Assembly: GCA_965222935.1 (NCBI GenBank)
Contig: CBDCVA010000002.1
Location: 744,001-808,000 of the forward strand
Direction of reading: 5' to 3'
DNA length: 64,000 nucleotides
Source of the DNA: CBDCVA01 sp965222935 [NCBI: Candidatus Latescibacterota bacterium]
GTDB lineage: Bacteria; Latescibacterota; CBDCVA01
The notes beneath the pieces are model-generated. The model had not been told where the DNA came from, did no database searches, and was given only the letters and a program-made list of their open reading frames with translations. This document shows, one piece after another, positions 1 to 64,000 of this stretch (position 1 is its first letter; each line of letters opens with the position of its first letter). Position numbers and translations under genes: made by a program.

Positions 1-25
1 TGGACTGAATGGGAGATTGGGATCG

Positions 26-976
26 ATGGCGTATTCAGAGGGCAAGAGACTCGCTGAGTTTTCGCGAGCGGTCAGGGAATCAAGCCTGAAGCGGCTTCGC
101 CTTGTCCCTGCCGGGTTCGAGAACTGGAGACCCTCGCCGGACGCTATGACCTTCGCGGACCTGACGAAGCATCTGATCAATTCGGATCATTGGCTCTTCG
201 AACTGCTGGAATCGGGGACGTTCGTGGATAACCAGGGTAGGCCGGGGCTAGTCGAGAGCGCCAGCCGCGAACGGTGTCGTCAGCTTCTCGATCAACTCGC
301 AGATGTAGGCGAACTTCGCGCTTCCGTGCTGGAGGGCATGACGGAGCGCCAGCTTTCGGAGCGCATCTCTGACGACCGGCTTGGCGGGGAAGTCACCGCG
401 TGGTGGGTTGTCGTGCGGGGCAATTTGGATCACGAGATACATCACCGGGGACAGATAGCCGCGTACCTGACGTATATCAACCGGCAAGTTGGGGCTTACA
501 CGGGCACATCTGCGCCTCGCGCTCCGTTTCAGGTTCTAGTTTTCCCATATCGTCTTCACCTGGGTGGTGAGATCGAGTACGCGGTGTTCAGGCGCGCTGA
601 TTTTCCTGGTGGCGTTTGGCAGGGCATCGCAGGTGGAGGGGAAGGTGAAGAGACGCCGCTGGCAGCCGCCAGGAGGGAAACGAACGAGGAGGCGGGGATA
701 CCCGACGACTCCTCATTCATTGCCCTGGATTCTGTGGCGACCATTCCAGTCGAACTTGTGGGAGGCTTTCTGTGGGGCGATGATGTATTGGTCGAGCCCG
801 AATACTGCTTCGGTGTTCAGATTCAACAAAATCAAGCGCTTATGCTATCCTCTGAACACACGGAATTCGAGTGGGTTGACTATAACTCTGCATTGGACCT
901 TTTGAAGTGGGACAGCAATCGGCACGCCTTATGGGAACTCAATTTGCGACTCCGGAGAACGTTTGGAGGCACTTAA
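26..976 (+). CDS. DinB-like / Nudix hydrolase fusion protein
   Basis: A 316-residue two-domain protein. Residues about 1-155 look like a DinB/YfiT-type four-helix bundle, with a conserved 'HEIHHRGQ' near residue 136 that supplies metal-ligand histidines. Residues about 165-316 are a Nudix hydrolase: the full box Gx5Ex7REUxEExGU is present as 'RETNEEAGI' preceded by correctly spaced G and E at about 201-223. The C-terminal '[11 protein letters not shown]' resembles NudB-like dihydroneopterin-triphosphate or dATP pyrophosphatases. Nudix enzymes cleave nucleoside diphosphate-X bonds; the substrate here is unknown. The ATG at 26 is chosen over the TTG at 17 because GGGAG lies about 10 bases upstream. 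No partner gene is visible upstream because the window begins here. The fusion is unusual; both domains look intact. Confidence 0.8.
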
Positions 977-1056
977 CGGGCGCGCGAGCGGCCACCAAGT
1001 CGCACGCGGAGCACTTGAGGCGCTGATCACGGCCAACGCCTCTCAGCACATAGGGG

Positions 1057-2640
1057 ATGGAGATGCCTGACTTCGATCCCGTCCAGCTCACCCTCTGGAA
1101 CCACTGGACGGCGGCGATCGCCGAGGAGATGGGTGAGGTGCTCATGCGCACCGCGTACTCGCCCAACATCAAGGAGCGGCGCGATTTCTCCTGCGCCGTC
1201 TTCGATCCGAGGGGCTGCCTCGTCGCCCAGGCGGCGCACATCCCGGTACACCTGGGCGCCATGCCCATGAGCCTTCAGGAGGCTATTGCGCGCTTCGAGT
1301 TGGGCCCCGATGATCTGGTGGTATCGAACGACCCCTTCGCCGGCGGCACGCACCTGCCCGACATCACCTTCGTGACACCGGTGACCATCGGCGGCTGCGT
1401 CGTCGCCTACGTCGCCTCGCGCGCGCACCATTCCGATGTGGGCGGTATCGCTCCCGGCTCGATGGGACTGGGGGCGGACATCTTCCAGGAGGGACTGCGC
1501 ATCCCCCCAATGCGCTTTCGCCGTGGAGAGACCGAGGCCCTCTTCGAATGGGTGGCCGCCAACAGCCGCGCCCCCGACGAGCGACGCGGCGATCTGCGCG
1601 CCCAACTCGCCGCGAACGACCGCGGCGCCGCGAAGCTCGGGGCTTTGATCGAGCGTCACGGCGTCGAGGCCTGGCGGACCCACACGATCGAGATCCTCGC
1701 CTACGCCGAACGGCTGATGCGTGCGGCCATAGCCCGGATCCCCGATGGCAGCTACGGCTTCCAGGACGCCTTGGACGACAACGGTTTCGCAACCGAGCCC
1801 GTCCCCATTACCGCGACGATGACGGTCGAGGGCGACGCGGTGCGCGTGGACTTCACGGGAAGCGCGCCCCAGCAAGCCGGTCCGGTGAACTGCCCCCTGG
1901 CCGTGACGCTCTCGGCGACCCTCTACGTCTTTCTCTGCCTGCTGGAGGCCGATTCACCCCACAACGAAGGCGCCTTCGCGCCGCTCACGGTCGTCGCGCC
2001 CGAGGGCACCGCCGTCAACGCGCGCTTCCCGGCCGCCGTCGCCGCTGGGAACGTGGAGACCAGCCAACGCATCGTGGACGTGCTCTTCGGGTGTCTGGGG
2101 CAGGCGCTCCCCGACCGCATCCCCGCTGCCTCCAGCGGCACCATGAGCAACGTCTCCATCGGCGGGATCGATCCCCGCACGGGGCGCCGCTTTGCCTACT
2201 ACGAGACGATCGCGGGCGGCGCCGGTGCGGCGGACGGTCATCCCGGCGCCCCGGCCGTTCAGACCCACATGACCAACACGCAGAACACCCCCGTCGAGGC
2301 CCTGGAGTACACCTACCCCTTGCGCGTCGAGCGCTACGAGATTGCCCTGGGGTCCGGCGGGGGTGGACGCTACCCCGGCGGCGAGGGCGTCGTGCGCGAG
2401 TTGACCATGCTGGTCGATAGCACGGTCTCGCTCCTCACCGACCGCCGCACGCGCGGCCCCTATGGTCTGGCCGGTGGCGGCGATGGAGGGGCCGGGGAGA
2501 ACAACTATGTCCGGGAGGGGCGTCACTTCCGGCTGCGCCCCAAGGCTCAGGTGCAGATCTTCGCGGGCGAGGGGCTTTCGATCCGTACGCCCGGCGGCGG
2601 CGGCTGGGGAAGAGGCGAACCCGTCACCCTACAGCGTTGA
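1057..2640 (+). CDS. hyuB: Hydantoinase B / oxoprolinase family protein
   Basis: A 527-residue protein of normal length for the HyuB (N-methylhydantoinase beta, PF02538) family. It has the family N-terminus '[23 protein letters not shown]', glycine-rich blocks such as '[13 protein letters not shown]' and '[10 protein letters not shown]', and a C-terminal 'RTPGGGGWG' tail. HyuB works with HyuA in ATP-dependent opening of hydantoins or 5-oxoproline in the cytoplasm. HyuA normally lies next to it, but here the neighbours are a DinB-Nudix fusion upstream and an opposite-strand PD-(D/E)xK-like gene downstream, so the partner is missing from this stretch. AGGGG directly precedes the ATG at 1057; a second in-frame ATG at 1063 is also possible. 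Several long antisense and shifted frames here are shadows of its high GC3. Confidence 0.9.
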
Positions 2641-2769
2641 CGTTTGCGGGACGGCCTCCTGGGGAGTCCGACGCGTGGGTGAAGAGGCTGGAGGTCGCAG
2701 GGCTTGGCGCTGCGTAACGCCCGGCATCGGCGCCGAGGCCACGGGCACTCGGTAGGTGCCTTGGCGGAA

Positions 2770-3564
2770 CTAGATAGGTCCTTCCCGGCGGCGGCGCGAT
2801 GCTGCTACACTTATCCTTCCTACGTGGTGCCCCATTGGAATCGCAACGAGATGCGAAACGCCGTACTTGTCCTGCAGACACCTTATGACTTCGTCTGGCT
2901 TCTTACGGTCGATGTCACAATCAGCAAGCATGACCTCACGATAGGATGCCTCGAGCTTCTTCGGATCGCATAGTCCGTTGCACATACTGTGGACAAGTTC
3001 AGATTCCCGAAACTTGTCCACCCGAGGTGAGAGTGAGTTGATGCAAAGCTGACCCTCTTCGCCAAGAGTGAGGATCACGGCATCAAGCTGATTCCGCCAC
3101 GTATAGAATGCGCTTTCATGAAAGTAGTAGCAGGTTACGGTGTACACTAGCTCATTAATCCAGAGCGTCTCAGTGCCAAACAAAGTCGAGTGGAAACGTT
3201 TCTCGTGAAGCCCCGGGTCTAGCCCAGTACAGTGTAGCCAGACCACCCTGAAAGTCTTGCCTTGCGGATCGTGCTCAATCAGTTGCTCAACCGCCTCCTT
3301 GATTCTCCCGGACAGTGTGTTACGAGAACCTAAGGGCGTGGACCTGCTGACGAGTTCACCCCGTGATAGCGCCTCGGAGTCTCTGGCTACCTCCTCAGCA
3401 TCGTCGCCCTTGATCTTGAGCTCTATCGTATACTTGCTGTGCTTCCCGGCAACTTCGAAATCCGGCGTCTTGATTCCTTCCTGGAGCTCAATATCCGTGA
3501 CTTCAAATCCAAACTGCCTGAGCCAATCCTTCGCTATCGGTTTGAACTCTGATTCGGTCGTCAT
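2770..3564 (-). CDS. PD-(D/E)xK nuclease-like hypothetical protein
   Basis: A 264-residue protein with no firm family match. The N-terminus carries a PD-(D/E)xK-like arrangement: 'TPDF' with D35, then 'IELK' giving E48-x-K50, within a predicted beta-rich segment. This is the usual active-site spacing of restriction-endonuclease-fold nucleases. The rest has no recognisable domain; two histidines lie near the C-terminus ('MGHHVGR'). The open frame extends to 3747 but would overlap the epimerase gene. The ATG at 3564 has AGGGGAG about 8 bases upstream and is the likely start. Base composition is clearly AT-richer than both neighbours, suggesting transfer. It could be an orphan defence nuclease or a domesticated restriction-like protein; no methylase or partner is adjacent. 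Confidence 0.65.
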   Translation of the reverse strand: MTTESEFKPIAKDWLRQFGFEVTDIELQEGIKTPDFEVAGKHSKYTIELKIKGDDAEEVARDSEALSRGELVSRSTPLGSRNTLSGRIKEAVEQLIEHDPQGKTFRVVWLHCTGLDPGLHEKRFHSTLFGTETLWINELVYTVTCYYFHESAFYTWRNQLDAVILTLGEEGQLCINSLSPRVDKFRESELVHSMCNGLCDPKKLEASYREVMLADCDIDRKKPDEVIRCLQDKYGVSHLVAIPMGHHVGRISVAASRRRREGPI

Positions 3565-3655
3565 GGCATACCACTCCCCTCTGCGCTTGGCCGTAACGGC
3601 CCGCCGCGCCTCTAGAACCGAAACGCTAACCATGCCCCAAATCGCCGGCTGCGGC

Positions 3656-4645
3656 TCACACCGCCTCCCGAGCGCAGACCTTCCCGGTGATCTCCAGGTG
3701 CCACGAGACCGCCTCTCCCGGCGCAATCTCCGACAGGGCCGAGCCATCCAGGGGCGGGTTGAGATCGTCCGAGCGGGCCGTCTGCGCCTCCATCGCGCAG
3801 CAGTAGGACTTGATCGGCGGCGAGAACTCCGACTCGGGGAACGGATAGCCCTGGTTGATCCATAGCCCCACGTACGGCACCCGCTCGACGGGGAAAGCGA
3901 GCTTCAGGCAATGACCCGTGGAGCGGTTGTAGTGGGCGCACCAGCCCTCGGAGAGCCGCTGCGGATAGGCCTTGAGCATTCGCCCCAGGCCGGGCGCCAG
4001 GTCCCTGGAGAGGTCCACACGGTTCCCCGCCCTGTCCGTCGCCACAGGCCAGCCCGCCTCTTCGCCGGGATCGCCCAGCCAATCGCTGTAGGTGGTGGTC
4101 ATCATCACGCGGTCCACTTCGGAGGGGAAGATCAACTCGACCGACGGGCTGAGCGGCTTGATGAGGTGTCCCGCCCAGATGTACTTGAGCGCCGTATCGC
4201 CATCGCTGGTGAGCCGGTACGCCAGCCGCAGCGTTTCGGGTCCGCTGAAGGAGGCCTCGCGCTCCAGAGTGAACGGGAAGCGTGGATCGCGGGCACGGCA
4301 CCAGAGCGCGTCACCGCGCACCTCCCAGTCCCAAGCCAGGCCCCAGAGCGATCCGTGGTCGGGCGCCGCTACCCCCTTGTGGGGGCCGTCGGGATAGACC
4401 ACCTCGTTCACGGTCGGAAAGCACTCGTCCAGCCCCGACATGTCACGCAGCAGGTAGTTCTCGCCGTACGCCGCCTGGACCGTTCCCTTGCGCGGGTCCT
4501 GCCAGAAGTACTCGTGGCCATCGCGCTTGCTCGTGAGCGAGCGCACCTTCGCGCCGTTCCAGGGTTCGATCTGGACCGCGAGCGCGTCCGATTCCAGGAG
4601 CACCACGGGGTGTCCCGCCACCATCCGGGTCTCGATCTTGGGCAT
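3656..4645 (-). CDS. Aldose 1-epimerase-like (galactose mutarotase fold) protein
   Basis: A 329-residue cytoplasmic protein with the galactose-mutarotase-like fold. Family-type landmarks are 'IEPWNGAKVRSL' near the N-terminus, 'DHGSLW' at about 110 (candidate catalytic His) and 'WAGHLIKPLSPS' at about 170. The family interconverts sugar anomers or binds hexose derivatives; the exact sugar cannot be read from sequence. AAAGGAG lies 7 bases before the ATG. The next gene on the same strand (CBM9-like) ends about 150 bases upstream with its own terminator, so this gene is probably transcribed separately. It fits the carbohydrate-scavenging content of the window. Confidence 0.75.
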   Translation of the reverse strand: MPKIETRMVAGHPVVLLESDALAVQIEPWNGAKVRSLTSKRDGHEYFWQDPRKGTVQAAYGENYLLRDMSGLDECFPTVNEVVYPDGPHKGVAAPDHGSLWGLAWDWEVRGDALWCRARDPRFPFTLEREASFSGPETLRLAYRLTSDGDTALKYIWAGHLIKPLSPSVELIFPSEVDRVMMTTTYSDWLGDPGEEAGWPVATDRAGNRVDLSRDLAPGLGRMLKAYPQRLSEGWCAHYNRSTGHCLKLAFPVERVPYVGLWINQGYPFPESEFSPPIKSYCCAMEAQTARSDDLNPPLDGSALSEIAPGEAVSWHLEITGKVCAREAV

Positions 4646-4763
4646 CGCAGGCTCCTTTCACCGTCCGTCAACATCCTCCGTCGAAATAGCGTCCCGATCG
4701 AGGCTCTTTTCTCCGCACAAAAAGCAAGGGCGACGAGAATCGCGCTGACCCCGCCGCCCTCCG

Positions 4764-4784
4764 AAAAGACGCTTGGATGCGTCT
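4764..4784 (-). terminator. Rho-independent terminator after CBM9-like gene
   Basis: On the minus strand AGACGC-ATCCAA-GCGTCT forms a 6-bp stem with a 6-base loop followed by a T run. It begins 8 bases beyond the stop codon of the CBM9-like gene, where intrinsic termination would be expected. Confidence 0.65.
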
Positions 4785-4792
4785 ATCCGCTT

Positions 4793-5719
4793 CTACTTGA
4801 ACATCGCCTTGATGGTGCCCCAGGACGAGGTCTCGACGGACACGATCTCCTCGGTCCGGACGAAAGTGAAGTCCGACCAGGTGCCGTCGTCGTCGCTCGC
4901 CATGTAGATGGCGAGTTGCTCGCGGCCAGAACTCCCCTCGCCATCGGAGCTGGTGACGAGGAAGCCCATGCCCATGGTCTTGCCTTCGATGGGCAGGACC
5001 TCGGGACTGAACTCGAACGCTGAGGCGAGCGCCAGGCGCGCCTCGATCGTGAAGTTCGCGCCGTAGGGGTCGTCGAAGTTGAACGCCGACGCGTCCGTGG
5101 GCGGACGCGCGTAGGCATACAGCCGCTCGGGCAGGTTGGGCAGCTCAGTCCAGACGTTCTCGCTCTCTCCCTCTCCGTGGCGAAACGGCATGGCCCGCGC
5201 GTCTTCGGTATCCCAGGCGGTGAACCAATAGTTGTAGTCTCCGCGAATGTAGGTGGCGCTGTCGCCATCGTGCGGCGCGTCGATGTACAGCCCGAACGTT
5301 TCGCGGGTCCAGGCGCCCAAAACCTCGTCACCCGAGGAGGAATTATCGACGGCGTTGTCGGTGGCTTCCATGCCGAAGTAGAGGAAGTTGTCATCCCAGG
5401 CCGCGTAAAACGTGGCGCCCAGGTCTTCGTCGGTCCCCGCCGTGCCCTCCGGCCCATGATCCACATCGGTGCCGAGGAAGGAGGCCGATGTACTGAGCCA
5501 GCCCCGATTCGCATCGAGCATCCGCGACAAGGTCCAGTGCCCTTCGGTGAACGCGAAATCCTTCCAGTCGCTCAGGTCACCATCGACTTCGACCCCGGAT
5601 GAGATGTCCGGCGGCAGCGACGGGATGTCGAACTCGTCACCACTGTGGGCACCAGCGGTCGCTGCGAAACCAACGACCAAGGCCACCGCGGCCAATAGCG
5701 TTACGCTATTACGTAGCAT
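4793..5719 (-). CDS. Secreted CBM9-like (DOMON-related) protein, copy 1
   Basis: A 308-residue exported protein. Residues 1-24 are a Sec signal peptide (hydrophobic core then 'AATAGA' before 'HSGDEFD'). The mature part starts with 'GVEVDGDLSDWKDFAF', the usual opening of family 9-like carbohydrate-binding modules, and contains 'AAWDDNFLYFGMEATDN', the characteristic second motif. It ends in 'VETSSWGTIKAMFK', a tail shared with the paralogue at 49480-50406. The ATG at 5719 follows AAGGGGAG and is preferred over the longer frame to 5755. A TTGACA-17-TACATT promoter lies upstream at 5918-5946. The likely role is extracellular glycan binding; no catalytic domain is present. Confidence 0.8.
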   Translation of the reverse strand: MLRNSVTLLAAVALVVGFAATAGAHSGDEFDIPSLPPDISSGVEVDGDLSDWKDFAFTEGHWTLSRMLDANRGWLSTSASFLGTDVDHGPEGTAGTDEDLGATFYAAWDDNFLYFGMEATDNAVDNSSSGDEVLGAWTRETFGLYIDAPHDGDSATYIRGDYNYWFTAWDTEDARAMPFRHGEGESENVWTELPNLPERLYAYARPPTDASAFNFDDPYGANFTIEARLALASAFEFSPEVLPIEGKTMGMGFLVTSSDGEGSSGREQLAIYMASDDDGTWSDFTFVRTEEIVSVETSSWGTIKAMFK

Positions 5720-5917
5720 GTTTCTCCCCTTCTTCGTGGTTGGGTGAACAAACACTTGACGCTTCCGAGCTTCTCACGTCGCGTCGAACACCTCCCCTCC
5801 GCCGGGCAGCGTGGCCGAGCGGTCCCTTGCTCTCCGCGCTACCGCTAAAGATGCTAACCGTGCAGCATCTCTCCTCCCCGACCCTCATGGATAACACTAA
5901 GAAATCTCAGGAAGACA

Positions 5918-5946
5918 AATGTACGCGGCCTAGCGTGGTCTGTCAA
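5918..5946 (-). promoter_or_regulatory. Sigma-70-type promoter for CBM9-like gene 1
   Basis: On the minus strand TTGACA (5946-5941) and TACATT (5923-5918) are separated by 17 bases. Transcription would start near 5911, leaving a leader of about 190 bases before the ATG at 5719. The leader contains an AGCGGT...ACCGCT inverted repeat (5818-5846). The paralogue at 50406 has a similar promoter with a long leader. Confidence 0.55.
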
Positions 5947-6125
5947 GCCCCAAGTACCCGGCGCGCCTTATCGATCGGCCCCAGGGCCTCCACGTTGAAT
6001 ATCTTCCCCTCGGTGTCGGAAAGGCTAACCCGCTTCCGATCATCGAGGTCCTCGCAGAGCTCTCCCCCTTGCGCTTGCCACCCAAAGGTTTCGAGCGTAA
6101 CTTGCTCCGGCGTACAGTGCCACAA
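5943..6125 (-). pseudogene. Possible orphan coding remnant
   Basis: A 60-codon frame whose codon use and acidic/hydrophobic pattern ('ELCEDLDDRKRVSLSDTEG') look more protein-like than the surrounding shadows. No family is recognised, no ribosome-binding site is seen, and it ends on top of the promoter of the CBM9-like gene. It could be the 3' end of a lost gene or chance. The rest of 5720-6151 (432 bases) holds only the leader and promoter of the CBM9-like gene and the upstream region of the following PhyH gene. Confidence 0.25.
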
Positions 6126-6151
6126 CCGCGTCTCTCCGCACGGAGCAACTG

Positions 6152-7129
6152 ATGATGCCCGGACTCACGCAAGAACAGGTCGACACGTTTTTCGAGCAGG
6201 GATACCTACACATCGAGGCCGCGCTGCGCCCCGAAGACCTCGATCCCGTTCAGCAGGAACTGGAGGGGATCGTGGACCGTGAAGCGAAGCGCCTCGTGGC
6301 CGAGGGCAAGCTTGATTCCGATTACGCTGAACTCCCTTTCGACAAGCGGCTCGTTCCGATCGCGAAGGCGGACCCCACCTGCCCCGACAAAGTCCGGGTG
6401 CCCAGCAACGTGGGGGAAGCCCTCTTCAACTTCCTGCACAACGACCGGCTGCTCGATCTGGTCGAATCCCTCATCGGTCCGGAGATCTATTGCAATTCCA
6501 CGCTTCACGTCCGGCCCAAGATGCCGGCGACCGGAGACTACGAAGGTCCCCTTTCGAGACATGAATGGACGCAGTGGTCGCCCTTTCATCAGGACGCCGG
6601 CGTGCTCCTACCCGAGGCGGACGACACGCTCGTCGTGACGACCTGGATTCCGCTGGTGGACGCGGACGAGACGATGGGCGCCCTCAGTGTCTACCCTCGC
6701 CTGCACACCGGGCCGCTCCTCACACACGAGCACCCGACCGACGGGCCCGGCAACTGGAAGATCGTGGACGAGGAACTGCCCCCGGGCGGGCCGGTCACCG
6801 TCCCCGTCAAGCGCGGCGGGTTCCTCATCTTTCACCCCCGCACGCCGCACGGCAGCGGACCGAACAGGAGCGACCGGATTCGCTGGAGCATGGATTTGCG
6901 GTGGAGCGACGCCCGCAAGGCCAATGGGCGCCCGTACAGACCCGGACTGCTCGTGCGCAGCCAGGAGAACCCCGAGCTCATCCCGACTCGCGAGGAGTGG
7001 ATCGCAGCCCACAAGGTCGCTCAGGTGTCATCGCGCGGCGTTAGGGCTTACCGCTGGCCCGATGCGGTGCGCGCCAAGGAGGTGGAGAACCCCGACGATC
7101 TCGTCCTCGTCGTCGCACCTCGGGGATAG
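6152..7129 (+). CDS. Phytanoyl-CoA dioxygenase (PhyH) family protein, copy 1
   Basis: A 325-residue Fe(II)/2-oxoglutarate oxygenase of the PhyH family. The facial triad is readable: H146-x-D148 in 'WSPFHQDAG' and the distal H233 in 'RTPHGSGPNRS', followed by basic residues (R242/R244) suited to bind 2-oxoglutarate. Such enzymes hydroxylate small molecules; the substrate is not predictable. The closest relative in the window is the PhyH at 61325-62233, which is collinear over its length and shares 'ALRPEDLDPVQ', 'GPEIYCNST' and 'WIPLVD'. GGAG precedes the tandem ATGs at 6152/6155. Transcribed alone, convergent with the next gene, with a C-terminal extension of about 20 residues not in the paralogue. 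Confidence 0.9.
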   Translation: MMPGLTQEQVDTFFEQGYLHIEAALRPEDLDPVQQELEGIVDREAKRLVAEGKLDSDYAELPFDKRLVPIAKADPTCPDKVRVPSNVGEALFNFLHNDRLLDLVESLIGPEIYCNSTLHVRPKMPATGDYEGPLSRHEWTQWSPFHQDAGVLLPEADDTLVVTTWIPLVDADETMGALSVYPRLHTGPLLTHEHPTDGPGNWKIVDEELPPGGPVTVPVKRGGFLIFHPRTPHGSGPNRSDRIRWSMDLRWSDARKANGRPYRPGLLVRSQENPELIPTREEWIAAHKVAQVSSRGVRAYRWPDAVRAKEVENPDDLVLVVAPRG

Positions 7130-7155
7130 GGGGATCAGATTCGGTTGGTTCCCCT

Positions 7156-7638
7156 CTACACCTTGTCGACGAACTCCTGGAACGCCGCGTAGTACCCCTC
7201 CACGAGTTGCTGCACCTGCTCCCGGATGGCTTCCGTGCCGAGCTCGGTCAACGAAGCGATGGGGATCGTCGTCGTGAACCGGAAGGCCGTGTCGAAGAAG
7301 TGATCCATCTCCGGCGGCTCTTCCAGCTCGACCACATCGGACATGCGATCGTCCAGAAACTCCGACGGGCTGTCCCCGGTATCGAGGATGCCCTGCTCGA
7401 TCGATTCGTTCAACGGCCGGTTCTGAGTCGCGAAGCCGATCCGTACCCCGTCGCCCTGGGGCGTGATGGCCACCTCGTACCATGCACGGTCGCCCGATTC
7501 GAGCAGGACGGAGAAGCTCTCGTCTTCCTCGCTGCTCTCTTCCTGCACGGTGATGAAGCGCTCCTCACCTCCGAAGAGTTCGACCAGCCAGTCCCTGAAA
7601 TCATCTAGCTGCCGGCGGTCGCTCGCTGTCCAACTCAT
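7156..7638 (-). CDS. Conserved-looking hypothetical protein, 160 aa
   Basis: An acidic 160-residue soluble protein of unrecognised family. It has an N-terminal helical region ('DRRQLDDFRDWLVELFGG'), a central beta-rich part and a C-terminal helix ending 'YYAAFQEFVDKV', an alpha/beta layout reminiscent of small YbjN- or secretion-chaperone-like proteins, though no motif supports a name. There is no signal peptide or membrane segment. Codon use matches the GC-rich neighbours, so it is probably a genuine gene. It is divergent from the rRNA operon, whose promoter lies about 180 bases upstream of its start. Confidence 0.6.
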   Translation of the reverse strand: MSWTASDRRQLDDFRDWLVELFGGEERFITVQEESSEEDESFSVLLESGDRAWYEVAITPQGDGVRIGFATQNRPLNESIEQGILDTGDSPSEFLDDRMSDVVELEEPPEMDHFFDTAFRFTTTIPIASLTELGTEAIREQVQQLVEGYYAAFQEFVDKV

Positions 7639-7821
7639 AAGTGCTATCCCTTCTTACGCATCTTACGCAAAGCCTGTGGGTGGCAGTCGAAAACGTCGAA
7701 GTCGCCGTCATCCGGCTTCCCGAGTCGGTTTTCTCAAAGAGAGGTGCGGAACGATCCGGTGTCAAGCCTTGTTCGGGAGAGAGCGCAAGCAGGCCTGATT
7801 CTTGTCAGGATCAAAAAGACC

Positions 7822-7850
7822 TTGACAGACCGGGAGGACACGGCTATATT
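7822..7850 (+). promoter_or_regulatory. rRNA operon promoter
   Basis: A consensus TTGACA (7822-7827) and TATATT (7845-7850) are separated by exactly 17 bases, about 180 bases upstream of 16S. This is the expected strong sigma-70-type rrn promoter. The stretch 7639-8028 otherwise holds only leader elements. Confidence 0.8.
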
Positions 7851-7861
7851 GTCCGCTCGAC

Positions 7862-7901
7862 ACAAAGGGCCACGTGTCCTTTGTCGTTCTTTGAAAACTG
7901 A
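7862..7901 (+). promoter_or_regulatory. rrn leader boxB-like hairpin and boxA antitermination site
   Basis: A perfect hairpin ACAAAGG / CCTTTGT (7862-7868, 7878-7884) is immediately followed by GTTCTTTGAAAACTGA (7886-7901), which matches boxA. This is the arrangement used for Nus-factor antitermination of rRNA transcripts. Confidence 0.65.
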
Positions 7902-8028
7902 ATAACGCGCATGGATGCCCACCGCCAATTGGCGGTGAGGCTCTCCTCTCATCCCTTGAGCAGGAGAGAACCCAAGCGAAGACGGGCGATGGTGGAGATC
8001 TCTCTGCCGTCGTCTTCCGGGATTTCTC

Positions 8029-9594
<1,566 letters not shown>

Positions 9595-9700
9595 AGTTCA
9601 TCTCCTAGGTCGACTCATCGCCCGAGGTTGGTGGCTCCGTGCGCGTTCTTCAGTTTTCGTGGGACGCCTCGACGTTCCCGGTGCTAGTGGGGCCTCGCGT

Positions 9701-9777
<77 letters not shown>

Positions 9778-9803
9778 GCGTCGCTCGGGGACCGAGAGGA
9801 CTT

Positions 9804-9879
9804 GGGGATATAGCTCAACTGGGAGAGCGCCGGCTTTGCAAGCCGGAGGTTGCCGGTTCGAGTCCGGTTGTCTCCACCA
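9804..9879 (+). tRNA. tRNA-Ala (TGC)
   Basis: A 76-base cloverleaf with acceptor GGGGATA paired to TGTCTCC, anticodon TGC in loop TTTGCAA, GTTCGAG T-loop and encoded CCA. It is the second spacer tRNA, as in many rrn operons. Confidence 0.96.
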
Positions 9880-9968
9880 AGCTTTGACGCGTTCCGCGGT
9901 CCGGGGTCCAAGCGGGCTCCCGGCGGCATGAATTTCGCTGATCTGCGGCAGAGGTCCGGAGGTCGGCC

Positions 9969-9980
9969 GCTCTTTGACAT
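9969..9980 (+). promoter_or_regulatory. boxA-like element before 23S
   Basis: GCTCTTTGACAT in the spacer after tRNA-Ala matches the boxA usually found ahead of 23S genes. It would reload the antitermination complex. Confidence 0.5.
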
Positions 9981-10058
9981 CTCCAGAACGTAAGTCGAAG
10001 GATCGTCCTTCGCGAGTACCGAAGCTTTCCGACGTCTGTGTGTTGGGGTCGGGGGCTT

Positions 10059-13113
<3,055 letters not shown>

Positions 13114-13185
13114 AAGCTCCCGATTCCATCACCACAGACGTCCTCAGCGAAGGCTTCTCCTTCGACTCGCGTTCTGGAGCCGAAT

Positions 13186-13304
13186 TTCCCGGTGGCCATG
13201 GCGGTGGGGAAACACCTCTTCCCATTCCGAACAGAGCAGTTAAGCCCGCCAGCGCCGATGGTACTGCCCGGGTGACTGGGTGGGAGAGTAGGACGCCACC
13301 GGGT
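13186..13304 (+). rRNA. rrf: 5S ribosomal RNA
   Basis: About 119 bases. The terminal helix pairs TTCCCGGTGGC with GCCACCGGG, and the conserved internal parts 'TTCCGAACAGAGCAGTTAAGC' and 'GCGCCGATGGTACTG' are present. It closes the rrn operon, about 70 bases after 23S. Confidence 0.95.
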
Positions 13305-13314
13305 TAAAACATAG

Positions 13315-13349
13315 AACCCCCGCCTCTCGCAACGAGGGGCGGGGGTTTT
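13315..13349 (+). terminator. rRNA operon intrinsic terminator
   Basis: AACCCCCGCCTC pairs with GAGGGGCGGGGGTT (one G-T wobble), followed by TTTT, directly after 5S. It is a strong GC-rich hairpin that separates the rrn operon from the Zorya cassette. Confidence 0.9.
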
Positions 13350-13417
13350 GTATTGGGCTGTCGGCTAGTGCAGTTGCGCCTATGGGCGAGGTGGAATCCC
13401 GAACGCAACGGCCCCCC

Positions 13418-13446
13418 TTGACAGTCCAGTCTGACGCCCTTATGCT
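13418..13446 (+). promoter_or_regulatory. Promoter of the zorA-zorB-HNH cassette
   Basis: TTGACA (13418-13423), a 17-base spacer and TATGCT (13441-13446) lie about 110 bases before the zorA ATG and beyond the rrn terminator. This would give the cassette its own sigma-70-type transcription start near 13453. Confidence 0.65.
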
Positions 13447-13557
13447 GCAACGTGCCGGGTGTATCGTTTTGCGGGGCATGGCTAACCGAGCCTAGTGGGA
13501 TGTTGCGCTTAGCGGGTGCCTCCGGCATCTGACACCTTTCTGGAGGAGTACAACAGC

Positions 13558-14862
13558 ATGACGCCTCAGAACGTGACCCTCCTAGTGTGCGGCTCCATAC
13601 TCGCCATGCTCCTCGTGGGCATCATCAAGCGAACTCGTCGTGGTAAGATAGTCGCCCTTTTCCCAAATATGACCGTCTCGCTGGGTGTTCTGGGCACTTT
13701 CTCGGGAGTTCTACTGGGGCTTTACCGATTTGATGTCACAGATATTAGCAATAGCATTCCGGTACTACTTGGCGGACTGACAACAGCCTTCATCACCTCC
13801 ATCGCCGGCTTGATCGCGTCCATCGTTCTGAAATGGGTGTATGCCCACGCAGACAGCCGGGCCGACTCTGAACGTGAAGCGCAAGACGAGGATGCTATTG
13901 AGCTACTAAGGAGGATCGCTGCAGGAATCGGGAGTCTAGAGCGGTCTTCGAAGCAGATTGAGAATACTATTGTCTCCTGCTTCCGGTCGGACGAGGAATA
14001 CTCTCTGCTTTCACAACTCAAGCTGATTCGTCAAGAGATATCAGATGCGAAGCGCGATGTGACAAGGCAGCTGGAGTCCTTCGCACAGCAGCTGGCGGAA
14101 CAAAGCACGAAGACTATAGCAGAAGCCCTGAAGAAGGTCGTTGAAGACTTCAACGCTCTTCTAAACGAACTCGTGAACGAGTCATTCCGTGAACTGAGCA
14201 GCGCCATGGTGAAGCTCACAGAGTGGCAGCAGAACTACCGAGAATCGATGGACGCTATGGAGGTCAATATCAACCACTTAATGTCAACCATGAAGGAGTC
14301 TGTTGGCATTCTGGAGCGAGCAGAGCGAAATATAGCACAGATTGACGACAGGCTCGAAAGTATTACGCGCTCCAGTACTGACTTGGCTGTAGTAGGCGTC
14401 GACCTGGCTACCATAGCGGAGAATCTTCGTGAGCAAAGCTCGGTGTTGAGAGAAAGTCTGGTCGCGATACAAAAGGTTGGGGTGGACGCGAGGACCGTCC
14501 TGCCTCACGTGAGCACCCATATAGACGCGCTCACTGGACAGCTGGAAAAAACCGTGCAACAAGCGACACAAAGACTGTCGAGTCAGAACGCGCGCGTGTT
14601 GGAGTTTGTGGAAGGTTCGATCGGAAGGATCGAGAGCGCTGATCAAAAGCAGGCGGAAGCGGTCAGTACGTCGCTTCGTGAACTTGACAGGCACCTCGAA
14701 GACCAGCTCACGAAGTCCTTGAACTCGTTAGCTGGGAGTATGGCGTCGTTGTCCGCGAAATTCGTCCAGGACTATGAGCCCCTTACGGCGAAGCTTCGAA
14801 AGGTAGTGCGTATAGCTGAGACGGTGCCTGCCAGAGATCGTACCTATGGTGGAGATAGGTGA
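13558..14862 (+). CDS. zorA: ZorA-like motor subunit (MotA/TolQ/ExbB family) of a Zorya defence system
   Basis: A 434-residue inner-membrane protein. Three membrane segments are visible at about 6-23, 39-56 and 68-95. The segment 'LGVLGTFSGVLLGLYRFD' and the following 'IPVLLGGLTTAFITSIAGL' are the MotA/TolQ/ExbB channel signature as found in ZorA. The remaining 340 residues are a long cytoplasmic coiled-coil tail rich in Q, E and S, matching the ZorA tail, here of the shorter kind. ZorA5-ZorB2 forms a proton-driven motor that senses phage infection. The ATG at 13558 has GGAGGAG 9 bases upstream and is preferred to the GTG at 13516. It overlaps zorB at the stop codon. Base composition is AT-richer than the neighbours. 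Confidence 0.88.
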   Translation: MTPQNVTLLVCGSILAMLLVGIIKRTRRGKIVALFPNMTVSLGVLGTFSGVLLGLYRFDVTDISNSIPVLLGGLTTAFITSIAGLIASIVLKWVYAHADSRADSEREAQDEDAIELLRRIAAGIGSLERSSKQIENTIVSCFRSDEEYSLLSQLKLIRQEISDAKRDVTRQLESFAQQLAEQSTKTIAEALKKVVEDFNALLNELVNESFRELSSAMVKLTEWQQNYRESMDAMEVNINHLMSTMKESVGILERAERNIAQIDDRLESITRSSTDLAVVGVDLATIAENLREQSSVLRESLVAIQKVGVDARTVLPHVSTHIDALTGQLEKTVQQATQRLSSQNARVLEFVEGSIGRIESADQKQAEAVSTSLRELDRHLEDQLTKSLNSLAGSMASLSAKFVQDYEPLTAKLRKVVRIAETVPARDRTYGGDR

Positions 14863-15575
14863 TGCTAAGTGGGTGGCTGCGACGCGATGAAGGGGAAAGT
14901 GACTGGATTTCTATCTCCGATCTCATGTCTGTGCTCATGCTGATCTTTCTTCTTATAGCGGTTAGTTACATGCACAACGTTGAGCAAGGGAAGATGGACG
15001 TCAAAAGGATAGCGGTAGCTTATCGCGATTTGCAGCTTGCCTTATATCAGGACCTGTCGGAGGAATTCAAGGATGATCTGCCTGCGTGGCAGGCCACCAT
15101 TGAAAAGGAAACCCTAACCGTGAGATTTGAGGAGCCCGACGTGCTTTTTCACGTTGGGAGGGCGGATGTCTCAGAGAGGTTCAAGGAGATCCTGGACGAC
15201 TTTTTTCCGAGATACGTGAGAATCCTCGCCACGCCTCGCTACAGGAAGAACATCGAAGAGATCCGCATTGAGGGTCACACGTCTTCGGAATGGTATCGCG
15301 AGTCGAACGAGGTGGACGCATACTTCCATAACATGAGGCTTTCACAGGATCGGACGCGATCCGTTCTGAGGTATTGTTTGGGCTTGATTGGCTCCACAGA
15401 CACACACAATTGGGCTCGCAGATACGTCACTGCGAACGGACTCTCTTCGAGTCGACTTAGAACTGATACGATTGGGAGAGAGAACAAGCGAGCGTCGCGC
15501 AGAGTCGAGTTCCGCACTAGAACGAATGCAGAACAGCGTGTCGTAGAGATCATAGAGCGCATGGAGCCGTTGTGA
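14862..15575 (+). CDS. zorB: ZorB-like stator subunit with OmpA/MotB peptidoglycan-binding domain
   Basis: A 237-residue protein with one N-terminal membrane helix (about 18-38) that begins 'ISISDLMSVLMLIFLL'. D20 is placed like the proton-carrying aspartate of MotB and ZorB. Residues about 120-230 form an OmpA-like domain: 'IRIEGHTSSEW', 'NMRLSQDRTRSVL', and the terminal 'KRASRRVEFR', the peptidoglycan-binding pattern. ZorB anchors the ZorA motor to the cell wall. The start is GTG 14859 or ATG 14862; ATG is favoured by GGAGA 6 bases upstream and overlaps the zorA stop as TGATG, indicating translational coupling. It is followed by the HNH gene with a 4-base overlap. Confidence 0.88.
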   Translation: MLSGWLRRDEGESDWISISDLMSVLMLIFLLIAVSYMHNVEQGKMDVKRIAVAYRDLQLALYQDLSEEFKDDLPAWQATIEKETLTVRFEEPDVLFHVGRADVSERFKEILDDFFPRYVRILATPRYRKNIEEIRIEGHTSSEWYRESNEVDAYFHNMRLSQDRTRSVLRYCLGLIGSTDTHNWARRYVTANGLSSSRLRTDTIGRENKRASRRVEFRTRTNAEQRVVEIIERMEPL

Positions 15576-16450
15576 ATCTTCCTGACTACAGTCGCTGTAT
15601 CGAGATCAATCAGTTGTTGGTCGCCATGGGCGTGACGAGGCTGCCGAAGTTGCCGGAAGTACGCTTCGAGAGAGAGATTGTGCAACGAACGACACGAGAG
15701 ACCCTCGATCCCGCCGATGTCACGCTTGGGGAGCGGCTGCTCGACAGCGCCATACCAGTCAGTGGTTCTGAGATCGACATCGGCAGGGATGGATTACTCG
15801 AGTATGGGGGCAGAAAAGTTGTAGCGTACATAAGAGATCAGTGGACACCTGTCTACTTTAACCGTAGCGAATATAGATATCATCTTTGTAACTGCACTAC
15901 GCTACAAACCATGAAGGATCATGGCAGAGAAAAACGGTATCTCGTGACGCGACGGTGGGATGGGCTGTTTGAGGTCAATTATGTCAAGGGTGGGTCTGTG
16001 AGAAAGAGGATCGTAGCTATGGACCTATGTCGTAACTGCATTCGTGAGTTGCGACTTGGGGGAATGTACTTCGAGCCATTCCACCTCAAGGACTTTTTTG
16101 ATCGGTACGATTCCTACGTACCAAAGACTATTAGACGTATAGAGGAAGTAAAGCAGATTCAAACGTACACACCACAGCAGGGCGACTACTCCAGGAAGTA
16201 TCGAGAAGCGTGTGGATATAAGTGCCAGCTATGCAAAGTGGACTGTAGCGAGCATACCGGACTTCTGCATCTTCACCACAGGGACGGTGATCCATCGAAC
16301 AATGCAAGAGAGAACTTACACGTTCTTTGCGTGCGTTGCCATGCACGTCAACCAATGCATCAGCACATGCCTGGGAATCCAGATTTCAAGAGAAAGAGTA
16401 CCAAGATCGAAGAACTGCGTAGAGAGCAAGACCTGCTAACTGTGACTTGA
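15572..16450 (+). CDS. HNH endonuclease, ZorE-like effector of the Zorya cassette
   Basis: A 292-residue protein with a C-terminal HNH nuclease: zinc ligands C218/C221 and C253/C256, and the active-site region 'LHLHHRDGDPSNNARENLH' (H233-H236, N243/N244). A second metal-binding-like part lies earlier: CxC at C106/C108 in 'YHLCNCTTL' and CxxC at C153/C156 in 'DLCRNC', flanking 'RYLVTRRWDGLFEV'. Type II Zorya is defined as ZorA, ZorB and the HNH protein ZorE; the order and coupling here (GTGA overlap with zorB) fit that plan. Whether this is a true ZorE orthologue or a different HNH effector cannot be settled without alignment. AT-rich like the two preceding genes. Confidence 0.8.
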   Translation: MNLPDYSRCIEINQLLVAMGVTRLPKLPEVRFEREIVQRTTRETLDPADVTLGERLLDSAIPVSGSEIDIGRDGLLEYGGRKVVAYIRDQWTPVYFNRSEYRYHLCNCTTLQTMKDHGREKRYLVTRRWDGLFEVNYVKGGSVRKRIVAMDLCRNCIRELRLGGMYFEPFHLKDFFDRYDSYVPKTIRRIEEVKQIQTYTPQQGDYSRKYREACGYKCQLCKVDCSEHTGLLHLHHRDGDPSNNARENLHVLCVRCHARQPMHQHMPGNPDFKRKSTKIEELRREQDLLTVT

Positions 16451-16488
16451 AGGGCCAGAGCGGTTTCACCCTACGTTGAATAGCGGGT

Positions 16489-16992
16489 TCAGTTCAACAT
16501 CCCCATCACCCGGAAGTACGCCCGCTTGGCCAACTCGTACTCGGGCAGGATGTCCCAGGCCTTCTTGTACGCCGCGGTCGCATCGCGCCAGCGCCCCTTC
16601 AACTCCAGCACCCGCCCCATGTTGTAATGGGGGAACTGATAGCATTCGTAGCGCTTGGCGACCATCGCCCGCTCGAGGTAGGGGATGGCCGCGTCGGGCT
16701 GGCCAAGCTCGATGAGGTAGGCGCCGATGTCGTTGTAGGGGTTGCCGAAGTCGGGATCCACCTCGATGGCGCGCTGGCACTCTTCGATGGCGGTCTGGTA
16801 GTCGCCCTTGTGGCTGTGGGCCCAGCCGATGAAGGTGTGCGCTTCGGCCGTGGGGTAGAGCGCGATCGACTCCTCATAGAACTCGATGGCCTTATCCAGT
16901 TCGCCGCGGCGGTGATAGTCGTAGGCCGCTTCGAAAAGCTCGTGCGCCCGCGCCTTGTTCACGCTTCCCTCGCTTCTGGGATTCTTTTCCAT
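16489..16992 (-). CDS. TPR repeat protein
   Basis: A 167-residue soluble protein made of about four tetratricopeptide repeats. Consecutive helix pairs of the form 'A..Y..A...DP' are visible, e.g. 'GELDKAIEFYEESIALYP', 'GDYQTAIEECQRAIEVDP' and 'GQPDAAIPYLERAM'. TPRs mediate protein-protein contacts; the partner is unknown. There is no signal peptide. It is convergent with the Zorya cassette, which ends 38 bases away, and lies just downstream of an aldo/keto reductase on the same strand (24-base gap), with which it may be co-transcribed. GC-rich codon use matches the core genome. Confidence 0.85.
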   Translation of the reverse strand: MEKNPRSEGSVNKARAHELFEAAYDYHRRGELDKAIEFYEESIALYPTAEAHTFIGWAHSHKGDYQTAIEECQRAIEVDPDFGNPYNDIGAYLIELGQPDAAIPYLERAMVAKRYECYQFPHYNMGRVLELKGRWRDATAAYKKAWDILPEYELAKRAYFRVMGMLN

Positions 16993-17016
16993 GATCGTGT
17001 CTCTCGCGTTCCAACC

Positions 17017-17961
17017 TCAGTTGCTACCGAAGATGGCTTTCACTCTCGCTAGGTCGGCCTCGTCGAAGAACGGCGCCTCGGAGGCGCCGCAGTTCTCCGC
17101 CACCTGTTCGGGCGTCTTCGCCCCGGGGATCGCGGTGCTGACCGCCGGGTGGGCTAGGGCGAAGCGCAGCGCCGCCTGTACCAACGTGCGCTCACCGGGA
17201 CGCTCGAGGACGGCGCGCAGCTTGTCCGCATAAGTGGAGCGGGCGGCGATCATCTGCGGCGGCCAGTTGCGCCGGATGTCGCCCGGCTCGAAGGTTGCAC
17301 CGGGCGTATACTTCCCGGTCAGAAAGCCGTTTGCCAGAGGTTCTCGGGTGATAATCCCAACGCCCTGCTCGAGGGCGAGGGGGAAGAGTTCGGCGACCGG
17401 CTCGGTGCTGAAGAGGTTGAAGACGACCTGGATGGCGTCCACCTTGCCCGTCGTGATCGCAGCGACGCCCTCGGCGGGATCGAAGATCGAAACGCCGCCG
17501 AAGCGGATCTTGCCCGCGGCCTGAAGGTCGCCGAAGACGTCGAACACGCTGCCTTCGGTGATCATCTCGCCCGTCGGATTGTGAAGCTGGTAGAGATCGA
17601 TGACGTCTGTCCCCAGCCGCTCCAAGCTCCTGTCACAGGCGGACTGCATATATTCGGGCGTAAAGTTCATGCGCGTGGCGCCTTCGTAGAAATCGCCGCC
17701 CACCTTCGTCGCGATGACCACCGCGTCCCGATGGCCCTCGAGGGCGGCACCGAGGATTTCCTCGCTGTGGCCGTGCCCGTAAACGTCCGCCGTATCAAAG
17801 AAGGTGCAGCCCATCTCCAGCGCGCTCTGGATGGCGCGGATCGAAACATCGTCTACGGTGGTGCCGTAACTGTTGCCGTGCTCGTTGCCCCCGATGGCCC
17901 AGGCACCGAAGCCGATCTCCGATACCTTTAGCTCCGTCCGACCCAGCGTACGATAGTTCAT
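17017..17961 (-). CDS. Aldo/keto reductase
   Basis: A 314-residue NADPH-dependent oxidoreductase with the AKR TIM-barrel landmarks: 'LGRTELKVSEIGFGAWAIGG' at the N-terminus, catalytic D and Y in 'FFDTADVYGHG', K in 'VVIATKVGG' and H in 'LYQLHNP'. The C-terminal 'STAIPGAKTPEQV' is typical of the family that also includes oxidoreductases acting on sugars. The ATG at 17961, 7 bases after AGGAG, is preferred to the in-frame TTG at 17964. Likely in one unit with the TPR gene. Confidence 0.88.
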   Translation of the reverse strand: MNYRTLGRTELKVSEIGFGAWAIGGNEHGNSYGTTVDDVSIRAIQSALEMGCTFFDTADVYGHGHSEEILGAALEGHRDAVVIATKVGGDFYEGATRMNFTPEYMQSACDRSLERLGTDVIDLYQLHNPTGEMITEGSVFDVFGDLQAAGKIRFGGVSIFDPAEGVAAITTGKVDAIQVVFNLFSTEPVAELFPLALEQGVGIITREPLANGFLTGKYTPGATFEPGDIRRNWPPQMIAARSTYADKLRAVLERPGERTLVQAALRFALAHPAVSTAIPGAKTPEQVAENCGASEAPFFDEADLARVKAIFGSN

Positions 17962-18221
17962 CAAGAGCTCCTAGCGCGCTCATCCGCCAGCCTGCATCGA
18001 CACACCGCAACGGATATCGATCCGGGCTCCCGGTCCGGAATGCAAACTGAGGCCTTATGGCGAAAAGTCAAGCGAAAGCACCTTAGCGCCGCGCGCGGGT
18101 ACAACTCATACGGCGTTCTCGTCCACGCGGTCTCTAGAGTCCCGATCTTGACGGATAGGCTCCACGTCCTCAAGTTACCTGATCGTCGCTTGGCTGTCAT
18201 GACGCGCTGCACCCCAATGCT

Positions 18222-18298
18222 GCGCCCGTAGCTCAACCGGATAGAGCGACGGACTTCTAATCCGTAGGCTGCAGGTTCGAGTCCTGCCGGGCGCACCA
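18222..18298 (+). tRNA. tRNA-Arg (TCT)
   Basis: A 77-base cloverleaf: acceptor GCGCCCG/CGGGCGC, anticodon TCT in loop CTTCTAA, T-loop GTTCGAG, encoded CCA. It reads AGA/AGG codons. The antisense frame over it gives the well-known false protein 'GLEPAAYGLEVRRS'. The stretch 17962-18221 upstream has no gene. Confidence 0.96.
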
Positions 18299-18342
18299 CA
18301 CCTCTGCCGCGCGGGTAGTCGAGATGGGTGTGAGGAGGGATC

Positions 18343-19204
18343 GTGGTGGGATGGCGTGCGCTTGCGGTGAGTCTCTTGCTGACGGCGATCGGACCCCGAT
18401 CCGCTGATGGGGCCGAGGGGAAAATATCGGGCCTGATGTTCGGGGACTACTACGCTGTGGTCAAAAGCGATGTGGACTTGGTCGGGGCACGCTATTTTGT
18501 TCGGGCTTTCCCCGACACCCACTGTCGCGGTCGTTCAAAATTTCTGGGGATATCGTTCTCTTCTGAAAAACCCTCTGATCCTACAGAAATTCGGCAGCAC
18601 CAGGGATACCGGGATCGCTTTCAAAGGCACGAGCGACCCACAGAAAAGATTCTCCTACCACTTCATGTTTGGAAACGGCAGCGGCACGAGATCCGATGTT
18701 GGTGAGGAGAAAAAGTTTTACCTTTCGCTCGTAGCGAGGCCCGCTGGAGGGCTGATCATAGAGACTCACGGGGACTGGGAGACCCGGGACGACGCGGGCC
18801 GGTTCACCGGCCAGGGATTTGTAGGATATGGACGCGAGCGGTTCCGCGCCGGCGCGCACTTCGTCCGACAGACCCGCCGGAGACAAGGCCTAGATGGGGA
18901 GGATCCGAACCTCGAATTCCTGTCCCTTTTCGGTGTCGGGATGCTCGCGGAGAAGGTCTGGGCGGTGGCCCGGTTCGACCGGACCTTCGACCCGAACCCC
19001 AACGCGGCCGAGATCGACTACATCCCATTCGCTCCCGCAACAAGGGTGGCGTCGAACCTGCTGTTGGTCGGGATAGACTTCGTTCTATCCAAAGGTGTGC
19101 GTCTGATGCCCAACGCCGAGGTCGTGATCTTCGATGAGCCGAACGTTGACGAGAAGCCGGAAACCGTAGTCATGCCTCGCTTGACAGTCTTCTACGATTT
19201 CTAG
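18343..19204 (+). pseudogene. Outer-membrane porin-like protein, internally deleted and frameshifted
   Basis: Two frames together resemble one porin-like beta-barrel protein. The first, from 18343, gives a signal peptide (hydrophobic 'LAVSLLLTAIG', cleavage near 'SADGAEG') and the mature start 'ISGLMFGDYYAVV'. The second, from about 18470 in the +1 frame, gives the barrel: 'LFGLSPTPT', 'NFWGYRSLLKNPL', 'HFMFGNGSGT', ending 'MPRLTVFYDF' with the terminal Phe typical of barrel proteins. Compared with my recollection of this family, roughly 50 residues between the two parts are missing at the junction, so this looks like a real deletion and not only a sequencing slip. The later part remains well preserved, suggesting recent decay. 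It follows tRNA-Arg. Confidence 0.6.
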
Positions 19205-19253
19205 CGCTGACCACCCGAACAAGCCAGGTGGATTAGCGCCCGCGCACCCACAG

Positions 19254-20795
19254 CTAGTGACCGGCGCTCCCAGCCTGTGTTTCCTTTCCCTCGATAGTCG
19301 CCTCGGCGCCCTCATGCCGATAAATCAGCGCCTCGTCTTCGGGCGGTCGTGCAAGGTCGGTGGTAAGCTTGCCGGAGGACAGGCGCGTTTCCCATGCTTC
19401 GCAGACCAAACGGGTGAGAGCCGGGGCGTCGCCGGTATAAAGGCTTGGATCGAGGACGATCTCTCGGTGGGTGGGCGAGAGCTGCTCCAAGAGTTGCTGG
19501 GCTTCGCTATCGGATTTCAGAAAACTCAGGAGATCTTCGCCGCCCTCTCTCGCCCTTAAGGTCAGAGAGCGTGACGCACCGTACGGATCAGCATGGCCAT
19601 CGATGGCCAGGGCGATATAGAGGGGCTCCGCGATGGTCCACTGAGAGCTTTCTCTCAGATGCCGTTCTATGGCTACAGGGTTGATCTCTGTACTCCGGAT
19701 AGCCTTACGCAGGCGACGCACAGCATAATCGAAACCCGCCACCAGTTCGTTGAAAAATCGCATCGACGCGCTACTCGTCAGGTCACGCTGATGCTCGCTG
19801 ATCTGGTCCATGTACATGGTCACCATGCGCGGCATGAAGGCCTTCCAGAGACTCTTCACGTTTTCGAAATCCGTTGGATTCACCTTATGCGGCATCGTTG
19901 ATGACCCAACGCGGTTGGCATCGGGTTTTTGTCCGATTTCTTCGATCTCGCTGCGCATGAGGTGACGGAGGTCATCCGCCATGTTCGCCAAGACGGAAAA
20001 CGTCGAGACGAGGGCGTGTCCGAAATCAATGAGATACTCCGGGTTTACCGTCTGTGTTGAGACACAATGGTCGGACGGGCGCAAGCCCAAGCGATTTAGC
20101 AGTTGCCTTTCCATGACCGTAGGGTCGTCGGGCCACTTGACCGCGAGTGCGTTGTGCGCGCCAACCGCGCCTGAGAATTTCCCCCGGAGATCGGAGGCGG
20201 TCTTTGCAATCAACTCCGCACGCTGCCCCAAACGAGCGACATAGTTCGCCAGCCAGTATCCCACTGTGATGGGTTCCGCGTGCCGGCCATGCGTCCTGCC
20301 GATCTGCAGCGTCTCCGCGTACTGCTGCGCCAGGGAGATGATGTCCTTGATGAGATCGCGGAGGTCTGGAAAAAGTACTTCTCGGGTCACGTCTCGCATC
20401 GCCACGGCACGCGCCGTGTCCGTGATGTCATTTGAAGTCGCAAAGAGATGGACGTAACCGCGCATCTCCTCGGGGAGCCTCAGTTGAATCGAGTGCACCA
20501 ACGCTCTAACGACGTGGCGAATGCGTTCTTCTTCCGCATAAATCTCGGCTGGACTGATCTGCTCCACCGCTTCAGCGACGAGGGCAGACATGCCGGATGG
20601 GGCAATACCCGAGGCTTCTAGCTCCGCTACGAGCGCTTGCTCCACCTTCAACTGGTAACGGAGGGTGGCCCCCTCCGAAAGAAAGGGGTGAAGCGCGCCA
20701 AAAACCTCCGCGTCGTTCCCGTAGTAGCGTGCGTCTAGCGGAGAGACGAAATCAAAGGCGGAGAAACTGTTATCCGGCATCAAGGGTTCACTCAC
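19254..20795 (-). CDS. purB: Adenylosuccinate lyase
   Basis: A 513-residue member of the fumarase/aspartase superfamily. It carries the superfamily signature 'GSSTMPHKVNP' at about residue 297 and 'GRTHGRHAEP' with a catalytic-type histidine near 165. PurB cleaves SAICAR and adenylosuccinate in purine synthesis. The N-terminus 'FSAFDFVSPLDARYYG' is PurB-like. The GTG at 20795 shares one base with the stop of the upstream lipoprotein gene; a later ATG at 20780 is an alternative. It ends a minus-strand run with the BKACE and lipoprotein genes, probably one operon of unrelated functions. Confidence 0.88.
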   Translation of the reverse strand: MSEPLMPDNSFSAFDFVSPLDARYYGNDAEVFGALHPFLSEGATLRYQLKVEQALVAELEASGIAPSGMSALVAEAVEQISPAEIYAEEERIRHVVRALVHSIQLRLPEEMRGYVHLFATSNDITDTARAVAMRDVTREVLFPDLRDLIKDIISLAQQYAETLQIGRTHGRHAEPITVGYWLANYVARLGQRAELIAKTASDLRGKFSGAVGAHNALAVKWPDDPTVMERQLLNRLGLRPSDHCVSTQTVNPEYLIDFGHALVSTFSVLANMADDLRHLMRSEIEEIGQKPDANRVGSSTMPHKVNPTDFENVKSLWKAFMPRMVTMYMDQISEHQRDLTSSASMRFFNELVAGFDYAVRRLRKAIRSTEINPVAIERHLRESSQWTIAEPLYIALAIDGHADPYGASRSLTLRAREGGEDLLSFLKSDSEAQQLLEQLSPTHREIVLDPSLYTGDAPALTRLVCEAWETRLSSGKLTTDLARPPEDEALIYRHEGAEATIEGKETQAGSAGH

Positions 20796-21487
20796 TACCG
20801 TTTCGCCGCTTTCGCCAGCCGATCCACGATGGCCTTGGCGGCGCCCTCCACAAAGGTGTTGTACTTGAGCTTCGGCTCCTCGAGCATCCCCGGCCGCATG
20901 GGGCCCTCACGCCGGGTCACAGGCTCTGAGGTCCGGGTCTTGCGGTGCTCCAGGTCCACTTGCCAAACGATCGCTCCCGAGTGGGCGTCCACGACCGCAG
21001 CCTCGGCACCTGCACTTGTGGAGGTGCGCTTGTGGACGACGGCCCTTGCCTCCCCGCGCACTTCGACACCCCAGACGCCGCGAGTGCGCGTGCGCACGTC
21101 CGAGAGCGACGCCAGCCATAGATACCGAGCGCCCAGCGCCTCGCCGTACTCACGCCAGACATCGGGCGGTGTTTCGCCGATGGCGAGAGCGTCCGCAATC
21201 AGGTGCGCCTTCTCCAGCTTGTTGATCGTCTGGGTCCAGTCCAGTAGATGGACTGCCGGCAGCTTCTCTGCAATGCCCTGGGCGAGCTGGGTCGCGAACT
21301 CATAGTCGGACGGCAGTTCGAGTGGGGCAGCCGTCTCGACCCAGACCAGCGCTAGGCCACCGCTCTCCAAGGCCGCGACCGAGAAGTCTGCGGCGACAAA
21401 GGGTGAATCGCCCACGTCGGCGAATCGAGGTCCCGCACACGATACAAAAGCCAGGACCAGACCCCAACGAACCTCGCGTACGATCAT
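20795..21487 (-). CDS. Putative lipoprotein of unknown function
   Basis: A 230-residue protein with a lipoprotein signal: 'WGLVLAFVSC' places a lipobox cysteine at residue 17. The mature part is alpha/beta and has no named domain that I recognise; it contains 'LAQGIAEKLPAVHLLDW' and 'ALGARYLWLASL', a pattern seen in FlgO- or curli-assembly-like lipoproteins, but this is only a resemblance. The open frame runs to 21739, but the ATG at 21487 overlaps the BKACE stop as ATGA, pointing to translational coupling and to this start. The following purB overlaps its stop by one base. Confidence 0.65.
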   Translation of the reverse strand: MIVREVRWGLVLAFVSCAGPRFADVGDSPFVAADFSVAALESGGLALVWVETAAPLELPSDYEFATQLAQGIAEKLPAVHLLDWTQTINKLEKAHLIADALAIGETPPDVWREYGEALGARYLWLASLSDVRTRTRGVWGVEVRGEARAVVHKRTSTSAGAEAAVVDAHSGAIVWQVDLEHRKTRTSEPVTRREGPMRPGMLEEPKLKYNTFVEGAAKAIVDRLAKAAKR

Positions 21488-22413
21488 CCGTCCAGCTTCT
21501 CCTCGCTGTCTTTTCTCTCCAGGCCGAGGATCTGCCGTGCCTCCTTCGCTGTGGCCACGGGACGGCCCAGGTCCCACGCCAGCCGCGCTACGCGGTTGAC
21601 CAGCTCGCCGTTGCTTCGGGCCAAGACTCCAGGACGGTAGTAGATGTTGCCCTCGAAGCCGACCCGTACATGGCCGCCCATGGCGATGGCTGCCGCCGCC
21701 ATCGGAAGTTCCGCGTCCCCGAAGCCCCAGGCCGTCCACGTCGCCTCGCGCGGGACCGTGGCTGCGAGCGTGACCAGGTTCTTGATAGAGCCGCCCATAC
21801 CGCCATCGAGCCCCAACACCAGCGCGTAGTGGACCGGTTGAGGGATAAGGCCGCCGGCGATCAGGCGCTGGGCCCGCTCGGAGAGGCCCACGCTGAAGAG
21901 CTCCAACTCGGGCATGATGCCCAGCCGCTGTAACTCCGCCGCGACGAATTCGTAGGCCTCCGGCGGGTTGTCGTAGACGTCGTGCCCGATGTGGATGGTC
22001 CCCAGGGTCAGGCTCGCCATCTCGGGTTGCAACCGAAGGGGTGCGGTGCGCATCTCGATAGGTACGCCCGATGATCCCGTCGTGGAGAACTGGATGATCA
22101 TGTCGCCCACGCTGCGGACGCGGTCCACGATCTCCTCCAGGACGTCGGGATCAAAGCTCGGATGGCCATCGGTGTTGCGACCGTGGATGTGCGCCATCAC
22201 GGCCCCCTCACCGTACGCCGCGATCGTCTCCTGTGCGATGTCCTCAGGCGTCCATGGAACGTAGGGTGATGGCCGCTGGCCGGGCAATCCGCTCGTAGGA
22301 GAGACGCTAATGATCAGAGGCGCCCCGCTCGGGTACTCGCGCTCGTCGAGCGCCTCGGCTATCTCATCCGGCAGACCCTCATTGTCGTGGGCGCTGTGCT
22401 CTCGTTCGCTCAC
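21484..22413 (-). CDS. BKACE family (DUF849) beta-keto acid cleavage enzyme
   Basis: A 309-residue protein of the 3-keto-5-aminohexanoate cleavage enzyme (Kce/BKACE) family. Motifs seen: 'AVMAHIHGRNTDG' with the H-x-H metal ligands, 'QFSTTGSSG', 'ELELFSVG', and 'GGHVRVGFEGNIYYRPG' near the C-terminus. The family condenses a beta-keto acid with acetyl-CoA in a zinc-dependent TIM barrel; substrates vary, so the reaction partner is not assigned. The N-terminus is about 25 residues longer than usual and acidic. The start is GTG. It overlaps the next gene by 4 bases and lies immediately after the broken ferredoxin-type aldo/keto reductase. Confidence 0.85.
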   Translation of the reverse strand: MSEREHSAHDNEGLPDEIAEALDEREYPSGAPLIISVSPTSGLPGQRPSPYVPWTPEDIAQETIAAYGEGAVMAHIHGRNTDGHPSFDPDVLEEIVDRVRSVGDMIIQFSTTGSSGVPIEMRTAPLRLQPEMASLTLGTIHIGHDVYDNPPEAYEFVAAELQRLGIMPELELFSVGLSERAQRLIAGGLIPQPVHYALVLGLDGGMGGSIKNLVTLAATVPREATWTAWGFGDAELPMAAAAIAMGGHVRVGFEGNIYYRPGVLARSNGELVNRVARLAWDLGRPVATAKEARQILGLERKDSEEKLDG

Positions 22414-22455
22414 GCTAACGCCTCTCGCATCCGCCCCCTGCCCCGCCGGTATGCG

Positions 22456-23461
22456 CTAAGTGACTTGAGCCGCGATCTCCTTGACCAACTCCACAATGGG
22501 CACGTCGTACGGGCACATGGGCTCGCAGCGCCGACAACTGCTGCAATGTTCCGAGGCGGTCTTCGCTTTCTCGATCTGTTTGACGTACCATTCCTCCGCC
22601 GACGGCAAAAGCCCGTAACGCTCCCGATATCGCACCAGCGGTACGGCCCATCCGATGTTGAGCTCGTACGGGCACGAACAATGGTGGCACATCCGGCAGC
22701 CCGTAGGCTCGATCCGGGCGAACTCCGCTTGAATGTCGCGGATATCGTCGGGTGACCAGTCCCGCTCGACGACATCGCAGTTGTGGTCCACTTCCTCGAC
22801 CGAGCACATGCCGCTCAGCGCTACATCCACTCCGCTGTAGAGCGACCAGACCAGCGCCTTGTCCGCGGGATGGAGCGCCCCGTGGCTGATGGCCCGGATA
22901 CCCAGGGTGCCGATATTGTGCCGCCGCGCGTACGGGATGACCTCCCGGACGCCATAGGGCTGGATGACGTTCACGGGGAAGACGCAGACATCGAAGTAAC
23001 CGCTCTTGATCGCGCACAAGATCATATCCGGCCGGTGGCTGGTCACCGAGAGAAACCGAATTTTGCCCGCCTCGCGCGCCTCTAACAGCGCATCCAGCGT
23101 TCCCTCGGCCTGAAAAGCCCACCCTCAGGCTCCGGTGGTTATCGACGGCATCCATCTCGTACACGTCGATGACATCAAACCCCAACATCCGTCGGCTCTC
23201 GTCGATGCCTCTCCGCACCTCCTCCGCCGGCAGGGTCCCGCACTTGCTGGAGATGATGAACTCGTCTCGCCTGTGCCGGATGGCGTCGCCCACCAGTTCC
23301 TGCGTGTCGCCGTAGCCGGTGTTGATGTAGTTCAGTCCGCGGTCGAGCAGGTGATTGAGAACGCGCGGGATTTCCTTCCGGTCCACAAGCTTCAGCCGAT
23401 TCGTCCCCTGCCCCAGCCGCGAGACCCGCAGCCCCGTCCGTCCCAGCGTTGTGTAGCGCAT
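22456..23461 (-). pseudogene. Aldo/keto reductase with C-terminal 4Fe-4S domain, frameshifted
   Basis: Two frames join into one aldo/keto reductase-ferredoxin protein. The 5' frame from ATG 23461 (GGGGGAAAG upstream) gives 'LGRTGLRVSRLGQGTNRL', 'INTGYGDTQ' and 'DVIDVYEMDAVDNH'. The 3' frame continues 'AEGTLDALLEAREAGKIRF' and ends in a 4Fe-4S domain with 'CRMCHHCSCPY' and 'CSSCRRCEPMCPY'. The break lies at the four-A run 23113-23116 (TTTT on the coding strand); removing one T restores 'RVGFQAEGTL' and the whole frame. Both halves are well conserved, so this is either a very recent mutation or an assembly indel. The full protein would be about 334 residues. Confidence 0.75.
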
Positions 23462-23698
23462 CTCTTTCCCCCGTCGAGCTTGATACGGCGGAGCCCCTAC
23501 CGCCTCCGCCTCGCCCTCGCAACGATACGCCTCCAGCTTGCAGGTGTCAATGCTCAGCGGGAACCCCAGCAGGCAAGGTCAACCCGTGCGCGCTATCGAG
23601 GCTAGCGTTGGTGATCCCCTCTCATAAGCACCGGGGCAGGATGCGACCTGACCGTGCTTCGAGCCGGGCATGATGATGCTCGCCGGGGCGGAACATTA

Positions 23699-24009
23699 CT
23701 ACGGCGCGGACCCGGAAGAGTCCCGCCGCATGAGGTATCCCGAAGCGTTGACCCACTGCCGGGAAAACGCCTCGTGCGTTACGTCAGTACAGTCTTCCGA
23801 CAACGCCTCATGGCCATTGTTGACCAGGACGTCGAGCGGCCTATAGCCGCGACCGCCCCGGCGAAACCCGCTTCGAGCGACGCCGGTTCCATCTGATCCA
23901 GCATGACGCCGTGATGCCCGGCGCCGGTGACCGGCGAAACTTTTCCGGTCAGGTCGAACAACCGTCGAGCCGTCGGTTCGGCTGCCACCACCCGAGCTCC
24001 TTTCATCAC
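23699..24009 (-). pseudogene. Short-chain dehydrogenase remnant
   Basis: Degraded SDR gene. One frame from 24009 encodes 'LFDLTGKVSPVTGAGHHGV', the SDR nucleotide-binding start with the TGxxxGxG region partly altered. A second frame gives 'PLDVLVNNGHEAL', equivalent to the NNAG motif, but only about 45 residues later instead of the usual 70 or more, so sequence has been lost and the frame changed. No catalytic YxxxK can be found and the frames end by 23699. The stretch 23462-23698 shows no other gene. Confidence 0.5.
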
Positions 24010-24252
24010 AGCGCCTTTCCACCGTCATCGCATTCCCCGAGGCCCCCGGACGGCCTCGACTCTCGAACTGCACACAAGATACGGTGCGCCGCCGCCGCTG
24101 TCAGTGCTACATTATCGACACTAACTCCGGGGCGCCGACCGGCGGGCAAGGCTGTGGAGAGGGAACCCACCCCCCTACCCCTCCCCGGCGGAAGCTCCGC
24201 TGGCACAAGCAGGGAGGGGGCAAGAGAGGGAATCCCGCCAGCCGGCGGGGAG

Positions 24253-24275
24253 GGGGCGCCCACAAGAGGCGCCCC
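24253..24275. repeat. Palindromic intergenic repeat unit (GGGGCGCC / GGCGCCCC)
   Basis: A perfect 8-bp inverted repeat with loop CACAAGA, of the kind found as short palindromic intergenic repeats in many environmental genomes ('GGGGCGCCC...GGCGCCCCTAC'). It lies in the otherwise gene-free stretch 24010-24395, which is very GC-rich and low in complexity ('CACCCCCCTACCCCTCCCC'). Confidence 0.5.
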
Positions 24276-24395
24276 TACGATTGGGCTCACTCCGCCCGCG
24301 CAAGGCTCAGGGTTTCCAGTGCTGGCGGACGATGCCCCAGTGTGCCTTGGGGCCTGACCTGTTGGGGGGAATTTCACACCGCCAAAAGCCGGGGC

Positions 24396-24776
24396 CTATC
24401 CTTCACTCAAGAAGTCAACGGAGATCGCATCGCCATCCCCTACGGTGGCGAGATCAAGGGCACTCCCCTCCAGCCTACCCAGGATGTTCACCTTAGTCAC
24501 CAGCCTGCATTCATTGCCTTGTGAGATGGGCGTGGGGCCGTAAGGGATAGCAAGGGAACTGCCCTCCACCCAGAAACAGACCGTTCCCGTCGGAACGACC
24601 TGCTGTGCGTCAGGCTCGAGGTCCGAGTCTACAGGAACGTGGAAGTAGACCTCTTCTCCCCACGTGTTGGCGTGTGAGCTGCAGGGCAGCGCTTCGAGCA
24701 ACGCCCGACTTGTGGCGGTGTCTTTCAGAGCGGCGGTGGCTTCCCCCGAAGGCCACGTTATCCGGATACGCACCAT
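24396..24776 (-). CDS. Cyclophilin-like (TM1367-type) domain protein
   Basis: A 126-residue protein matching the small cyclophilin-like DUF369/PF04126 family in length and pattern: 'IRITWPSGEATAALKDTATS' at the start, 'ALPCSSHANTWGEEVYF' in the middle, 'GTVCFWVEGSSLAIPYGPTP' and a final 'VGDGDAISVDF'. Known members have the cyclophilin barrel fold but no shown isomerase activity; the function is unknown. GAGGTG precedes the ATG. It is not in an obvious operon: pseudogenes lie on one side and a C45-type hydrolase 180 bases away on the other. Confidence 0.75.
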   Translation of the reverse strand: MVRIRITWPSGEATAALKDTATSRALLEALPCSSHANTWGEEVYFHVPVDSDLEPDAQQVVPTGTVCFWVEGSSLAIPYGPTPISQGNECRLVTKVNILGRLEGSALDLATVGDGDAISVDFLSEG

Positions 24777-24958
24777 TGCACCTCAGTTACGATATTGAGT
24801 TCATTACCCCCTCGGCATCATTCTCTCTCGGCAACGCATCGCCCCAAGGTTACTGACCCTGCGTTAGAAGCGCGGGGTGTCGAGGTGGGGAGGAAATGTT
24901 GCACCCATCCCATCCCTGATACCTCTCCCTCGACCCTGAGTTGGAGGCGTAGGCCGCC

Positions 24959-26032
24959 CTAGTTTGCCGCGATCATGCTGTACACTTCGTAAGCGCGCTC
25001 GCATGGATTGCCCCGGCTGATGTGCATACGGCCGGCAGAGGCTTCAATGATCACCGAGAAGACGCTGGTCCAGAAGCCATAGACAGGGTGATCGTTGGTG
25101 TGTCGACAGATCGATCTCGGGTAGTTGTCGTGGTCCCGCAGCACGCCCTTGAGTGTCTCCACGTCCGTCGGTCTCTCCAGGTCGGCGAACAGCCGGTCCA
25201 CGCGGTGTTTTCGCGTATGAGACTCGATCATCTCGGGAAACTCGCCGTTGATGGCCTGGAGGTCCGAGTGGAGGCAATGGTTCGTGTGGGTGACGATACC
25301 GCTGCCGGCGTCCTCGAGGACGCGAACCCCGTCGAGCGTGATCTCCAAATCAGCGGGGCCCTGCGGGGTGGCGAGCATGACGTTGGCCGGAATGGCGCGT
25401 TCGGCACGGCGGACGGCTTCGACGGCTCTCTCCAGCGATTCGGCCTCGTAGATGCCGCGTACCTGGAAGTAGAACGGCACGCCGAGTCGCCGGCTGGGGG
25501 CAGGAAGCGTGTTCAGGCAGACACCGATGCCTCGATCGTTGAAGCCAATGTAAGCCATCAGACCGGCCTGCGTTATCGTCATCAGAGCAGGCTTGCCTGC
25601 CGGACGACGGGTTAGCACGAGGGTGAACGCATCCAGCGCGGGGTCGTTATCCCAGTTCTGGCCGACAACCGCGCATGCGTTGGCGTTGGCTCGGGCGACC
25701 GCGGAAAAGGACGTGCATCCGGCGTCCTCCTCCGGCTGCAACTGGTTGCGGATCTGGAGGAGCATCAACTCCTCGATGGGAACGCCCGAACTTTGCGCCA
25801 TGCCGCGCATCTCCTCCAACATGTCCGGGCTGTAGGCTTCCACATAGTCAAAACTATCGGTGGCCACGGCCATTGCCCGCTTACGGGATATTGACGTCGT
25901 CCTGTTGAGGCGCTCCATGGCGACCTCGGCAAAGCCGCGGATCAGCTCGCGTGCGGCTTCGCCAATCTGCCGGCCCAACTCGAGCGGTGTTCCATTGACT
26001 TCGACTTCGAGGTATCGTCCAGGTGGCTTCAT
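24959..26032 (-). CDS. C45-family Ntn hydrolase (acyl-CoA:6-APA acyltransferase-like)
   Basis: A 357-residue protein of the acyl-transferase/C45 peptidase family. The key nucleophile is C106 in 'EEDAGCTSF'; Gly-Cys is the self-processing site that exposes the N-terminal Cys in this family. Further support comes from 'VVGQNWDNDP', where N and D are typical active-site neighbours, 'GLMAYIGFNDRGIGVCLNTL', and the C-terminal 'SVFSVIIEASAGRMHISRGNP'. These enzymes hydrolyse or transfer amide-linked acyl groups; the substrate is unknown. The start is uncertain among ATGs at 26080, 26050, 26044 and 26032; the last fits family length and has GGGGTG upstream. No signal peptide is evident. Confidence 0.8.
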   Translation of the reverse strand: MKPPGRYLEVEVNGTPLELGRQIGEAARELIRGFAEVAMERLNRTTSISRKRAMAVATDSFDYVEAYSPDMLEEMRGMAQSSGVPIEELMLLQIRNQLQPEEDAGCTSFSAVARANANACAVVGQNWDNDPALDAFTLVLTRRPAGKPALMTITQAGLMAYIGFNDRGIGVCLNTLPAPSRRLGVPFYFQVRGIYEAESLERAVEAVRRAERAIPANVMLATPQGPADLEITLDGVRVLEDAGSGIVTHTNHCLHSDLQAINGEFPEMIESHTRKHRVDRLFADLERPTDVETLKGVLRDHDNYPRSICRHTNDHPVYGFWTSVFSVIIEASAGRMHISRGNPCERAYEVYSMIAAN

Positions 26033-26146
26033 TTCACCCCACATTCCCATTTTTCGCCTAACGCCACGGCTGAGGCGCACAGCGTTCCGCGTCGCCTCGA
26101 ACCTATTGCTAGCGGCTCCTTCATGACCGGAGACGCCCGTGCCGAC

Positions 26147-26947
26147 CTACACATCCGGAGCATACTGCGGAACTGCTTTGATGATGTACTGGACGAACTC
26201 CAGAGTGAGCTTAAAGTCCTCGGGGTCGGAGGGTTGCCGGACCGAGAGAGCCGGGTTCGGACGTCCGTCCCACGCGTGATCAATCAGCCCCGCCCAAAAC
26301 GGATTCAAGGTGACTTTAGCCCACTCCGCCCCAGTGCGCTTGGAGCCGATCCCCCCAGTATGAAGGGCATGCAACATACGGCAATAGCTCAAGACGATAA
26401 ATGTTTGATAGAACCGGTTGTTGAAACGCTCCGGTTCGCCCAGGATCTGCTGTCCCCAGTCGCGGATGTCTGCCAGAATCTCCTGACGCAACGTCTCAAC
26501 GGGTATTGGATCAACCAGTGATGCCGGATTTTGCCTGGTCAGGGCGACCCCATACTCACGCACGATCCACCGGACGGCTACCGTATTGCAGTGATCCGAC
26601 CGCACGAGAGAGCGGCTGCCGTGATCGAGATACCAAAGTGGCTTGCCGCATTGTGAATGATCTTTCAGGATACCCTTCGGGAAATAGGATCCTTCCAGAT
26701 GCTGCGCCCAGGCACAATCGAGGTGATAGAGACGCTCATGCATGGTCTGCAAAGCCTGGACTCGCTTATCCGACAATTCCTCCTCGACGACCACGATGAA
26801 GTCCACATCGCTGTGACGATCATAGTCGCCAACGGCGAACGAACCTTGCAGGCAGGCGGTGACGAAGCTACTGCCCAGGAGGGTTTGCACACTGTCAACC
26901 AACTCCTGCAAAAGAGAGTTGAGTTCTGGATAAGATGTTGGAATCAG
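26147..26947 (-). CDS. AadA-like / DUF4111 nucleotidyltransferase, non-canonical start
   Basis: A nucleotidyltransferase of about 266 residues with the core motif 'LQGSFAVGDYDRHSDVDFIVVV' (GS...DxD metal site) and a C-terminal helical domain containing 'GIGSKRTGAEWAK', as in aminoglycoside adenylyltransferase-like proteins. The substrate is not predictable; many chromosomal members are not resistance genes. The first usual start codon is TTG 26911, but the frame stays open upstream and encodes 'IPTSYPELNSLLQEL', which is the normal N-terminus of this family, preceded by a GGGAAGAGAG ribosome site. Translation would then begin at CTG 26947 or ATT 26944, or the start codon has been altered. Confidence 0.75.
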   Translation of the reverse strand: MIPTSYPELNSLLQELVDSVQTLLGSSFVTACLQGSFAVGDYDRHSDVDFIVVVEEELSDKRVQALQTMHERLYHLDCAWAQHLEGSYFPKGILKDHSQCGKPLWYLDHGSRSLVRSDHCNTVAVRWIVREYGVALTRQNPASLVDPIPVETLRQEILADIRDWGQQILGEPERFNNRFYQTFIVLSYCRMLHALHTGGIGSKRTGAEWAKVTLNPFWAGLIDHAWDGRPNPALSVRQPSDPEDFKLTLEFVQYIIKAVPQYAPDV

Positions 26948-27053
26948 CGTGCTCTCTTCCCTTCATTGGCGCGGCCTGATGCCGAAGCTCAGCGGCCCGT
27001 GCTTGCGCGGCGCCGATGAAGCGCTTTGTTCGGTGGCGGACTGGTCCATAGGG

Positions 27054-27788
27054 TCAACCGAGCGTCACCGGCACGCCATCCAGCAAACCGTTCTGGTGCA
27101 TATCGACCCACTCGTCCATGAAGGTCTTGTTCCACTGCTCGGTGAGGGGGTGCTCCATCATGTCGCGGTAGACCGTCCACATGGTGACGAGCTCGTCAGC
27201 GCCATCACGGAAGGCGGCGTGGGCCGTCTCCACCGAGCGGACGAGCGCTGCCATGATATAAGGCCGCTGCTCCCAGCCGCTGAACATCTGTACGCACTCG
27301 CGTATCAGTTGGGTCGGATCGCCGCCCACTTGCTTGACCGGATCGCAGAACGGCAGGATATGGTCAACCCCGGCCTGGGCAACGGCGGCGGCCTGGGTCA
27401 GCGAGAAGACCGTCGTACAGAAGGTCTCGACCCCCTCCTTCTTGAGGATACCGAAGGCCTTGAGCCCATTAACCGAGCAGGGAACCTTCAGGATGATCTG
27501 GTCCGACAGGTTGGTGAATACCTTCCCGACCTCGAAGAGTTCCTCGACCGTGTGGCCGTCGATTTCCATAACCACGGGTTTGTCGGTTATATCCAAGTAC
27601 TTCTTCATCAAGTCGATGACCGAACCGTAGGATTTGGCGTACTGATTGAGCACCACGGTGTTGGTGACGATTCCGGCAATCCCCAGCGGCATCCACTCTT
27701 TCAGCTCTTCGGGGGAGCCAGCGAGCCAGATCTTCGGTCCACGGCCCTCGGAACGGGTTTTCGGTACAGGTCCGTTTGCTGCCATCAT
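27054..27788 (-). CDS. Transaldolase / fructose-6-phosphate aldolase-like protein
   Basis: A 244-residue TIM-barrel protein of the small transaldolase family (TalC/Fsa-like). The Schiff-base lysine is in 'QIILKVPCSVNGLKAF' and the family block 'TTVFSLTQAAAVAQAGVDHILPF' follows it. The N-terminus 'KIWLAGSPEELKEWMPLGIAGIVTN' has the usual 'G.TTN'-like element as 'IVTN'. Members move or cleave a dihydroxyacetone unit between sugar phosphates, but some act on other substrates. AGGAGGAA lies 5 bases before the ATG. Transcribed on its own. Confidence 0.82.
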   Translation of the reverse strand: MMAANGPVPKTRSEGRGPKIWLAGSPEELKEWMPLGIAGIVTNTVVLNQYAKSYGSVIDLMKKYLDITDKPVVMEIDGHTVEELFEVGKVFTNLSDQIILKVPCSVNGLKAFGILKKEGVETFCTTVFSLTQAAAVAQAGVDHILPFCDPVKQVGGDPTQLIRECVQMFSGWEQRPYIMAALVRSVETAHAAFRDGADELVTMWTVYRDMMEHPLTEQWNKTFMDEWVDMHQNGLLDGVPVTLG

Positions 27789-28124
27789 CCGATTCCTCCT
27801 GTGTTAGTAAGTTGGTAGATATCCCACCACAGGGTGGCAAACGCGTCAGCAGGTGTTTATCACGAGCGCGGCCAGAGCCAGGGGCCGCTATACCTGTGGC
27901 CGCTCACTTCAACGCCTGCCATCCGATGATTCCAAAACGCAATCTCCCTCTTGCCATCGAATCGACGCTCCCACTCCAGAGGCTAGAGAAGTTCCAACAG
28001 TGTCAAATGCCCATGAAAAGCAAATCGTTAAAGAGGGTCCTTTACCATGACTTGGCGCCAGTGTCCTCGCCTGATCTCTACACGTTCATCTAACTTGAGC
28101 AAGGTTAGTCAAACACAAGCTGCT
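27789..28124. other. Gene-free stretch
   Basis: About 336 bases between the transaldolase-like gene and the 3' end of the frameshifted beta-barrel gene. I see no convincing coding frame, RNA gene or strong hairpin. It should contain the promoter of the transaldolase-like gene, which I cannot place. Confidence 0.4.
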
Positions 28125-29206
28125 CTAGAACCCAATGGCCATTGAAATTCCACCGGAAAAGCCGAAGGCTTTCGAATACTCTATGCGCGCCAGATCATGG
28201 AGATCTCCGCTTGCAAAACTTTCCCCCAGGCTCGCATAGCGCATAACCGGAACATGAGCTATATATTCGATTCCGGTTATGCCCTGAAGAATTATGCTTT
28301 CAAGCTTGACTTTCAGTGACGTTTGAAAACTGGATGCGGCTGTAACACTCGAATCGCTTACTTTCAAATGGGCGCTGTAAAAATCTTGCACGGAACGTCG
28401 ATGCGGATACCGACAATGCCGCCGTAATATGAGGCGTTCAGTTCCTCTCCCAGATTCATATTGTTAACCGTCGGCTCCCTGTTGGCCTCATAGGCAAAGA
28501 TATCGAACTCCTGAGTCAATTTCTTGTAGCTCGGACCGATGAAAAGAGAGCTTCTGCTTCGTTCCTCCTGCCAGATGGAAACGCCGGTAACCAAATCGCC
28601 GCCCCAGAATCCCACATCCCTTTGCGTGCTTATGCGGATGGGGTCTCCCCAGGCAAAATTGGGGGTGGAGTGAGGTAGCGCATCTCCGTTTATCGCTCCA
28701 ACCCAACCGAGAAGCCTAAGGTCCGAACGGCTTCCTATCACCTCCCCTAAACGCATCTCGTCTTCCGGCGACAAATTGAATGAATCGGTGTTTTCAATTC
28801 TAAACTCCCCCGCCACAGCATTCCAGCCTTCGCTCCTTCTTTCATATTCGTTGACATGATCCGTGCTGTGAAAATTGAGGAAACCCCGCACTTCGGTAAA
28901 AAGGCTACTCCCGAACGCGCCGTATTCACCGCCGACCGCAAGACCGAAGAGCGGCCCAGCCCGATAGGATGCGTCGTAGTGTTCAAGGAAACCGGTGGCC
29001 TCTTCGCGGGAATTCGTCTCGATGAACGGGCTCGCCTCCGGAAGGTCTAAGAAGAAAACGCCGAGGTCCGCTCCGGCGTAAAGCCTCTCTGCCTGATCGT
29101 CCGCCAATGCATCGCTTGTCTGAGCGCAGACGGACAGCAGGAGGAAAACGGAGAGCGCCGCCGAAAACGCACGGAATCGCCAAATGACTCTTTCCGGGGC
29201 TGACAT
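28125..29206 (-). pseudogene. Outer-membrane beta-barrel protein, frameshifted near 3' end
   Basis: From ATG 29206 the frame gives a signal peptide ('FSAALSVFLLLSVCAQ') followed by a beta-barrel-like protein with 'YAGADLGVFFLDLPEA', 'GGDLVTGVSIWQE' and 'ASYYGGIVGIRIDVP', then stops at 28364. The next frame carries straight on with 'FYSAHLKVSDSSVTAASSF' to 'GFSGGISMAIGF', whose final Phe is the classical C-terminus of outer-membrane barrels. The break is at the A5 run 28379-28383 (T5 on the coding strand); one extra T restores 'VPCKIFYSAHLKV' and a protein of about 360 residues. Either a recent mutation or an assembly indel. No family name can be given. Confidence 0.65.
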
Positions 29207-29525
29207 CTCTATGGGGACTCTCCCCGCGTGATGCGAGGGGGTCGGTTGAACGGCGCACGGCGGCGCTTAAGGTCTTTGTACAGCGTCGGTTGCACTCTCG
29301 GTCATACGCACCTGTAGAGAAACAAGGAAGACTGTGCGCAAATATAGGACCGAAGTACGCCCCTCGTCAACAAACGGTCGATAACATGCTATATGTCCGC
29401 CTGGTCGAGCGCGGCGAACTCGAGCGACCTTGACAGCCTCGGTATTATCTTCTTATCTTTGCCCCTTCTAAAAAGGCATCGGCTACACTTTCGCCGAGTT
29501 CCCTAGGCTAGCGGGGTCCCTATCG
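29207..29525. other. Gene-free stretch with possible promoter
   Basis: About 320 bases with no coding frame. A TTGACA at 29430-29435 followed 17 bases later by TTATCT (29453-29458) could be a promoter reading towards the OMP fragment and the large membrane gene. Confidence 0.35.
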
Positions 29526-29780
29526 GTCGATCCGGGATACGATACGCTCCCGATGCGCAACTTCACTGCCTTCCGGTTCAACGATAAGAGGGACCCTCTG
29601 GAAGAGTTCGCGACGAGCGATTCCGTCATCCTCTTCGAGACCCGTTCGCACCACTTTGGGAAATCACTGATCTCGATGGTGGGCTATCACCGACAGACGA
29701 AAGAATTCATGGACCAGAGTGCCTCTGCCCGCAATCAGCGCTTCAGCCGCCTCTTCATCGAACTCGTCTCCGGCGCCTAA
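29526..29780 (+). pseudogene. Orphan C-terminal fragment of the giant OMP family
   Basis: The frame here (ATG at 29553, open a little upstream) encodes 'RNFTAFRFNDKRDPLEEF' then 'SDSVILFETRSHHFG' and ends 'QRFSRLFIELVSGA'. This aligns along its length with the last 80 residues of the three giant OMPs at 35881-44495, which read 'RNFFAFQFRDKGSPRESF', 'NTSAYFGTSL' and 'RFSRFFFEVVTGY'. The other 880 residues are absent, so it is a relic of a fourth copy about 6 kb from the array and on the opposite strand. The start of the next gene lies 23 bases after its stop. Confidence 0.7.
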
Positions 29781-29802
29781 TGTCCCCTTCCCCGCCCTCC
29801 CC

Positions 29803-32800
29803 ATGATCGCCCTGGTCTACGGCGTCATTTTCATCTCCGGTGCAGCCGCCCTGATTGACGAGGTCGCCTGGGTGCGCTTGCTCACCGGGGTCTTCGGCAA
29901 CACCACGTACGCGGCGAGCACCGTGCTGGCCGCATTCATGGGTGGGCTGGCGCTGGGCAGCTACGGATTCGGACGCCGTGTGGACGCGAGGGGGGCCACG
30001 CTGCGCACCTACGCGGTGCTCGAACTGGGGATCGGCGCCTTTGCGCTCGCGACGCCCTGGGCTTTCTCCAATCTATCAGTCGTCTATGCTCCGATCTTTC
30101 GAGGGTTCGGCGCGCCTGGCTCGCTCCTGGTCGCCGTCCAGTTCGCTCTCGCCTCGGCGGTGCTCATCGTCCCGACGACGCTGATGGGCGCCACATTGCC
30201 TGTGCTCAGCAAAACGGTCGTTCGCCACGTCCGCGAGGCTGGAAGCCGTGTTGGCGGTCTCTACGGCATCAACACCCTCGGCGCGACGGTCGGCTGCGTA
30301 CTCGCTGGTTTTCTCTTGCTCTTCACGCTCGGCGTCACGCGTTCCATCGTCCTCGCATCCCTCCTGAATTTCGCTGCAGCCCTCGGTGCGTTCCTTCTGA
30401 GCCGCCGGTTGGCGGCGGTGGAAGAGCCTGAGGAACTGAGCGTGAGACCCCATGTGGAGGCCGATGACGTGGCGTCCGATCCCAGGATACGCCTGGTCCT
30501 CATCGCGCTCGCAGTCTCCGGGTTCACCGCTCTGGCTTATGAGGTGCTCTGGACAAGGCTTTTGATCTTCGCCCTCGGTCAGCGAGGCTATGTCTTCGCG
30601 CTCATGCTGGGGACGTTCCTGACGGGGATAGCGCTCGGAAGTCTGCTGATGGCGCGCTGGCTCAGGTCCCGCGAAGCGCGGCTGGACATCCTGGGCGTGC
30701 TCGAGGTCGCGATCGGCGTCTGGGGAGTCTGTACCCTCGCTCTCTTCGGTCAGATCCCAGACGTTCTGGCGTGGCTGCGCAGGCTGATTGTCGTCGATGC
30801 TTGGGCGAACCTCGTGTTGCTCAAGGCACTGGTGGCCGCGCTGGTGATCCTGCCGCCGACCTTGCTCTTTGGGGCGACTTTTCCGCTCGCGACGCGCCTG
30901 GCTGCCCACCACGTCCGGCACGTTGGACGCGCGGTCGGGCGCGTTTACGCGTGGAACACCGTGGGCGGCATCGCCGGATCATGCGCCGTGGGGTTCGTCC
31001 TCGTCCCGGCGCTGGGCACCCACTGGACGATGATCACCATCGCGTTAGTGAACGTGGTGATTGGCGTCTGGGTGGCCGGCTCGCCTCTCGCAACACCTCG
31101 ACGCCGGCCAACGGTGGTAGCGGTGGGCGTCTGCGTCGTCGCCTCGGTCGCGTTGACCATAGCGGTTCCGGGCAACAGCCTCGACAGTCTCTTCGGGATG
31201 AACGAGCCCGGGTCAAGGCTTGTCTACCTCAAGGAAGGCCCCGCCGGTACCGTCAGCGTGCACCAGTACGCGAACCACCGGGTGCTCTCCGCCGGTGGGG
31301 TCAACGTCGCCGGGTCATCGTTCAGCCTGCGGACGACCCAGAAGCTCCAGGCTCACGTGCCGATGCTGCTGCACCCGAACCCGCGGCGCGTCCTGCACAT
31401 CGGTTTCGGCACCGGAGAGACCGCGCACGGGGCCAGTCTCTACCCGGTCGAGCGCATCGACGTCGTCGAGATCAACCCTAACGTGATCCATGCCGCCCTG
31501 CGCTTCTTCCCGGAGAACAACCGCAGCGTGCTCAACGACCCGCGCTTGCGGCAGTTCATCATGGACGGGAAGAACTATTTGGAGCTGACGGACCAGACCT
31601 ACGACGTCATCTTAAACGATTCGATCTATCCAGGCTTCGTCGGCAGCTCAGGCCTCTATGGCGAGAACCACTTCCGGGCCGCCCGAGACCATTTGGCACC
31701 TCACGGCGTTATCTCGTCGTGGATTCCCCTCGACCTGACGCGCGAGGCCATCTCCACCATCCTCCGCAGCTTTCAGACCGTCTTTCCGCACACCTCGTTG
31801 TGGCTCGCTACCAACCACCTCAACAGGCACTTGCTCCTCGTCGGCACGCTCGACCCCGTGCATGTGGACCTCGAGGCTTTCGAAAAGCGCTTCTTCGCCC
31901 ATGCTGAGGCAGACCTCGCCCCCGTCGGCCTGGGCGATCCGTATACATTGCTCGACAGCTACTTCCTAGGTGAGGAAGCTTGCCGCGAGTTCGCCGGCGA
32001 CGGGCCTACCCACAGCGATGACCTGCCTATCCTCGAGTTTCTGGCCGGGCGGACGGTCACGGATCGGCGGGTGCTTTGGGCCAAAAACCTCGAGGAGTTG
32101 CTGCCCTTACACAGGCCCGTGACGACGCTCGTGGCCGACTCGGCACCGGGTGGACCGAGCGAAGGCCATGTGTATGCGGCACTGGTCAAGCGGACGACGG
32201 CGAGCGGTCATCTTCTGGAAGCGATGTGGCGCTCGCTCGCCATGAAGTCGGGCGTCGAGACGGCGGTGATGGAGGCACTGAAGATCGATCCCGAGCATCA
32301 GGGCGCACGACACTTCCTTCGGAACATGGTCCTCGCGAAGCGGGAAGCGCCCGGGCGCGCAGCCAATGCGACCGAACACGTCAAGCGCGGGATCCGATTC
32401 GCCCAGCTCGGTGAGCCGGACAAGGCCATCGCCGAGTTCGAGGCGGCGCTGCGCCTGGAGCCTGGCTTTGCTGATGCTCACAGCAACCTCGGCGTCATCT
32501 ACCATCAGAAAGGGTGGACCGAGCGTGCGATCGCCGAGTTCGAGACGGCGATTGAGCTTCGGGGGCCTTTCCCTGAGGCGCTCTACAATCTCGGCCGAGC
32601 CTATGAGCGTCAGGGGATGGTGGAGGAGGCCGTCGCGGCTTACGAAGAAGCGGTGGCACTCCGCCCGGGTAACTGGGAGGCGTACGGAAACCTCGGCCTG
32701 CTCTTCGCGCGGACCGGAAGGCGTGAGCAGGCGATCGTCATGCTAGAGAAGGTCCTGGAGATCAAGCCCGGCAACCCGCTTGCCACGCGACATCTGCGGG

Positions 32801-32814
32801 AATTACGCGAGTAA
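29803..32814 (+). CDS. Membrane spermidine synthase-like protein with C-terminal TPRs
   Basis: About 1003 residues in three parts. Residues 1 to about 470 form a polytopic membrane domain of some 12-14 helices in two related halves, with 'AALIDEVAWVRLLTGVFGN' repeated as 'TALAYEVLWTRLLIFALGQ'. Residues about 480-740 are a spermidine synthase-like Rossmann domain with 'VLHIGFGTGETAHGA' (SAM-binding), 'IDVVEINPNVI' and 'YDVILNDSIYPGF'. Residues about 870-1003 hold three or four TPRs ('LEPGFADAHSNLGVIYHQKG'). Such fused proteins are common in environmental bacteria; true polyamine synthesis is unproven. The start at ATG 29803 is chosen because earlier frames overlap the OMP fragment; no good ribosome site is seen. 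Confidence 0.82.
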   Translation: MIALVYGVIFISGAAALIDEVAWVRLLTGVFGNTTYAASTVLAAFMGGLALGSYGFGRRVDARGATLRTYAVLELGIGAFALATPWAFSNLSVVYAPIFRGFGAPGSLLVAVQFALASAVLIVPTTLMGATLPVLSKTVVRHVREAGSRVGGLYGINTLGATVGCVLAGFLLLFTLGVTRSIVLASLLNFAAALGAFLLSRRLAAVEEPEELSVRPHVEADDVASDPRIRLVLIALAVSGFTALAYEVLWTRLLIFALGQRGYVFALMLGTFLTGIALGSLLMARWLRSREARLDILGVLEVAIGVWGVCTLALFGQIPDVLAWLRRLIVVDAWANLVLLKALVAALVILPPTLLFGATFPLATRLAAHHVRHVGRAVGRVYAWNTVGGIAGSCAVGFVLVPALGTHWTMITIALVNVVIGVWVAGSPLATPRRRPTVVAVGVCVVASVALTIAVPGNSLDSLFGMNEPGSRLVYLKEGPAGTVSVHQYANHRVLSAGGVNVAGSSFSLRTTQKLQAHVPMLLHPNPRRVLHIGFGTGETAHGASLYPVERIDVVEINPNVIHAALRFFPENNRSVLNDPRLRQFIMDGKNYLELTDQTYDVILNDSIYPGFVGSSGLYGENHFRAARDHLAPHGVISSWIPLDLTREAISTILRSFQTVFPHTSLWLATNHLNRHLLLVGTLDPVHVDLEAFEKRFFAHAEADLAPVGLGDPYTLLDSYFLGEEACREFAGDGPTHSDDLPILEFLAGRTVTDRRVLWAKNLEELLPLHRPVTTLVADSAPGGPSEGHVYAALVKRTTASGHLLEAMWRSLAMKSGVETAVMEALKIDPEHQGARHFLRNMVLAKREAPGRAANATEHVKRGIRFAQLGEPDKAIAEFEAALRLEPGFADAHSNLGVIYHQKGWTERAIAEFETAIELRGPFPEALYNLGRAYERQGMVEEAVAAYEEAVALRPGNWEAYGNLGLLFARTGRREQAIVMLEKVLEIKPGNPLATRHLRELRE

Positions 32815-32877
32815 GCGCCTCTTCGACAGCCGCGAAGAGAAAACCGCTCCACTCAGGGTTTACAGTTCTAGGTACTG

Positions 32878-34329
32878 TCATTCGTGCCGGCGGAAACCCG
32901 GTTTCTCGCCTGGCACAGGGGAATAATCGAAAGCACCCCGCTGGCGAATGGCCTGCTCGCCGCCGAAAGACCCTACCCTGGCTCTCTGGTCGCCACGGGC
33001 TTGCTCATCGATGGCTTCGGGGTCGAGAAGATCGCGAAGTTGCCGTTCGAAATTCAGGATTATGCTCCCGTGTTCGGGAGAGTTGGCGAGGTCATTGCAC
33101 TCCTCGGGATCGTTCTCTAGATCGAACAATTGTGGAGGACCATCTACATAATAGATGTACTTATAGAGCCCGTTACTCAGCATGTAGGAGCCCCGCTGCG
33201 AGCCGACGGCGTGGTATTCGCTGAAGACAGTGCGCTCCCGGTCGGACTCGTTGGCGATCGCCCAGAGCGAGCGACCGGGCAGGTCCTCATCCTCGGGCAT
33301 CAACTCGGCACCAACGGCTTCGACGGCAGTGGGGAAGCAGTCGACTAGGGAGACGGGGGTGCGGATAACCTTACCTTCGGGGATTTCGGCGCCGGCGAGA
33401 ATGAGAGGCACGGCGGCGGACTCGTCGTAGAGAGTAAACTTGCCGAAGATGCCCCGGGCTCCCAGACACTCGCCGTGGTCCGAGGTATAGAGGACGCGGG
33501 TGCGGTCACTCAGGCCGTTATCTTCAAGGGCATCGAGGACGCGGCCAATCTGGCGGTCGAGGTAGGTACAGGCGCCCAGATAGGCGGCGGTAACGCGGCG
33601 CACAACCTCTTCGTCGTGGCCTCGGTGGACGGAGAAAAAGCGACGGAGATAGGCGATGGCCGGATGCTCGGGCCAGTCGTCGGGGCTCCACTGGGGTGGA
33701 AGGGGTAGCTGATCGAGGGGGTATAGGTCGTAGAGTTCGGGTGGGGCGATATAGGGGGGGTGGGGACAGACGAAGGAGACGAATGCGATCCAGGGCTTAT
33801 CGTCGTTCCCATGCTCTCCGAGCCAGCGGACGGCGTTGTCTGCGTTGCTGGCGTCGTATCTCAGGTAGGTGGATTCGCCGGGGCCAGCCACGGTAAGTTG
33901 GCGGTGCTTGTCGCGGCGGGGCGGATCGTCCCGGATGCAGCCGAGGATGTCGCCAATGCCGTCGACCACGTGCAGCGGGTCGATCTCTTGCGAGAAGCCC
34001 TGGTCGTCGTCGGTGCTGCGGAAGTGAAGTTTGCCGATGGAGTCGATGCGGTGGCCCTGCTGGCGCAGGCGATGGTGCCAGGAGGGGATGCGACCTGCAT
34101 AAGGGAAGGCGTTGTCCCAGTGGCCGATCTGATGGACGAAGCGGCCGGTGGCCAGGGAGGCGCGAGAGGGAACACAGATGGGACAGTTGGTGTAGGCGTT
34201 GGCGAAGCGGGTGCCGCGGGCCGCGAGGCGGTCGAGATTGGGGGTATGGGCAAGGGGATGGCCGTAGCAGCCGCTGGTGTTGCGATGGTGCTGGTCGGAG
34301 AGGATGAAGAGGAAGTTTTGCGGTTCCAT
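32878..34329 (-). CDS. Sulfatase (formylglycine-dependent), choline-sulfatase-like
   Basis: A 483-residue type I sulfatase. C52 in 'CPICVPSRASLATGR' is the cysteine turned into formylglycine (C-x-P-S-R). Metal-site residues are visible as 'LSDQHHRNTSGCYGHP' at the N-terminus and 'YTSDHGECLGARG' near 290. There is no signal peptide, so it appears cytoplasmic, which suits desulfation of imported small substrates. AAGGAG lies before the ATG at 34329. It faces the membrane spermidine synthase-like gene and has no operon partner. A second sulfatase of different sequence lies at 53951-55375. Confidence 0.9.
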   Translation of the reverse strand: MEPQNFLFILSDQHHRNTSGCYGHPLAHTPNLDRLAARGTRFANAYTNCPICVPSRASLATGRFVHQIGHWDNAFPYAGRIPSWHHRLRQQGHRIDSIGKLHFRSTDDDQGFSQEIDPLHVVDGIGDILGCIRDDPPRRDKHRQLTVAGPGESTYLRYDASNADNAVRWLGEHGNDDKPWIAFVSFVCPHPPYIAPPELYDLYPLDQLPLPPQWSPDDWPEHPAIAYLRRFFSVHRGHDEEVVRRVTAAYLGACTYLDRQIGRVLDALEDNGLSDRTRVLYTSDHGECLGARGIFGKFTLYDESAAVPLILAGAEIPEGKVIRTPVSLVDCFPTAVEAVGAELMPEDEDLPGRSLWAIANESDRERTVFSEYHAVGSQRGSYMLSNGLYKYIYYVDGPPQLFDLENDPEECNDLANSPEHGSIILNFERQLRDLLDPEAIDEQARGDQRARVGSFGGEQAIRQRGAFDYSPVPGEKPGFRRHE

Positions 34330-34513
34330 TTTATGGTGGATCTCCTTGATGGTCGGTTTGGGTATGGCCCTCCGGAAAACTAAGGGTTTGCATTGCTGCT
34401 CCGATTGCGCTCGTCCGCCCGCATCTTCGTGGATGGAGTTGTCAGCAGAGACCTATCTTGGTGTCGGATCACCTCAGGAGTGGACAGACAAAAAAGCCCC
34501 TGTAAGCGGAACC

Positions 34514-34696
34514 ATGAAGCAGTGTCATCATTGCACGGAACTGATCCGCGCCCCCACTGTGGCCGTGATTGCAGTCCCGAATAGGAGACGAGACTTACCC
34601 TGGTCGGACGTGGAGAAGAAACAAGCCGAACTGAGAGGTTTACTGCGAGGCTTATGGGCCACTAGAACGGGGCAGGCCGCTAAAGACCGTGACTAG
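34514..34696 (+). CDS. Possible small CxxC protein
   Basis: A 60-codon frame starting 'MKQCHHCTELIRAP' with a CxxC pair and a charged C-terminus. GCGGA precedes the ATG. No family is recognised and it may be chance. The remainder of 34330-34815 (486 bases) shows no other gene. Confidence 0.25.
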   Translation: MKQCHHCTELIRAPTVAVIAVPNRRRDLPWSDVEKKQAELRGLLRGLWATRTGQAAKDRD

Positions 34697-34815
34697 GTTC
34701 GGTCATGAACATGGGACGGCTCGAAGCAAGGCGTGCCGAACGGCGAGTGACTGAAGTAAGCGTTGAAATAATAATAAGCAGCCGATCTACGGAATCACTA
34801 ATCTGACGAAGGTCA

Positions 34816-35775
34816 TTAGACTTTTTGCATTACAAAGTAGTGCCCAGGATTCCACGCCTGACAGACGAGGTAAAGCTGATCGTCATGGGTGTGCAAAACA
34901 ACATTGTGTAAATGTTGAGCCAGTTCGATCCCCAAGTCCTCTTTCGGGCGAATCGTGGACAGAATTTCATAGGTATCTGGATCTATAATGTAGATAGGCG
35001 CGGGACGATTTTCCTCTGGGTCGCGGAGACAGCCGATCACGGCGTACCAGCGCCCTTGATACTCAAGATAACTGATCCCGCACAGGAATGCCCCTGGTTG
35101 GAATTTCTGTGATGAAACAAAATGTCCATCTCCGCGATGAACCTGAATACGTGCATTGGAACGGTCGGCGATATCCAGATGATGATGAATTGGGTTGAAA
35201 TTGATGCCGTGGGCCTTCGCGAATTTACCATTTTCCTCGGGGTCATCGGTCATGCCACCAAAACAACCAAGCCACTGCTGGGTGTTTACATCCGCAGAGA
35301 CAATATAGTTTGAACCATAACCGTCAGCAATGTAAAGTTGATTGTCTACCAGCACTGTGTCGGTAGGTTTGTAGAGCGTCTCTTCTTCTCGGTATTCATC
35401 GAAGACGGGTCGCGGCAAAATAAAATCGACTTCACCGTCCAAGCTAAGGACGATGACCATTTCATCATTGTTTGCGGGCAGAAAAAGTCGCCAATTGCCA
35501 TCAAATTCGCCAATCTCCGTGCCATGAAAATTGAGCGGCCTCAACTCGCTTGGTAGAGTAATGATATCTTGCTTCTGCAGATCCGCATCGATACGCATAA
35601 TGCCACAGCCTGGCATGCCATAATATATCTGGCCATAGCCATCGCGGGCATCAATGGCAAACCCACCGTGCAAATCGACCTCGTGATCCCGGGCTGTTGA
35701 GGGAAGATTACACAAATCTTCTCGATGCGTAAACACAAAGGGTTCTTGACCGCTCATCTTGCTTGCACTCGTCAT
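34816..35775 (-). CDS. NHL/beta-propeller-like protein
   Basis: A 319-residue protein with repeated blade-like units: 'GGFAIDARDGYGQIYYG', 'LYIADGYGSNYIV', 'AHGINFNPIHHHLDIADRSNARIQV' and 'LHNVVLHTHDDQLYLV'. The 'ADR.N.RIQV' unit is typical of NHL repeats. There is no signal peptide. NHL propellers bind ligands or act as lactonase-like or lyase-like enzymes; no function is assigned. Codon use is noticeably AT-richer (A/T third positions, e.g. in the N-terminal third) than both GC-rich neighbours, which suggests recent acquisition. Confidence 0.7.
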   Translation of the reverse strand: MTSASKMSGQEPFVFTHREDLCNLPSTARDHEVDLHGGFAIDARDGYGQIYYGMPGCGIMRIDADLQKQDIITLPSELRPLNFHGTEIGEFDGNWRLFLPANNDEMVIVLSLDGEVDFILPRPVFDEYREEETLYKPTDTVLVDNQLYIADGYGSNYIVSADVNTQQWLGCFGGMTDDPEENGKFAKAHGINFNPIHHHLDIADRSNARIQVHRGDGHFVSSQKFQPGAFLCGISYLEYQGRWYAVIGCLRDPEENRPAPIYIIDPDTYEILSTIRPKEDLGIELAQHLHNVVLHTHDDQLYLVCQAWNPGHYFVMQKV

Positions 35776-35808
35776 TAGCTAGCCAACTCCTATCTATGAT
35801 CCACTGAC

Positions 35809-35845
35809 ATTCCCGATGTGAAAGTGCAGGCGTCCAAAGAAGGCG
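35809..35845. repeat. Dispersed non-coding repeat, copy A (partial)
   Basis: TTCCCGATGTGAAAGTGCAG followed by GCGTCCAAAGAA resembles sequences at 51846-51930 and 61246-61330. This copy holds only the first half of the element and lies between the propeller gene and the end of the giant OMP array. Confidence 0.5.
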
Positions 35846-35880
35846 ATGGGGGCCTTACGCCAGAGCCGACAGGCGGTTTC

Positions 35881-38766
35881 TTAGTACCCCGTCACAATCT
35901 CGATGAAGAATCTGTTGAACGCCTGCTGCCGCAGCGCGTTAGTCTCTGGGTCATCGAACTGGATCCGTGTCCGGTGGAAACCGATATTCCCCGCGAGCTT
36001 ATAGCCCCAATATTCCGTCACGTTGCTGAACATGATCAACGAGTCGGTCCGCGAGAGATTGTTCTCAGGGTTCACCTTATCCTTGAGCTTGTAGGCTAGT
36101 GCATCGCGCGTCGCTGGGGCATCTGAAAAGCCCAGACGGAAGCCCTGTTGACCCAGCCGAATAGCTGTGCGCGGGGTGATATGGTAGTCCACGCGCAGGA
36201 TCGGCGCCACCCGAACCTCCTCAACCACCTTCTCGAACTTGCCGAAGTCCGTTTTCGGGTCACGCGTCAGCCGTCGCCATAGCATCTTGAACTGGGGCTT
36301 GATCACCAAGTTGCCCAGGTACCACGTATAGTCTATCCTGTGGCTCGTCGTCACATCGTTGACCACTGCGTCCGTCTGACTTTCAACCCCGAGAAACGAA
36401 TCGCGGAACGTACCGGGAAGCTGGTGGTTGCGCGTCCACTTGAGGTTGTTGATGATATTGAGATTATCGATTCGATCAATCCTCGTTCCCAGCCACGAGG
36501 TGCTGATCAGCGAGTTGCGCCGCGAGAGTACATCGAACAGCGGAGCACTGGCGGCCGGGCCTCCGAGGTCCCGCAGTTCCTCGATGTCGTAGACGTGGTT
36601 GGGGATGTCATCGCGCACCCGCTTGGTGTCGTGCCTGACGTCAAGCTCGATCAGCCGAGGCAGGTCGTACATATACGTGCCCTTGAAATAGGCCATCTCG
36701 TTCTTGCCGCCGCGGGAAGGCTCACGCTGTCGGATGACCCCAAGCGTTAACTCCATGTTGTCGACAGGTACCCCGGCGACGAACCAGTGTGGCCCCTCGA
36801 GATCGCGGTCGTAGAGCATGTCCGGCTTCTCATCGTTTTCGCGAACGTCGATGACACCGTTGTTGTTGAAGTCGTCGCCGTAGATGAAGGGCAGCGGATC
36901 GGAGTAGTAGAGAAGGAAGGGCTCATCCCAGTCCACGATGCCATCGCCGTCGCGGTCATCGTCGCGCACCCCGTCCATATCCGCGTCCTGGCCGGGGAAG
37001 ACGCCCGAGTCCTGGTTACCTTGCAGGCCGAAGGAGTCATTGTCGTCGTCATCCGCCCACTGGTCTAAGTCGTCGTTATCGTCAATGAGCGGGAAGGGCT
37101 GCGTGATGGGCGTATTACGCTCGTTGGGGTCCTCTTCTTTCCCGGCCTTGTCCGTGTAGAGTAACACACCAGCCCGGTGCTGTTTTAGATCGCGTCCTTC
37201 GCCGTTGTAGCCACCGCCGTAATTGGCCCCGATGTGGAAGTACTCGAACCCGGCCGTCACGAAACCCACCTGCTTCAGCACGTTCACGTACCATGCCGTC
37301 GACCGTTTATAGGTCAGTTTCTTCCCGTTGTTAATCGTCGGATACTGAGCGAAAACCCAGTTGTTGTTGAACTCACCTGTGATCTTCAGACCAACCAGGT
37401 TCATGTCCAAGTTCCAGCCTATGATACTCTGCCCTGTGGTGAACCCGTAATCGAAACGGACCTTGTTCTTGTTGGAGAGATCCTTGACGTTCCCCGGCGC
37501 GCGATCGATGACGTAAGGCCGGGTCTCCCGTTCCTCGAATTCACCCTCGCCCCGATTAGCCGCAGTGTTGAAGTAGCTATGTACCTGTGCGACCGAGATC
37601 CGGTAGTCGTTCGCGACGACCGCCTCCCACCGGGCGCGCACGACGTTGCCCAGGCTGTTGTCGATGGGGAAGCGATACTCGATGAAGGCGTTCTCGCCAG
37701 CAACCTGCCTCGCGCCATCGGCTTCGAAGACGTTCCCCACGTCGATGCGCCGTGCACCGGGGATAACGGTCACATTCCCCTCGGCGTCGAATACCTCGAC
37801 GTCCATAGCCCGGATCACGACCGTCGTGTCGCTCTGTGTCGACGTTACCGCCTCATAATCCACCCTGAGGATGAACTGATCCTCGAAGACCGCGGCTCCG
37901 CCTTCGCCGTCCGCCTGGGAATCATCCTCGAACCGCACGATGAGGAACCTAGGTGGGTGCATGTCCGACGTGGGTAACGTCCCGCGCAACCCGTTGCGCC
38001 GCGACCCTAGCGTCACGTTCGCCTGATGCTGGTTGATGAACGTCCCGCCGATGCGGATCGCTTCGCCAGCGCCGAAGGTGCTCTCCCAGTGCAGACCGAT
38101 GTTCTCGACGGGAGAGACTTCGAACCCAGAGGGCCGCACCGCCCCCGGGGCAGTGGGCCGCGCCTCTTGGATGGAAAACGGTTGGTTGCGGTCCACGGGC
38201 TGGTTTGTTCCCCGCCATTCGATAGCAGTGAACTTGTGGCGTTTGGAAGCGAGGTCCAACCGGACGCCCGCCATTCGGGTGAGATTGAGCGTCAGCGATG
38301 TGAACTTCGTCCGGATGTTGTCCCCGGCGGTCAGCCGCCCGGACCAACCACGGAAGCTGTCGCTGTTGATGATGACCCCGCCGAACAAGTCACCCTCGAA
38401 TTCCCGGAAGGAGCCCGCAGGCTCGACAGGTTCATCCCCGCGCAAGAAGATCCGCCCCGGGCGGGCGTCGCTCTGGCGGTAGAACATAAAGCCTTCCATC
38501 AAGTAGTTGCCGAGGAAGTCGTATTGCTTCTCGAGTTGAATCTCGCGCTTGTAGTTCCTGTAAGCCTCTTCGCCGTAATTGGCGTAGGCTTCCTGCTGCA
38601 GGCGCCCCAGCCACGGGTTCTCCACTTGCTGCCAGAGTTTAGGCCCCATCTGCTGCGCTTCCGCTTGGGATACCGCGAGCATCGCCCATCCGGCCCAGAG
38701 TACGGCCACTGACCCGAGCCAGGCCATCGTCCGAAAATGTCCCGTGTTGTAGCGTCTCATCGCCAT
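35881..38766 (-). CDS. Giant outer-membrane-type protein with EF-hand-like insert, paralogue 3 of 3
   Basis: A 961-residue exported protein with a signal peptide at 1-37 (cleaved near 'SQAEAQQ'). Shared family blocks are 'IRTKFTSLTLNLTRMAGVRLD' at about 150, 'APGNVKDLSNKNKVRFDYGF' at 420, and 'FEYFHIGANY'. At 560-660 an acidic run of D/N repeats ('GQDADMDGVRDDDRDGDGI', 'DDFNNNGVIDVRENDE') looks like calcium-binding thrombospondin-3/EF-hand loops around 'EPFLLYYSDPLPFIYG'. The last third, beta-rich with 'RHDTKRVRDDIPNHVYD', ends 'NRFFIEIVTGY' with an aromatic C-terminus. The family is not one I can name. It is the last gene of the TonB-like operon, starting 1 base after the stop of the preceding paralogue. 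Confidence 0.8.
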   Translation of the reverse strand: MAMRRYNTGHFRTMAWLGSVAVLWAGWAMLAVSQAEAQQMGPKLWQQVENPWLGRLQQEAYANYGEEAYRNYKREIQLEKQYDFLGNYLMEGFMFYRQSDARPGRIFLRGDEPVEPAGSFREFEGDLFGGVIINSDSFRGWSGRLTAGDNIRTKFTSLTLNLTRMAGVRLDLASKRHKFTAIEWRGTNQPVDRNQPFSIQEARPTAPGAVRPSGFEVSPVENIGLHWESTFGAGEAIRIGGTFINQHQANVTLGSRRNGLRGTLPTSDMHPPRFLIVRFEDDSQADGEGGAAVFEDQFILRVDYEAVTSTQSDTTVVIRAMDVEVFDAEGNVTVIPGARRIDVGNVFEADGARQVAGENAFIEYRFPIDNSLGNVVRARWEAVVANDYRISVAQVHSYFNTAANRGEGEFEERETRPYVIDRAPGNVKDLSNKNKVRFDYGFTTGQSIIGWNLDMNLVGLKITGEFNNNWVFAQYPTINNGKKLTYKRSTAWYVNVLKQVGFVTAGFEYFHIGANYGGGYNGEGRDLKQHRAGVLLYTDKAGKEEDPNERNTPITQPFPLIDDNDDLDQWADDDDNDSFGLQGNQDSGVFPGQDADMDGVRDDDRDGDGIVDWDEPFLLYYSDPLPFIYGDDFNNNGVIDVRENDEKPDMLYDRDLEGPHWFVAGVPVDNMELTLGVIRQREPSRGGKNEMAYFKGTYMYDLPRLIELDVRHDTKRVRDDIPNHVYDIEELRDLGGPAASAPLFDVLSRRNSLISTSWLGTRIDRIDNLNIINNLKWTRNHQLPGTFRDSFLGVESQTDAVVNDVTTSHRIDYTWYLGNLVIKPQFKMLWRRLTRDPKTDFGKFEKVVEEVRVAPILRVDYHITPRTAIRLGQQGFRLGFSDAPATRDALAYKLKDKVNPENNLSRTDSLIMFSNVTEYWGYKLAGNIGFHRTRIQFDDPETNALRQQAFNRFFIEIVTGY

Positions 38767-38767
38767 C

Positions 38768-41581
38768 TTAGTAGCCAGTCACCACCTCGAAGAAGAAGCG
38801 ACTGAAGCGTCTGTTCCGAACGGCTGCCAACTCTTCGTCTTCAAACTCCAGGTGCCGCCTGAGGAAGCCGACGTTCGCAAAGAGCGGGTAACCCCAGTAG
38901 TTCGCATTGCTGCTCAGCATGACGAGAAAATCGGTGGTCGATCGCTTCTCAGACTCCAAGACCTTGTCTATGACCTTTGCCGCGAAGAAGTTCCGGAACC
39001 TCCGATTGTCCGATCCCATCCGCCAGCCCTGCTGAGCGAAACGCAGCGTCGTCCTCTCCGTCACGTGCAGGTCCGCGCGGATGATGGGCGCTGTGCGCAC
39101 CTCGTAGAGGAGTAGTTCAGAGTCTTCGCCCTGGCCCGCCTTGGGGTTCCTTTTGATGATGCGCGTGAGCACCTTGAACTGTGGCATGATGTCAAGGATA
39201 CCCAGCCGCCAACGGTAGTCCGCCTTGTTGCTCAGGGTGTACTCGTTCAGCCAGGCGTCGATCTGCTCCGTCTTGTCCAGAAACGGTGTTCGCAGCGGCC
39301 CCCGATACTGGCGGTTCAGGATCGTCTTGAAGTTGTTAGTGATGCCGATCCCGCGCAGGGGCTTGTTGCGCATACTAAACCACGACGTGTGCACTAGGCT
39401 GTTCTGGCGCGTGAGTTGGTCGAAGAACGGGTCTCCGGACTGCGGCCCATCATCGTTCGGAAGCTGTCGCACGTCATAAACGTGGTTCGGGATGTCATCC
39501 CGAACGCGCTTGGTGTCGTGCCTGAACTCGAGCGTACCAAAGCTGCGGATGTCGGCATCGTAGGTCAGCTTGAAATACCGCATTTGGGTTTTGCCGCCGC
39601 GGCCAGGCTCTTCAAGGTCCATCAGGCCGGCGGTCATCCCCACGTCGCGGAAGGGTACCGCCGAGACGAACCAGTGCGGCCCCTCCAGGTCCTTGTCGTA
39701 GGGGTAGTCCGCCTTCTCGTCGTTCTCCCGGTCGTCGATCACCCCATTGTTGTTGAAGTCGTCCCCGTAGATGAACGGCAGCGGGTCCGAGTAGTAGAGC
39801 AGGAATGGCTCTTCCCAGTCCGGGATGCCATCGAAATCGCGGTCGTCGTCCGGCACGCCGTCCTGGTCCTCATCCACCCCGGGGAAGACCCCGGCTTCAG
39901 GACGGATCCCCAGTACCGTAGGACCGGGCCAATCGTTAAAGGCATCGTCGGCCCACTGGTCGCGGTCGTCGTTGTCGTCTACCAGCGGGAATTCCATCCC
40001 CGCAACAAGCGTCCGAACGTTCGGGTCACGGTCCCACCCACCTTGATCAGTCTGGAGCGTGAGCCCGCCGCGACGGCTGTTGTAGCTGGTATAATTGGGG
40101 GCGATGTGGAAATACTCGAAGCCCGTGGTGAAGGGCCCGATCTGTTTGAGCACGTTGACGAACCAGGCCGTCTCGCGCTCGGCCGTTATCTCCTCACCGA
40201 AATTGATGGGGAACTGGCTGAACACCCAGTTGTTGCTGACCTCGCCTTCGATCTTGACGCCCAAGAGGTTGAGCGTCCAGTCAAAGCTCAAAAGCGACTG
40301 GCCGGTCAGGAACCCGTAGTCGATCCTGATCCGCTGCTTGTTGGAGCCATCGGCAGGGTTGCCCGGGGCTCGCGCATAGATGATGTTCTGCGTCTCCCGA
40401 TCCACGAACTCGCCCCGATCGCCCTGCAAAGGATCGAAGAACGGGTGTCTTTGACGGATCTCCACCCGGTAGTCCTTGGCCACTACAGCATCAACCACCG
40501 CGCGCTTGGCCTTCCCCAACTCGACTGCCGTCGGAATCGTGAAGGCGTACTCGATGACATCCGTGCCATCCGCCTGCCGGAAGCCCGGGCCGATCTCTGC
40601 CCCCGGACTCCGGACCTCGCCGCCGCGGCCCACCGTTAACACGACCGTCGTATCGGGTAGGCCGGACCGTACGAACGTGACGCTCAAGGCGACCGATTCA
40701 TCGCCGACCAGAGCGCCGCCCCGCCCGTCTTCGGGCGAGTCATCACCGAAGACCACGATGATCTCTTTGGGGGGCTGCTGCTCGGACGGGATCGTGCCCC
40801 TTATGGGATTGAAGCGGGCGCCTTTAGTGACGTCCTCGGTGTGCTGATTGACGAAGCTTCCACCGAGCCGAACGGCGTCGCCGAACAGCTTCGATTCCCA
40901 CCTTGCGCCGGAGTTCTGTACGGGGAACTTCTCCCATCTGGCTGGTTCTCCCTCCGAGAAACCAACAGTGGGGTCAGGCCCGAACTCGAAGGGGACGGAG
41001 AAGGGAACATCGACCGCGCTGTTAAACTCATTCGTGCCCCGCCACTGCACGAGCGTGAACTTGTGGTAGCGCGGGGATGCAACATCGAACCGAATGCCGG
41101 TCATCCGCGTAAGGTTCAGCGTGAGGGGCGTGAACTTGGTCCGGATGTCATCGCCGAGCGTGAAGCGGAAGTCCCAACCTGAGTAGCTGTCGTTGAGGGC
41201 GAGCATCTCCTGAAACAGCGGCACGTAGATACCACTCTTGAGTTGAATGCTACCCACCGCATCCAGTCCCTTGCTGTCAAGCTGGTACACCCTACCCGGG
41301 CGTGCCTCGTTGTACTGCACTAGCCGGAATCCATCGAGCAGGAAGTTGCCCAGCGGGTCGAAGCGCTTGTCCACGTTGGCCTCGCCCTTGTACGAGATGT
41401 AGTCCTCATCACCATAGTTGAGAAATCCTTCGCGCTGTTCGCGCGACAGGAAAGGCTTTGCAGGCCGGCGCCACTCGCGCAGCATGCCGTCCTCGCCCCA
41501 GGCCGGCCATACCGGACTCAACACGACGACCAGCGCGAACGCGAAGAGGAACGCACGCACGAAGGATGGGAGGCGATGCAT
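38768..41581 (-). CDS. Giant outer-membrane-type protein with EF-hand-like insert, paralogue 2 of 3
   Basis: A 937-residue paralogue of its neighbours on both sides. The signal peptide is at about 1-30 ('FLFAFALVVVLSPVWPAWG'). The same blocks occur in order: 'IRTKFTPLTLNLTRMTGIRFD', 'FVNQHTEDVTKGARF', 'LPDTTVVL', 'APGNPADGSNKQRIRIDYGF', 'FEYFHIAPNY', an acidic calcium-loop insert at about 530-635 ('GVDEDQDGVPDDDRDFDGI', 'DDFNNNGVIDDRENDEK'), then 'RHDTKRVRDDIPNHVYD' and the terminal 'FSRFFFEVVTGY'. The frame is open to a TTG at 41611, but the ATG at 41581 avoids overlap with the preceding stop. Sits centrally in the operon. Confidence 0.8.
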   Translation of the reverse strand: MHRLPSFVRAFLFAFALVVVLSPVWPAWGEDGMLREWRRPAKPFLSREQREGFLNYGDEDYISYKGEANVDKRFDPLGNFLLDGFRLVQYNEARPGRVYQLDSKGLDAVGSIQLKSGIYVPLFQEMLALNDSYSGWDFRFTLGDDIRTKFTPLTLNLTRMTGIRFDVASPRYHKFTLVQWRGTNEFNSAVDVPFSVPFEFGPDPTVGFSEGEPARWEKFPVQNSGARWESKLFGDAVRLGGSFVNQHTEDVTKGARFNPIRGTIPSEQQPPKEIIVVFGDDSPEDGRGGALVGDESVALSVTFVRSGLPDTTVVLTVGRGGEVRSPGAEIGPGFRQADGTDVIEYAFTIPTAVELGKAKRAVVDAVVAKDYRVEIRQRHPFFDPLQGDRGEFVDRETQNIIYARAPGNPADGSNKQRIRIDYGFLTGQSLLSFDWTLNLLGVKIEGEVSNNWVFSQFPINFGEEITAERETAWFVNVLKQIGPFTTGFEYFHIAPNYTSYNSRRGGLTLQTDQGGWDRDPNVRTLVAGMEFPLVDDNDDRDQWADDAFNDWPGPTVLGIRPEAGVFPGVDEDQDGVPDDDRDFDGIPDWEEPFLLYYSDPLPFIYGDDFNNNGVIDDRENDEKADYPYDKDLEGPHWFVSAVPFRDVGMTAGLMDLEEPGRGGKTQMRYFKLTYDADIRSFGTLEFRHDTKRVRDDIPNHVYDVRQLPNDDGPQSGDPFFDQLTRQNSLVHTSWFSMRNKPLRGIGITNNFKTILNRQYRGPLRTPFLDKTEQIDAWLNEYTLSNKADYRWRLGILDIMPQFKVLTRIIKRNPKAGQGEDSELLLYEVRTAPIIRADLHVTERTTLRFAQQGWRMGSDNRRFRNFFAAKVIDKVLESEKRSTTDFLVMLSSNANYWGYPLFANVGFLRRHLEFEDEELAAVRNRRFSRFFFEVVTGY

Positions 41582-41597
41582 CAAGGCATTGATCCTG

Positions 41598-44495
41598 TCA
41601 TCGACCTGCAAAGCCTACGATCTCGACGAAGAACCGATTGATCTTTTCGTCTCGGAAGCGGCTGTCTCTGTCACGGAACTCGCTCCGACGGCGATGGAAG
41701 CCCAAGGAGGTGACCAGGCTGGTGCCAAAGTATGCCGACGTATTCTGGATCATCAGGACCATGTCGCTTGCGCTGAACGACTCCCGAGGGCTGCCCTTGT
41801 CCCGGAACTGGAAGGCGAAGAAGTTCCGCGCCCGCTCCTGGTGAAGGCCCAGGTTGTCGAATAACCGGTGCAGCCGAGGCAACCGCAGTCCTTGTTGGCC
41901 GAAACGGAACACCGTTTTGGGCGTGGCGTGAAAATCGACCTTTAAGATCGGAGCCGTCCACGACTGACTCCGCCGGAGGACCTTCGCGCCAGCTTTGAGG
42001 TTCTCCTGTTCGACGAGCGTCAAACGTTTGAACTGGGGCCAGATGCTCCAGCGGCCGCGTCTGAACCGGTAGTCCGCCCTGTTGACCATCAAAAACGACG
42101 TCACGCGCGAGTCGCTCTGCTCGGTGCCGTCCTTGAAGCGGCTGGGCAACTTGTGGTTCTGCATGAACTTGAAATTGTTCTCGATGTGCAGATTCAGCAC
42201 CTGTTTGTACTGGGTGCCAAGAAAGGCCGTGTGGACCAGAGAATTGAGCATTTCAAGATGGTCGTAGCCCCGGTCGAACGGCTGAGGTCCGAAGATGGTG
42301 GGCACGTCGCCAAAAACGTAGACGCTGTTGCGGACTGAATCGCGCACCCGCTTGGTGTCGTGACGCCACTCGACCACCCCGGCGTCGCCGCGGTCGAAGA
42401 TGTACGAACTGCGAAAATAGCGCCCCGCGTTCTCACCGCCGCCCGCGATCTCCTGCGTGTCGAACTGGCCCACGGAGAACTTCAAGCCGCGAGTCGGCAA
42501 GACCTCCACGAAGTAATGGGGGCCCTCCAGATCCTTGTCGTAGGGATAGTCGGGACGCTCATCGTTCTCCCAGTGATCGATCCAGAAGTTGTTGTTGTTG
42601 TCGAAGCCGTAGGTGAACTCCAGCGGATCGCTGTAGTAGAGCAAGAAGGGTTCGGTCCAGTCGGGAACGTCGTTGCTGTTCTGGTCGTCGTCGATGTGGC
42701 CGTCGAAGTCTTCGTCACGACCGGGATAGACGCCCCTGTTCAACTCGATATTGGTGCGGCTGGCGTTCTCCTTGAGGATGTCATCGTCAGACCACATATC
42801 CCCGTCATCGTTGTCGTCCACCCACGGGAACTCGGTCGTTTGCTTGACCTCCTTGCTCGCGCCCGCTCTGTCGGTGTAAAGCGAGGGACCGCCGCGCGTA
42901 CCCATGTATGACGCATACTTGGGCCCAATGTGGAAATACTCGAACCCAAGGTTGAGTGGCCCCGCCTCTTTGAGGACGTCGATGAAATAGGCCGCACCGC
43001 TTAAAGGTGAGAGCTGCACCCCCCGACCCGTCGGGAATTGAAAGTACGTGGAGGAAAGCGCGAATTCACCCCTTGCCTTCAGGCCCGCGAAGTCGGCAGT
43101 GAAATTGGAGCCGTAAATGGACTGCCCCGTCGTGAACCCATAGCGGAACTGGATGGGCGCTTTGTTCGAGAGATCCTGGATATTGCCCGGCGCCCGCGTG
43201 ATGATGTAGGGGTCCGTCTCGCGATCTTCGAACGCCTTTTTGTTCCCGAATTCGTCGAGCTGCTTGGAGCGACCTTCGCCCTTCGCGTTATAGCCAATGA
43301 AATAGGTGTGGTTCTGGCTGATTTCGACCCTGTAATCGTTGGCGACCATAGCCTCGACCATCATGGCAACCGGGGTGGGTGAGACGGGCATATCATAGCT
43401 GAAGGAGATCGTCTCGAAGCCGTTCGCCTCGATGTGGTCGCCTACAACGACGCCACCGGCGCTGCTGGACACGAACCGCGTGATGACGCTGTCACCCTCG
43501 GCGACCAGGGTCACTCTCGGTGCCCCAAAGACGGCCGCGCCCCCGCGGCCATCCTCCGGGGAATCGTCGGAGAAGGTCACAACAACCTGCTGCGGCGGCA
43601 GCATCGGGTACGGGAGGCCGCCCCGGAGGCTGGTGATGCCTTCGTCGCGGGTCACGTCCTCAGCGTGCTGGTTGACGAACGTGGCTCCAAGCTCCAAGGC
43701 ATCGCCCACTTGTGTGCGCCAGTGCGCGCCGAAAAACGGGACGGACCCGACTGAGGCCGCTCCCCGGATAGGCTTTCCAGCATGGAAATTGACGACTCTT
43801 CCACCCCAGTAGCTCTCGTAATTGGTGCGCCACGTCGTTCTACCGCTGGTATAGAGGAACGTCGCTTGGTGCTTCGTCGAGTTGATGTCGTAGCGGATGC
43901 CGGAGAACCGGGGGACCTTAAACGTCAGGTCCGTGAATTGGCTCCGTATCCAGTCCCCGGCGGACAGGCGCCACTGAAAGCCCTGGCCGGAATCCTGGAT
44001 CTGTACCAGGGTGTTGAACCAGAACCTGTAATGGCCGTGAACCGCTCGGACGCTCCCGTCATGGAGATCACCGAATCGAGGAAGGCCTATCCCTATCCCC
44101 GGACGCTGTTCCTCGAACCGCCATACCGTCTGGCCCTCCACCATGTAGTTCCCGAGGATGTCGAACTTCTTGAAGCTGTCCAGCCCGAACTGATAGGGAT
44201 TGTACTTCTCCCTGGCGTAGTTGAGGTAGCCATCGGGGTCCTCGCGGCGCAGGAAGGGGCGGACGAACTTGCCCTCGTGGGCGAACTGAGCTTTGACCGG
44301 AGACGGCCAGACGCTCCCGATGACGGCTGCAAGAGCTAGCGCCACCATGGACCCAAAGCGCCCTAGGCCTAAGCGTCTCGTGACGGCCGCAATAACTCGT
44401 TTCCAATCCTGTGAAGAATGGAAGAACGTGCCTGTGTTATGCCGCACCCTCATGAGGATACAACCCATTTTGAAGTGCCGCAACCCCTTTGGCAT
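41598..44495 (-). CDS. Giant outer-membrane-type protein with EF-hand-like insert, paralogue 1 of 3
   Basis: A 965-residue protein, the most diverged of the three. After an N-terminal stretch and a signal segment ('MVALALAAVIGSVWPSPVKAQ') it has 'IRSQFTDLTFKVPRFSGIRYD', 'FVNQHAEDVTRDEGI', 'VANDYRVEISQNHTYF', 'APGNIQDLSNKAPIQFRYGF', 'FEYFHIGPKY' and the acidic insert at about 555-660 ('GRDEDFDGHIDDDQNSNDV', 'YGFDNNNNFWIDHWENDE'). It ends 'NRFFVEIVGFAGR', so the terminal aromatic is followed by three extra residues. The true start may be the internal ATG at 44453, whose 'RHNTGTF' matches the N-terminus of paralogue 3. First of the three after the TonB-like gene. Confidence 0.78.
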   Translation of the reverse strand: MPKGLRHFKMGCILMRVRHNTGTFFHSSQDWKRVIAAVTRRLGLGRFGSMVALALAAVIGSVWPSPVKAQFAHEGKFVRPFLRREDPDGYLNYAREKYNPYQFGLDSFKKFDILGNYMVEGQTVWRFEEQRPGIGIGLPRFGDLHDGSVRAVHGHYRFWFNTLVQIQDSGQGFQWRLSAGDWIRSQFTDLTFKVPRFSGIRYDINSTKHQATFLYTSGRTTWRTNYESYWGGRVVNFHAGKPIRGAASVGSVPFFGAHWRTQVGDALELGATFVNQHAEDVTRDEGITSLRGGLPYPMLPPQQVVVTFSDDSPEDGRGGAAVFGAPRVTLVAEGDSVITRFVSSSAGGVVVGDHIEANGFETISFSYDMPVSPTPVAMMVEAMVANDYRVEISQNHTYFIGYNAKGEGRSKQLDEFGNKKAFEDRETDPYIITRAPGNIQDLSNKAPIQFRYGFTTGQSIYGSNFTADFAGLKARGEFALSSTYFQFPTGRGVQLSPLSGAAYFIDVLKEAGPLNLGFEYFHIGPKYASYMGTRGGPSLYTDRAGASKEVKQTTEFPWVDDNDDGDMWSDDDILKENASRTNIELNRGVYPGRDEDFDGHIDDDQNSNDVPDWTEPFLLYYSDPLEFTYGFDNNNNFWIDHWENDERPDYPYDKDLEGPHYFVEVLPTRGLKFSVGQFDTQEIAGGGENAGRYFRSSYIFDRGDAGVVEWRHDTKRVRDSVRNSVYVFGDVPTIFGPQPFDRGYDHLEMLNSLVHTAFLGTQYKQVLNLHIENNFKFMQNHKLPSRFKDGTEQSDSRVTSFLMVNRADYRFRRGRWSIWPQFKRLTLVEQENLKAGAKVLRRSQSWTAPILKVDFHATPKTVFRFGQQGLRLPRLHRLFDNLGLHQERARNFFAFQFRDKGSPRESFSASDMVLMIQNTSAYFGTSLVTSLGFHRRRSEFRDRDSRFRDEKINRFFVEIVGFAGR

Positions 44496-44556
44496 GAGCC
44501 ATCCCGGCGCGCCGGAAGCTACAGCGCGCTCGTTAAGGCCCTGAACGCCGCGGCGT

Positions 44557-45915
44557 TCAGTAGCCCGCAGCGACGGCCCGCTGGGCGAGCGAACCCTCCT
44601 GCGTTAGTGCAAAGACAATGACGTTGATGGAAAACTCTAAAAACTGGCGCCTACCCGCATCCGGGAAATAGTGAACCATTGACCCCGAGGCTATGACGTC
44701 CTTGGTCCACTTTTCCATCAAATCGGTGAGAATGGCCATGACGCGGCCATCGTTCCCGACGTACCAGTTGATCCTACGCAACTGGCCGTCCCTAGCGTTG
44801 CGAAGACCGCCGCCTATACCATAGGCCCTAAATCTACCGCCAACGTCGTTGCCGCCGGGCGGGCCGTCAAAGTCGTAGAACGAGTGGTAGACGGGATGGT
44901 CGTTGGGAAGCTCCACGCGGTTGTAGTGCCGCCCCAGGCGAAAGTCCTGAGTCTCAAGGGCGTCCTTGAGCAATTGGCGCTTGAACTGGACCACCTCCGT
45001 ATAGTCCGGAGAGATCTCGGGGGGGCCACCGGCCATGCTGTAATCCAGCCAGAGGAACCCACCGCTGGTCAGATACTGGCCGAGGTTTCTCAACTCCGCC
45101 CCGGAGGCGTCGAACTGATTGATCGTGTTGAAAACGGTCCACGGAACCTTGAGGAGTTCCGGGTCGTCCAGCGTCAGGTCGTCCAATACGTCCACATGAA
45201 TATCCGTGTACTCGTTCACGGATTCGGCCAAGTGTGTAAGCCCCTGCGGATTGCTGTTGCGGCCGTAATGGTATTCCGCGCCCGTAAGCTTCGTCCCCCG
45301 CGCCTTGAAGCTTGCTGTGGACGAGTACGCTCTGGCGATGTGGAAGAAGCCCGTTATCCGGCGCTTGTCCTCGGCATCCTGGATGATGAACGCCCGGTCC
45401 TTTCCCGTATCGAGCGCTGAGATGTCTATCATCTCGAGCGACAGGTCCAGCCGTACGCCGGGCACCTTATTCACGCTCACCATCCCTGATTCGATCGTCG
45501 GCTCCAGCGCGGGACGCTCGAACTCCGCAGTCTGCTCCACCGCCGTGACCGGACGCACCAGGCTATCGAGCACGCGGCTGGCCTTCGGCGCGCGGCTGAG
45601 TCCCCGGGTATCCACCTTCGCGCGCACCCGCTTCATCCGACGCCGCATCTTACGACGCTTGGGCTTCGGCGCCTTGCGCAGTTCCAGCGGTTTGATCAGC
45701 CGAGGCTCCCGCTTGATGAACCGCGTCGTCAGCGGCTTCACCGCCTTTCGATCCGCCGAAACCTTCCAGACCGCCAGAGACCCGTGAAGCGCAACGGCAA
45801 TCGCCAGGCTGATGAGCCGGATCTTTCGCACCTGGCGTCCGGCAACGGCCTCCAGATTGAGCCCCGCCGAGGGCGTATTAAAGCGCGATTCGTGCCTCAT
45901 CTGTTCGTCCGCCAT
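44557..45915 (-). CDS. TonB-like protein fused to a DUF4159 domain
   Basis: A 452-residue inner-membrane protein. A single helix at about 31-49 ('IRLISLAIAVALHGSLAVW') is followed by a Pro/Lys/Arg-rich stretch at 55-110 ('ELRKAPKPKRRKMRRRMKR'), the plan of TonB. Residues about 205-440 resemble DUF4159: 'EYHYGRNSNPQGLTHLAES', 'VFNTINQFDASGAELRNLGQYLTSGGFLWLD' and 'NDHPVYHSFYDF'. This periplasmic domain takes the place of the usual TonB C-terminal domain. GGAGGGG precedes the ATG. It heads the operon of three giant OMPs, 60 bases before the first, suggesting that it energises or assembles them. No ExbB/ExbD is in the window. Confidence 0.75.
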   Translation of the reverse strand: MADEQMRHESRFNTPSAGLNLEAVAGRQVRKIRLISLAIAVALHGSLAVWKVSADRKAVKPLTTRFIKREPRLIKPLELRKAPKPKRRKMRRRMKRVRAKVDTRGLSRAPKASRVLDSLVRPVTAVEQTAEFERPALEPTIESGMVSVNKVPGVRLDLSLEMIDISALDTGKDRAFIIQDAEDKRRITGFFHIARAYSSTASFKARGTKLTGAEYHYGRNSNPQGLTHLAESVNEYTDIHVDVLDDLTLDDPELLKVPWTVFNTINQFDASGAELRNLGQYLTSGGFLWLDYSMAGGPPEISPDYTEVVQFKRQLLKDALETQDFRLGRHYNRVELPNDHPVYHSFYDFDGPPGGNDVGGRFRAYGIGGGLRNARDGQLRRINWYVGNDGRVMAILTDLMEKWTKDVIASGSMVHYFPDAGRRQFLEFSINVIVFALTQEGSLAQRAVAAGY

Positions 45916-45977
45916 TTCACAACCCCTCCCTGCGTGGGGCCATTCTTCGGTTCAACTCTTCGCGCAAACCCCATATA

Positions 45978-46006
45978 AATATAGACCGAAAGGCGGCTAG
46001 AATCAA
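45978..46006 (-). promoter_or_regulatory. Promoter of the TonB-like / giant OMP operon
   Basis: On the minus strand TTGATT (46006-46001), 17 bases, then TATATT (45983-45978). The predicted start near 45971 leaves a leader of about 55 bases before the ATG at 45915. No internal terminator is evident between the four genes, so it probably drives all of them. Confidence 0.6.
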
Positions 46007-46077
46007 GCCTTTTTTCGCTGAGCGGAGCGCAGGCGCGTCAGAACCGCGTGAACCGACGATGAGAACGGCACTTCCTC

Positions 46078-46186
46078 CAGGCTGATGAGCCGGACTTTCC
46101 GCTGCCAATCGGCGGCCAGAGCCTTCAAGGTCGAGCTGCGCCGAGGGCGTATGACAGAGCGAACGACTCCCCTGTGTGGGGCCATC
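46078..46186 (-). pseudogene. Duplicated 5' end of the TonB-like gene
   Basis: This stretch repeats, with changes and a 24-base net deletion, the region 45805-45945 that holds the ribosome site and first 37 codons of the TonB-like gene. Shared landmarks in the same order on the plus strand are 'CAGGCTGATGAGCCGGA', 'CGCCGAGGGCGTAT' and 'GTGGGGCCAT'. The decoded copy still reads 'KVRLISLEE' against 'KIRLISLAI'. It lies upstream of the promoter and encodes no usable protein. Confidence 0.6.
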
Positions 46187-46213
46187 TCCGGTGCCCGCCT
46201 CAATCCATAGACC

Positions 46214-47092
46214 CTAATATCTCTCCTCCGCCGATTCCTCGATCCGAACCGCGCCGTCTTCGTCTACGGCGAGAAAGGGGACTCGACCCCGGTGATTGGA
46301 GTAGGGGCCGTACATGACGGCGCGCTGCGCTTCAGTCATGCCTTTCACGACTTCTTCACCCCACCAGATGTCGGGAGAGGCCAAGCCCCGTGCGGGACCG
46401 GTGCGAACGGAACTCTCCGACGCGTATTTGAAGAGGATGGACCGACGGGGCTCGTCGCTTCGCCAGGGATGTGTACCGTGCGTCTGAGCACCGTCCATAA
46501 AGAAGAGCACATCGCCGGCCTTCATCACCGGTTGTTCAACCACGCCCAAGTCGCCGTCGCACGTCCGCACACCGTGGGGCATGGGATACTTCGACTTGTG
46601 GCTTCCAGGTACGCACACAAATCCGCCATCGTCTTCGTTCACGTCGCTTAGTTGCCAAGTGACCGTAACGCCGCCGCAGTAGGGGATGCCGTTCTGGTGG
46701 TGATGAGCCACCCAGGGCTTGTGGACTTCTCCGCTACCATGAAGTACAAAGCCTTCGGTGCCTTTCACACCACCGATCATCTGTGGCCCTGAGTCCAGCC
46801 GAAATCCCCTTCCGCACATCACGTTCAGGCGCATGACAACCGCCGGATGCGCCAGCATATGGCGGAAGGGCTCGCAATACGGCTTCTCCGATTCCAGGAA
46901 CCCATTCAGCGTGGGGCGTCCGGTACCCGGCAAGGATTGCGATTCCTTAGCCAGATTCTTTTCACTTATCTGAACCCGATCTTCGTAGTGATCGACCGCC
47001 TCGTTAGCGGCGGCAAGTTCGTCGGGCGTGAGCACGTTCCTGACGACCAGGTATCCGGTCAGGTCCCAGAAGTAGCGTTCTTGTTCATCCAT
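46214..47092 (-). CDS. Phytanoyl-CoA dioxygenase (PhyH) family protein, copy 2
   Basis: A 292-residue PhyH-type protein of the group with 'DVNEDDGGFVCVPGSHKS' in the middle and 'GDVLFFMDGAQTHGTHPW' with a distal histidine towards the end. The proximal iron motif is not a plain H-x-D: the relevant region reads 'LHGSGEVHKPWVAHHHQNG', so the acidic ligand is unclear and the enzyme may bind iron differently or not at all. GGGAGA precedes the ATG at 47092. It lies between the giant OMP operon and a large membrane transporter on the same strand. Confidence 0.82.
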   Translation of the reverse strand: MDEQERYFWDLTGYLVVRNVLTPDELAAANEAVDHYEDRVQISEKNLAKESQSLPGTGRPTLNGFLESEKPYCEPFRHMLAHPAVVMRLNVMCGRGFRLDSGPQMIGGVKGTEGFVLHGSGEVHKPWVAHHHQNGIPYCGGVTVTWQLSDVNEDDGGFVCVPGSHKSKYPMPHGVRTCDGDLGVVEQPVMKAGDVLFFMDGAQTHGTHPWRSDEPRRSILFKYASESSVRTGPARGLASPDIWWGEEVVKGMTEAQRAVMYGPYSNHRGRVPFLAVDEDGAVRIEESAEERY

Positions 47093-47251
47093 CCCTATCT
47101 CCCTCGCCCCGGTTCGGCGGCTTCTTCAGGTTTTAGGGCTTCACGCCCACAGGCCACGGGAGGTTCCCTTGGCCCGGGATGGCCTCACGCGGAGGCTCCG
47201 CGATTGCCCCGGCGATGAAAGGTGCATCAAGCCTCGGGGTTAGCGTCATCG

Positions 47252-49291
47252 TCAGTAGTACCGGGAATGCCCCGGGATGAGCCCTCCTTCGCCCGGAGAC
47301 AAGATGAGGCTGGCGATGACGTAGAGCGCGTACCCTGCGAGGTGGCCAACCACCAGCCCGATGAAGAAGGGCTTGCCCCGCTCGTAAAGGGACTGACCCC
47401 CGATCCTGATGAGGACCACCTTGGCGAGCCACGCAAGAAAGAAGGCGCCGGAATTGCATTTATTCCCATCCACGACCGGGCAGGTGAGGCCGATCGGGTG
47501 AAGCGGCCACCAGGGGAAGCGGTAGCGCGCGAAGATCAGAAAGCCCGTCACGGCCGCGCCGATGCCCATGAACCCCAATCTCTGAGGGTCGGGGCCGTGC
47601 GGGTTTTTCATCTTCGCGGTGATGTAATCGTAGCCGAAGCCGCCCTGATACACCCATCCCGCAAAGTTGTGAGCTCCAATCTGGTAAGCCGAATCGATGC
47701 GGTACCATAGCGCCACCGGAAAGGCGACCGCGAGGCCGAGGATCGTGGCGATGACAATGACCCGACCGTTCATCCTCAGCCAGTCCGCGAGCTTGGCGCC
47801 GTGCGCGGTGCCGGGCAGGAAGATGGTCCACAAATGCGTGATCCAACCGAAAGAGAACGCGATCCCCACCATGCTGGGCACCGACATGCCGGCCGATCCC
47901 AGCGTGTGCATCGTGAACGCCTGCGGTTCCAGCGTCGGCTTGACGTAGGGCAGACCGCTTTCGACGACGAGCCGCGTGGTCCCGAAGTAGGCCAGAACGG
48001 CTGCGGACAAAAAGACCAAGATCACAAGAGCCGACATCCCCGTCCGGGCCATGAAAGCGGCCGTGTACACGAGGCCTGCGGCAAGACAGATGACGGCAAG
48101 GCGCGGCGACATCAGTTCACGTTCATCGCTCTGTGTTCGGAGCCCCCGCCAGGCGCGGCGGAAGACGTCGGCCAGGTGGTGGCGTGCGGCCCAGACGCCG
48201 TAAAGGATGAAGACGCTGAAAGCGCCGTACGACTGCCAGGCCAAAGAAGCGTAGCCCTGACCATACTCGGCGACCTCGGCGCCGCCGGTCGCATAGCCGG
48301 TGCGGGTGAACAGAGCTTGCTGGAAGCGGACCAGAAACTGGAAGAACCAGAAACTGAACAGGATTTCGGGATTGACGAAGTAGCACAGTCCAATCATCCA
48401 GGGCGTAGCGGCGAAGATGATGGCGGGGAACGTCCTGCCGAGGTTGACCCACCCCCCGAACCGGATGAGGGGGAGTCCCGGCTTGAGAAACGTCACCGCG
48501 TTCCAAGCGAAGATGCCGAAGATTAGGAAGAAGGCTACGAGGAAGGCCGGCTTCTTGGCGACGGCGGGCAGGAGCGCGCGCGAGGCGCTGTCCTCCATCA
48601 ACGCCATGGGCGCATTCATCAAGGGAAAGAGCAGCCGCTCGTTCTCCACCCACTGCTTGCGAAACAGCGCCACCAGCGCGATGCCGATCAGGAAGAACGC
48701 CGCCAGCAAGCCCAACCACCACAACAGCGGAGGGAGCCAGGCCATCCACGGGACGCTTTCGCCCCTAGGCAGACCCTGGAAAAACCAGGTGATGACCTTG
48801 CCCGTGTCGTCGGGCACCATCCAGCCCGGGATTTTGTCCAGAAAGAGATCGGCCCATTCATTCTCGGGCGAGGCGTAGTAGCGTGGCGCCGTCAGGGCGA
48901 TGACCAGCCACATCACCACGCCCTGTGCGACCACCGCAACGAGCGCCATGACGAAGACGACGGTGATCTCCTGGGGCCGGAGCGCCCAGGCGCGGTTGGC
49001 GAGCTTGAAGGCTACGTTGACGACGAAGACGAAGAAAAACAGTACGAGGGCCGGCAGCCAGGGGAAATAGCCCATACCCAGCCCCCCGACGCGGTGTCCG
49101 AGGAGGAGGAACGGGAAGAGGTAGGCGGTGGCGCCCGCCGACAGGATACCCAGAACCAACGCGCGCACCGTGAGACCGGAGGCGCCGAGACCTAGCCGAC
49201 GCTGCGGCTGGACGGCTTCTTCGGTACGCGGGGCACTCTCTTCAAAGGCCACGACGGGGATCCTCCCGGCGGCACCGCCGTCAGGCGCCAC
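47252..49291 (-). CDS. DUF6785-type polytopic membrane protein (transporter-like)
   Basis: A 679-residue inner-membrane protein with about 14 hydrophobic helices, separated by loops such as 'RPQEITVVFVMALVA' and 'FFQGLPRGESVPWMAWLPP'. The layout resembles the DUF6785/DUF6784 family, remote relatives of oligopeptide transporters. The substrate is unknown. The N-terminal 30 residues are soluble; the start is GTG. In this catabolic block it could import a peptide or glycan breakdown product. The gene upstream on the same strand (CBM9-like) is separated by a likely terminator. Confidence 0.75.
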   Translation of the reverse strand: MAPDGGAAGRIPVVAFEESAPRTEEAVQPQRRLGLGASGLTVRALVLGILSAGATAYLFPFLLLGHRVGGLGMGYFPWLPALVLFFFVFVVNVAFKLANRAWALRPQEITVVFVMALVAVVAQGVVMWLVIALTAPRYYASPENEWADLFLDKIPGWMVPDDTGKVITWFFQGLPRGESVPWMAWLPPLLWWLGLLAAFFLIGIALVALFRKQWVENERLLFPLMNAPMALMEDSASRALLPAVAKKPAFLVAFFLIFGIFAWNAVTFLKPGLPLIRFGGWVNLGRTFPAIIFAATPWMIGLCYFVNPEILFSFWFFQFLVRFQQALFTRTGYATGGAEVAEYGQGYASLAWQSYGAFSVFILYGVWAARHHLADVFRRAWRGLRTQSDERELMSPRLAVICLAAGLVYTAAFMARTGMSALVILVFLSAAVLAYFGTTRLVVESGLPYVKPTLEPQAFTMHTLGSAGMSVPSMVGIAFSFGWITHLWTIFLPGTAHGAKLADWLRMNGRVIVIATILGLAVAFPVALWYRIDSAYQIGAHNFAGWVYQGGFGYDYITAKMKNPHGPDPQRLGFMGIGAAVTGFLIFARYRFPWWPLHPIGLTCPVVDGNKCNSGAFFLAWLAKVVLIRIGGQSLYERGKPFFIGLVVGHLAGYALYVIASLILSPGEGGLIPGHSRYY

Positions 49292-49420
49292 GAGGGCTCT
49301 GGACGAGGGTCCTGCACATGTACGTCCCTGCCCCGCGCTCTGTCAAGCGCGGTTGGTGCAGAAAACCCGAACTGCCCTGGATCTCCGGCCCGCTCATGGA
49401 GCGCGGCGGGCCGGAAATGA

Positions 49421-49457
49421 GAAGGCCGGAAACCTCAGAACGAGATCCCCGGCCTTC
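49421..49457 (-). terminator. Probable terminator after CBM9-like gene 2
   Basis: A 9-bp inverted repeat GAAGGCCGG / CCGGCCTTC with an 19-base loop starts 23 bases past the stop codon of the CBM9-like gene. The following bases TCATTTCC are only weakly T-rich, so termination strength is uncertain. Confidence 0.45.
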
Positions 49458-49479
49458 GGAGACGCTGGGTCCGTGAGAC

Positions 49480-50406
49480 CTACTTGAAGAGCTGCTTGAT
49501 CTGGCCCCAGCTCGACGTTTCGACGGCTGTCTCTTCATCAACGAACCGCGTCCAACTCCAGGCGTCCGGATAGCTCGTCGGCTCTCCCGAGTGAACCGTG
49601 AACGAGCCGTCACCCCTCGCGCCGTCCGCGTCCTTCAGACCGAACACGAAGCCCGGTTCTTTCCCCACGATGTTGCCGGGCGTATACGAGGGGTCAGCGC
49701 CGGAATGACGGATGCCCTCCCAGCCTATCCAGGCCTCACCTTGCCAACTCCCGCCCAAGGCCTCGGCATGGACGCCATCGTCGTGGATGATCGACCTTCC
49801 TTCGGCCCAGTCGTAGTCGTTGTGGTGCTGCATCGACACGCCGCCGAGCTTGTCGATGCTGCGCATCGTATCCCGGGGACCCATACCGTCGGTACTGCCC
49901 CCACCGGCGCGAAACTGGAAGCTTACGTAGCCCTCCTCCGTGTAGGAGCCAACGCCGCCTTTGGTGTCGACGCCCATACCATAGACATCCGAGTTGTTGT
50001 AGGACGGGCTGTCGGGGCCGACGCTGTGATTGTCCCAGATGTTATCGGTCACCATGAAGGCGACGTAGATCCCCGTATCGTCCCACGCGGAGAAGTGCTC
50101 CCACGAGAAGTCGTCGCTGGTCCCGGCCTCCGCGCCCTCGTGCGGGCCCGTCGCTCCCGGAGGTGACGAGGCCACGTCAGGAGTGTACCAGGCCTGCTGT
50201 GTGATGCGGTCCCAGTCCCATACACCGTCGGTGTAAGCGAAGTCCACCCACTCGGACGGATCGCCGTCGATGGTCACCATCGTGCCGGCGGGCAGCTTGG
50301 GAGTCTCCCACCATTCATCCTCAAGCCGAGCGCTCGCCGTGTTGGCCGCGACGACGGAAGCGAGTACGACGACAGCTAGGGCTAAGAGCCATTTGCCGTT
50401 CCTCAT
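49480..50406 (-). CDS. Secreted CBM9-like (DOMON-related) protein, copy 2
   Basis: A 308-residue exported protein, the same length as its paralogue at 4793-5719. The signal peptide is at about 1-26 ('LALAVVVLASVVAANTASA'). It has 'VTIDGDPSEWVDFAYTDG' and 'SAWDDTGIYVAFMVTDN', the two hallmark CBM9-like motifs, and ends 'VETSSWGQIKQLFK', nearly identical to the tail of copy 1. The ATG at 50406 with GGAGAGG upstream is preferred to 50421 and 50442. A strong promoter lies at 50561-50588. Likely binds carbohydrate outside the cell. Confidence 0.8.
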   Translation of the reverse strand: MRNGKWLLALAVVVLASVVAANTASARLEDEWWETPKLPAGTMVTIDGDPSEWVDFAYTDGVWDWDRITQQAWYTPDVASSPPGATGPHEGAEAGTSDDFSWEHFSAWDDTGIYVAFMVTDNIWDNHSVGPDSPSYNNSDVYGMGVDTKGGVGSYTEEGYVSFQFRAGGGSTDGMGPRDTMRSIDKLGGVSMQHHNDYDWAEGRSIIHDDGVHAEALGGSWQGEAWIGWEGIRHSGADPSYTPGNIVGKEPGFVFGLKDADGARGDGSFTVHSGEPTSYPDAWSWTRFVDEETAVETSSWGQIKQLFK

Positions 50407-50481
50407 GATCCACCTCTCCATTGCTAAACTACGACGATGCAATGCTCCCTGACCGAGGGGTTCGGCGGTCCCTAGATAGGT

Positions 50482-50503
50482 TCGCCAATCCTTCCCTTGG
50501 CGA
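50482..50503 (-). promoter_or_regulatory. Leader hairpin of CBM9-like gene 2
   Basis: TCGCCAA / TTGGCGA forms a perfect 7-bp stem with an 8-base loop in the 147-base leader between promoter and ATG. It may affect message stability or regulation. The rest of 50407-50723 (317 bases) shows no gene. Confidence 0.4.
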
Positions 50504-50560
50504 CGCCGGGTCTCCGATCTGTCCCCTTCGCCTTAAGCAAAGGGTAGAGCCTCTAAGACT

Positions 50561-50588
50561 AATATAGTCTCTCTCTCGCACATGTCAA
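50561..50588 (-). promoter_or_regulatory. Promoter of CBM9-like gene 2
   Basis: On the minus strand TTGACA (50588-50583), 16 bases, TATATT (50566-50561). A near-consensus sigma-70-type promoter with predicted start near 50553. Confidence 0.65.
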
Positions 50589-50723
50589 GAGCTATTTGAC
50601 GCCTTCAACGCGGGCCCCAGCGCATCGCGAGGCGCTGCCTTGCATCAGCGCCATAGGACGGGGTTGGGGCGATCCGGAGGGCAAGCCAAGCGCTCGCCAT
50701 GTTGATTGCAACGCCGCTCGTTG

Positions 50724-51809
50724 TCAGGAGGAGGGAGGGACGCTATGTGGGTCGTCGCCCCTGCGGTTGGCCAGAGAGCGGGGCGTCAGATCGAAGAGAG
50801 TCTGGTGGCCGCCAAAGAAGCGCTCCAGCTCGTCCACCATCAGCGTGAAGAGGCGTTGATGGCCGGCAGCGGTGACACCGGCAATGTGGGGGCTCAGGAA
50901 GACGTTGGGGAGGTGGATGGCCTCACACTCCGCTGGAATCGGTTCCGGATCGAAGACATCCAGCCCGGCGATGATGTCTCCACGCTTCAGCCGAGAAATC
51001 AGCGCACCTGAGTCGATGACGGCGCCCCTCGAGACGTTCACGAGCACGGCGCCCGAAGGAATGAGGTCTAGCTCACGTTGGCCAATCATCCCGCGGGTCA
51101 TGGGTGTCAAGGGCGCGAGGCATACGATCACGTCGGACTGCGACAGTACATGGTCGAGCGATGTCCCCAGAAAGCCGAGCGCATCCGCCATTTCCCTGGG
51201 GAGATAGGGGTCGTACACACGGATATCGACCTTGAACGGCCGCAGGAACTCGATTAACCGCTGGCCGATATGGCCGCAGCCGATCAAACCAACGCGCTTG
51301 CCCGTGAGTTCGCCATGTAGATAGCCTGGATCATCCCGCGGGGGTTTGCTGCCGTCCCCAGCGATCATACGACGAAAATGGGCGCCGCCGTTACGCAACG
51401 AGATCAGGATCAACGCAAGTGCCCATTCAGCAACCGGGAAGGACGATCCATGGGTCGTATCCACAGTGCGGATACGTCGTTCCCAAGCTGCCTGGACATC
51501 GATACGGCTGGCAAAGCGATCTCCCTCTAAATCTCCAATAATACGCAGCTTAGGCGCCCGATCCATTATTTCGGCGCTGATCCGAGGCGCGCCGCGCAGG
51601 ACGACGATGCCGTCGAAGTCGCCCACCCGATCGAGCAAGCGCGCTATGCTGGCTGGGTCTTCGTTCGCAGCAACGTCCGTCCCTCCCTCACAGACACACC
51701 TCTCCCAGTCGGCAAAGGTATTAAGCCGTTCCAGGTCCGACGGCATCATATAGGCTTCGCCAATCTTTTCATTGTGGACCAGGAGCACCCTCGGGCGAGA
51801 AGTTGACAT
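50724..51809 (-). CDS. D-2-hydroxyacid dehydrogenase family protein
   Basis: A 361-residue NAD(P)-dependent dehydrogenase. The Rossmann motif 'GLIGCGHIGQRLIEFL' is at about 170, followed by the catalytic arginine in 'NVSRGAVID', the glutamate in 'FDPEPIP' and the histidine in 'LSPHIAG', the R-E-H set of the family. These enzymes reduce 2-keto acids such as hydroxypyruvate or glyoxylate. The C-terminus runs about 30 residues past the usual end. GGAGG lies 8 bases before the ATG. In this block it could work in sugar-acid catabolism. Confidence 0.88.
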   Translation of the reverse strand: MSTSRPRVLLVHNEKIGEAYMMPSDLERLNTFADWERCVCEGGTDVAANEDPASIARLLDRVGDFDGIVVLRGAPRISAEIMDRAPKLRIIGDLEGDRFASRIDVQAAWERRIRTVDTTHGSSFPVAEWALALILISLRNGGAHFRRMIAGDGSKPPRDDPGYLHGELTGKRVGLIGCGHIGQRLIEFLRPFKVDIRVYDPYLPREMADALGFLGTSLDHVLSQSDVIVCLAPLTPMTRGMIGQRELDLIPSGAVLVNVSRGAVIDSGALISRLKRGDIIAGLDVFDPEPIPAECEAIHLPNVFLSPHIAGVTAAGHQRLFTLMVDELERFFGGHQTLFDLTPRSLANRRGDDPHSVPPSS

Positions 51810-51845
51810 GGGGCAGACCTCCGTTGCTCATCTCAGCCGACAACT

Positions 51846-51930
51846 CCCCCATCCAAGTGCGGGCGCCCAAAGAACGCTCCGCCATTGACGACGCTAACCC
51901 CATAGGTGCTCCTGAGCGCCGTCAATGTGG
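51846..51930. repeat. Dispersed non-coding repeat, copy B
   Basis: CCCCATCCAAGTGCGGGC followed by GCCCAAAGAACGC and then CCATTGACGACGC, sharing order and wording with copy C at 61246-61330 and partly with copy A. It contains an inverted repeat CATTGACG (51883-51890) / CGTCAATG (51920-51927), so it could fold as a hairpin. Located between two minus-strand genes. Confidence 0.55.
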
Positions 51931-52002
51931 GTCCTCCAAGCGGCGTTCGGGTGCCAGTCGACCGCGTCTACGATGAAGCTTCAGTGACCACTGGCAGCAA
52001 GC

Positions 52003-53736
52003 TCATTTAAGGTCAACGCCGCCGTGCTCGCTCGACAAGCTGTCGAGGCGTGGGGACCTCAGCTCCTGCCGCAGCTCCTCCGCGAACAACTTCAGGGATG
52101 ATGGGACGTGGTAAAAATCGGTCTTCACGGGAGAGGCCGCCAGGGGGTTATTCACGATGGTGCCCTTCAGGTCTCTGGCGGCGCATTCGGCGAGCACGGC
52201 ATTGATCCTCTCCTCGGTCAGGGCGCCCAGCTTCATGTCCATATACATGTCCATGCCCATGCTCCAGAGGATCGCATCATCGATGTTCCCGCGAAGGAGA
52301 CCCAGCACTTTCTCGTGAAGAGACCTCTCGATCTTGCCCTCAAGGCTCCGCCAGAGCGCCGTCGCTTCGGTAGCGAGCTTCACGGCCTCTTCCTTCTCCG
52401 ACATCATTTCCGCCTTGAGTTCCCGCGTGATCGGCTGGGGCGTGAAAATCAAGCGGGTGCGCGGATTAGCGCGGATTTCCGTTTGCCGCTCGGCACTGTA
52501 CATGCCCAGCGGCCAGGTCTGCCCCATCATGCCCTGATGTCGCGGGCTTTGGCGGCAGGGACCACAGAGCCGCGAGTCGAGATACGCCAGCGTCGGATAG
52601 CGGCTGTGAAGCTGCGTCCACAGCCCCCCGAACTCGAACACCCCCTGGGCGGCGCGGCTCATCTTGTCCACGACCTCTACGACACTGGCGGCAGCCTCCG
52701 CTCCAAAGGATTCGCGGGCCCAGTCCAGTGCGATTCGGTTCGGATCGGCCAGAGGATCTCGGATGAATCGGGAGATGGCGTACCAGTTGATCATGTTGAG
52801 CGGATGGTCCCAATCGTCGTAATGGACAATCGCCATGACCCACAGACCGGTCTGCCCGGTTCGCACCATGTCGCGCATCACAGCGCTCCACTCGCCCAGC
52901 ATAGCCCACGGGAAGTCGTGCACGCCCCGGTACTCCCCAGCCAGTTGAATGCTGGTCATGTAGGGCGACTCGCCCTTCTCGTCAGGGGCGATGGTGTCAA
53001 AGAGCGGATGGCGGGGATAGCCGGGGTGGTAATCCCAGTAGTACAGCTTCATCACGATGCGCGCATTCTCGGGGAGCTCCCCACTCATGCCGTCAAAGTA
53101 CATGGCCTCCTCATACTGGCCTCCGGGATCGTCCTGGCACGTCTCCCAGAAGAGGACGCCACCGTGCTCGGCCAATAGACCCGCCACCAGTCGGATGGCG
53201 TCGCGAGCCCGCTCCCGCTCGGTGTGCCGCCCGCAGACTTCGCAATCGCACATCCAAGGCGTTCCGTTAATGAAAACGTACCCCGTGCCGTTCATACGGT
53301 AGCCGAGCAGATCAGGAATCCGCTGGAAATCGCCGGCGATGCGCTGTTTCCAGTATTCCCTCGTCTCCGGCTGGTAGGGGCAGAGCTTCCTCGAGTGCCT
53401 TTTCACCGCCCACAATTCGGGCTCTCTCTGCGCCGGCCAGGACTTTTTCCCCTCGAGCTCGTACCAGTCGCGACGGATGATCAAGCCTAGCCCCTTGCCT
53501 CTCAGGTACTTCGCGAAAGCCCTTACAGCCTCCGGATTGTCTTCGGGATTCATGTAGATCGAAATCGCGTTGTATCCCCACCGGATGCAATCTTCCACAA
53601 ACTCTACCGTCTTGGTGCCGGGCACCGGATTCTGCATCTCTTTCCACGTCAGGAAACTCTTGGTGGAGCTGAACACATTGATGCCGTCCGGTGCGTTCCA
53701 CGGCTCAATGACGCGCCATTTGAAATTCTCAAACAT
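52003..53736 (-). CDS. Glycoside hydrolase-like TIM-barrel protein
   Basis: A 577-residue protein without signal peptide. The first 330 residues read as a (beta/alpha)8 barrel: 'EFVEDCIRWGYNAISIYMN', 'RIPDLLGYRMNGTGYVF', 'GVLFWETCQDDPGG' and 'WAMLGEWSAVM'. The rest is helical ('PNRIALDWARESFGAEAAAS'), recalling the C-terminal region of alpha-glucuronidases, but I cannot place it in a named GH family. The CxxC-like 'WMCDCEVCGRH' is unusual. ATG 53736 after AGGGAGA is preferred to 53793. Downstream of a sulfatase and upstream of a D-2-hydroxyacid dehydrogenase on the same strand, consistent with glycan degradation. Confidence 0.65.
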   Translation of the reverse strand: MFENFKWRVIEPWNAPDGINVFSSTKSFLTWKEMQNPVPGTKTVEFVEDCIRWGYNAISIYMNPEDNPEAVRAFAKYLRGKGLGLIIRRDWYELEGKKSWPAQREPELWAVKRHSRKLCPYQPETREYWKQRIAGDFQRIPDLLGYRMNGTGYVFINGTPWMCDCEVCGRHTERERARDAIRLVAGLLAEHGGVLFWETCQDDPGGQYEEAMYFDGMSGELPENARIVMKLYYWDYHPGYPRHPLFDTIAPDEKGESPYMTSIQLAGEYRGVHDFPWAMLGEWSAVMRDMVRTGQTGLWVMAIVHYDDWDHPLNMINWYAISRFIRDPLADPNRIALDWARESFGAEAAASVVEVVDKMSRAAQGVFEFGGLWTQLHSRYPTLAYLDSRLCGPCRQSPRHQGMMGQTWPLGMYSAERQTEIRANPRTRLIFTPQPITRELKAEMMSEKEEAVKLATEATALWRSLEGKIERSLHEKVLGLLRGNIDDAILWSMGMDMYMDMKLGALTEERINAVLAECAARDLKGTIVNNPLAASPVKTDFYHVPSSLKLFAEELRQELRSPRLDSLSSEHGGVDLK

Positions 53737-53950
53737 GGCAGTGTCTCCCTTTTGTGATCGTTTGCTCGGGTGCGGGTCCCCGCACAGGTTCACCGACCTT
53801 CCCTCAGAGGTTCGCGCAGCATACTATCGGACAAAAACCAAGTTGCTAAAAGAAGCAGCAGGAACGGAAGAGAAGCGGCTGGAATATGACGCTTGCTACG
53901 AGGGAGAGTGTGTGGCAGGGAGAACTCTACAGTGCGCGATCCCTCACGTC

Positions 53951-55375
53951 TCACCCGCGATCATACCCGCGCGCGCAGTCGCTGCGACACCGCTGCTCCG
54001 CCTCATCGGGCTCGTAGCCAAGCTCCCGGACCAGCGCCTCGTGCATCGCATCTACGCGCCCGGATTGTTCCGCTACCGCCGCCACATTGTGGAACTCCTT
54101 CGGGTCCACCTCCAGGTTGTAAAGCTCCCGCTCTGCGCCGCGCCGTCCGTCAGCAGGCGTGTGGTAGACGTACTTCCACGGCCCACGACGGTACATGACG
54201 AACCCCGAGGCGATGTTGTGCCCGTAATACTCGCTGAGGGCCTCATCCTTCCAGGGTGCTGCTTCGGCGTCGAGCCACCGAAGCATCGAGTCGCCGTCCC
54301 AGTCGGCGGGCGCATTGCCTCCTGCCAGAGCGATGATCGTCTGCACCAGGTCCACGAGCGAACAGGCGCCCGCGCGCCTCTGGCCGCCTTTCCAGCGCTC
54401 CGGCCACCTCACGATGAGGGGGATACGCGCTGCGTGCTCGTACATGCTGCACTTCCACCACAGGCCGTGGTCACCCTTGTTCTCTCCGTGATCCGACGTG
54501 TAGATGACAACGGTGTTCTCCGCGGCGGCGCTGCGCTCGACGGCATCCACGACCGCTCCCACCTGCCTGTCGTACCACGCCACCAGCGCCCAGTAGAGCT
54601 CCCGACCCCGTCGAACCAGTTCGGGCTCCGCCCCATCCAGCCCGAACCCGTACCGCAGTTGCCGGTAGTTGGTCGGCAGCGATTCCAGAAGGCCCTCGGG
54701 AACCTCCGGCATCGGCACGCGCCCACGGTACTTGTCGTAGAGCTCCTGGGGCGCGGTCAGGGGAAAGTGGGGCGCAAGATGGCCGATGAACAGGAAGAAC
54801 GGCGGAAGTTCCTTCTGCCAGTTGGTGAGAAACTCGCAGGCGCGCGCGGTCACCATGCGGTCATGCAGCATGGTCTTCGAATCTTCCCCAGGATGGAAAT
54901 CGGCCGAGCGGTTCTGCCAGTCCCGCAGGTTGGAGGTCCTATCGTCCGGATGGCGGCGCTTGGCGACGCCTAGCTTGTGCCTCCGGTTGGCGCGCAACTC
55001 CGGCAGGATGTCCGTAAAGCCGTACCGGCGCGTGCGGTCGTAGTGTTGCTTGCCACACAGGTAGGTCTCGTAGCCCGCGCTCTGCAGGACGCGGGCGATG
55101 GAGGGATAGTCGTCCGAAGGCAGCCAGGAGCTATTGGCCCATGCGCCGCAGCGGCTGATGTACTTGCCGGCGGTGAAGCTCAGCCTCGCGGGGGCGCAAA
55201 GGGGCGATGTCGTGTAGCACGCATCGAAGGTAATGCCCTCGCGTGCCAGCCGGTCCAGGTGGGGCGTCTCGATGATCGGGTCGCCATAGCACCCCGTGAC
55301 CCCCGGATCGTGCTCATCGGACATGATGAGGACGATGTTCGGCTGGCTGGCTGAGGCGCGTGCGGTCGTCCGCAT
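53951..55375 (-). CDS. Sulfatase (formylglycine-dependent)
   Basis: A 474-residue type I sulfatase. C60 in 'SPLCAPARLSFTAGK' fits C-x-P-x-R; the position after Pro is Ala instead of the common Ser. Metal-binding 'IMSDEHDPGVTGCYGDP' is at the N-terminus and 'YTSDHGENKGDHGLWWK' near 300. No signal peptide. The C-terminal 'NLEVDPKEFHNVA' matches sulfatase ends. It sits in a minus-strand run with PhyH genes upstream and the GH-like gene downstream. Confidence 0.9.
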   Translation of the reverse strand: MRTTARASASQPNIVLIMSDEHDPGVTGCYGDPIIETPHLDRLAREGITFDACYTTSPLCAPARLSFTAGKYISRCGAWANSSWLPSDDYPSIARVLQSAGYETYLCGKQHYDRTRRYGFTDILPELRANRRHKLGVAKRRHPDDRTSNLRDWQNRSADFHPGEDSKTMLHDRMVTARACEFLTNWQKELPPFFLFIGHLAPHFPLTAPQELYDKYRGRVPMPEVPEGLLESLPTNYRQLRYGFGLDGAEPELVRRGRELYWALVAWYDRQVGAVVDAVERSAAAENTVVIYTSDHGENKGDHGLWWKCSMYEHAARIPLIVRWPERWKGGQRRAGACSLVDLVQTIIALAGGNAPADWDGDSMLRWLDAEAAPWKDEALSEYYGHNIASGFVMYRRGPWKYVYHTPADGRRGAERELYNLEVDPKEFHNVAAVAEQSGRVDAMHEALVRELGYEPDEAEQRCRSDCARGYDRG

Positions 55376-55388
55376 TCTTTCATCCCTG

Positions 55389-56267
55389 CTAGGGTTTTGC
55401 GTCCGCCGAGGGGTCTCGCGAATGGCCCGCCGCCTTTGCAGCTAGCTTGGTCGCCCCTCCGTTCGCGGCGATGAAACCCCAATGCCTTAAGAAGTCTATC
55501 CAGCGCCGGCGAATCGGGCTGCCGTCGGGATTGGCTATCCAGTGTTGCGGGCGTTCGATCAATGGAAACGACTTGACGAGGCCAGCCTCCGCCGCCTTTA
55601 TCTCGTCCATCGACGCCTCCTCCTCGGGCGTCTTCGGAGCGGCAAAGTAGTTGACGCTGCACATCCTCCGGTTAACTCCTCCGCCCCAACTGGCGTGCCA
55701 GATGCGGCTATCGAAGGCGACCACATCTCCAGGCTCCGACCTAGCAACATAGGCGGGCATCTCATCGACGTCGAGGCCGCCCTTGTCAACGACCCCCTCG
55801 TTGGACTCTTTGAAGGCAATCCTCTTGATGTCCGAGTGGAGGGGCTCCTTGTGGGAGCCGGATATTAAGCGGAGGGCGCCGGTCTTCTCATCCAGCGGCT
55901 GCAAGTAGGAGGCGAACTTGAGTCCGCGCCTGGCGGGGTTATCCGCATCGGGATGCCACTCCGTCCGGTCACCGTCGAAGGAGTTGGAGTTGCAGGTTCG
56001 CCCGATAACGTCCCTGCCCAAGAGTTGCTCGGCGGACCCCAGGAAGCGAGTATCTTCCAGGAGTGAGGCCAGGAACGGCGTATCGGGTCCCAGATTGGAC
56101 CAGTTGAACTGCTTGCGGATGCCCCGACGCTCGGTATTGGCCGTGGCCCAGGCGAGGCCGAGATCGAACTCCGAGGTTATGGTCCTGAGCTCGTCCGAGG
56201 TAAAGACGCCCTCCAGAACCACGAAGCCAAAGACCTCGAACTGAATAATCTGGCTTTGTGTAAGCAT
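55389..56267 (-). CDS. Phytanoyl-CoA dioxygenase (PhyH) family protein, copy 3
   Basis: A 292-residue Fe(II)/2-oxoglutarate enzyme. The triad is H105-x-D107 in 'RTEWHPDADN' and distal H191 in 'DSRIWHASWGGG', with R200/R201 positioned for 2-oxoglutarate. The block 'TGALRLISGSHKEPL' precedes it as in other PhyH proteins. ATG 56267, 7 bases after GGAGG, is preferred to 56384. It ends 13 bases before the sulfatase start, so the two are probably co-transcribed, and a further PhyH lies just upstream. Confidence 0.9.
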   Translation of the reverse strand: MLTQSQIIQFEVFGFVVLEGVFTSDELRTITSEFDLGLAWATANTERRGIRKQFNWSNLGPDTPFLASLLEDTRFLGSAEQLLGRDVIGRTCNSNSFDGDRTEWHPDADNPARRGLKFASYLQPLDEKTGALRLISGSHKEPLHSDIKRIAFKESNEGVVDKGGLDVDEMPAYVARSEPGDVVAFDSRIWHASWGGGVNRRMCSVNYFAAPKTPEEEASMDEIKAAEAGLVKSFPLIERPQHWIANPDGSPIRRRWIDFLRHWGFIAANGGATKLAAKAAGHSRDPSADAKP

Positions 56268-56515
56268 AGCGTCCTCCGTCCATTGGATGATCGCCCCAGC
56301 GGCACCGAATGCCCGGCGTCCATGGGACGGGCGATCCGGTGCACCCATTATACCTAAACCGTCAAAGCAAAAAAAGCCTTGCACATGACTGTTGGGGAGA
56401 AACAGGAACGGTTTTTCCGGAACGGCACACCAGTGGAGAGGCCAAGATCACGTTCGGAGCGAGCGGATATGAATCGGGGCTTAACGGGCGATGCAGTGAA
56501 ACTGCCGGGGGTAGG

Positions 56516-57346
56516 TCATTGGGGCTTAAGCTCCGTAAGTCTTTCCACCATACGCCGGATGCTCGGCCGATCGCTCTTCGCGAAGGATTCATGCGGTGGA
56601 AAGATGCCAGCATGACTGCCGTAGTAAAGGACGGAGGCGATCTGATCATCGGTAGTTGGATTCGCAGCGAATTTCAGGGCGATGAAGCAACGGCTGGTGC
56701 GGCCCCCCAGCACCGCGTGGAAAAGCGTCTGATTGAAGAAAAGCACGTCGCCCGGCTCCGATTCTACGGTAAGAGCCGGTAACGCATCTTCGTCAACGCC
56801 GAAGAGAACGCGGGCGAGATCGGTTTCCTCGGAGGCCTCGACCAGCCTCAGGTGCGTGACGAGCGGCTGCAGATCTCCGAAAAACGGGAGGCGATGCGAA
56901 CCGGGAATCACCCGAAGGGCGCCCGAGTCCTTCGTCGTGGGATCGAGGTACATCATGACTTTGATCCGTGCGTAGTCGCACTCCTTCTCCCCACCGCGAC
57001 GGACATCGGCATCCCACTCCCCGCTGCGGTCGGGATGCCAGCCGAATCCGGGGGCGTCGACTGCCAAGACCCCCTCGGAGCCACCCCAGAGGAAATCCGG
57101 TCCGAGTAGACTCTCGATCACCTTGTAGATGCGGTCATCCTCGACGAGCTGGGTCAGAAGCGGCCGCAGTTCGACAAAGGGTGCAACGCGCTGACGCTGT
57201 CCCCGCAAAGGCTGGCCTTCCCGGTCCTGTTCCAACAGCGCGTCGGCCTCGCGTTTAATGGCTTGGATCTCATCATCCGAGAAAACTTTCCGCATGGAGA
57301 GGAAGCCGAAAGTGTCGAAGTAGGCCTTGTGTTGAGGGGTCAACAT
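56516..57346 (-). CDS. Phytanoyl-CoA dioxygenase (PhyH) family protein, copy 4
   Basis: A 276-residue PhyH homologue. H104-x-D106 in 'GFGWHPDRSG' and distal H210 in 'NQTLFHAVLGGRTSR' complete the iron site, with R219 as the likely 2-oxoglutarate contact. 'SGALRVIPGSHR' is the shared middle motif. GGAG precedes the ATG at 57346. It lies about 250 bases upstream of copy 3 on the same strand and is only distantly similar to it, so the pair is not a recent duplication. Confidence 0.9.
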   Translation of the reverse strand: MLTPQHKAYFDTFGFLSMRKVFSDDEIQAIKREADALLEQDREGQPLRGQRQRVAPFVELRPLLTQLVEDDRIYKVIESLLGPDFLWGGSEGVLAVDAPGFGWHPDRSGEWDADVRRGGEKECDYARIKVMMYLDPTTKDSGALRVIPGSHRLPFFGDLQPLVTHLRLVEASEETDLARVLFGVDEDALPALTVESEPGDVLFFNQTLFHAVLGGRTSRCFIALKFAANPTTDDQIASVLYYGSHAGIFPPHESFAKSDRPSIRRMVERLTELKPQ

Positions 57347-57544
57347 AGTGCTCTCCTGCGCGCGCCGATCGCTACTGAGAAACGACTCGTGGTGATGAAA
57401 GAGACGCCTGTGATAGGACGGTTCCCCCTAGCGTCGCCCGTTCAACCGCGCCATACGGGTTGAAGCAGAACAGCGGGGGGCGGCATGTGCCCCTAAGCGC
57501 CGTTGTGACGCCGATCCCTCCCGGTTACCTCGCAATCGTGAGGA

Positions 57545-58771
57545 TCACGAGAACAGATCCTGGTGATACAGAAACGCCATGCAGCAGGTACCCCATTCGG
57601 GGTGATCAATATCCATGACGGAATAGTCAACGGTTACGATGCTGCCATCTCCATAGCAGATTGTGCTGGGATAACCACAATCCGAGCAGTAACCGGTGTC
57701 GGAGAGGATGTACTCATGTTCCGTATCAAAGGTATTGCCCCCGTCGTGGCTGACAATGGCTCTCACTCCGAAAGGATAGGCGCGGTAGCCGTACGTGATG
57801 AGGACCTTCCCGTCGGGCAGAAGGGCGACGCTGCCCGGCGCCGGCCTCCTGACGCGTGAGTTCAAGGCTCTCCAATCTCCGGACTCGCTCCACTTGTCCC
57901 AGGTCTTCCCACCATCGAAAGAGTGCGCGACGCTGTTAGGCCTGTCGTTATGTCTCACGTAACCGACCCAGTGGTCCTGGTCCAGGGCAAGGAATCCAGT
58001 TTCGCTGGCTCCCGGTCCGATGAGGGTGGGTTGCTCCCACGTCAAGCCTCCATCCCCAGACCGGTAAAGGTAGCTGATGCGTTCCGGGAGGTCGGGGTTC
58101 TTTTCCCGCTCATTCAGATTGTAGAAGCCCCTGGCGTTGAAGACCAGAGTGCCATCCGCTAATTTCCGCATCTGGCCATGCGGGTGCAAGAGCGTTCCTT
58201 CAGGTGAGTAAACCCGGCGCGGCTCCGACCAAGTCTTACCGCCGTCGCTCGAACGAATCACGTCCATCCATTCCAGATATGAAACTGTTTCAGGCGGTTC
58301 CGCCCGCTTTGCATGAGCATCAAATCCAACGAGGGTGCCGTACACCAACACCAAGTGGCCATCCTCGGACTGCGCCAGGGCCGGATTCCTCGGGTCCAGC
58401 TTCTGGCCAGGGTCACCGCGCACGACCACCCGATAGTCCGACCAACTCTTTCCCCTGTCCTCGGAAAACGAAACGCTGATCTCTGAACCACTGCCCGCGT
58501 GAGGAGCACCCGTCCTCACCGCACAGCATAATCTTCCGTCGTTCATCAGGGTCAGGACCGGGAAAAAACCCCCGCCTTTGGCAAAGGGGGCGGGGAAATC
58601 TTTGACACTTCCAAAATCGTTGCGCCGGGGATCATCACGGCATTCGGGGAACATCCGGAAATAGTTTTCGGGTCCACCCTCTTCTCGTTCACGTATGTGT
58701 AGCCAGCGCTTACCGGTCGTCACGACAGGATAGGTCTCTACCCTGGAAGTGAGCGAAATCTCTTGACGCAT
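57545..58771 (-). CDS. BNR-repeat sialidase-like protein
   Basis: A 408-residue six-bladed propeller protein with at least four Asp-box (BNR) motifs S-x-D-x-G-x-x-W: 'SEDRGKSWS', 'SSDGGKTWSE', 'SGDGGLTWEQ' and 'SFDGGKTWDK', plus 'SHDGGNTF'. It resembles exo-sialidases/neuraminidases and related glycosidases acting on terminal acidic sugars. There is no signal peptide, so it would act inside the cell unless exported by another path. GGGGAGA precedes the ATG. Transcribed on the same strand as the PhyH/sulfatase run. Confidence 0.82.
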   Translation of the reverse strand: MRQEISLTSRVETYPVVTTGKRWLHIREREEGGPENYFRMFPECRDDPRRNDFGSVKDFPAPFAKGGGFFPVLTLMNDGRLCCAVRTGAPHAGSGSEISVSFSEDRGKSWSDYRVVVRGDPGQKLDPRNPALAQSEDGHLVLVYGTLVGFDAHAKRAEPPETVSYLEWMDVIRSSDGGKTWSEPRRVYSPEGTLLHPHGQMRKLADGTLVFNARGFYNLNEREKNPDLPERISYLYRSGDGGLTWEQPTLIGPGASETGFLALDQDHWVGYVRHNDRPNSVAHSFDGGKTWDKWSESGDWRALNSRVRRPAPGSVALLPDGKVLITYGYRAYPFGVRAIVSHDGGNTFDTEHEYILSDTGYCSDCGYPSTICYGDGSIVTVDYSVMDIDHPEWGTCCMAFLYHQDLFS

Positions 58772-58951
58772 CGGTACGATCTCCCCTCGTCGGTATAGGA
58801 ACGGCCGTTCCAGGAATGGGCTGCATGGTAACCGTACCGCAGCACCCCGGCCGGCTGGACGATTCCTAACCTTTGAAGCCGGGCTTCAGATCACCCTTCG
58901 ATAAGCTCGAGGATCTCAGGATGACGCCCCCTTGACCCAAAGGCCGGGTCC

Positions 58952-60013
58952 TCAGATCCAGCTCATTTCCTCGCCGCGGACCAGGAAGGATCGGATGTCG
59001 TAGCGGCCGGGCCGCTCGACGAGCAGGTGGCCCGATTCGACCATGAGGTCCAGCGGATAGGCGCGTGTTCCGAGGGGCATGCGGACGACCTCGTGCAGGC
59101 GGGCCGACTCGTAGATCGCCATCATGACCTCGATGGCTGCTCGCGCCTTTTGAGCTTCGCCGCGGTAATCCTCAGCGCGTCCTTCGATCCAGTCCACGAC
59201 GCCTCTGGCCTGGCCCACCGATGCGTCGTTCTTCTCGTTTTCGACCTCCCGCCAGCCGTTCGTACCACCGTTCATATAACGGACGTCGTTGCCCTCGACG
59301 TGGAGCGTACCCTCGGTGCCGTACACCGTCGTGTTGAGTTCGCCGTAGGGCGTAAAATCGCTCATGACAACGCCTTGGGCGCCACCTTTGAACCCGATCA
59401 GCCCCATGCAGTGATCCTCGACGCGCATGGCGCGTTCATAGCGGTCGGTCTTCCGTTCAACCTGGCCCATGACCCACTCCGTTCGCGGTTCATCGAGCAG
59501 CCAGCGCATCAGGTCTACCAGATGTGTCGAGTAGTTCAAAAGGCCGGCAGCGCCAAGCGACCAGAGCCGCAAGGGCTCGCCGATGGCTCCCGCCTGCACC
59601 AGGCGCTTGGCCTCCTCCCAACCCGTCCAAAAGCGGAACTGGTGAGCGATGGCGAGCTTGACGCCGTTGCGCTCGCAGGCGATGATCATGTCGTCCGCCT
59701 CGCCCAAGCAGGCGGCCATCGGCTTCTCACAGAGGATGACCTTGGGCTTTCGCGCCGCGGCGGCGATGACCATCTCCGCGTGCTGGAGGTGCCACGAGCA
59801 GACGCTGACGATGTCCAAGTCCTCTTCGTCGAGCATCTCGCGGTAGTCAGTGTAGCGCCTGGAAATGCCGAACTCCTCCCCGAAGGCGCTCCGCGCACCT
59901 TCATGGCTGTCCGCCAGCGCCACCATTTCGACATCGTCCACGGCTTTCCAGCCCCCGGCGTGCCACCGCGCGATGTAACCGGTCGCGATCATGCCGACGC
60001 GATATTTCGCCAT
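58952..60013 (-). CDS. Gfo/Idh/MocA family oxidoreductase, tandem copy 1
   Basis: A 353-residue NAD(P)-dependent oxidoreductase. The Rossmann start is 'RVGMIATGYIARWHAGGW', the family lysine is in 'VILCEKPMAACLGEADDM', and the C-terminal domain includes 'THLVDLMRWLL' with the usual His-Asp pair. Acts on inositols or sugars; substrate unknown. GGGAGAGG precedes the ATG. It follows tandem copy 2 (60155-61222) on the same strand and matches it over its whole length, including the last 20 codons. Confidence 0.9.
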   Translation of the reverse strand: MAKYRVGMIATGYIARWHAGGWKAVDDVEMVALADSHEGARSAFGEEFGISRRYTDYREMLDEEDLDIVSVCSWHLQHAEMVIAAAARKPKVILCEKPMAACLGEADDMIIACERNGVKLAIAHQFRFWTGWEEAKRLVQAGAIGEPLRLWSLGAAGLLNYSTHLVDLMRWLLDEPRTEWVMGQVERKTDRYERAMRVEDHCMGLIGFKGGAQGVVMSDFTPYGELNTTVYGTEGTLHVEGNDVRYMNGGTNGWREVENEKNDASVGQARGVVDWIEGRAEDYRGEAQKARAAIEVMMAIYESARLHEVVRMPLGTRAYPLDLMVESGHLLVERPGRYDIRSFLVRGEEMSWI

Positions 60014-60154
60014 AAAATCCCTCTCCCTTGACCGGCCTTCAGATCATCCCATCAGCAAGTTCGGGATATACACTTCGACGGGCCGTCCTTTGGCAGGCTC
60101 AGGATGGGAGTTGACACAGAATGGCGACCACGCTCCGGTTCGAGGACTGGACTC

Positions 60155-61222
60155 TCAGATCCAGCTCATCACTTCGCCTCGGACCAGGAAGGATCGAATG
60201 TCGTAGCGCCCCGGCCGTTCGACGGGCAGATGCCCCGATTCGACCATCAGGTCGAGCGGTAAGACGCGCGTCTCAAGCGGCATGCGGACGATCTCGTGCA
60301 GGCGCGCCGATTCGAAGATCGCCATCATGATCTCAATCGCCGCACGCCCCTTCTGCGCCTCCAGCCGGAACTCCTCATCGCTGATACGGCCCTCGACCCA
60401 GTCCACAACGCCCTGCGCCTGACCGACGAAGGGATCGTTGTCCTCGTTTTCGACGTCCACCCAACCCTTCGTCGTCCCATTCATGTACCGCGCGGTGTTG
60501 TCCTCGACGAAGACCATGCCTTCGGAGCCGTAGACTGTGCCGCCGAGGACGGGTTTGAACGTGATGTCGTTCTCGACGAGGGCCTGGACACCGCCCTCGA
60601 ACCCGATCAGCCCCACGCAACTGTCCTCGATGCGCATGGCGCGCTCGTAACGGTCGGTCTTCCGCTCGACGTTGCCGATGACCCACTCCGTCCTTGGCTC
60701 GTCCAGCACCCAGCGCATCCAGTCGATCAGGTGGGTCGAGAAGTTCAGAAGACCCTGGAACCCAACGCACCACAGGCGCTGCGGTTCACCGATGGCGCCC
60801 GATTGAACCAGCCGCTTGGCCCCTTCCCAGGCGGTGAAGAATCGGCGCATGTGCCCTATGGCGAGCTTGACGCCGTTGCGCTCGCAGGCGGTGATCATGT
60901 CGTCTGCCTCGCCCAGGCAGGTTGCCATCGGCTTCTCGCACAGGATGGCTTTGGGTTGACGCGCCGCAGCGGCGAGGGTCATCTCCGCGTGCTGCGGGTG
61001 CCAGGAGCAGACGCTGACGATGTCGAGCTTCTCTTTGTCCAGCATCTCGAGGTAGTCCGCGTAGCGCATCGAGATGCCGAATTCATCCCCGAACGCTCTG
61101 CGGGCCTCCTCATTGGTATCCGCCAAGGCCACCATCTCGACATCGGGGACGCCCTGCCAGCCTCTGGCTTGCGAGCGAGCGATGGAGCCTGTCGCGATCA
61201 TGCCGACGCGATACTTCGCCAC
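60155..61222 (-). CDS. Gfo/Idh/MocA family oxidoreductase, tandem copy 2
   Basis: A 355-residue paralogue of the previous gene. Shared: 'MAKYRVGMIATG' at the start, 'ILCEKPMATCLGEADDM', 'NVERKTDRYERAMRIED' and the end 'DIRSFLVRGE'. The main differences are in the substrate side of the C-terminal domain (about 140-165 and 215-260), so the two enzymes may act on related but different sugars. The start is GTG with GGGGAG upstream. It lies downstream of a PhyH gene with a repeat element between. Confidence 0.9.
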   Translation of the reverse strand: MAKYRVGMIATGSIARSQARGWQGVPDVEMVALADTNEEARRAFGDEFGISMRYADYLEMLDKEKLDIVSVCSWHPQHAEMTLAAAARQPKAILCEKPMATCLGEADDMITACERNGVKLAIGHMRRFFTAWEGAKRLVQSGAIGEPQRLWCVGFQGLLNFSTHLIDWMRWVLDEPRTEWVIGNVERKTDRYERAMRIEDSCVGLIGFEGGVQALVENDITFKPVLGGTVYGSEGMVFVEDNTARYMNGTTKGWVDVENEDNDPFVGQAQGVVDWVEGRISDEEFRLEAQKGRAAIEIMMAIFESARLHEIVRMPLETRVLPLDLMVESGHLPVERPGRYDIRSFLVRGEVMSWI

Positions 61223-61245
61223 TCTGCTACTCCCCTCAGATCGGC

Positions 61246-61330
61246 ATTTCCCATATGAAAGTGCTGGGGTCGAAAGAACGGCCCATCGTTGACGACGCTA
61301 TGGGTGCGGCCTTCTCCAGCGCGGTCAATT
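61246..61330. repeat. Dispersed non-coding repeat, copy C
   Basis: CCCATATGAAAGTGCTGGG, CGAAAGAACGGC and GTTGACGACGCTATGGGTGC follow the order of copies A and B. GTTGACGACGC (61288-61298) and GCGCGGTCAAT pair partly as a hairpin. Its end overlaps the stop codon of the PhyH gene that starts at 62233. Confidence 0.5.
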
Positions 61331-62233
61331 CCAGCGGTACGACCTCGCCCCGCGGCTGGACACCTTAGCGAGCTTCCAGGCCGTCACCCACTCGGCGTGG
61401 TCGCGCACCACTAGCTCCGGGGTCTCTTGGCTGCGTACGAGCATCCCAGGCAGGTGCGGGCGACCGTTGGCCTTGCGGGCGTCGTTCCACCGCAGGTCCA
61501 TGCTCCACCGGATCGTGTCGGCTCGGTTCGGTTGGCTCCCATGCGGTGTGCGGCAGTGCATCATCAGGAACCCACCTCGCTTGACAGCGACCTTGACCGG
61601 CTCCCCCTCGGGCATCTCATCTTCGGCGATCGCCCAGTTGGAGCCGCTGGATGGATGGAAGTGGGTGCGGAGCGGCTCCTTATGGCAGCGAGGGTAGACC
61701 ATGAGCGTGCCGTTAGTCTCGTTCGTATCTACCAGGGGGATCCAGGTCGTCACGACCAGCGTGTCGTCAGCCTCGGGAAGGAGCACACCAGCGTCCTGAT
61801 GGAACGACGTGAATGTCGCCCACTCGCTCGAAGAAACGCCGCCTTCGTAATCGCCGGTGGCCGGCAGCTTGGGTCGGATGTGTTGCGTAGAGTTGCAATA
61901 GATCTCAGGACCGATGATCGACTCCACCAGATCGAGCAGCCAGTCGTTGCATAAAAACTCGAAGATGGCAGTCCCCAGGTTACCGGGGATGTTGATCCCC
62001 TGTATGGCGCTGGCGTCCCCTTTTGCGAGCAGGACCAATCGCTCCTCAAACCCCAGTTCGGCGTAATCGGAATCAATCTTGCCCTCAGCCAAAAGGCGCT
62101 TTGCCGAGCGGTCTACGATCCCTTCCAACTCCTCCTGGACCGGATCCAAGTCTTCGGGGCGCAGGGCATCTTCCACATGCAGGTAGCCCTGCTCGTGAAA
62201 GGTCTCCACCTGTTCCTGAGTCAATCCAGACAT
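61325..62233 (-). CDS. Phytanoyl-CoA dioxygenase (PhyH) family protein, copy 5
   Basis: A 302-residue PhyH enzyme, collinear with copy 1 at 6152-7129. H145-x-D147 lies in 'TSFHQDAGVLL' and the distal histidine in 'RTPHGSQPNRAD', with arginines following. Shared blocks are 'LTQEQVETFHEQGYLH', 'GPEIYCNST' and 'RWNDARKANGRP'. ATG 62233 after GGGAG is preferred to the frame opening at 62326. It is divergent from the FG-GAP gene. Confidence 0.9.
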   Translation of the reverse strand: MSGLTQEQVETFHEQGYLHVEDALRPEDLDPVQEELEGIVDRSAKRLLAEGKIDSDYAELGFEERLVLLAKGDASAIQGINIPGNLGTAIFEFLCNDWLLDLVESIIGPEIYCNSTQHIRPKLPATGDYEGGVSSSEWATFTSFHQDAGVLLPEADDTLVVTTWIPLVDTNETNGTLMVYPRCHKEPLRTHFHPSSGSNWAIAEDEMPEGEPVKVAVKRGGFLMMHCRTPHGSQPNRADTIRWSMDLRWNDARKANGRPHLPGMLVRSQETPELVVRDHAEWVTAWKLAKVSSRGARSYRWN

Positions 62234-62435
62234 CTTCGGTCTCCCGTACGAGAAGATCCATCCGTGGGGCAATTTGCCCGCAGAATAACGTAGACTCAAG
62301 GCTTTTGCAAGGCAAACACATCTCACAGGTGATCCGGGGCGGATGGCTGCCGCATGCTATCCATGCATGGATTATTGCGTGGACGGACTCGTACGGTTAG
62401 ACTATGATGTTACTTCAAGGGGAAGAGCGCGTTTC

Positions 62436-64000
62436 ATGGCGATTGGTTCAGCCGCGTCTTTGTCGGGTCCGTCTCGGGCCGCTATGTGGTTCGCCGCCGC
62501 CGTCTGTGGGATTGTCTCTGTCCTCCCGGTCGCCGCGCTGCCGGCGCCTCAGATTTCCTTCACTGAGGTCTCGGTCCAGGTCGGGCTGGGGGAGATAAAG
62601 GGCGACGGGCCAATACCCGCCGTTGGCGTCGTGTGGTTTGACTACGACGGCGATGGCTGGGACGACCTATTCATCGCCAACGGCGAGGTCCAACCCGACC
62701 GGATCGACCTGCCCAACGCGCTGCTCCGAAACCGGGGCGATAGCACCTTCGAAGACGTGACCGCCCACAGCGGTCTGGCCGACGACCGCGTCGCCACAGG
62801 CGCGGCGGCCGGCGATCTCGACGGTGACGGTGACCTGGATCTCTACGTCACCAACGACGGCCCCAATGCGCTGTTCCGCAACAACGGGGACGGGACCTTC
62901 ACCGACATCGCGGCGGAGGCTGGGGTGGACGATCCTCGCTCGTCGTATGCCGTCGCCCTGAGCGACTATGATCTGGACGGCGACCTTGACCTTTACCTCG
63001 GCAACTGGGACCTCTCGTTCAAGGACGACCGCGATAAGCTGTACCGGAACGAAGGGGGCGGAGTCTTCACGGATGTGACGATCGAGGCCGGCATCAACGA
63101 GGATGGCGGGGCAACCCTGGCGGCCCTGTTCTTCGACTATGATAATGATGGCCGCCCCGACCTGTACGTCGCCGAAGATTTGAGTGACGACATCCTCTAC
63201 CACAACGAGGGGGACGGGACGTTCCGCGACGTGACGGCCTTAGCTGGCGTGGGCGTCCACGCGATCAACGCCATGGGGATCGACGCCGCCGATGTCGACA
63301 ACGACGGCGACCTCGACCTCTACATCACCGACAGCCCCGCCCGCGCCTCTGGCGCCTGGCAAGACCTTTCGCCGGGCAACGCCTACTACATCAACGGCGG
63401 TGACGGAACCTTCAAGAGCGCAGCTTTTGAAGCGAGAGTCGCGGCTGCGTTCTCATGGGGAACCGGCTTCGGCGATTTCGACAACGACGGCTTCGTCGAC
63501 CTCTACGTCGCCACCCAACACCACATCCCCGACTTCCTCTACCGCAACGACGGGAACGGGCTCACGTTCTCCGAAGTGTCGGCCGAGGCCGGTATCAAGC
63601 ATATCCTCGACAGCCGCGGGGTGGCCTTCTCCGACTACGATCACGACGGAGACCTGGACATCGCCGTAGTGGGACGAGGGGGGGCACCCACGTTGCTCTA
63701 CAGGAACGACACGGCCGGCCTAGGTCACTGGCTCGGGGTGCGCCTGCGCGGGGTAGACTCACCTCAGGACGGGATCGGGGCATGGGTGATCGCCGAAGCG
63801 GACGGAAGTCGCTGGATGCGGGAGGTGCACGGGGGCGGGAGCACGAATTCGCAGCACAGCCTCTTGGTGCACCTGGGGCTAGGCGAAGCGACCATGGTGG
63901 ACCGTCTCGAGGTGCGCTGGCCGAGCGGCCGCGTGTCGGAGTTAGAGGAGGTGGGCGTAGACCGGATCGTGGAGGTGGTCGAAGGTGTGCCCGTGGCAGT
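62436..64000 (+). CDS. Secreted FG-GAP/VCBS repeat protein with UnbV_ASPIC domain (runs off window)
   Basis: At least 521 codons, open at the right edge. The ATG at 62436 gives a signal peptide ('MWFAAAVCGIVSVLPVAALPA'). The mature protein has about seven FG-GAP/VCBS units with D-x-D-x-DG-x-x-DL calcium loops: 'FDYDGDGWDDLF', 'GDLDGDGDLDLYV', 'SDYDLDGDLDLYL', 'FDYDNDGRPDLYV', 'DVDNDGDLDLYI', 'FDNDGFVDLYV' and 'YDHDGDLDIAV'. A C-terminal UnbV_ASPIC domain ('VHGGGSTNSQHS', 'VRWPSGRVSEL') is nearly complete. Such proteins are exported beta-propellers of unknown function. It is divergent from the neighbouring PhyH gene. Confidence 0.88.
   Translation, partial: MAIGSAASLSGPSRAAMWFAAAVCGIVSVLPVAALPAPQISFTEVSVQVGLGEIKGDGPIPAVGVVWFDYDGDGWDDLFIANGEVQPDRIDLPNALLRNRGDSTFEDVTAHSGLADDRVATGAAAGDLDGDGDLDLYVTNDGPNALFRNNGDGTFTDIAAEAGVDDPRSSYAVALSDYDLDGDLDLYLGNWDLSFKDDRDKLYRNEGGGVFTDVTIEAGINEDGGATLAALFFDYDNDGRPDLYVAEDLSDDILYHNEGDGTFRDVTALAGVGVHAINAMGIDAADVDNDGDLDLYITDSPARASGAWQDLSPGNAYYINGGDGTFKSAAFEARVAAAFSWGTGFGDFDNDGFVDLYVATQHHIPDFLYRNDGNGLTFSEVSAEAGIKHILDSRGVAFSDYDHDGDLDIAVVGRGGAPTLLYRNDTAGLGHWLGVRLRGVDSPQDGIGAWVIAEADGSRWMREVHGGGSTNSQHSLLVHLGLGEATMVDRLEVRWPSGRVSELEEVGVDRIVEVVEGVPVA

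Follow-up and report, generated by a model that had tools for sequence, protein, structure and literature searches.

What does a TonB-like protein do when it ends in a domain foreign to TonB and is encoded beside three tandem giant proteins? This question is raised by four genes within a 64-kb stretch of DNA (the window). The first-pass annotation had described a transducer gene followed by three collinear giants, and all four open reading frames are in place on the minus strand: the DUF4159-tipped transducer gene (45915-44557, 452 aa), giant a (44495-41598, 965 aa), giant b (41611-38768, 947 aa, with a TTG start and a possible later ATG), and giant c (38766-35881, 961 aa). A gap of 61 bp separates the transducer from giant a, giants a and b overlap by 14 bp, and 1 bp lies between b and c; this tight spacing makes co-transcription of the four genes plausible. 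Promoter and terminator scans of the locus gave no excess over shuffled sequence (3 vs a mean of 3.5, and 8 vs a mean of 10.5), and a tandem repeat scan found none. The window also carries a 16S rRNA gene (8028-9588).

As judged from its sequence, the transducer has the topology of TonB and TolA, with DUF4159 substituting for the TonB C-terminal domain, as had been proposed. Its N-terminal transmembrane (TM) helix (residues 34-52, LISLAIAVALHGSLAVWKV; 45760..45816, minus strand; hydropathy maximum 1.79) contains a histidine and is followed by a basic, Pro/Lys/Arg-rich linker (45451..45759, minus strand) whose distal end was set by eye. The 68-residue stretch after the helix is 50% K/P/R, with a net charge of +23. 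The DUF4159 domain (residues 220-437; 44605..45258, minus strand) matches PF13709 with an E-value of 5.1e-18 and a score of 65.8 bits, compared to a curated Pfam cut-off of 25.9. It is the only Pfam match (E≤0.01) in all 22 transducers scanned, the window protein included, which were taken from 25 long ones (>350 aa) kept out of 31. No TonB/TolA C-terminal domain was matched in any of the 22 by Pfam, nor was a vWA domain (E≤0.01). The window transducer aligns with 35% identity to the proteins of loci L001, L003 and L004, and the family profile matches the solved structure 4i66 (Hoch_4089; E 5.4e-18); the predicted model of the fusion itself has a pLDDT of 31, too low for use. A TM-like segment (hydropathy >1.6) is found in 25 of 25 long transducers. 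The TM histidine, a TonB hallmark, is present in 11 of them, the window protein included, and an SxxxH pattern in eight; the window helix has the histidine, with alanine replacing the serine. Triad-type transducers mostly lack the histidine, even where ExbB and ExbD genes adjoin.

The giants form a family of large proteins with EF-hand-like acidic inserts, modelled as outer-membrane barrels. Pairwise identities of 48% (b and c), 39% (a and b) and 37% (a and c) over 932-990 columns exclude chance similarity and confirm the three as paralogues of the expected size (∼940-965 aa). The two motifs singled out previously, EPFLLYYSDPL and RHDTKRVRD, are invariant in all three, and their N-termini, read by eye, resemble signal peptides. 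The earlier remark that they match no nameable family holds for both Pfam, where no family exceeds its cut-off, and NCBIfam, which gave no match for the three. The sub-threshold Pfam hit is SlpA_C (PF21620) in giant b (E 0.11; 11.3 bits vs a curated cut-off of 35), with no match in a or c at E≤1. A Plug domain was matched neither in the three window giants (E≤1) nor in 47 giants >850 aa (E≤0.01; from 63 listed in chosen loci), and we therefore reject the idea that they are ordinary TonB-dependent receptors. No relative emerged when solved structures were searched by sequence (best E 0.15; none at E≤1 in a repeat search), and neither a plasmid search with giant b nor a scan of viral contigs with nine giants gave a match.

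The acidic inserts contain loops of the DxDxDGxxD type, as expected from the proposed calcium-loop insert, and these are putative calcium-binding sites. One loop is present in the insert of giant a (42546..42818, minus strand; coordinates computed from residue numbers), three in that of giant b (DEDQDGVPD, DRDFDGIPDWEE and DFNNNGVIDDRE; 39719..39982, minus strand), and three in that of giant c (DADMDGVRD, DRDGDGIVDWDE and DFNNNGVIDVRE; 36829..37089, minus strand). Among 101 giants >800 aa (out of 107 matches to the giant profile; the same set was used for the tree and, with 85 kept, for hhalign), such a loop occurs in 79, compared to 2% after shuffling and 32 of the 240 remaining genes of these loci that encode >500 aa. 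With a more stringent 12-residue loop, the count is 61 of 101, compared to 0.7% and 3 of 240, respectively.

Giant b looks like an outer-membrane β-barrel. Its AlphaFold2 model, which covers one giant of the three and is of low confidence (pLDDT 55.7, pTM 0.55, 14 sequences), is a large outer-membrane barrel with, by our own count, 23 strands of at least 8 residues outside a strand-rich insert; the acidic insert lies below pLDDT 50. Foldseek gave 30 matches at E≤0.001, every one of them an outer-membrane barrel; they include SlpA, MtrB, LptD, porins, BtuB and XusA, with TM-scores generally about 0.2. A VIA comparison, which re-examined the Foldseek matches and is thus limited to the families listed there, has membrane barrels at all of the 50 matches listed; the best of these is CymA (Z 13.9 over 254 residues, rmsd 11.6), and a TonB-dependent transporter aligns with Z 13.4 over 233 residues (rmsd 3.6). 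Giants a and c would be barrels by homology to b. The barrel part of the first-pass description is thereby supported, and the aromatic C-terminus is a weaker point of it: giant a ends in FAGR, and the last residue is mixed among the 101 giants.

With respect to a motor, the window and its relatives differ. The ExbB/ExbD genes that the first-pass annotation had proposed to look for are present in relatives, but not in the window, where no ExbD was matched and the sole ExbB-like gene, at 13516, was rejected as a partner because it belongs to a Zorya type II system. The window also contains no large TPR gene (its two TPR-bearing genes are of another type), and a profile search of it found no DUF5683-like, fn3-like, PorV-like or PPIC gene. 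The window copy is thus reduced, with neither a matching ExbB/ExbD set nor a large TPR gene in 64 kb, and may borrow these parts from elsewhere in the genome.

Fuller loci bring ExbB, two ExbD, a TPR protein of ∼1080 aa, a DUF5683-like protein, surface proteins with a type IX sorting tail and sometimes a weakly PorV/FadL-like protein, where the names PorV/FadL, DUF5683 and fn3 were assigned from sub-threshold Pfam matches. The run of locus L106 reads: secreted protein, PorV/FadL-like protein, two giants, TPR protein, DUF5683-like protein, a 153-aa protein, ExbB, ExbD, ExbD and DUF4159 fusion. L107, like L106, has one ExbB and two ExbD. A 246-aa gene of L056, considered as an ExbB candidate, encodes an ABC ATPase instead. 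In 14 of 16 cases, the gene for the ∼1080-aa TPR protein comes immediately after a giant, and no sorting tail was found among the 47 members of its protein cluster. Of the 36 ExbD loci of eight genomes, 22 have a listed giant or fusion no more than 10 kb away, with distances measured to listed positions only and weak ExbD matches dropped.

Giants and fusions also occur together across genomes. Among 64 genomes of the phylum of G002, a related Latescibacteria genome, 38 encode both giants (E≤1e-5) and DUF4159 fusions (E≤1e-20), one has giants only, none has fusions only, and 25 have neither; these are raw counts that include kinship. The linkage proposed as a check is conserved: a giant and a transducer are encoded together in 19 of 52 giant-bearing loci (window excluded), which were picked around good matches in related genomes and are not independent. 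No giants were found in the fusion-centred loci L054 and L082-L091, nor was a transducer in the stretch seen of the giant-bearing loci L002 and L057-L081. In G002, ∼2 Mb separates the triad from its transducer's orthologue. Outside the 64 genomes, motor genes lie by giants in G104 (giant-ExbB-ExbD-ExbD) and G249 (giant-gene-ExbB), as confirmed by Pfam. Neither genome yielded a DUF4159 fusion at E≤1e-20, so such a fusion is not an invariable component, and the two genomes hint that motor linkage may be older than the fusion. The transducer of the window clusters with that of L082 (support 0.83), which has no giants nearby, and the window giants group with those of L056 and L112 (support 0.976). 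From these differing groupings, different giant and transducer paralogues have apparently come to lie together on more than one occasion.

The neighbors of the giants provide hints of function. G002 encodes at least 41 giants among the matches listed, and for 33 of these 41 a tail-sorted gene on the same strand lies no more than two genes away, as detected with a sorting-tail profile built partly from such neighbors. A tail-sorted gene takes the first upstream place in 23 of 31 cases and the first downstream place in 4 of 31; the counts are 1 of 13 at six genes upstream and 0 of 29 at six downstream. Tail-sorted genes make up 20 of 150 in the fusion-centred loci. Outside the 64 genomes, a giant lies beside a tail-sorted protein in G248, G094 and G103. 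DUF6785 genes were found within 15 kb of the locus center for 14 of 28 giant loci in G002 (mean of shifted positions 5.1; a count this high in 6 of 2000 shifts) and within 20 kb for 16 of 28 (mean 6.5; 2 of 2000), while the 4 of 28 within 10 kb are at chance level (mean 3.6). This test used 42 of 44 G002 matches, leaving out a second piece and one match below cut-off. Ordinary Plug receptors account for 20 matches in G002, and each of these lies more than 20 kb from any of the 28 giant loci.

We interpret the four genes, with a probability of roughly 60%, as the outer-membrane part and force transducer of a trans-envelope system driven by the proton-motive force. That the giants belong to a motor-linked outer-membrane machine of some kind is very probable. 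Uptake, the likeliest role and one suggested by the neighbors, comes slightly short of even odds. In such a system, the ExbB-ExbD motor would move the transducer, whose DUF4159 tip would touch the giant barrel from the periplasmic side, either itself or via the TPR protein, and this contact would open or cycle the barrel. More speculatively, the barrel and an exported lectin-like partner might import large substrates. SusC/SusD systems consist of a proton-motive-force motor, a single-helix transducer, a large barrel and a surface partner, with dozens of paralogues per genome. The proposed system would resemble TonB-ExbB-ExbD plus SusC/SusD in each of these respects, including the many paralogues. 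However, the scanned giants gave no Plug match and the scanned transducers no match to a TonB C-terminal domain, and in place of SusD there is a secreted, tail-sorted partner encoded mostly upstream; any shared mode of import would therefore be convergent. A bolder proposal, which we consider tentative and somewhat less likely than uptake itself, is that energized, Plug-less calcium-loop barrels with lectin-like partners, driven by ExbB-ExbD motors through DUF4159-tipped transducers, replace SusC/SusD as a main multi-copy receptor family in many Latescibacterota and a few other genomes.

To our knowledge, few kinds of proton-driven trans-envelope machines are known (Ton, Tol-Pal, Agl-Glt and the gliding/type IX motors). 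The system considered here, if real, would extend this list by a machine that has an outer-membrane partner of its own and occurs in dozens of copies in a candidate phylum. Transducers with non-TonB tips would gain a concrete outer-membrane partner, and there would be a lead on both DUF4159 and the many giant proteins that no family covers. If uptake is its role, the strategy of a multi-copy barrel with a surface binder has evolved more than once.

The first-pass suggestion of an undescribed energized machine is supported, and none of the outcomes that it named as refuting was obtained. Within the searches made, the giants are undescribed, but transducers of TonB type with foreign tips are already in print. 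The nearest published idea is that of vWA-tipped TolA/TonB-like force transducers, whose function is stated there to be unknown (Williams-Jones et al. 2025, PMC12204202). As described there, they share with the window protein a TM helix, a linker that is Pro-rich or disordered, and a globular domain at the C-terminus that is unrelated to TonB. Their genes sit by a TPR gene, one tolQ-like and two tolR-like genes (PMC12204202), an arrangement found likewise in L106 but not in the window. The present system differs from that account in its DUF4159 tip, in the giants as outer-membrane partner and in the tail-sorted surface proteins; the main text of the paper contains no word beginning with "duf" or "latescib".

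The same parts could serve other ends. A motor pair and transducer might drag barrels and tail-sorted proteins along the surface in gliding or adhesion, which we regard as unlikely. The Agl-Glt machinery of Myxococcus comprises the ExbB AglR, the ExbD proteins AglQ and AglS, the TonB-like GltG, and TPR and outer-membrane proteins (PMC3169522), and the resemblance, from a comparison of parts lists, extends to the one ExbB and two ExbD of L106 and L107. However, its outer-membrane proteins are listed there as short (GltH 209 aa, GltA 256 aa) compared to the giants, and GltG carries FHA and TonB domains (PMC3169522), whereas the 22 transducers scanned carry only DUF4159. The 41 or more giants of a single genome resemble diversified receptors more than one motility machine, and the DUF6785 excess at 15-20 kb, although not at 10 kb, also argues against gliding. 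Slightly more doubtful is a surface-assembly or export platform, where giants would anchor or pass type IX-sorted proteins beside SprA/PorV. SprA and PorV of the type IX secretion system likewise combine a giant barrel, a PorV-like neighbor and tail-sorted proteins; the tail-sorted protein is the commonest first upstream neighbor of giants in G002, giants in L106-L109 have a weakly PorV/FadL-like gene next to them (with a distant relative, lacking a Pfam match at E≤0.001, in G249), and SprA (6h3j) ranks 45th among the Foldseek matches of giant b. Yet SprA_N and PorV are matched in 12 of 12 genomes away from the listed giant loci, and one of these genomes, G030, has both without giants. SprA open frames reach ∼2100 aa, about twice the length of the giants, which are present in many copies per genome. 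A comparison of the giants with a SprA profile (hhalign, five partial SprA frames) gave a probability of 1.3%; this result and the separate encoding of SprA led us to reject the giants as SprA itself.

A further reading is a passive porin or SlpA-like S-layer scaffold, with transducers as coincidental neighbors, and many giants do lack a nearby transducer. We consider it improbable. SlpA/SDBC of Deinococcus is a large barrel and the best Foldseek match of giant b (8ae1; E 4.6e-7), and SlpA_C is matched at E≤0.01 in 2 of the 47 giants scanned. These Pfam matches are weak, and the TM-scores to SlpA are 0.21-0.22; unlike SlpA/SDBC, the giants are linked to a motor. The linkage to ExbB/ExbD and transducer genes is recurrent, and that to ExbB/ExbD extends to genomes outside the 64 of the G002 phylum.

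Four minus-strand genes at 45915-35881, close to or overlapping one another, form a cluster in which a 452-aa protein is followed by three tandem paralogues, giants a, b and c (965, 947 and 961 aa). The 452-aa protein has the topology of a TonB/TolA transducer, with a single N-terminal helix, a strongly basic, proline-rich linker and a DUF4159 domain (residues 220-437) at the tip; the profile of this DUF4159 fusion family matches the solved structure 4i66. The giants share 37-48% pairwise identity. None of them matched Pfam above cut-off (the sole match was SlpA_C in giant b, E of 0.11), and no NCBIfam match was found.

An AlphaFold2 model of giant b, based on 14 sequences (pLDDT 55.7, pTM 0.55), contains 23 strands of at least 8 residues, not counting a strand-rich insert at 245-377, while an acidic insert at approximately 470-603 (model numbering) is without structure. 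Foldseek matched the model to 30 structures at E≤0.001, every one an outer-membrane barrel, and VIA-align gave Z≥8 for 264 of 995 chains, the 50 listed being membrane barrels. Since the TM-scores against the barrel matches are about 0.2, the model shows giant b as a predicted barrel and does not assign it to a family.

A genome scan using the three giants as queries identified four loci (L001-L004), titled Latescibacterota, Latescibacteria, Gemmatimonadota and Nitrospinota, respectively, yet their giants are nearly identical (tip branches of 0.01-0.04 in the giant tree). L003 and L004, which carry the latter two titles, are from MAGs, with giants near-identical to those of the Latescibacterota locus L001; label or binning errors are possible. 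Gene order is the same in L001 and L003: the three giants in tandem, next a protein of ∼196 aa, then one of ∼126 aa, and last the DUF4159 fusion. L004 retains giants and fusion and ends at a contig end. L002 has the giant triad without the fusion, whose ortholog is located ∼2 Mb away. Giants are present in 39 of the 64 genomes from the phylum of G002 (the genome carrying L002), and in 44 of 291 genomes of a wider relative set, the five extra ones lying outside the 64; DUF4159 fusions (E≤1e-20) were detected in 38 of the 291. Within the 64 genomes, 38 have both, one (G006) has giants only, none has fusions only, and 25 have neither. Shared descent could be part of the cause of this co-occurrence.

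Both families are expanded. The giants account for 90, 68 and 66 match rows in genomes G001, G002 and G003, and at least 41 distinct giant genes are found in G002, a single-contig genome; the fusions give 16, 18, 11 and 2 match rows in G001-G004, pieces counted. Within the Latescibacterota triads, the giants at each of the three positions form a clade of their own in the giant tree (supports 0.995, 0.70 and 1.0), whereas the window trio makes up one clade (0.997), next to the single giants from loci L056 and L112 (0.976). Thus, the sequence tree suggests at least two separate origins of tandem triplets. The nearest relative of the window transducer, at L082 (support 0.83), has no giant nearby. 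A second giant class comprises paired genes of L058 and L060-L065 that fall into two clades, one supported at 0.82 and the other at 1.0, with no transducer in the 20 kb covered.

Other genes recur around giants and fusions in the relatives; profile searches of the 64 kb found none of them in the window. They include secreted proteins ending in FlgD_ig/CHU_C/Por_Secre_tail domains, a subset of which also contain F5/8 type C domains; a TPR protein of ∼1080 aa, whose gene comes immediately after a giant 14 times out of 16; DUF5683-like and fn3-like proteins and, in L106-L109, a FadL/PorV-like protein (Pfam matches below cut-off in each case); and ExbB with two ExbD. Nearly all of these genes occur in a single run in L106. 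A same-strand gene for a secreted protein with a type IX sorting tail lies within two genes of 33 of the 41 giants listed in G002. One cluster of 21 chaperone genes is labelled PPIC-type from the PPIC domains of the members scanned; 12 of these 21 genes are no more than two genes away from a giant. Across eight genomes, 36 ExbD loci were compared with the listed giants and fusions: 15 have a giant no more than 10 kb away, 15 a fusion, and 22 at least one of the two.

Outside the phylum set, Pfam-confirmed arrangements are giant-ExbB-ExbD-ExbD in G104 and giant-gene-ExbB in G249. The ExbB proteins of G104 (L153, 14428-15486) and G249 (L158, 10252-11427) have a carboxypeptidase-regulatory-like domain ahead of the channel domain, a domain type that PMC12204202 links to TonB contact in Bacteroidetes. 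At a second G249 locus, a gene distantly similar to the PorV-like cluster, with no Pfam match, precedes the giant, and giants adjoin genes for tail-sorted proteins in G248, G094 and G103. No DUF4159 fusion was reported at E≤1e-20 in these five genomes; the link between giants and motor genes (ExbB and ExbD) therefore reaches further than that with the fusion.

Because the barrels have chaperone, surface-partner and motor genes nearby, these associations point to an energised outer-membrane machine, whose mechanism we infer from its parts and neighbours. Plug receptors give 13-28 match rows in each of eight genomes; of the 20 in G002, none lies within 20 kb of the 28 giant loci (3.6 expected). 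DUF6785 membrane proteins, for which we infer a transport role, have 44 match rows in G002 and 50 in G052, the two Latescibacterota genomes searched; their genes are near giant loci above chance at 15-20 kb, but not at 10 kb. A DUF6785/DUF6784 protein is encoded in the window two genes upstream of the transducer (47252-49291, minus strand).

The system is real and conserved, and no earlier description was found in the literature searched. The open-licence PMC literature yielded no mention of DUF4159, alone or with TonB, and nothing combining Latescibacteria with T9SS, or with type IX secretion together with the outer membrane. The porins and Plug-type B12/iron import described by Youssef et al. 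2015 (PMC4454575) are not the giant family. The nearest precedent is Williams-Jones et al. 2025 (PMC12204202): the vWA-tipped transducers described there have TPR, tolQ-like and paired tolR-like genes as neighbours, and the authors anticipate further systems of this kind. The present one is a variant with DUF4159 at the tip, and it has a candidate partner in the outer membrane.

Elsewhere, the window contains an rRNA operon (8028-13304, plus strand; 16S 8028-9588, two tRNAs, 23S 10060-13113, 5S 13188-13304) and a Zorya type II anti-phage system (13516-16450, plus strand; best PADLOC E-values of 5.7e-75 for ZorA2, 7.3e-93 for ZorB2 and 5.4e-69 for ZorE2 HNH). Two paralogous, secreted-looking 320-aa proteins (4793-5755 and 49480-50442, minus strand; the latter matches nothing in Pfam above cut-off) have the C-terminal sequences VETSSWGTIKAMFK and VETSSWGQIKQLFK, which may be a sorting tail; a search of the window for sorting tails like those of Latescibacterota gave none. 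Several PhyH-like dioxygenases, sulfatase-like and Gfo/Idh-like proteins were recognized by eye (6152-7129, 46214-47092, 55389-57346 and 61325-62326), the PhyH at 46214 by Pfam. One protein (29719-32814, plus strand) combines a spermine/spermidine-synthase domain with C-terminal TPR repeats, and has a 932-aa relative with 35% identity in genome G007 (L142, 7646-10444).
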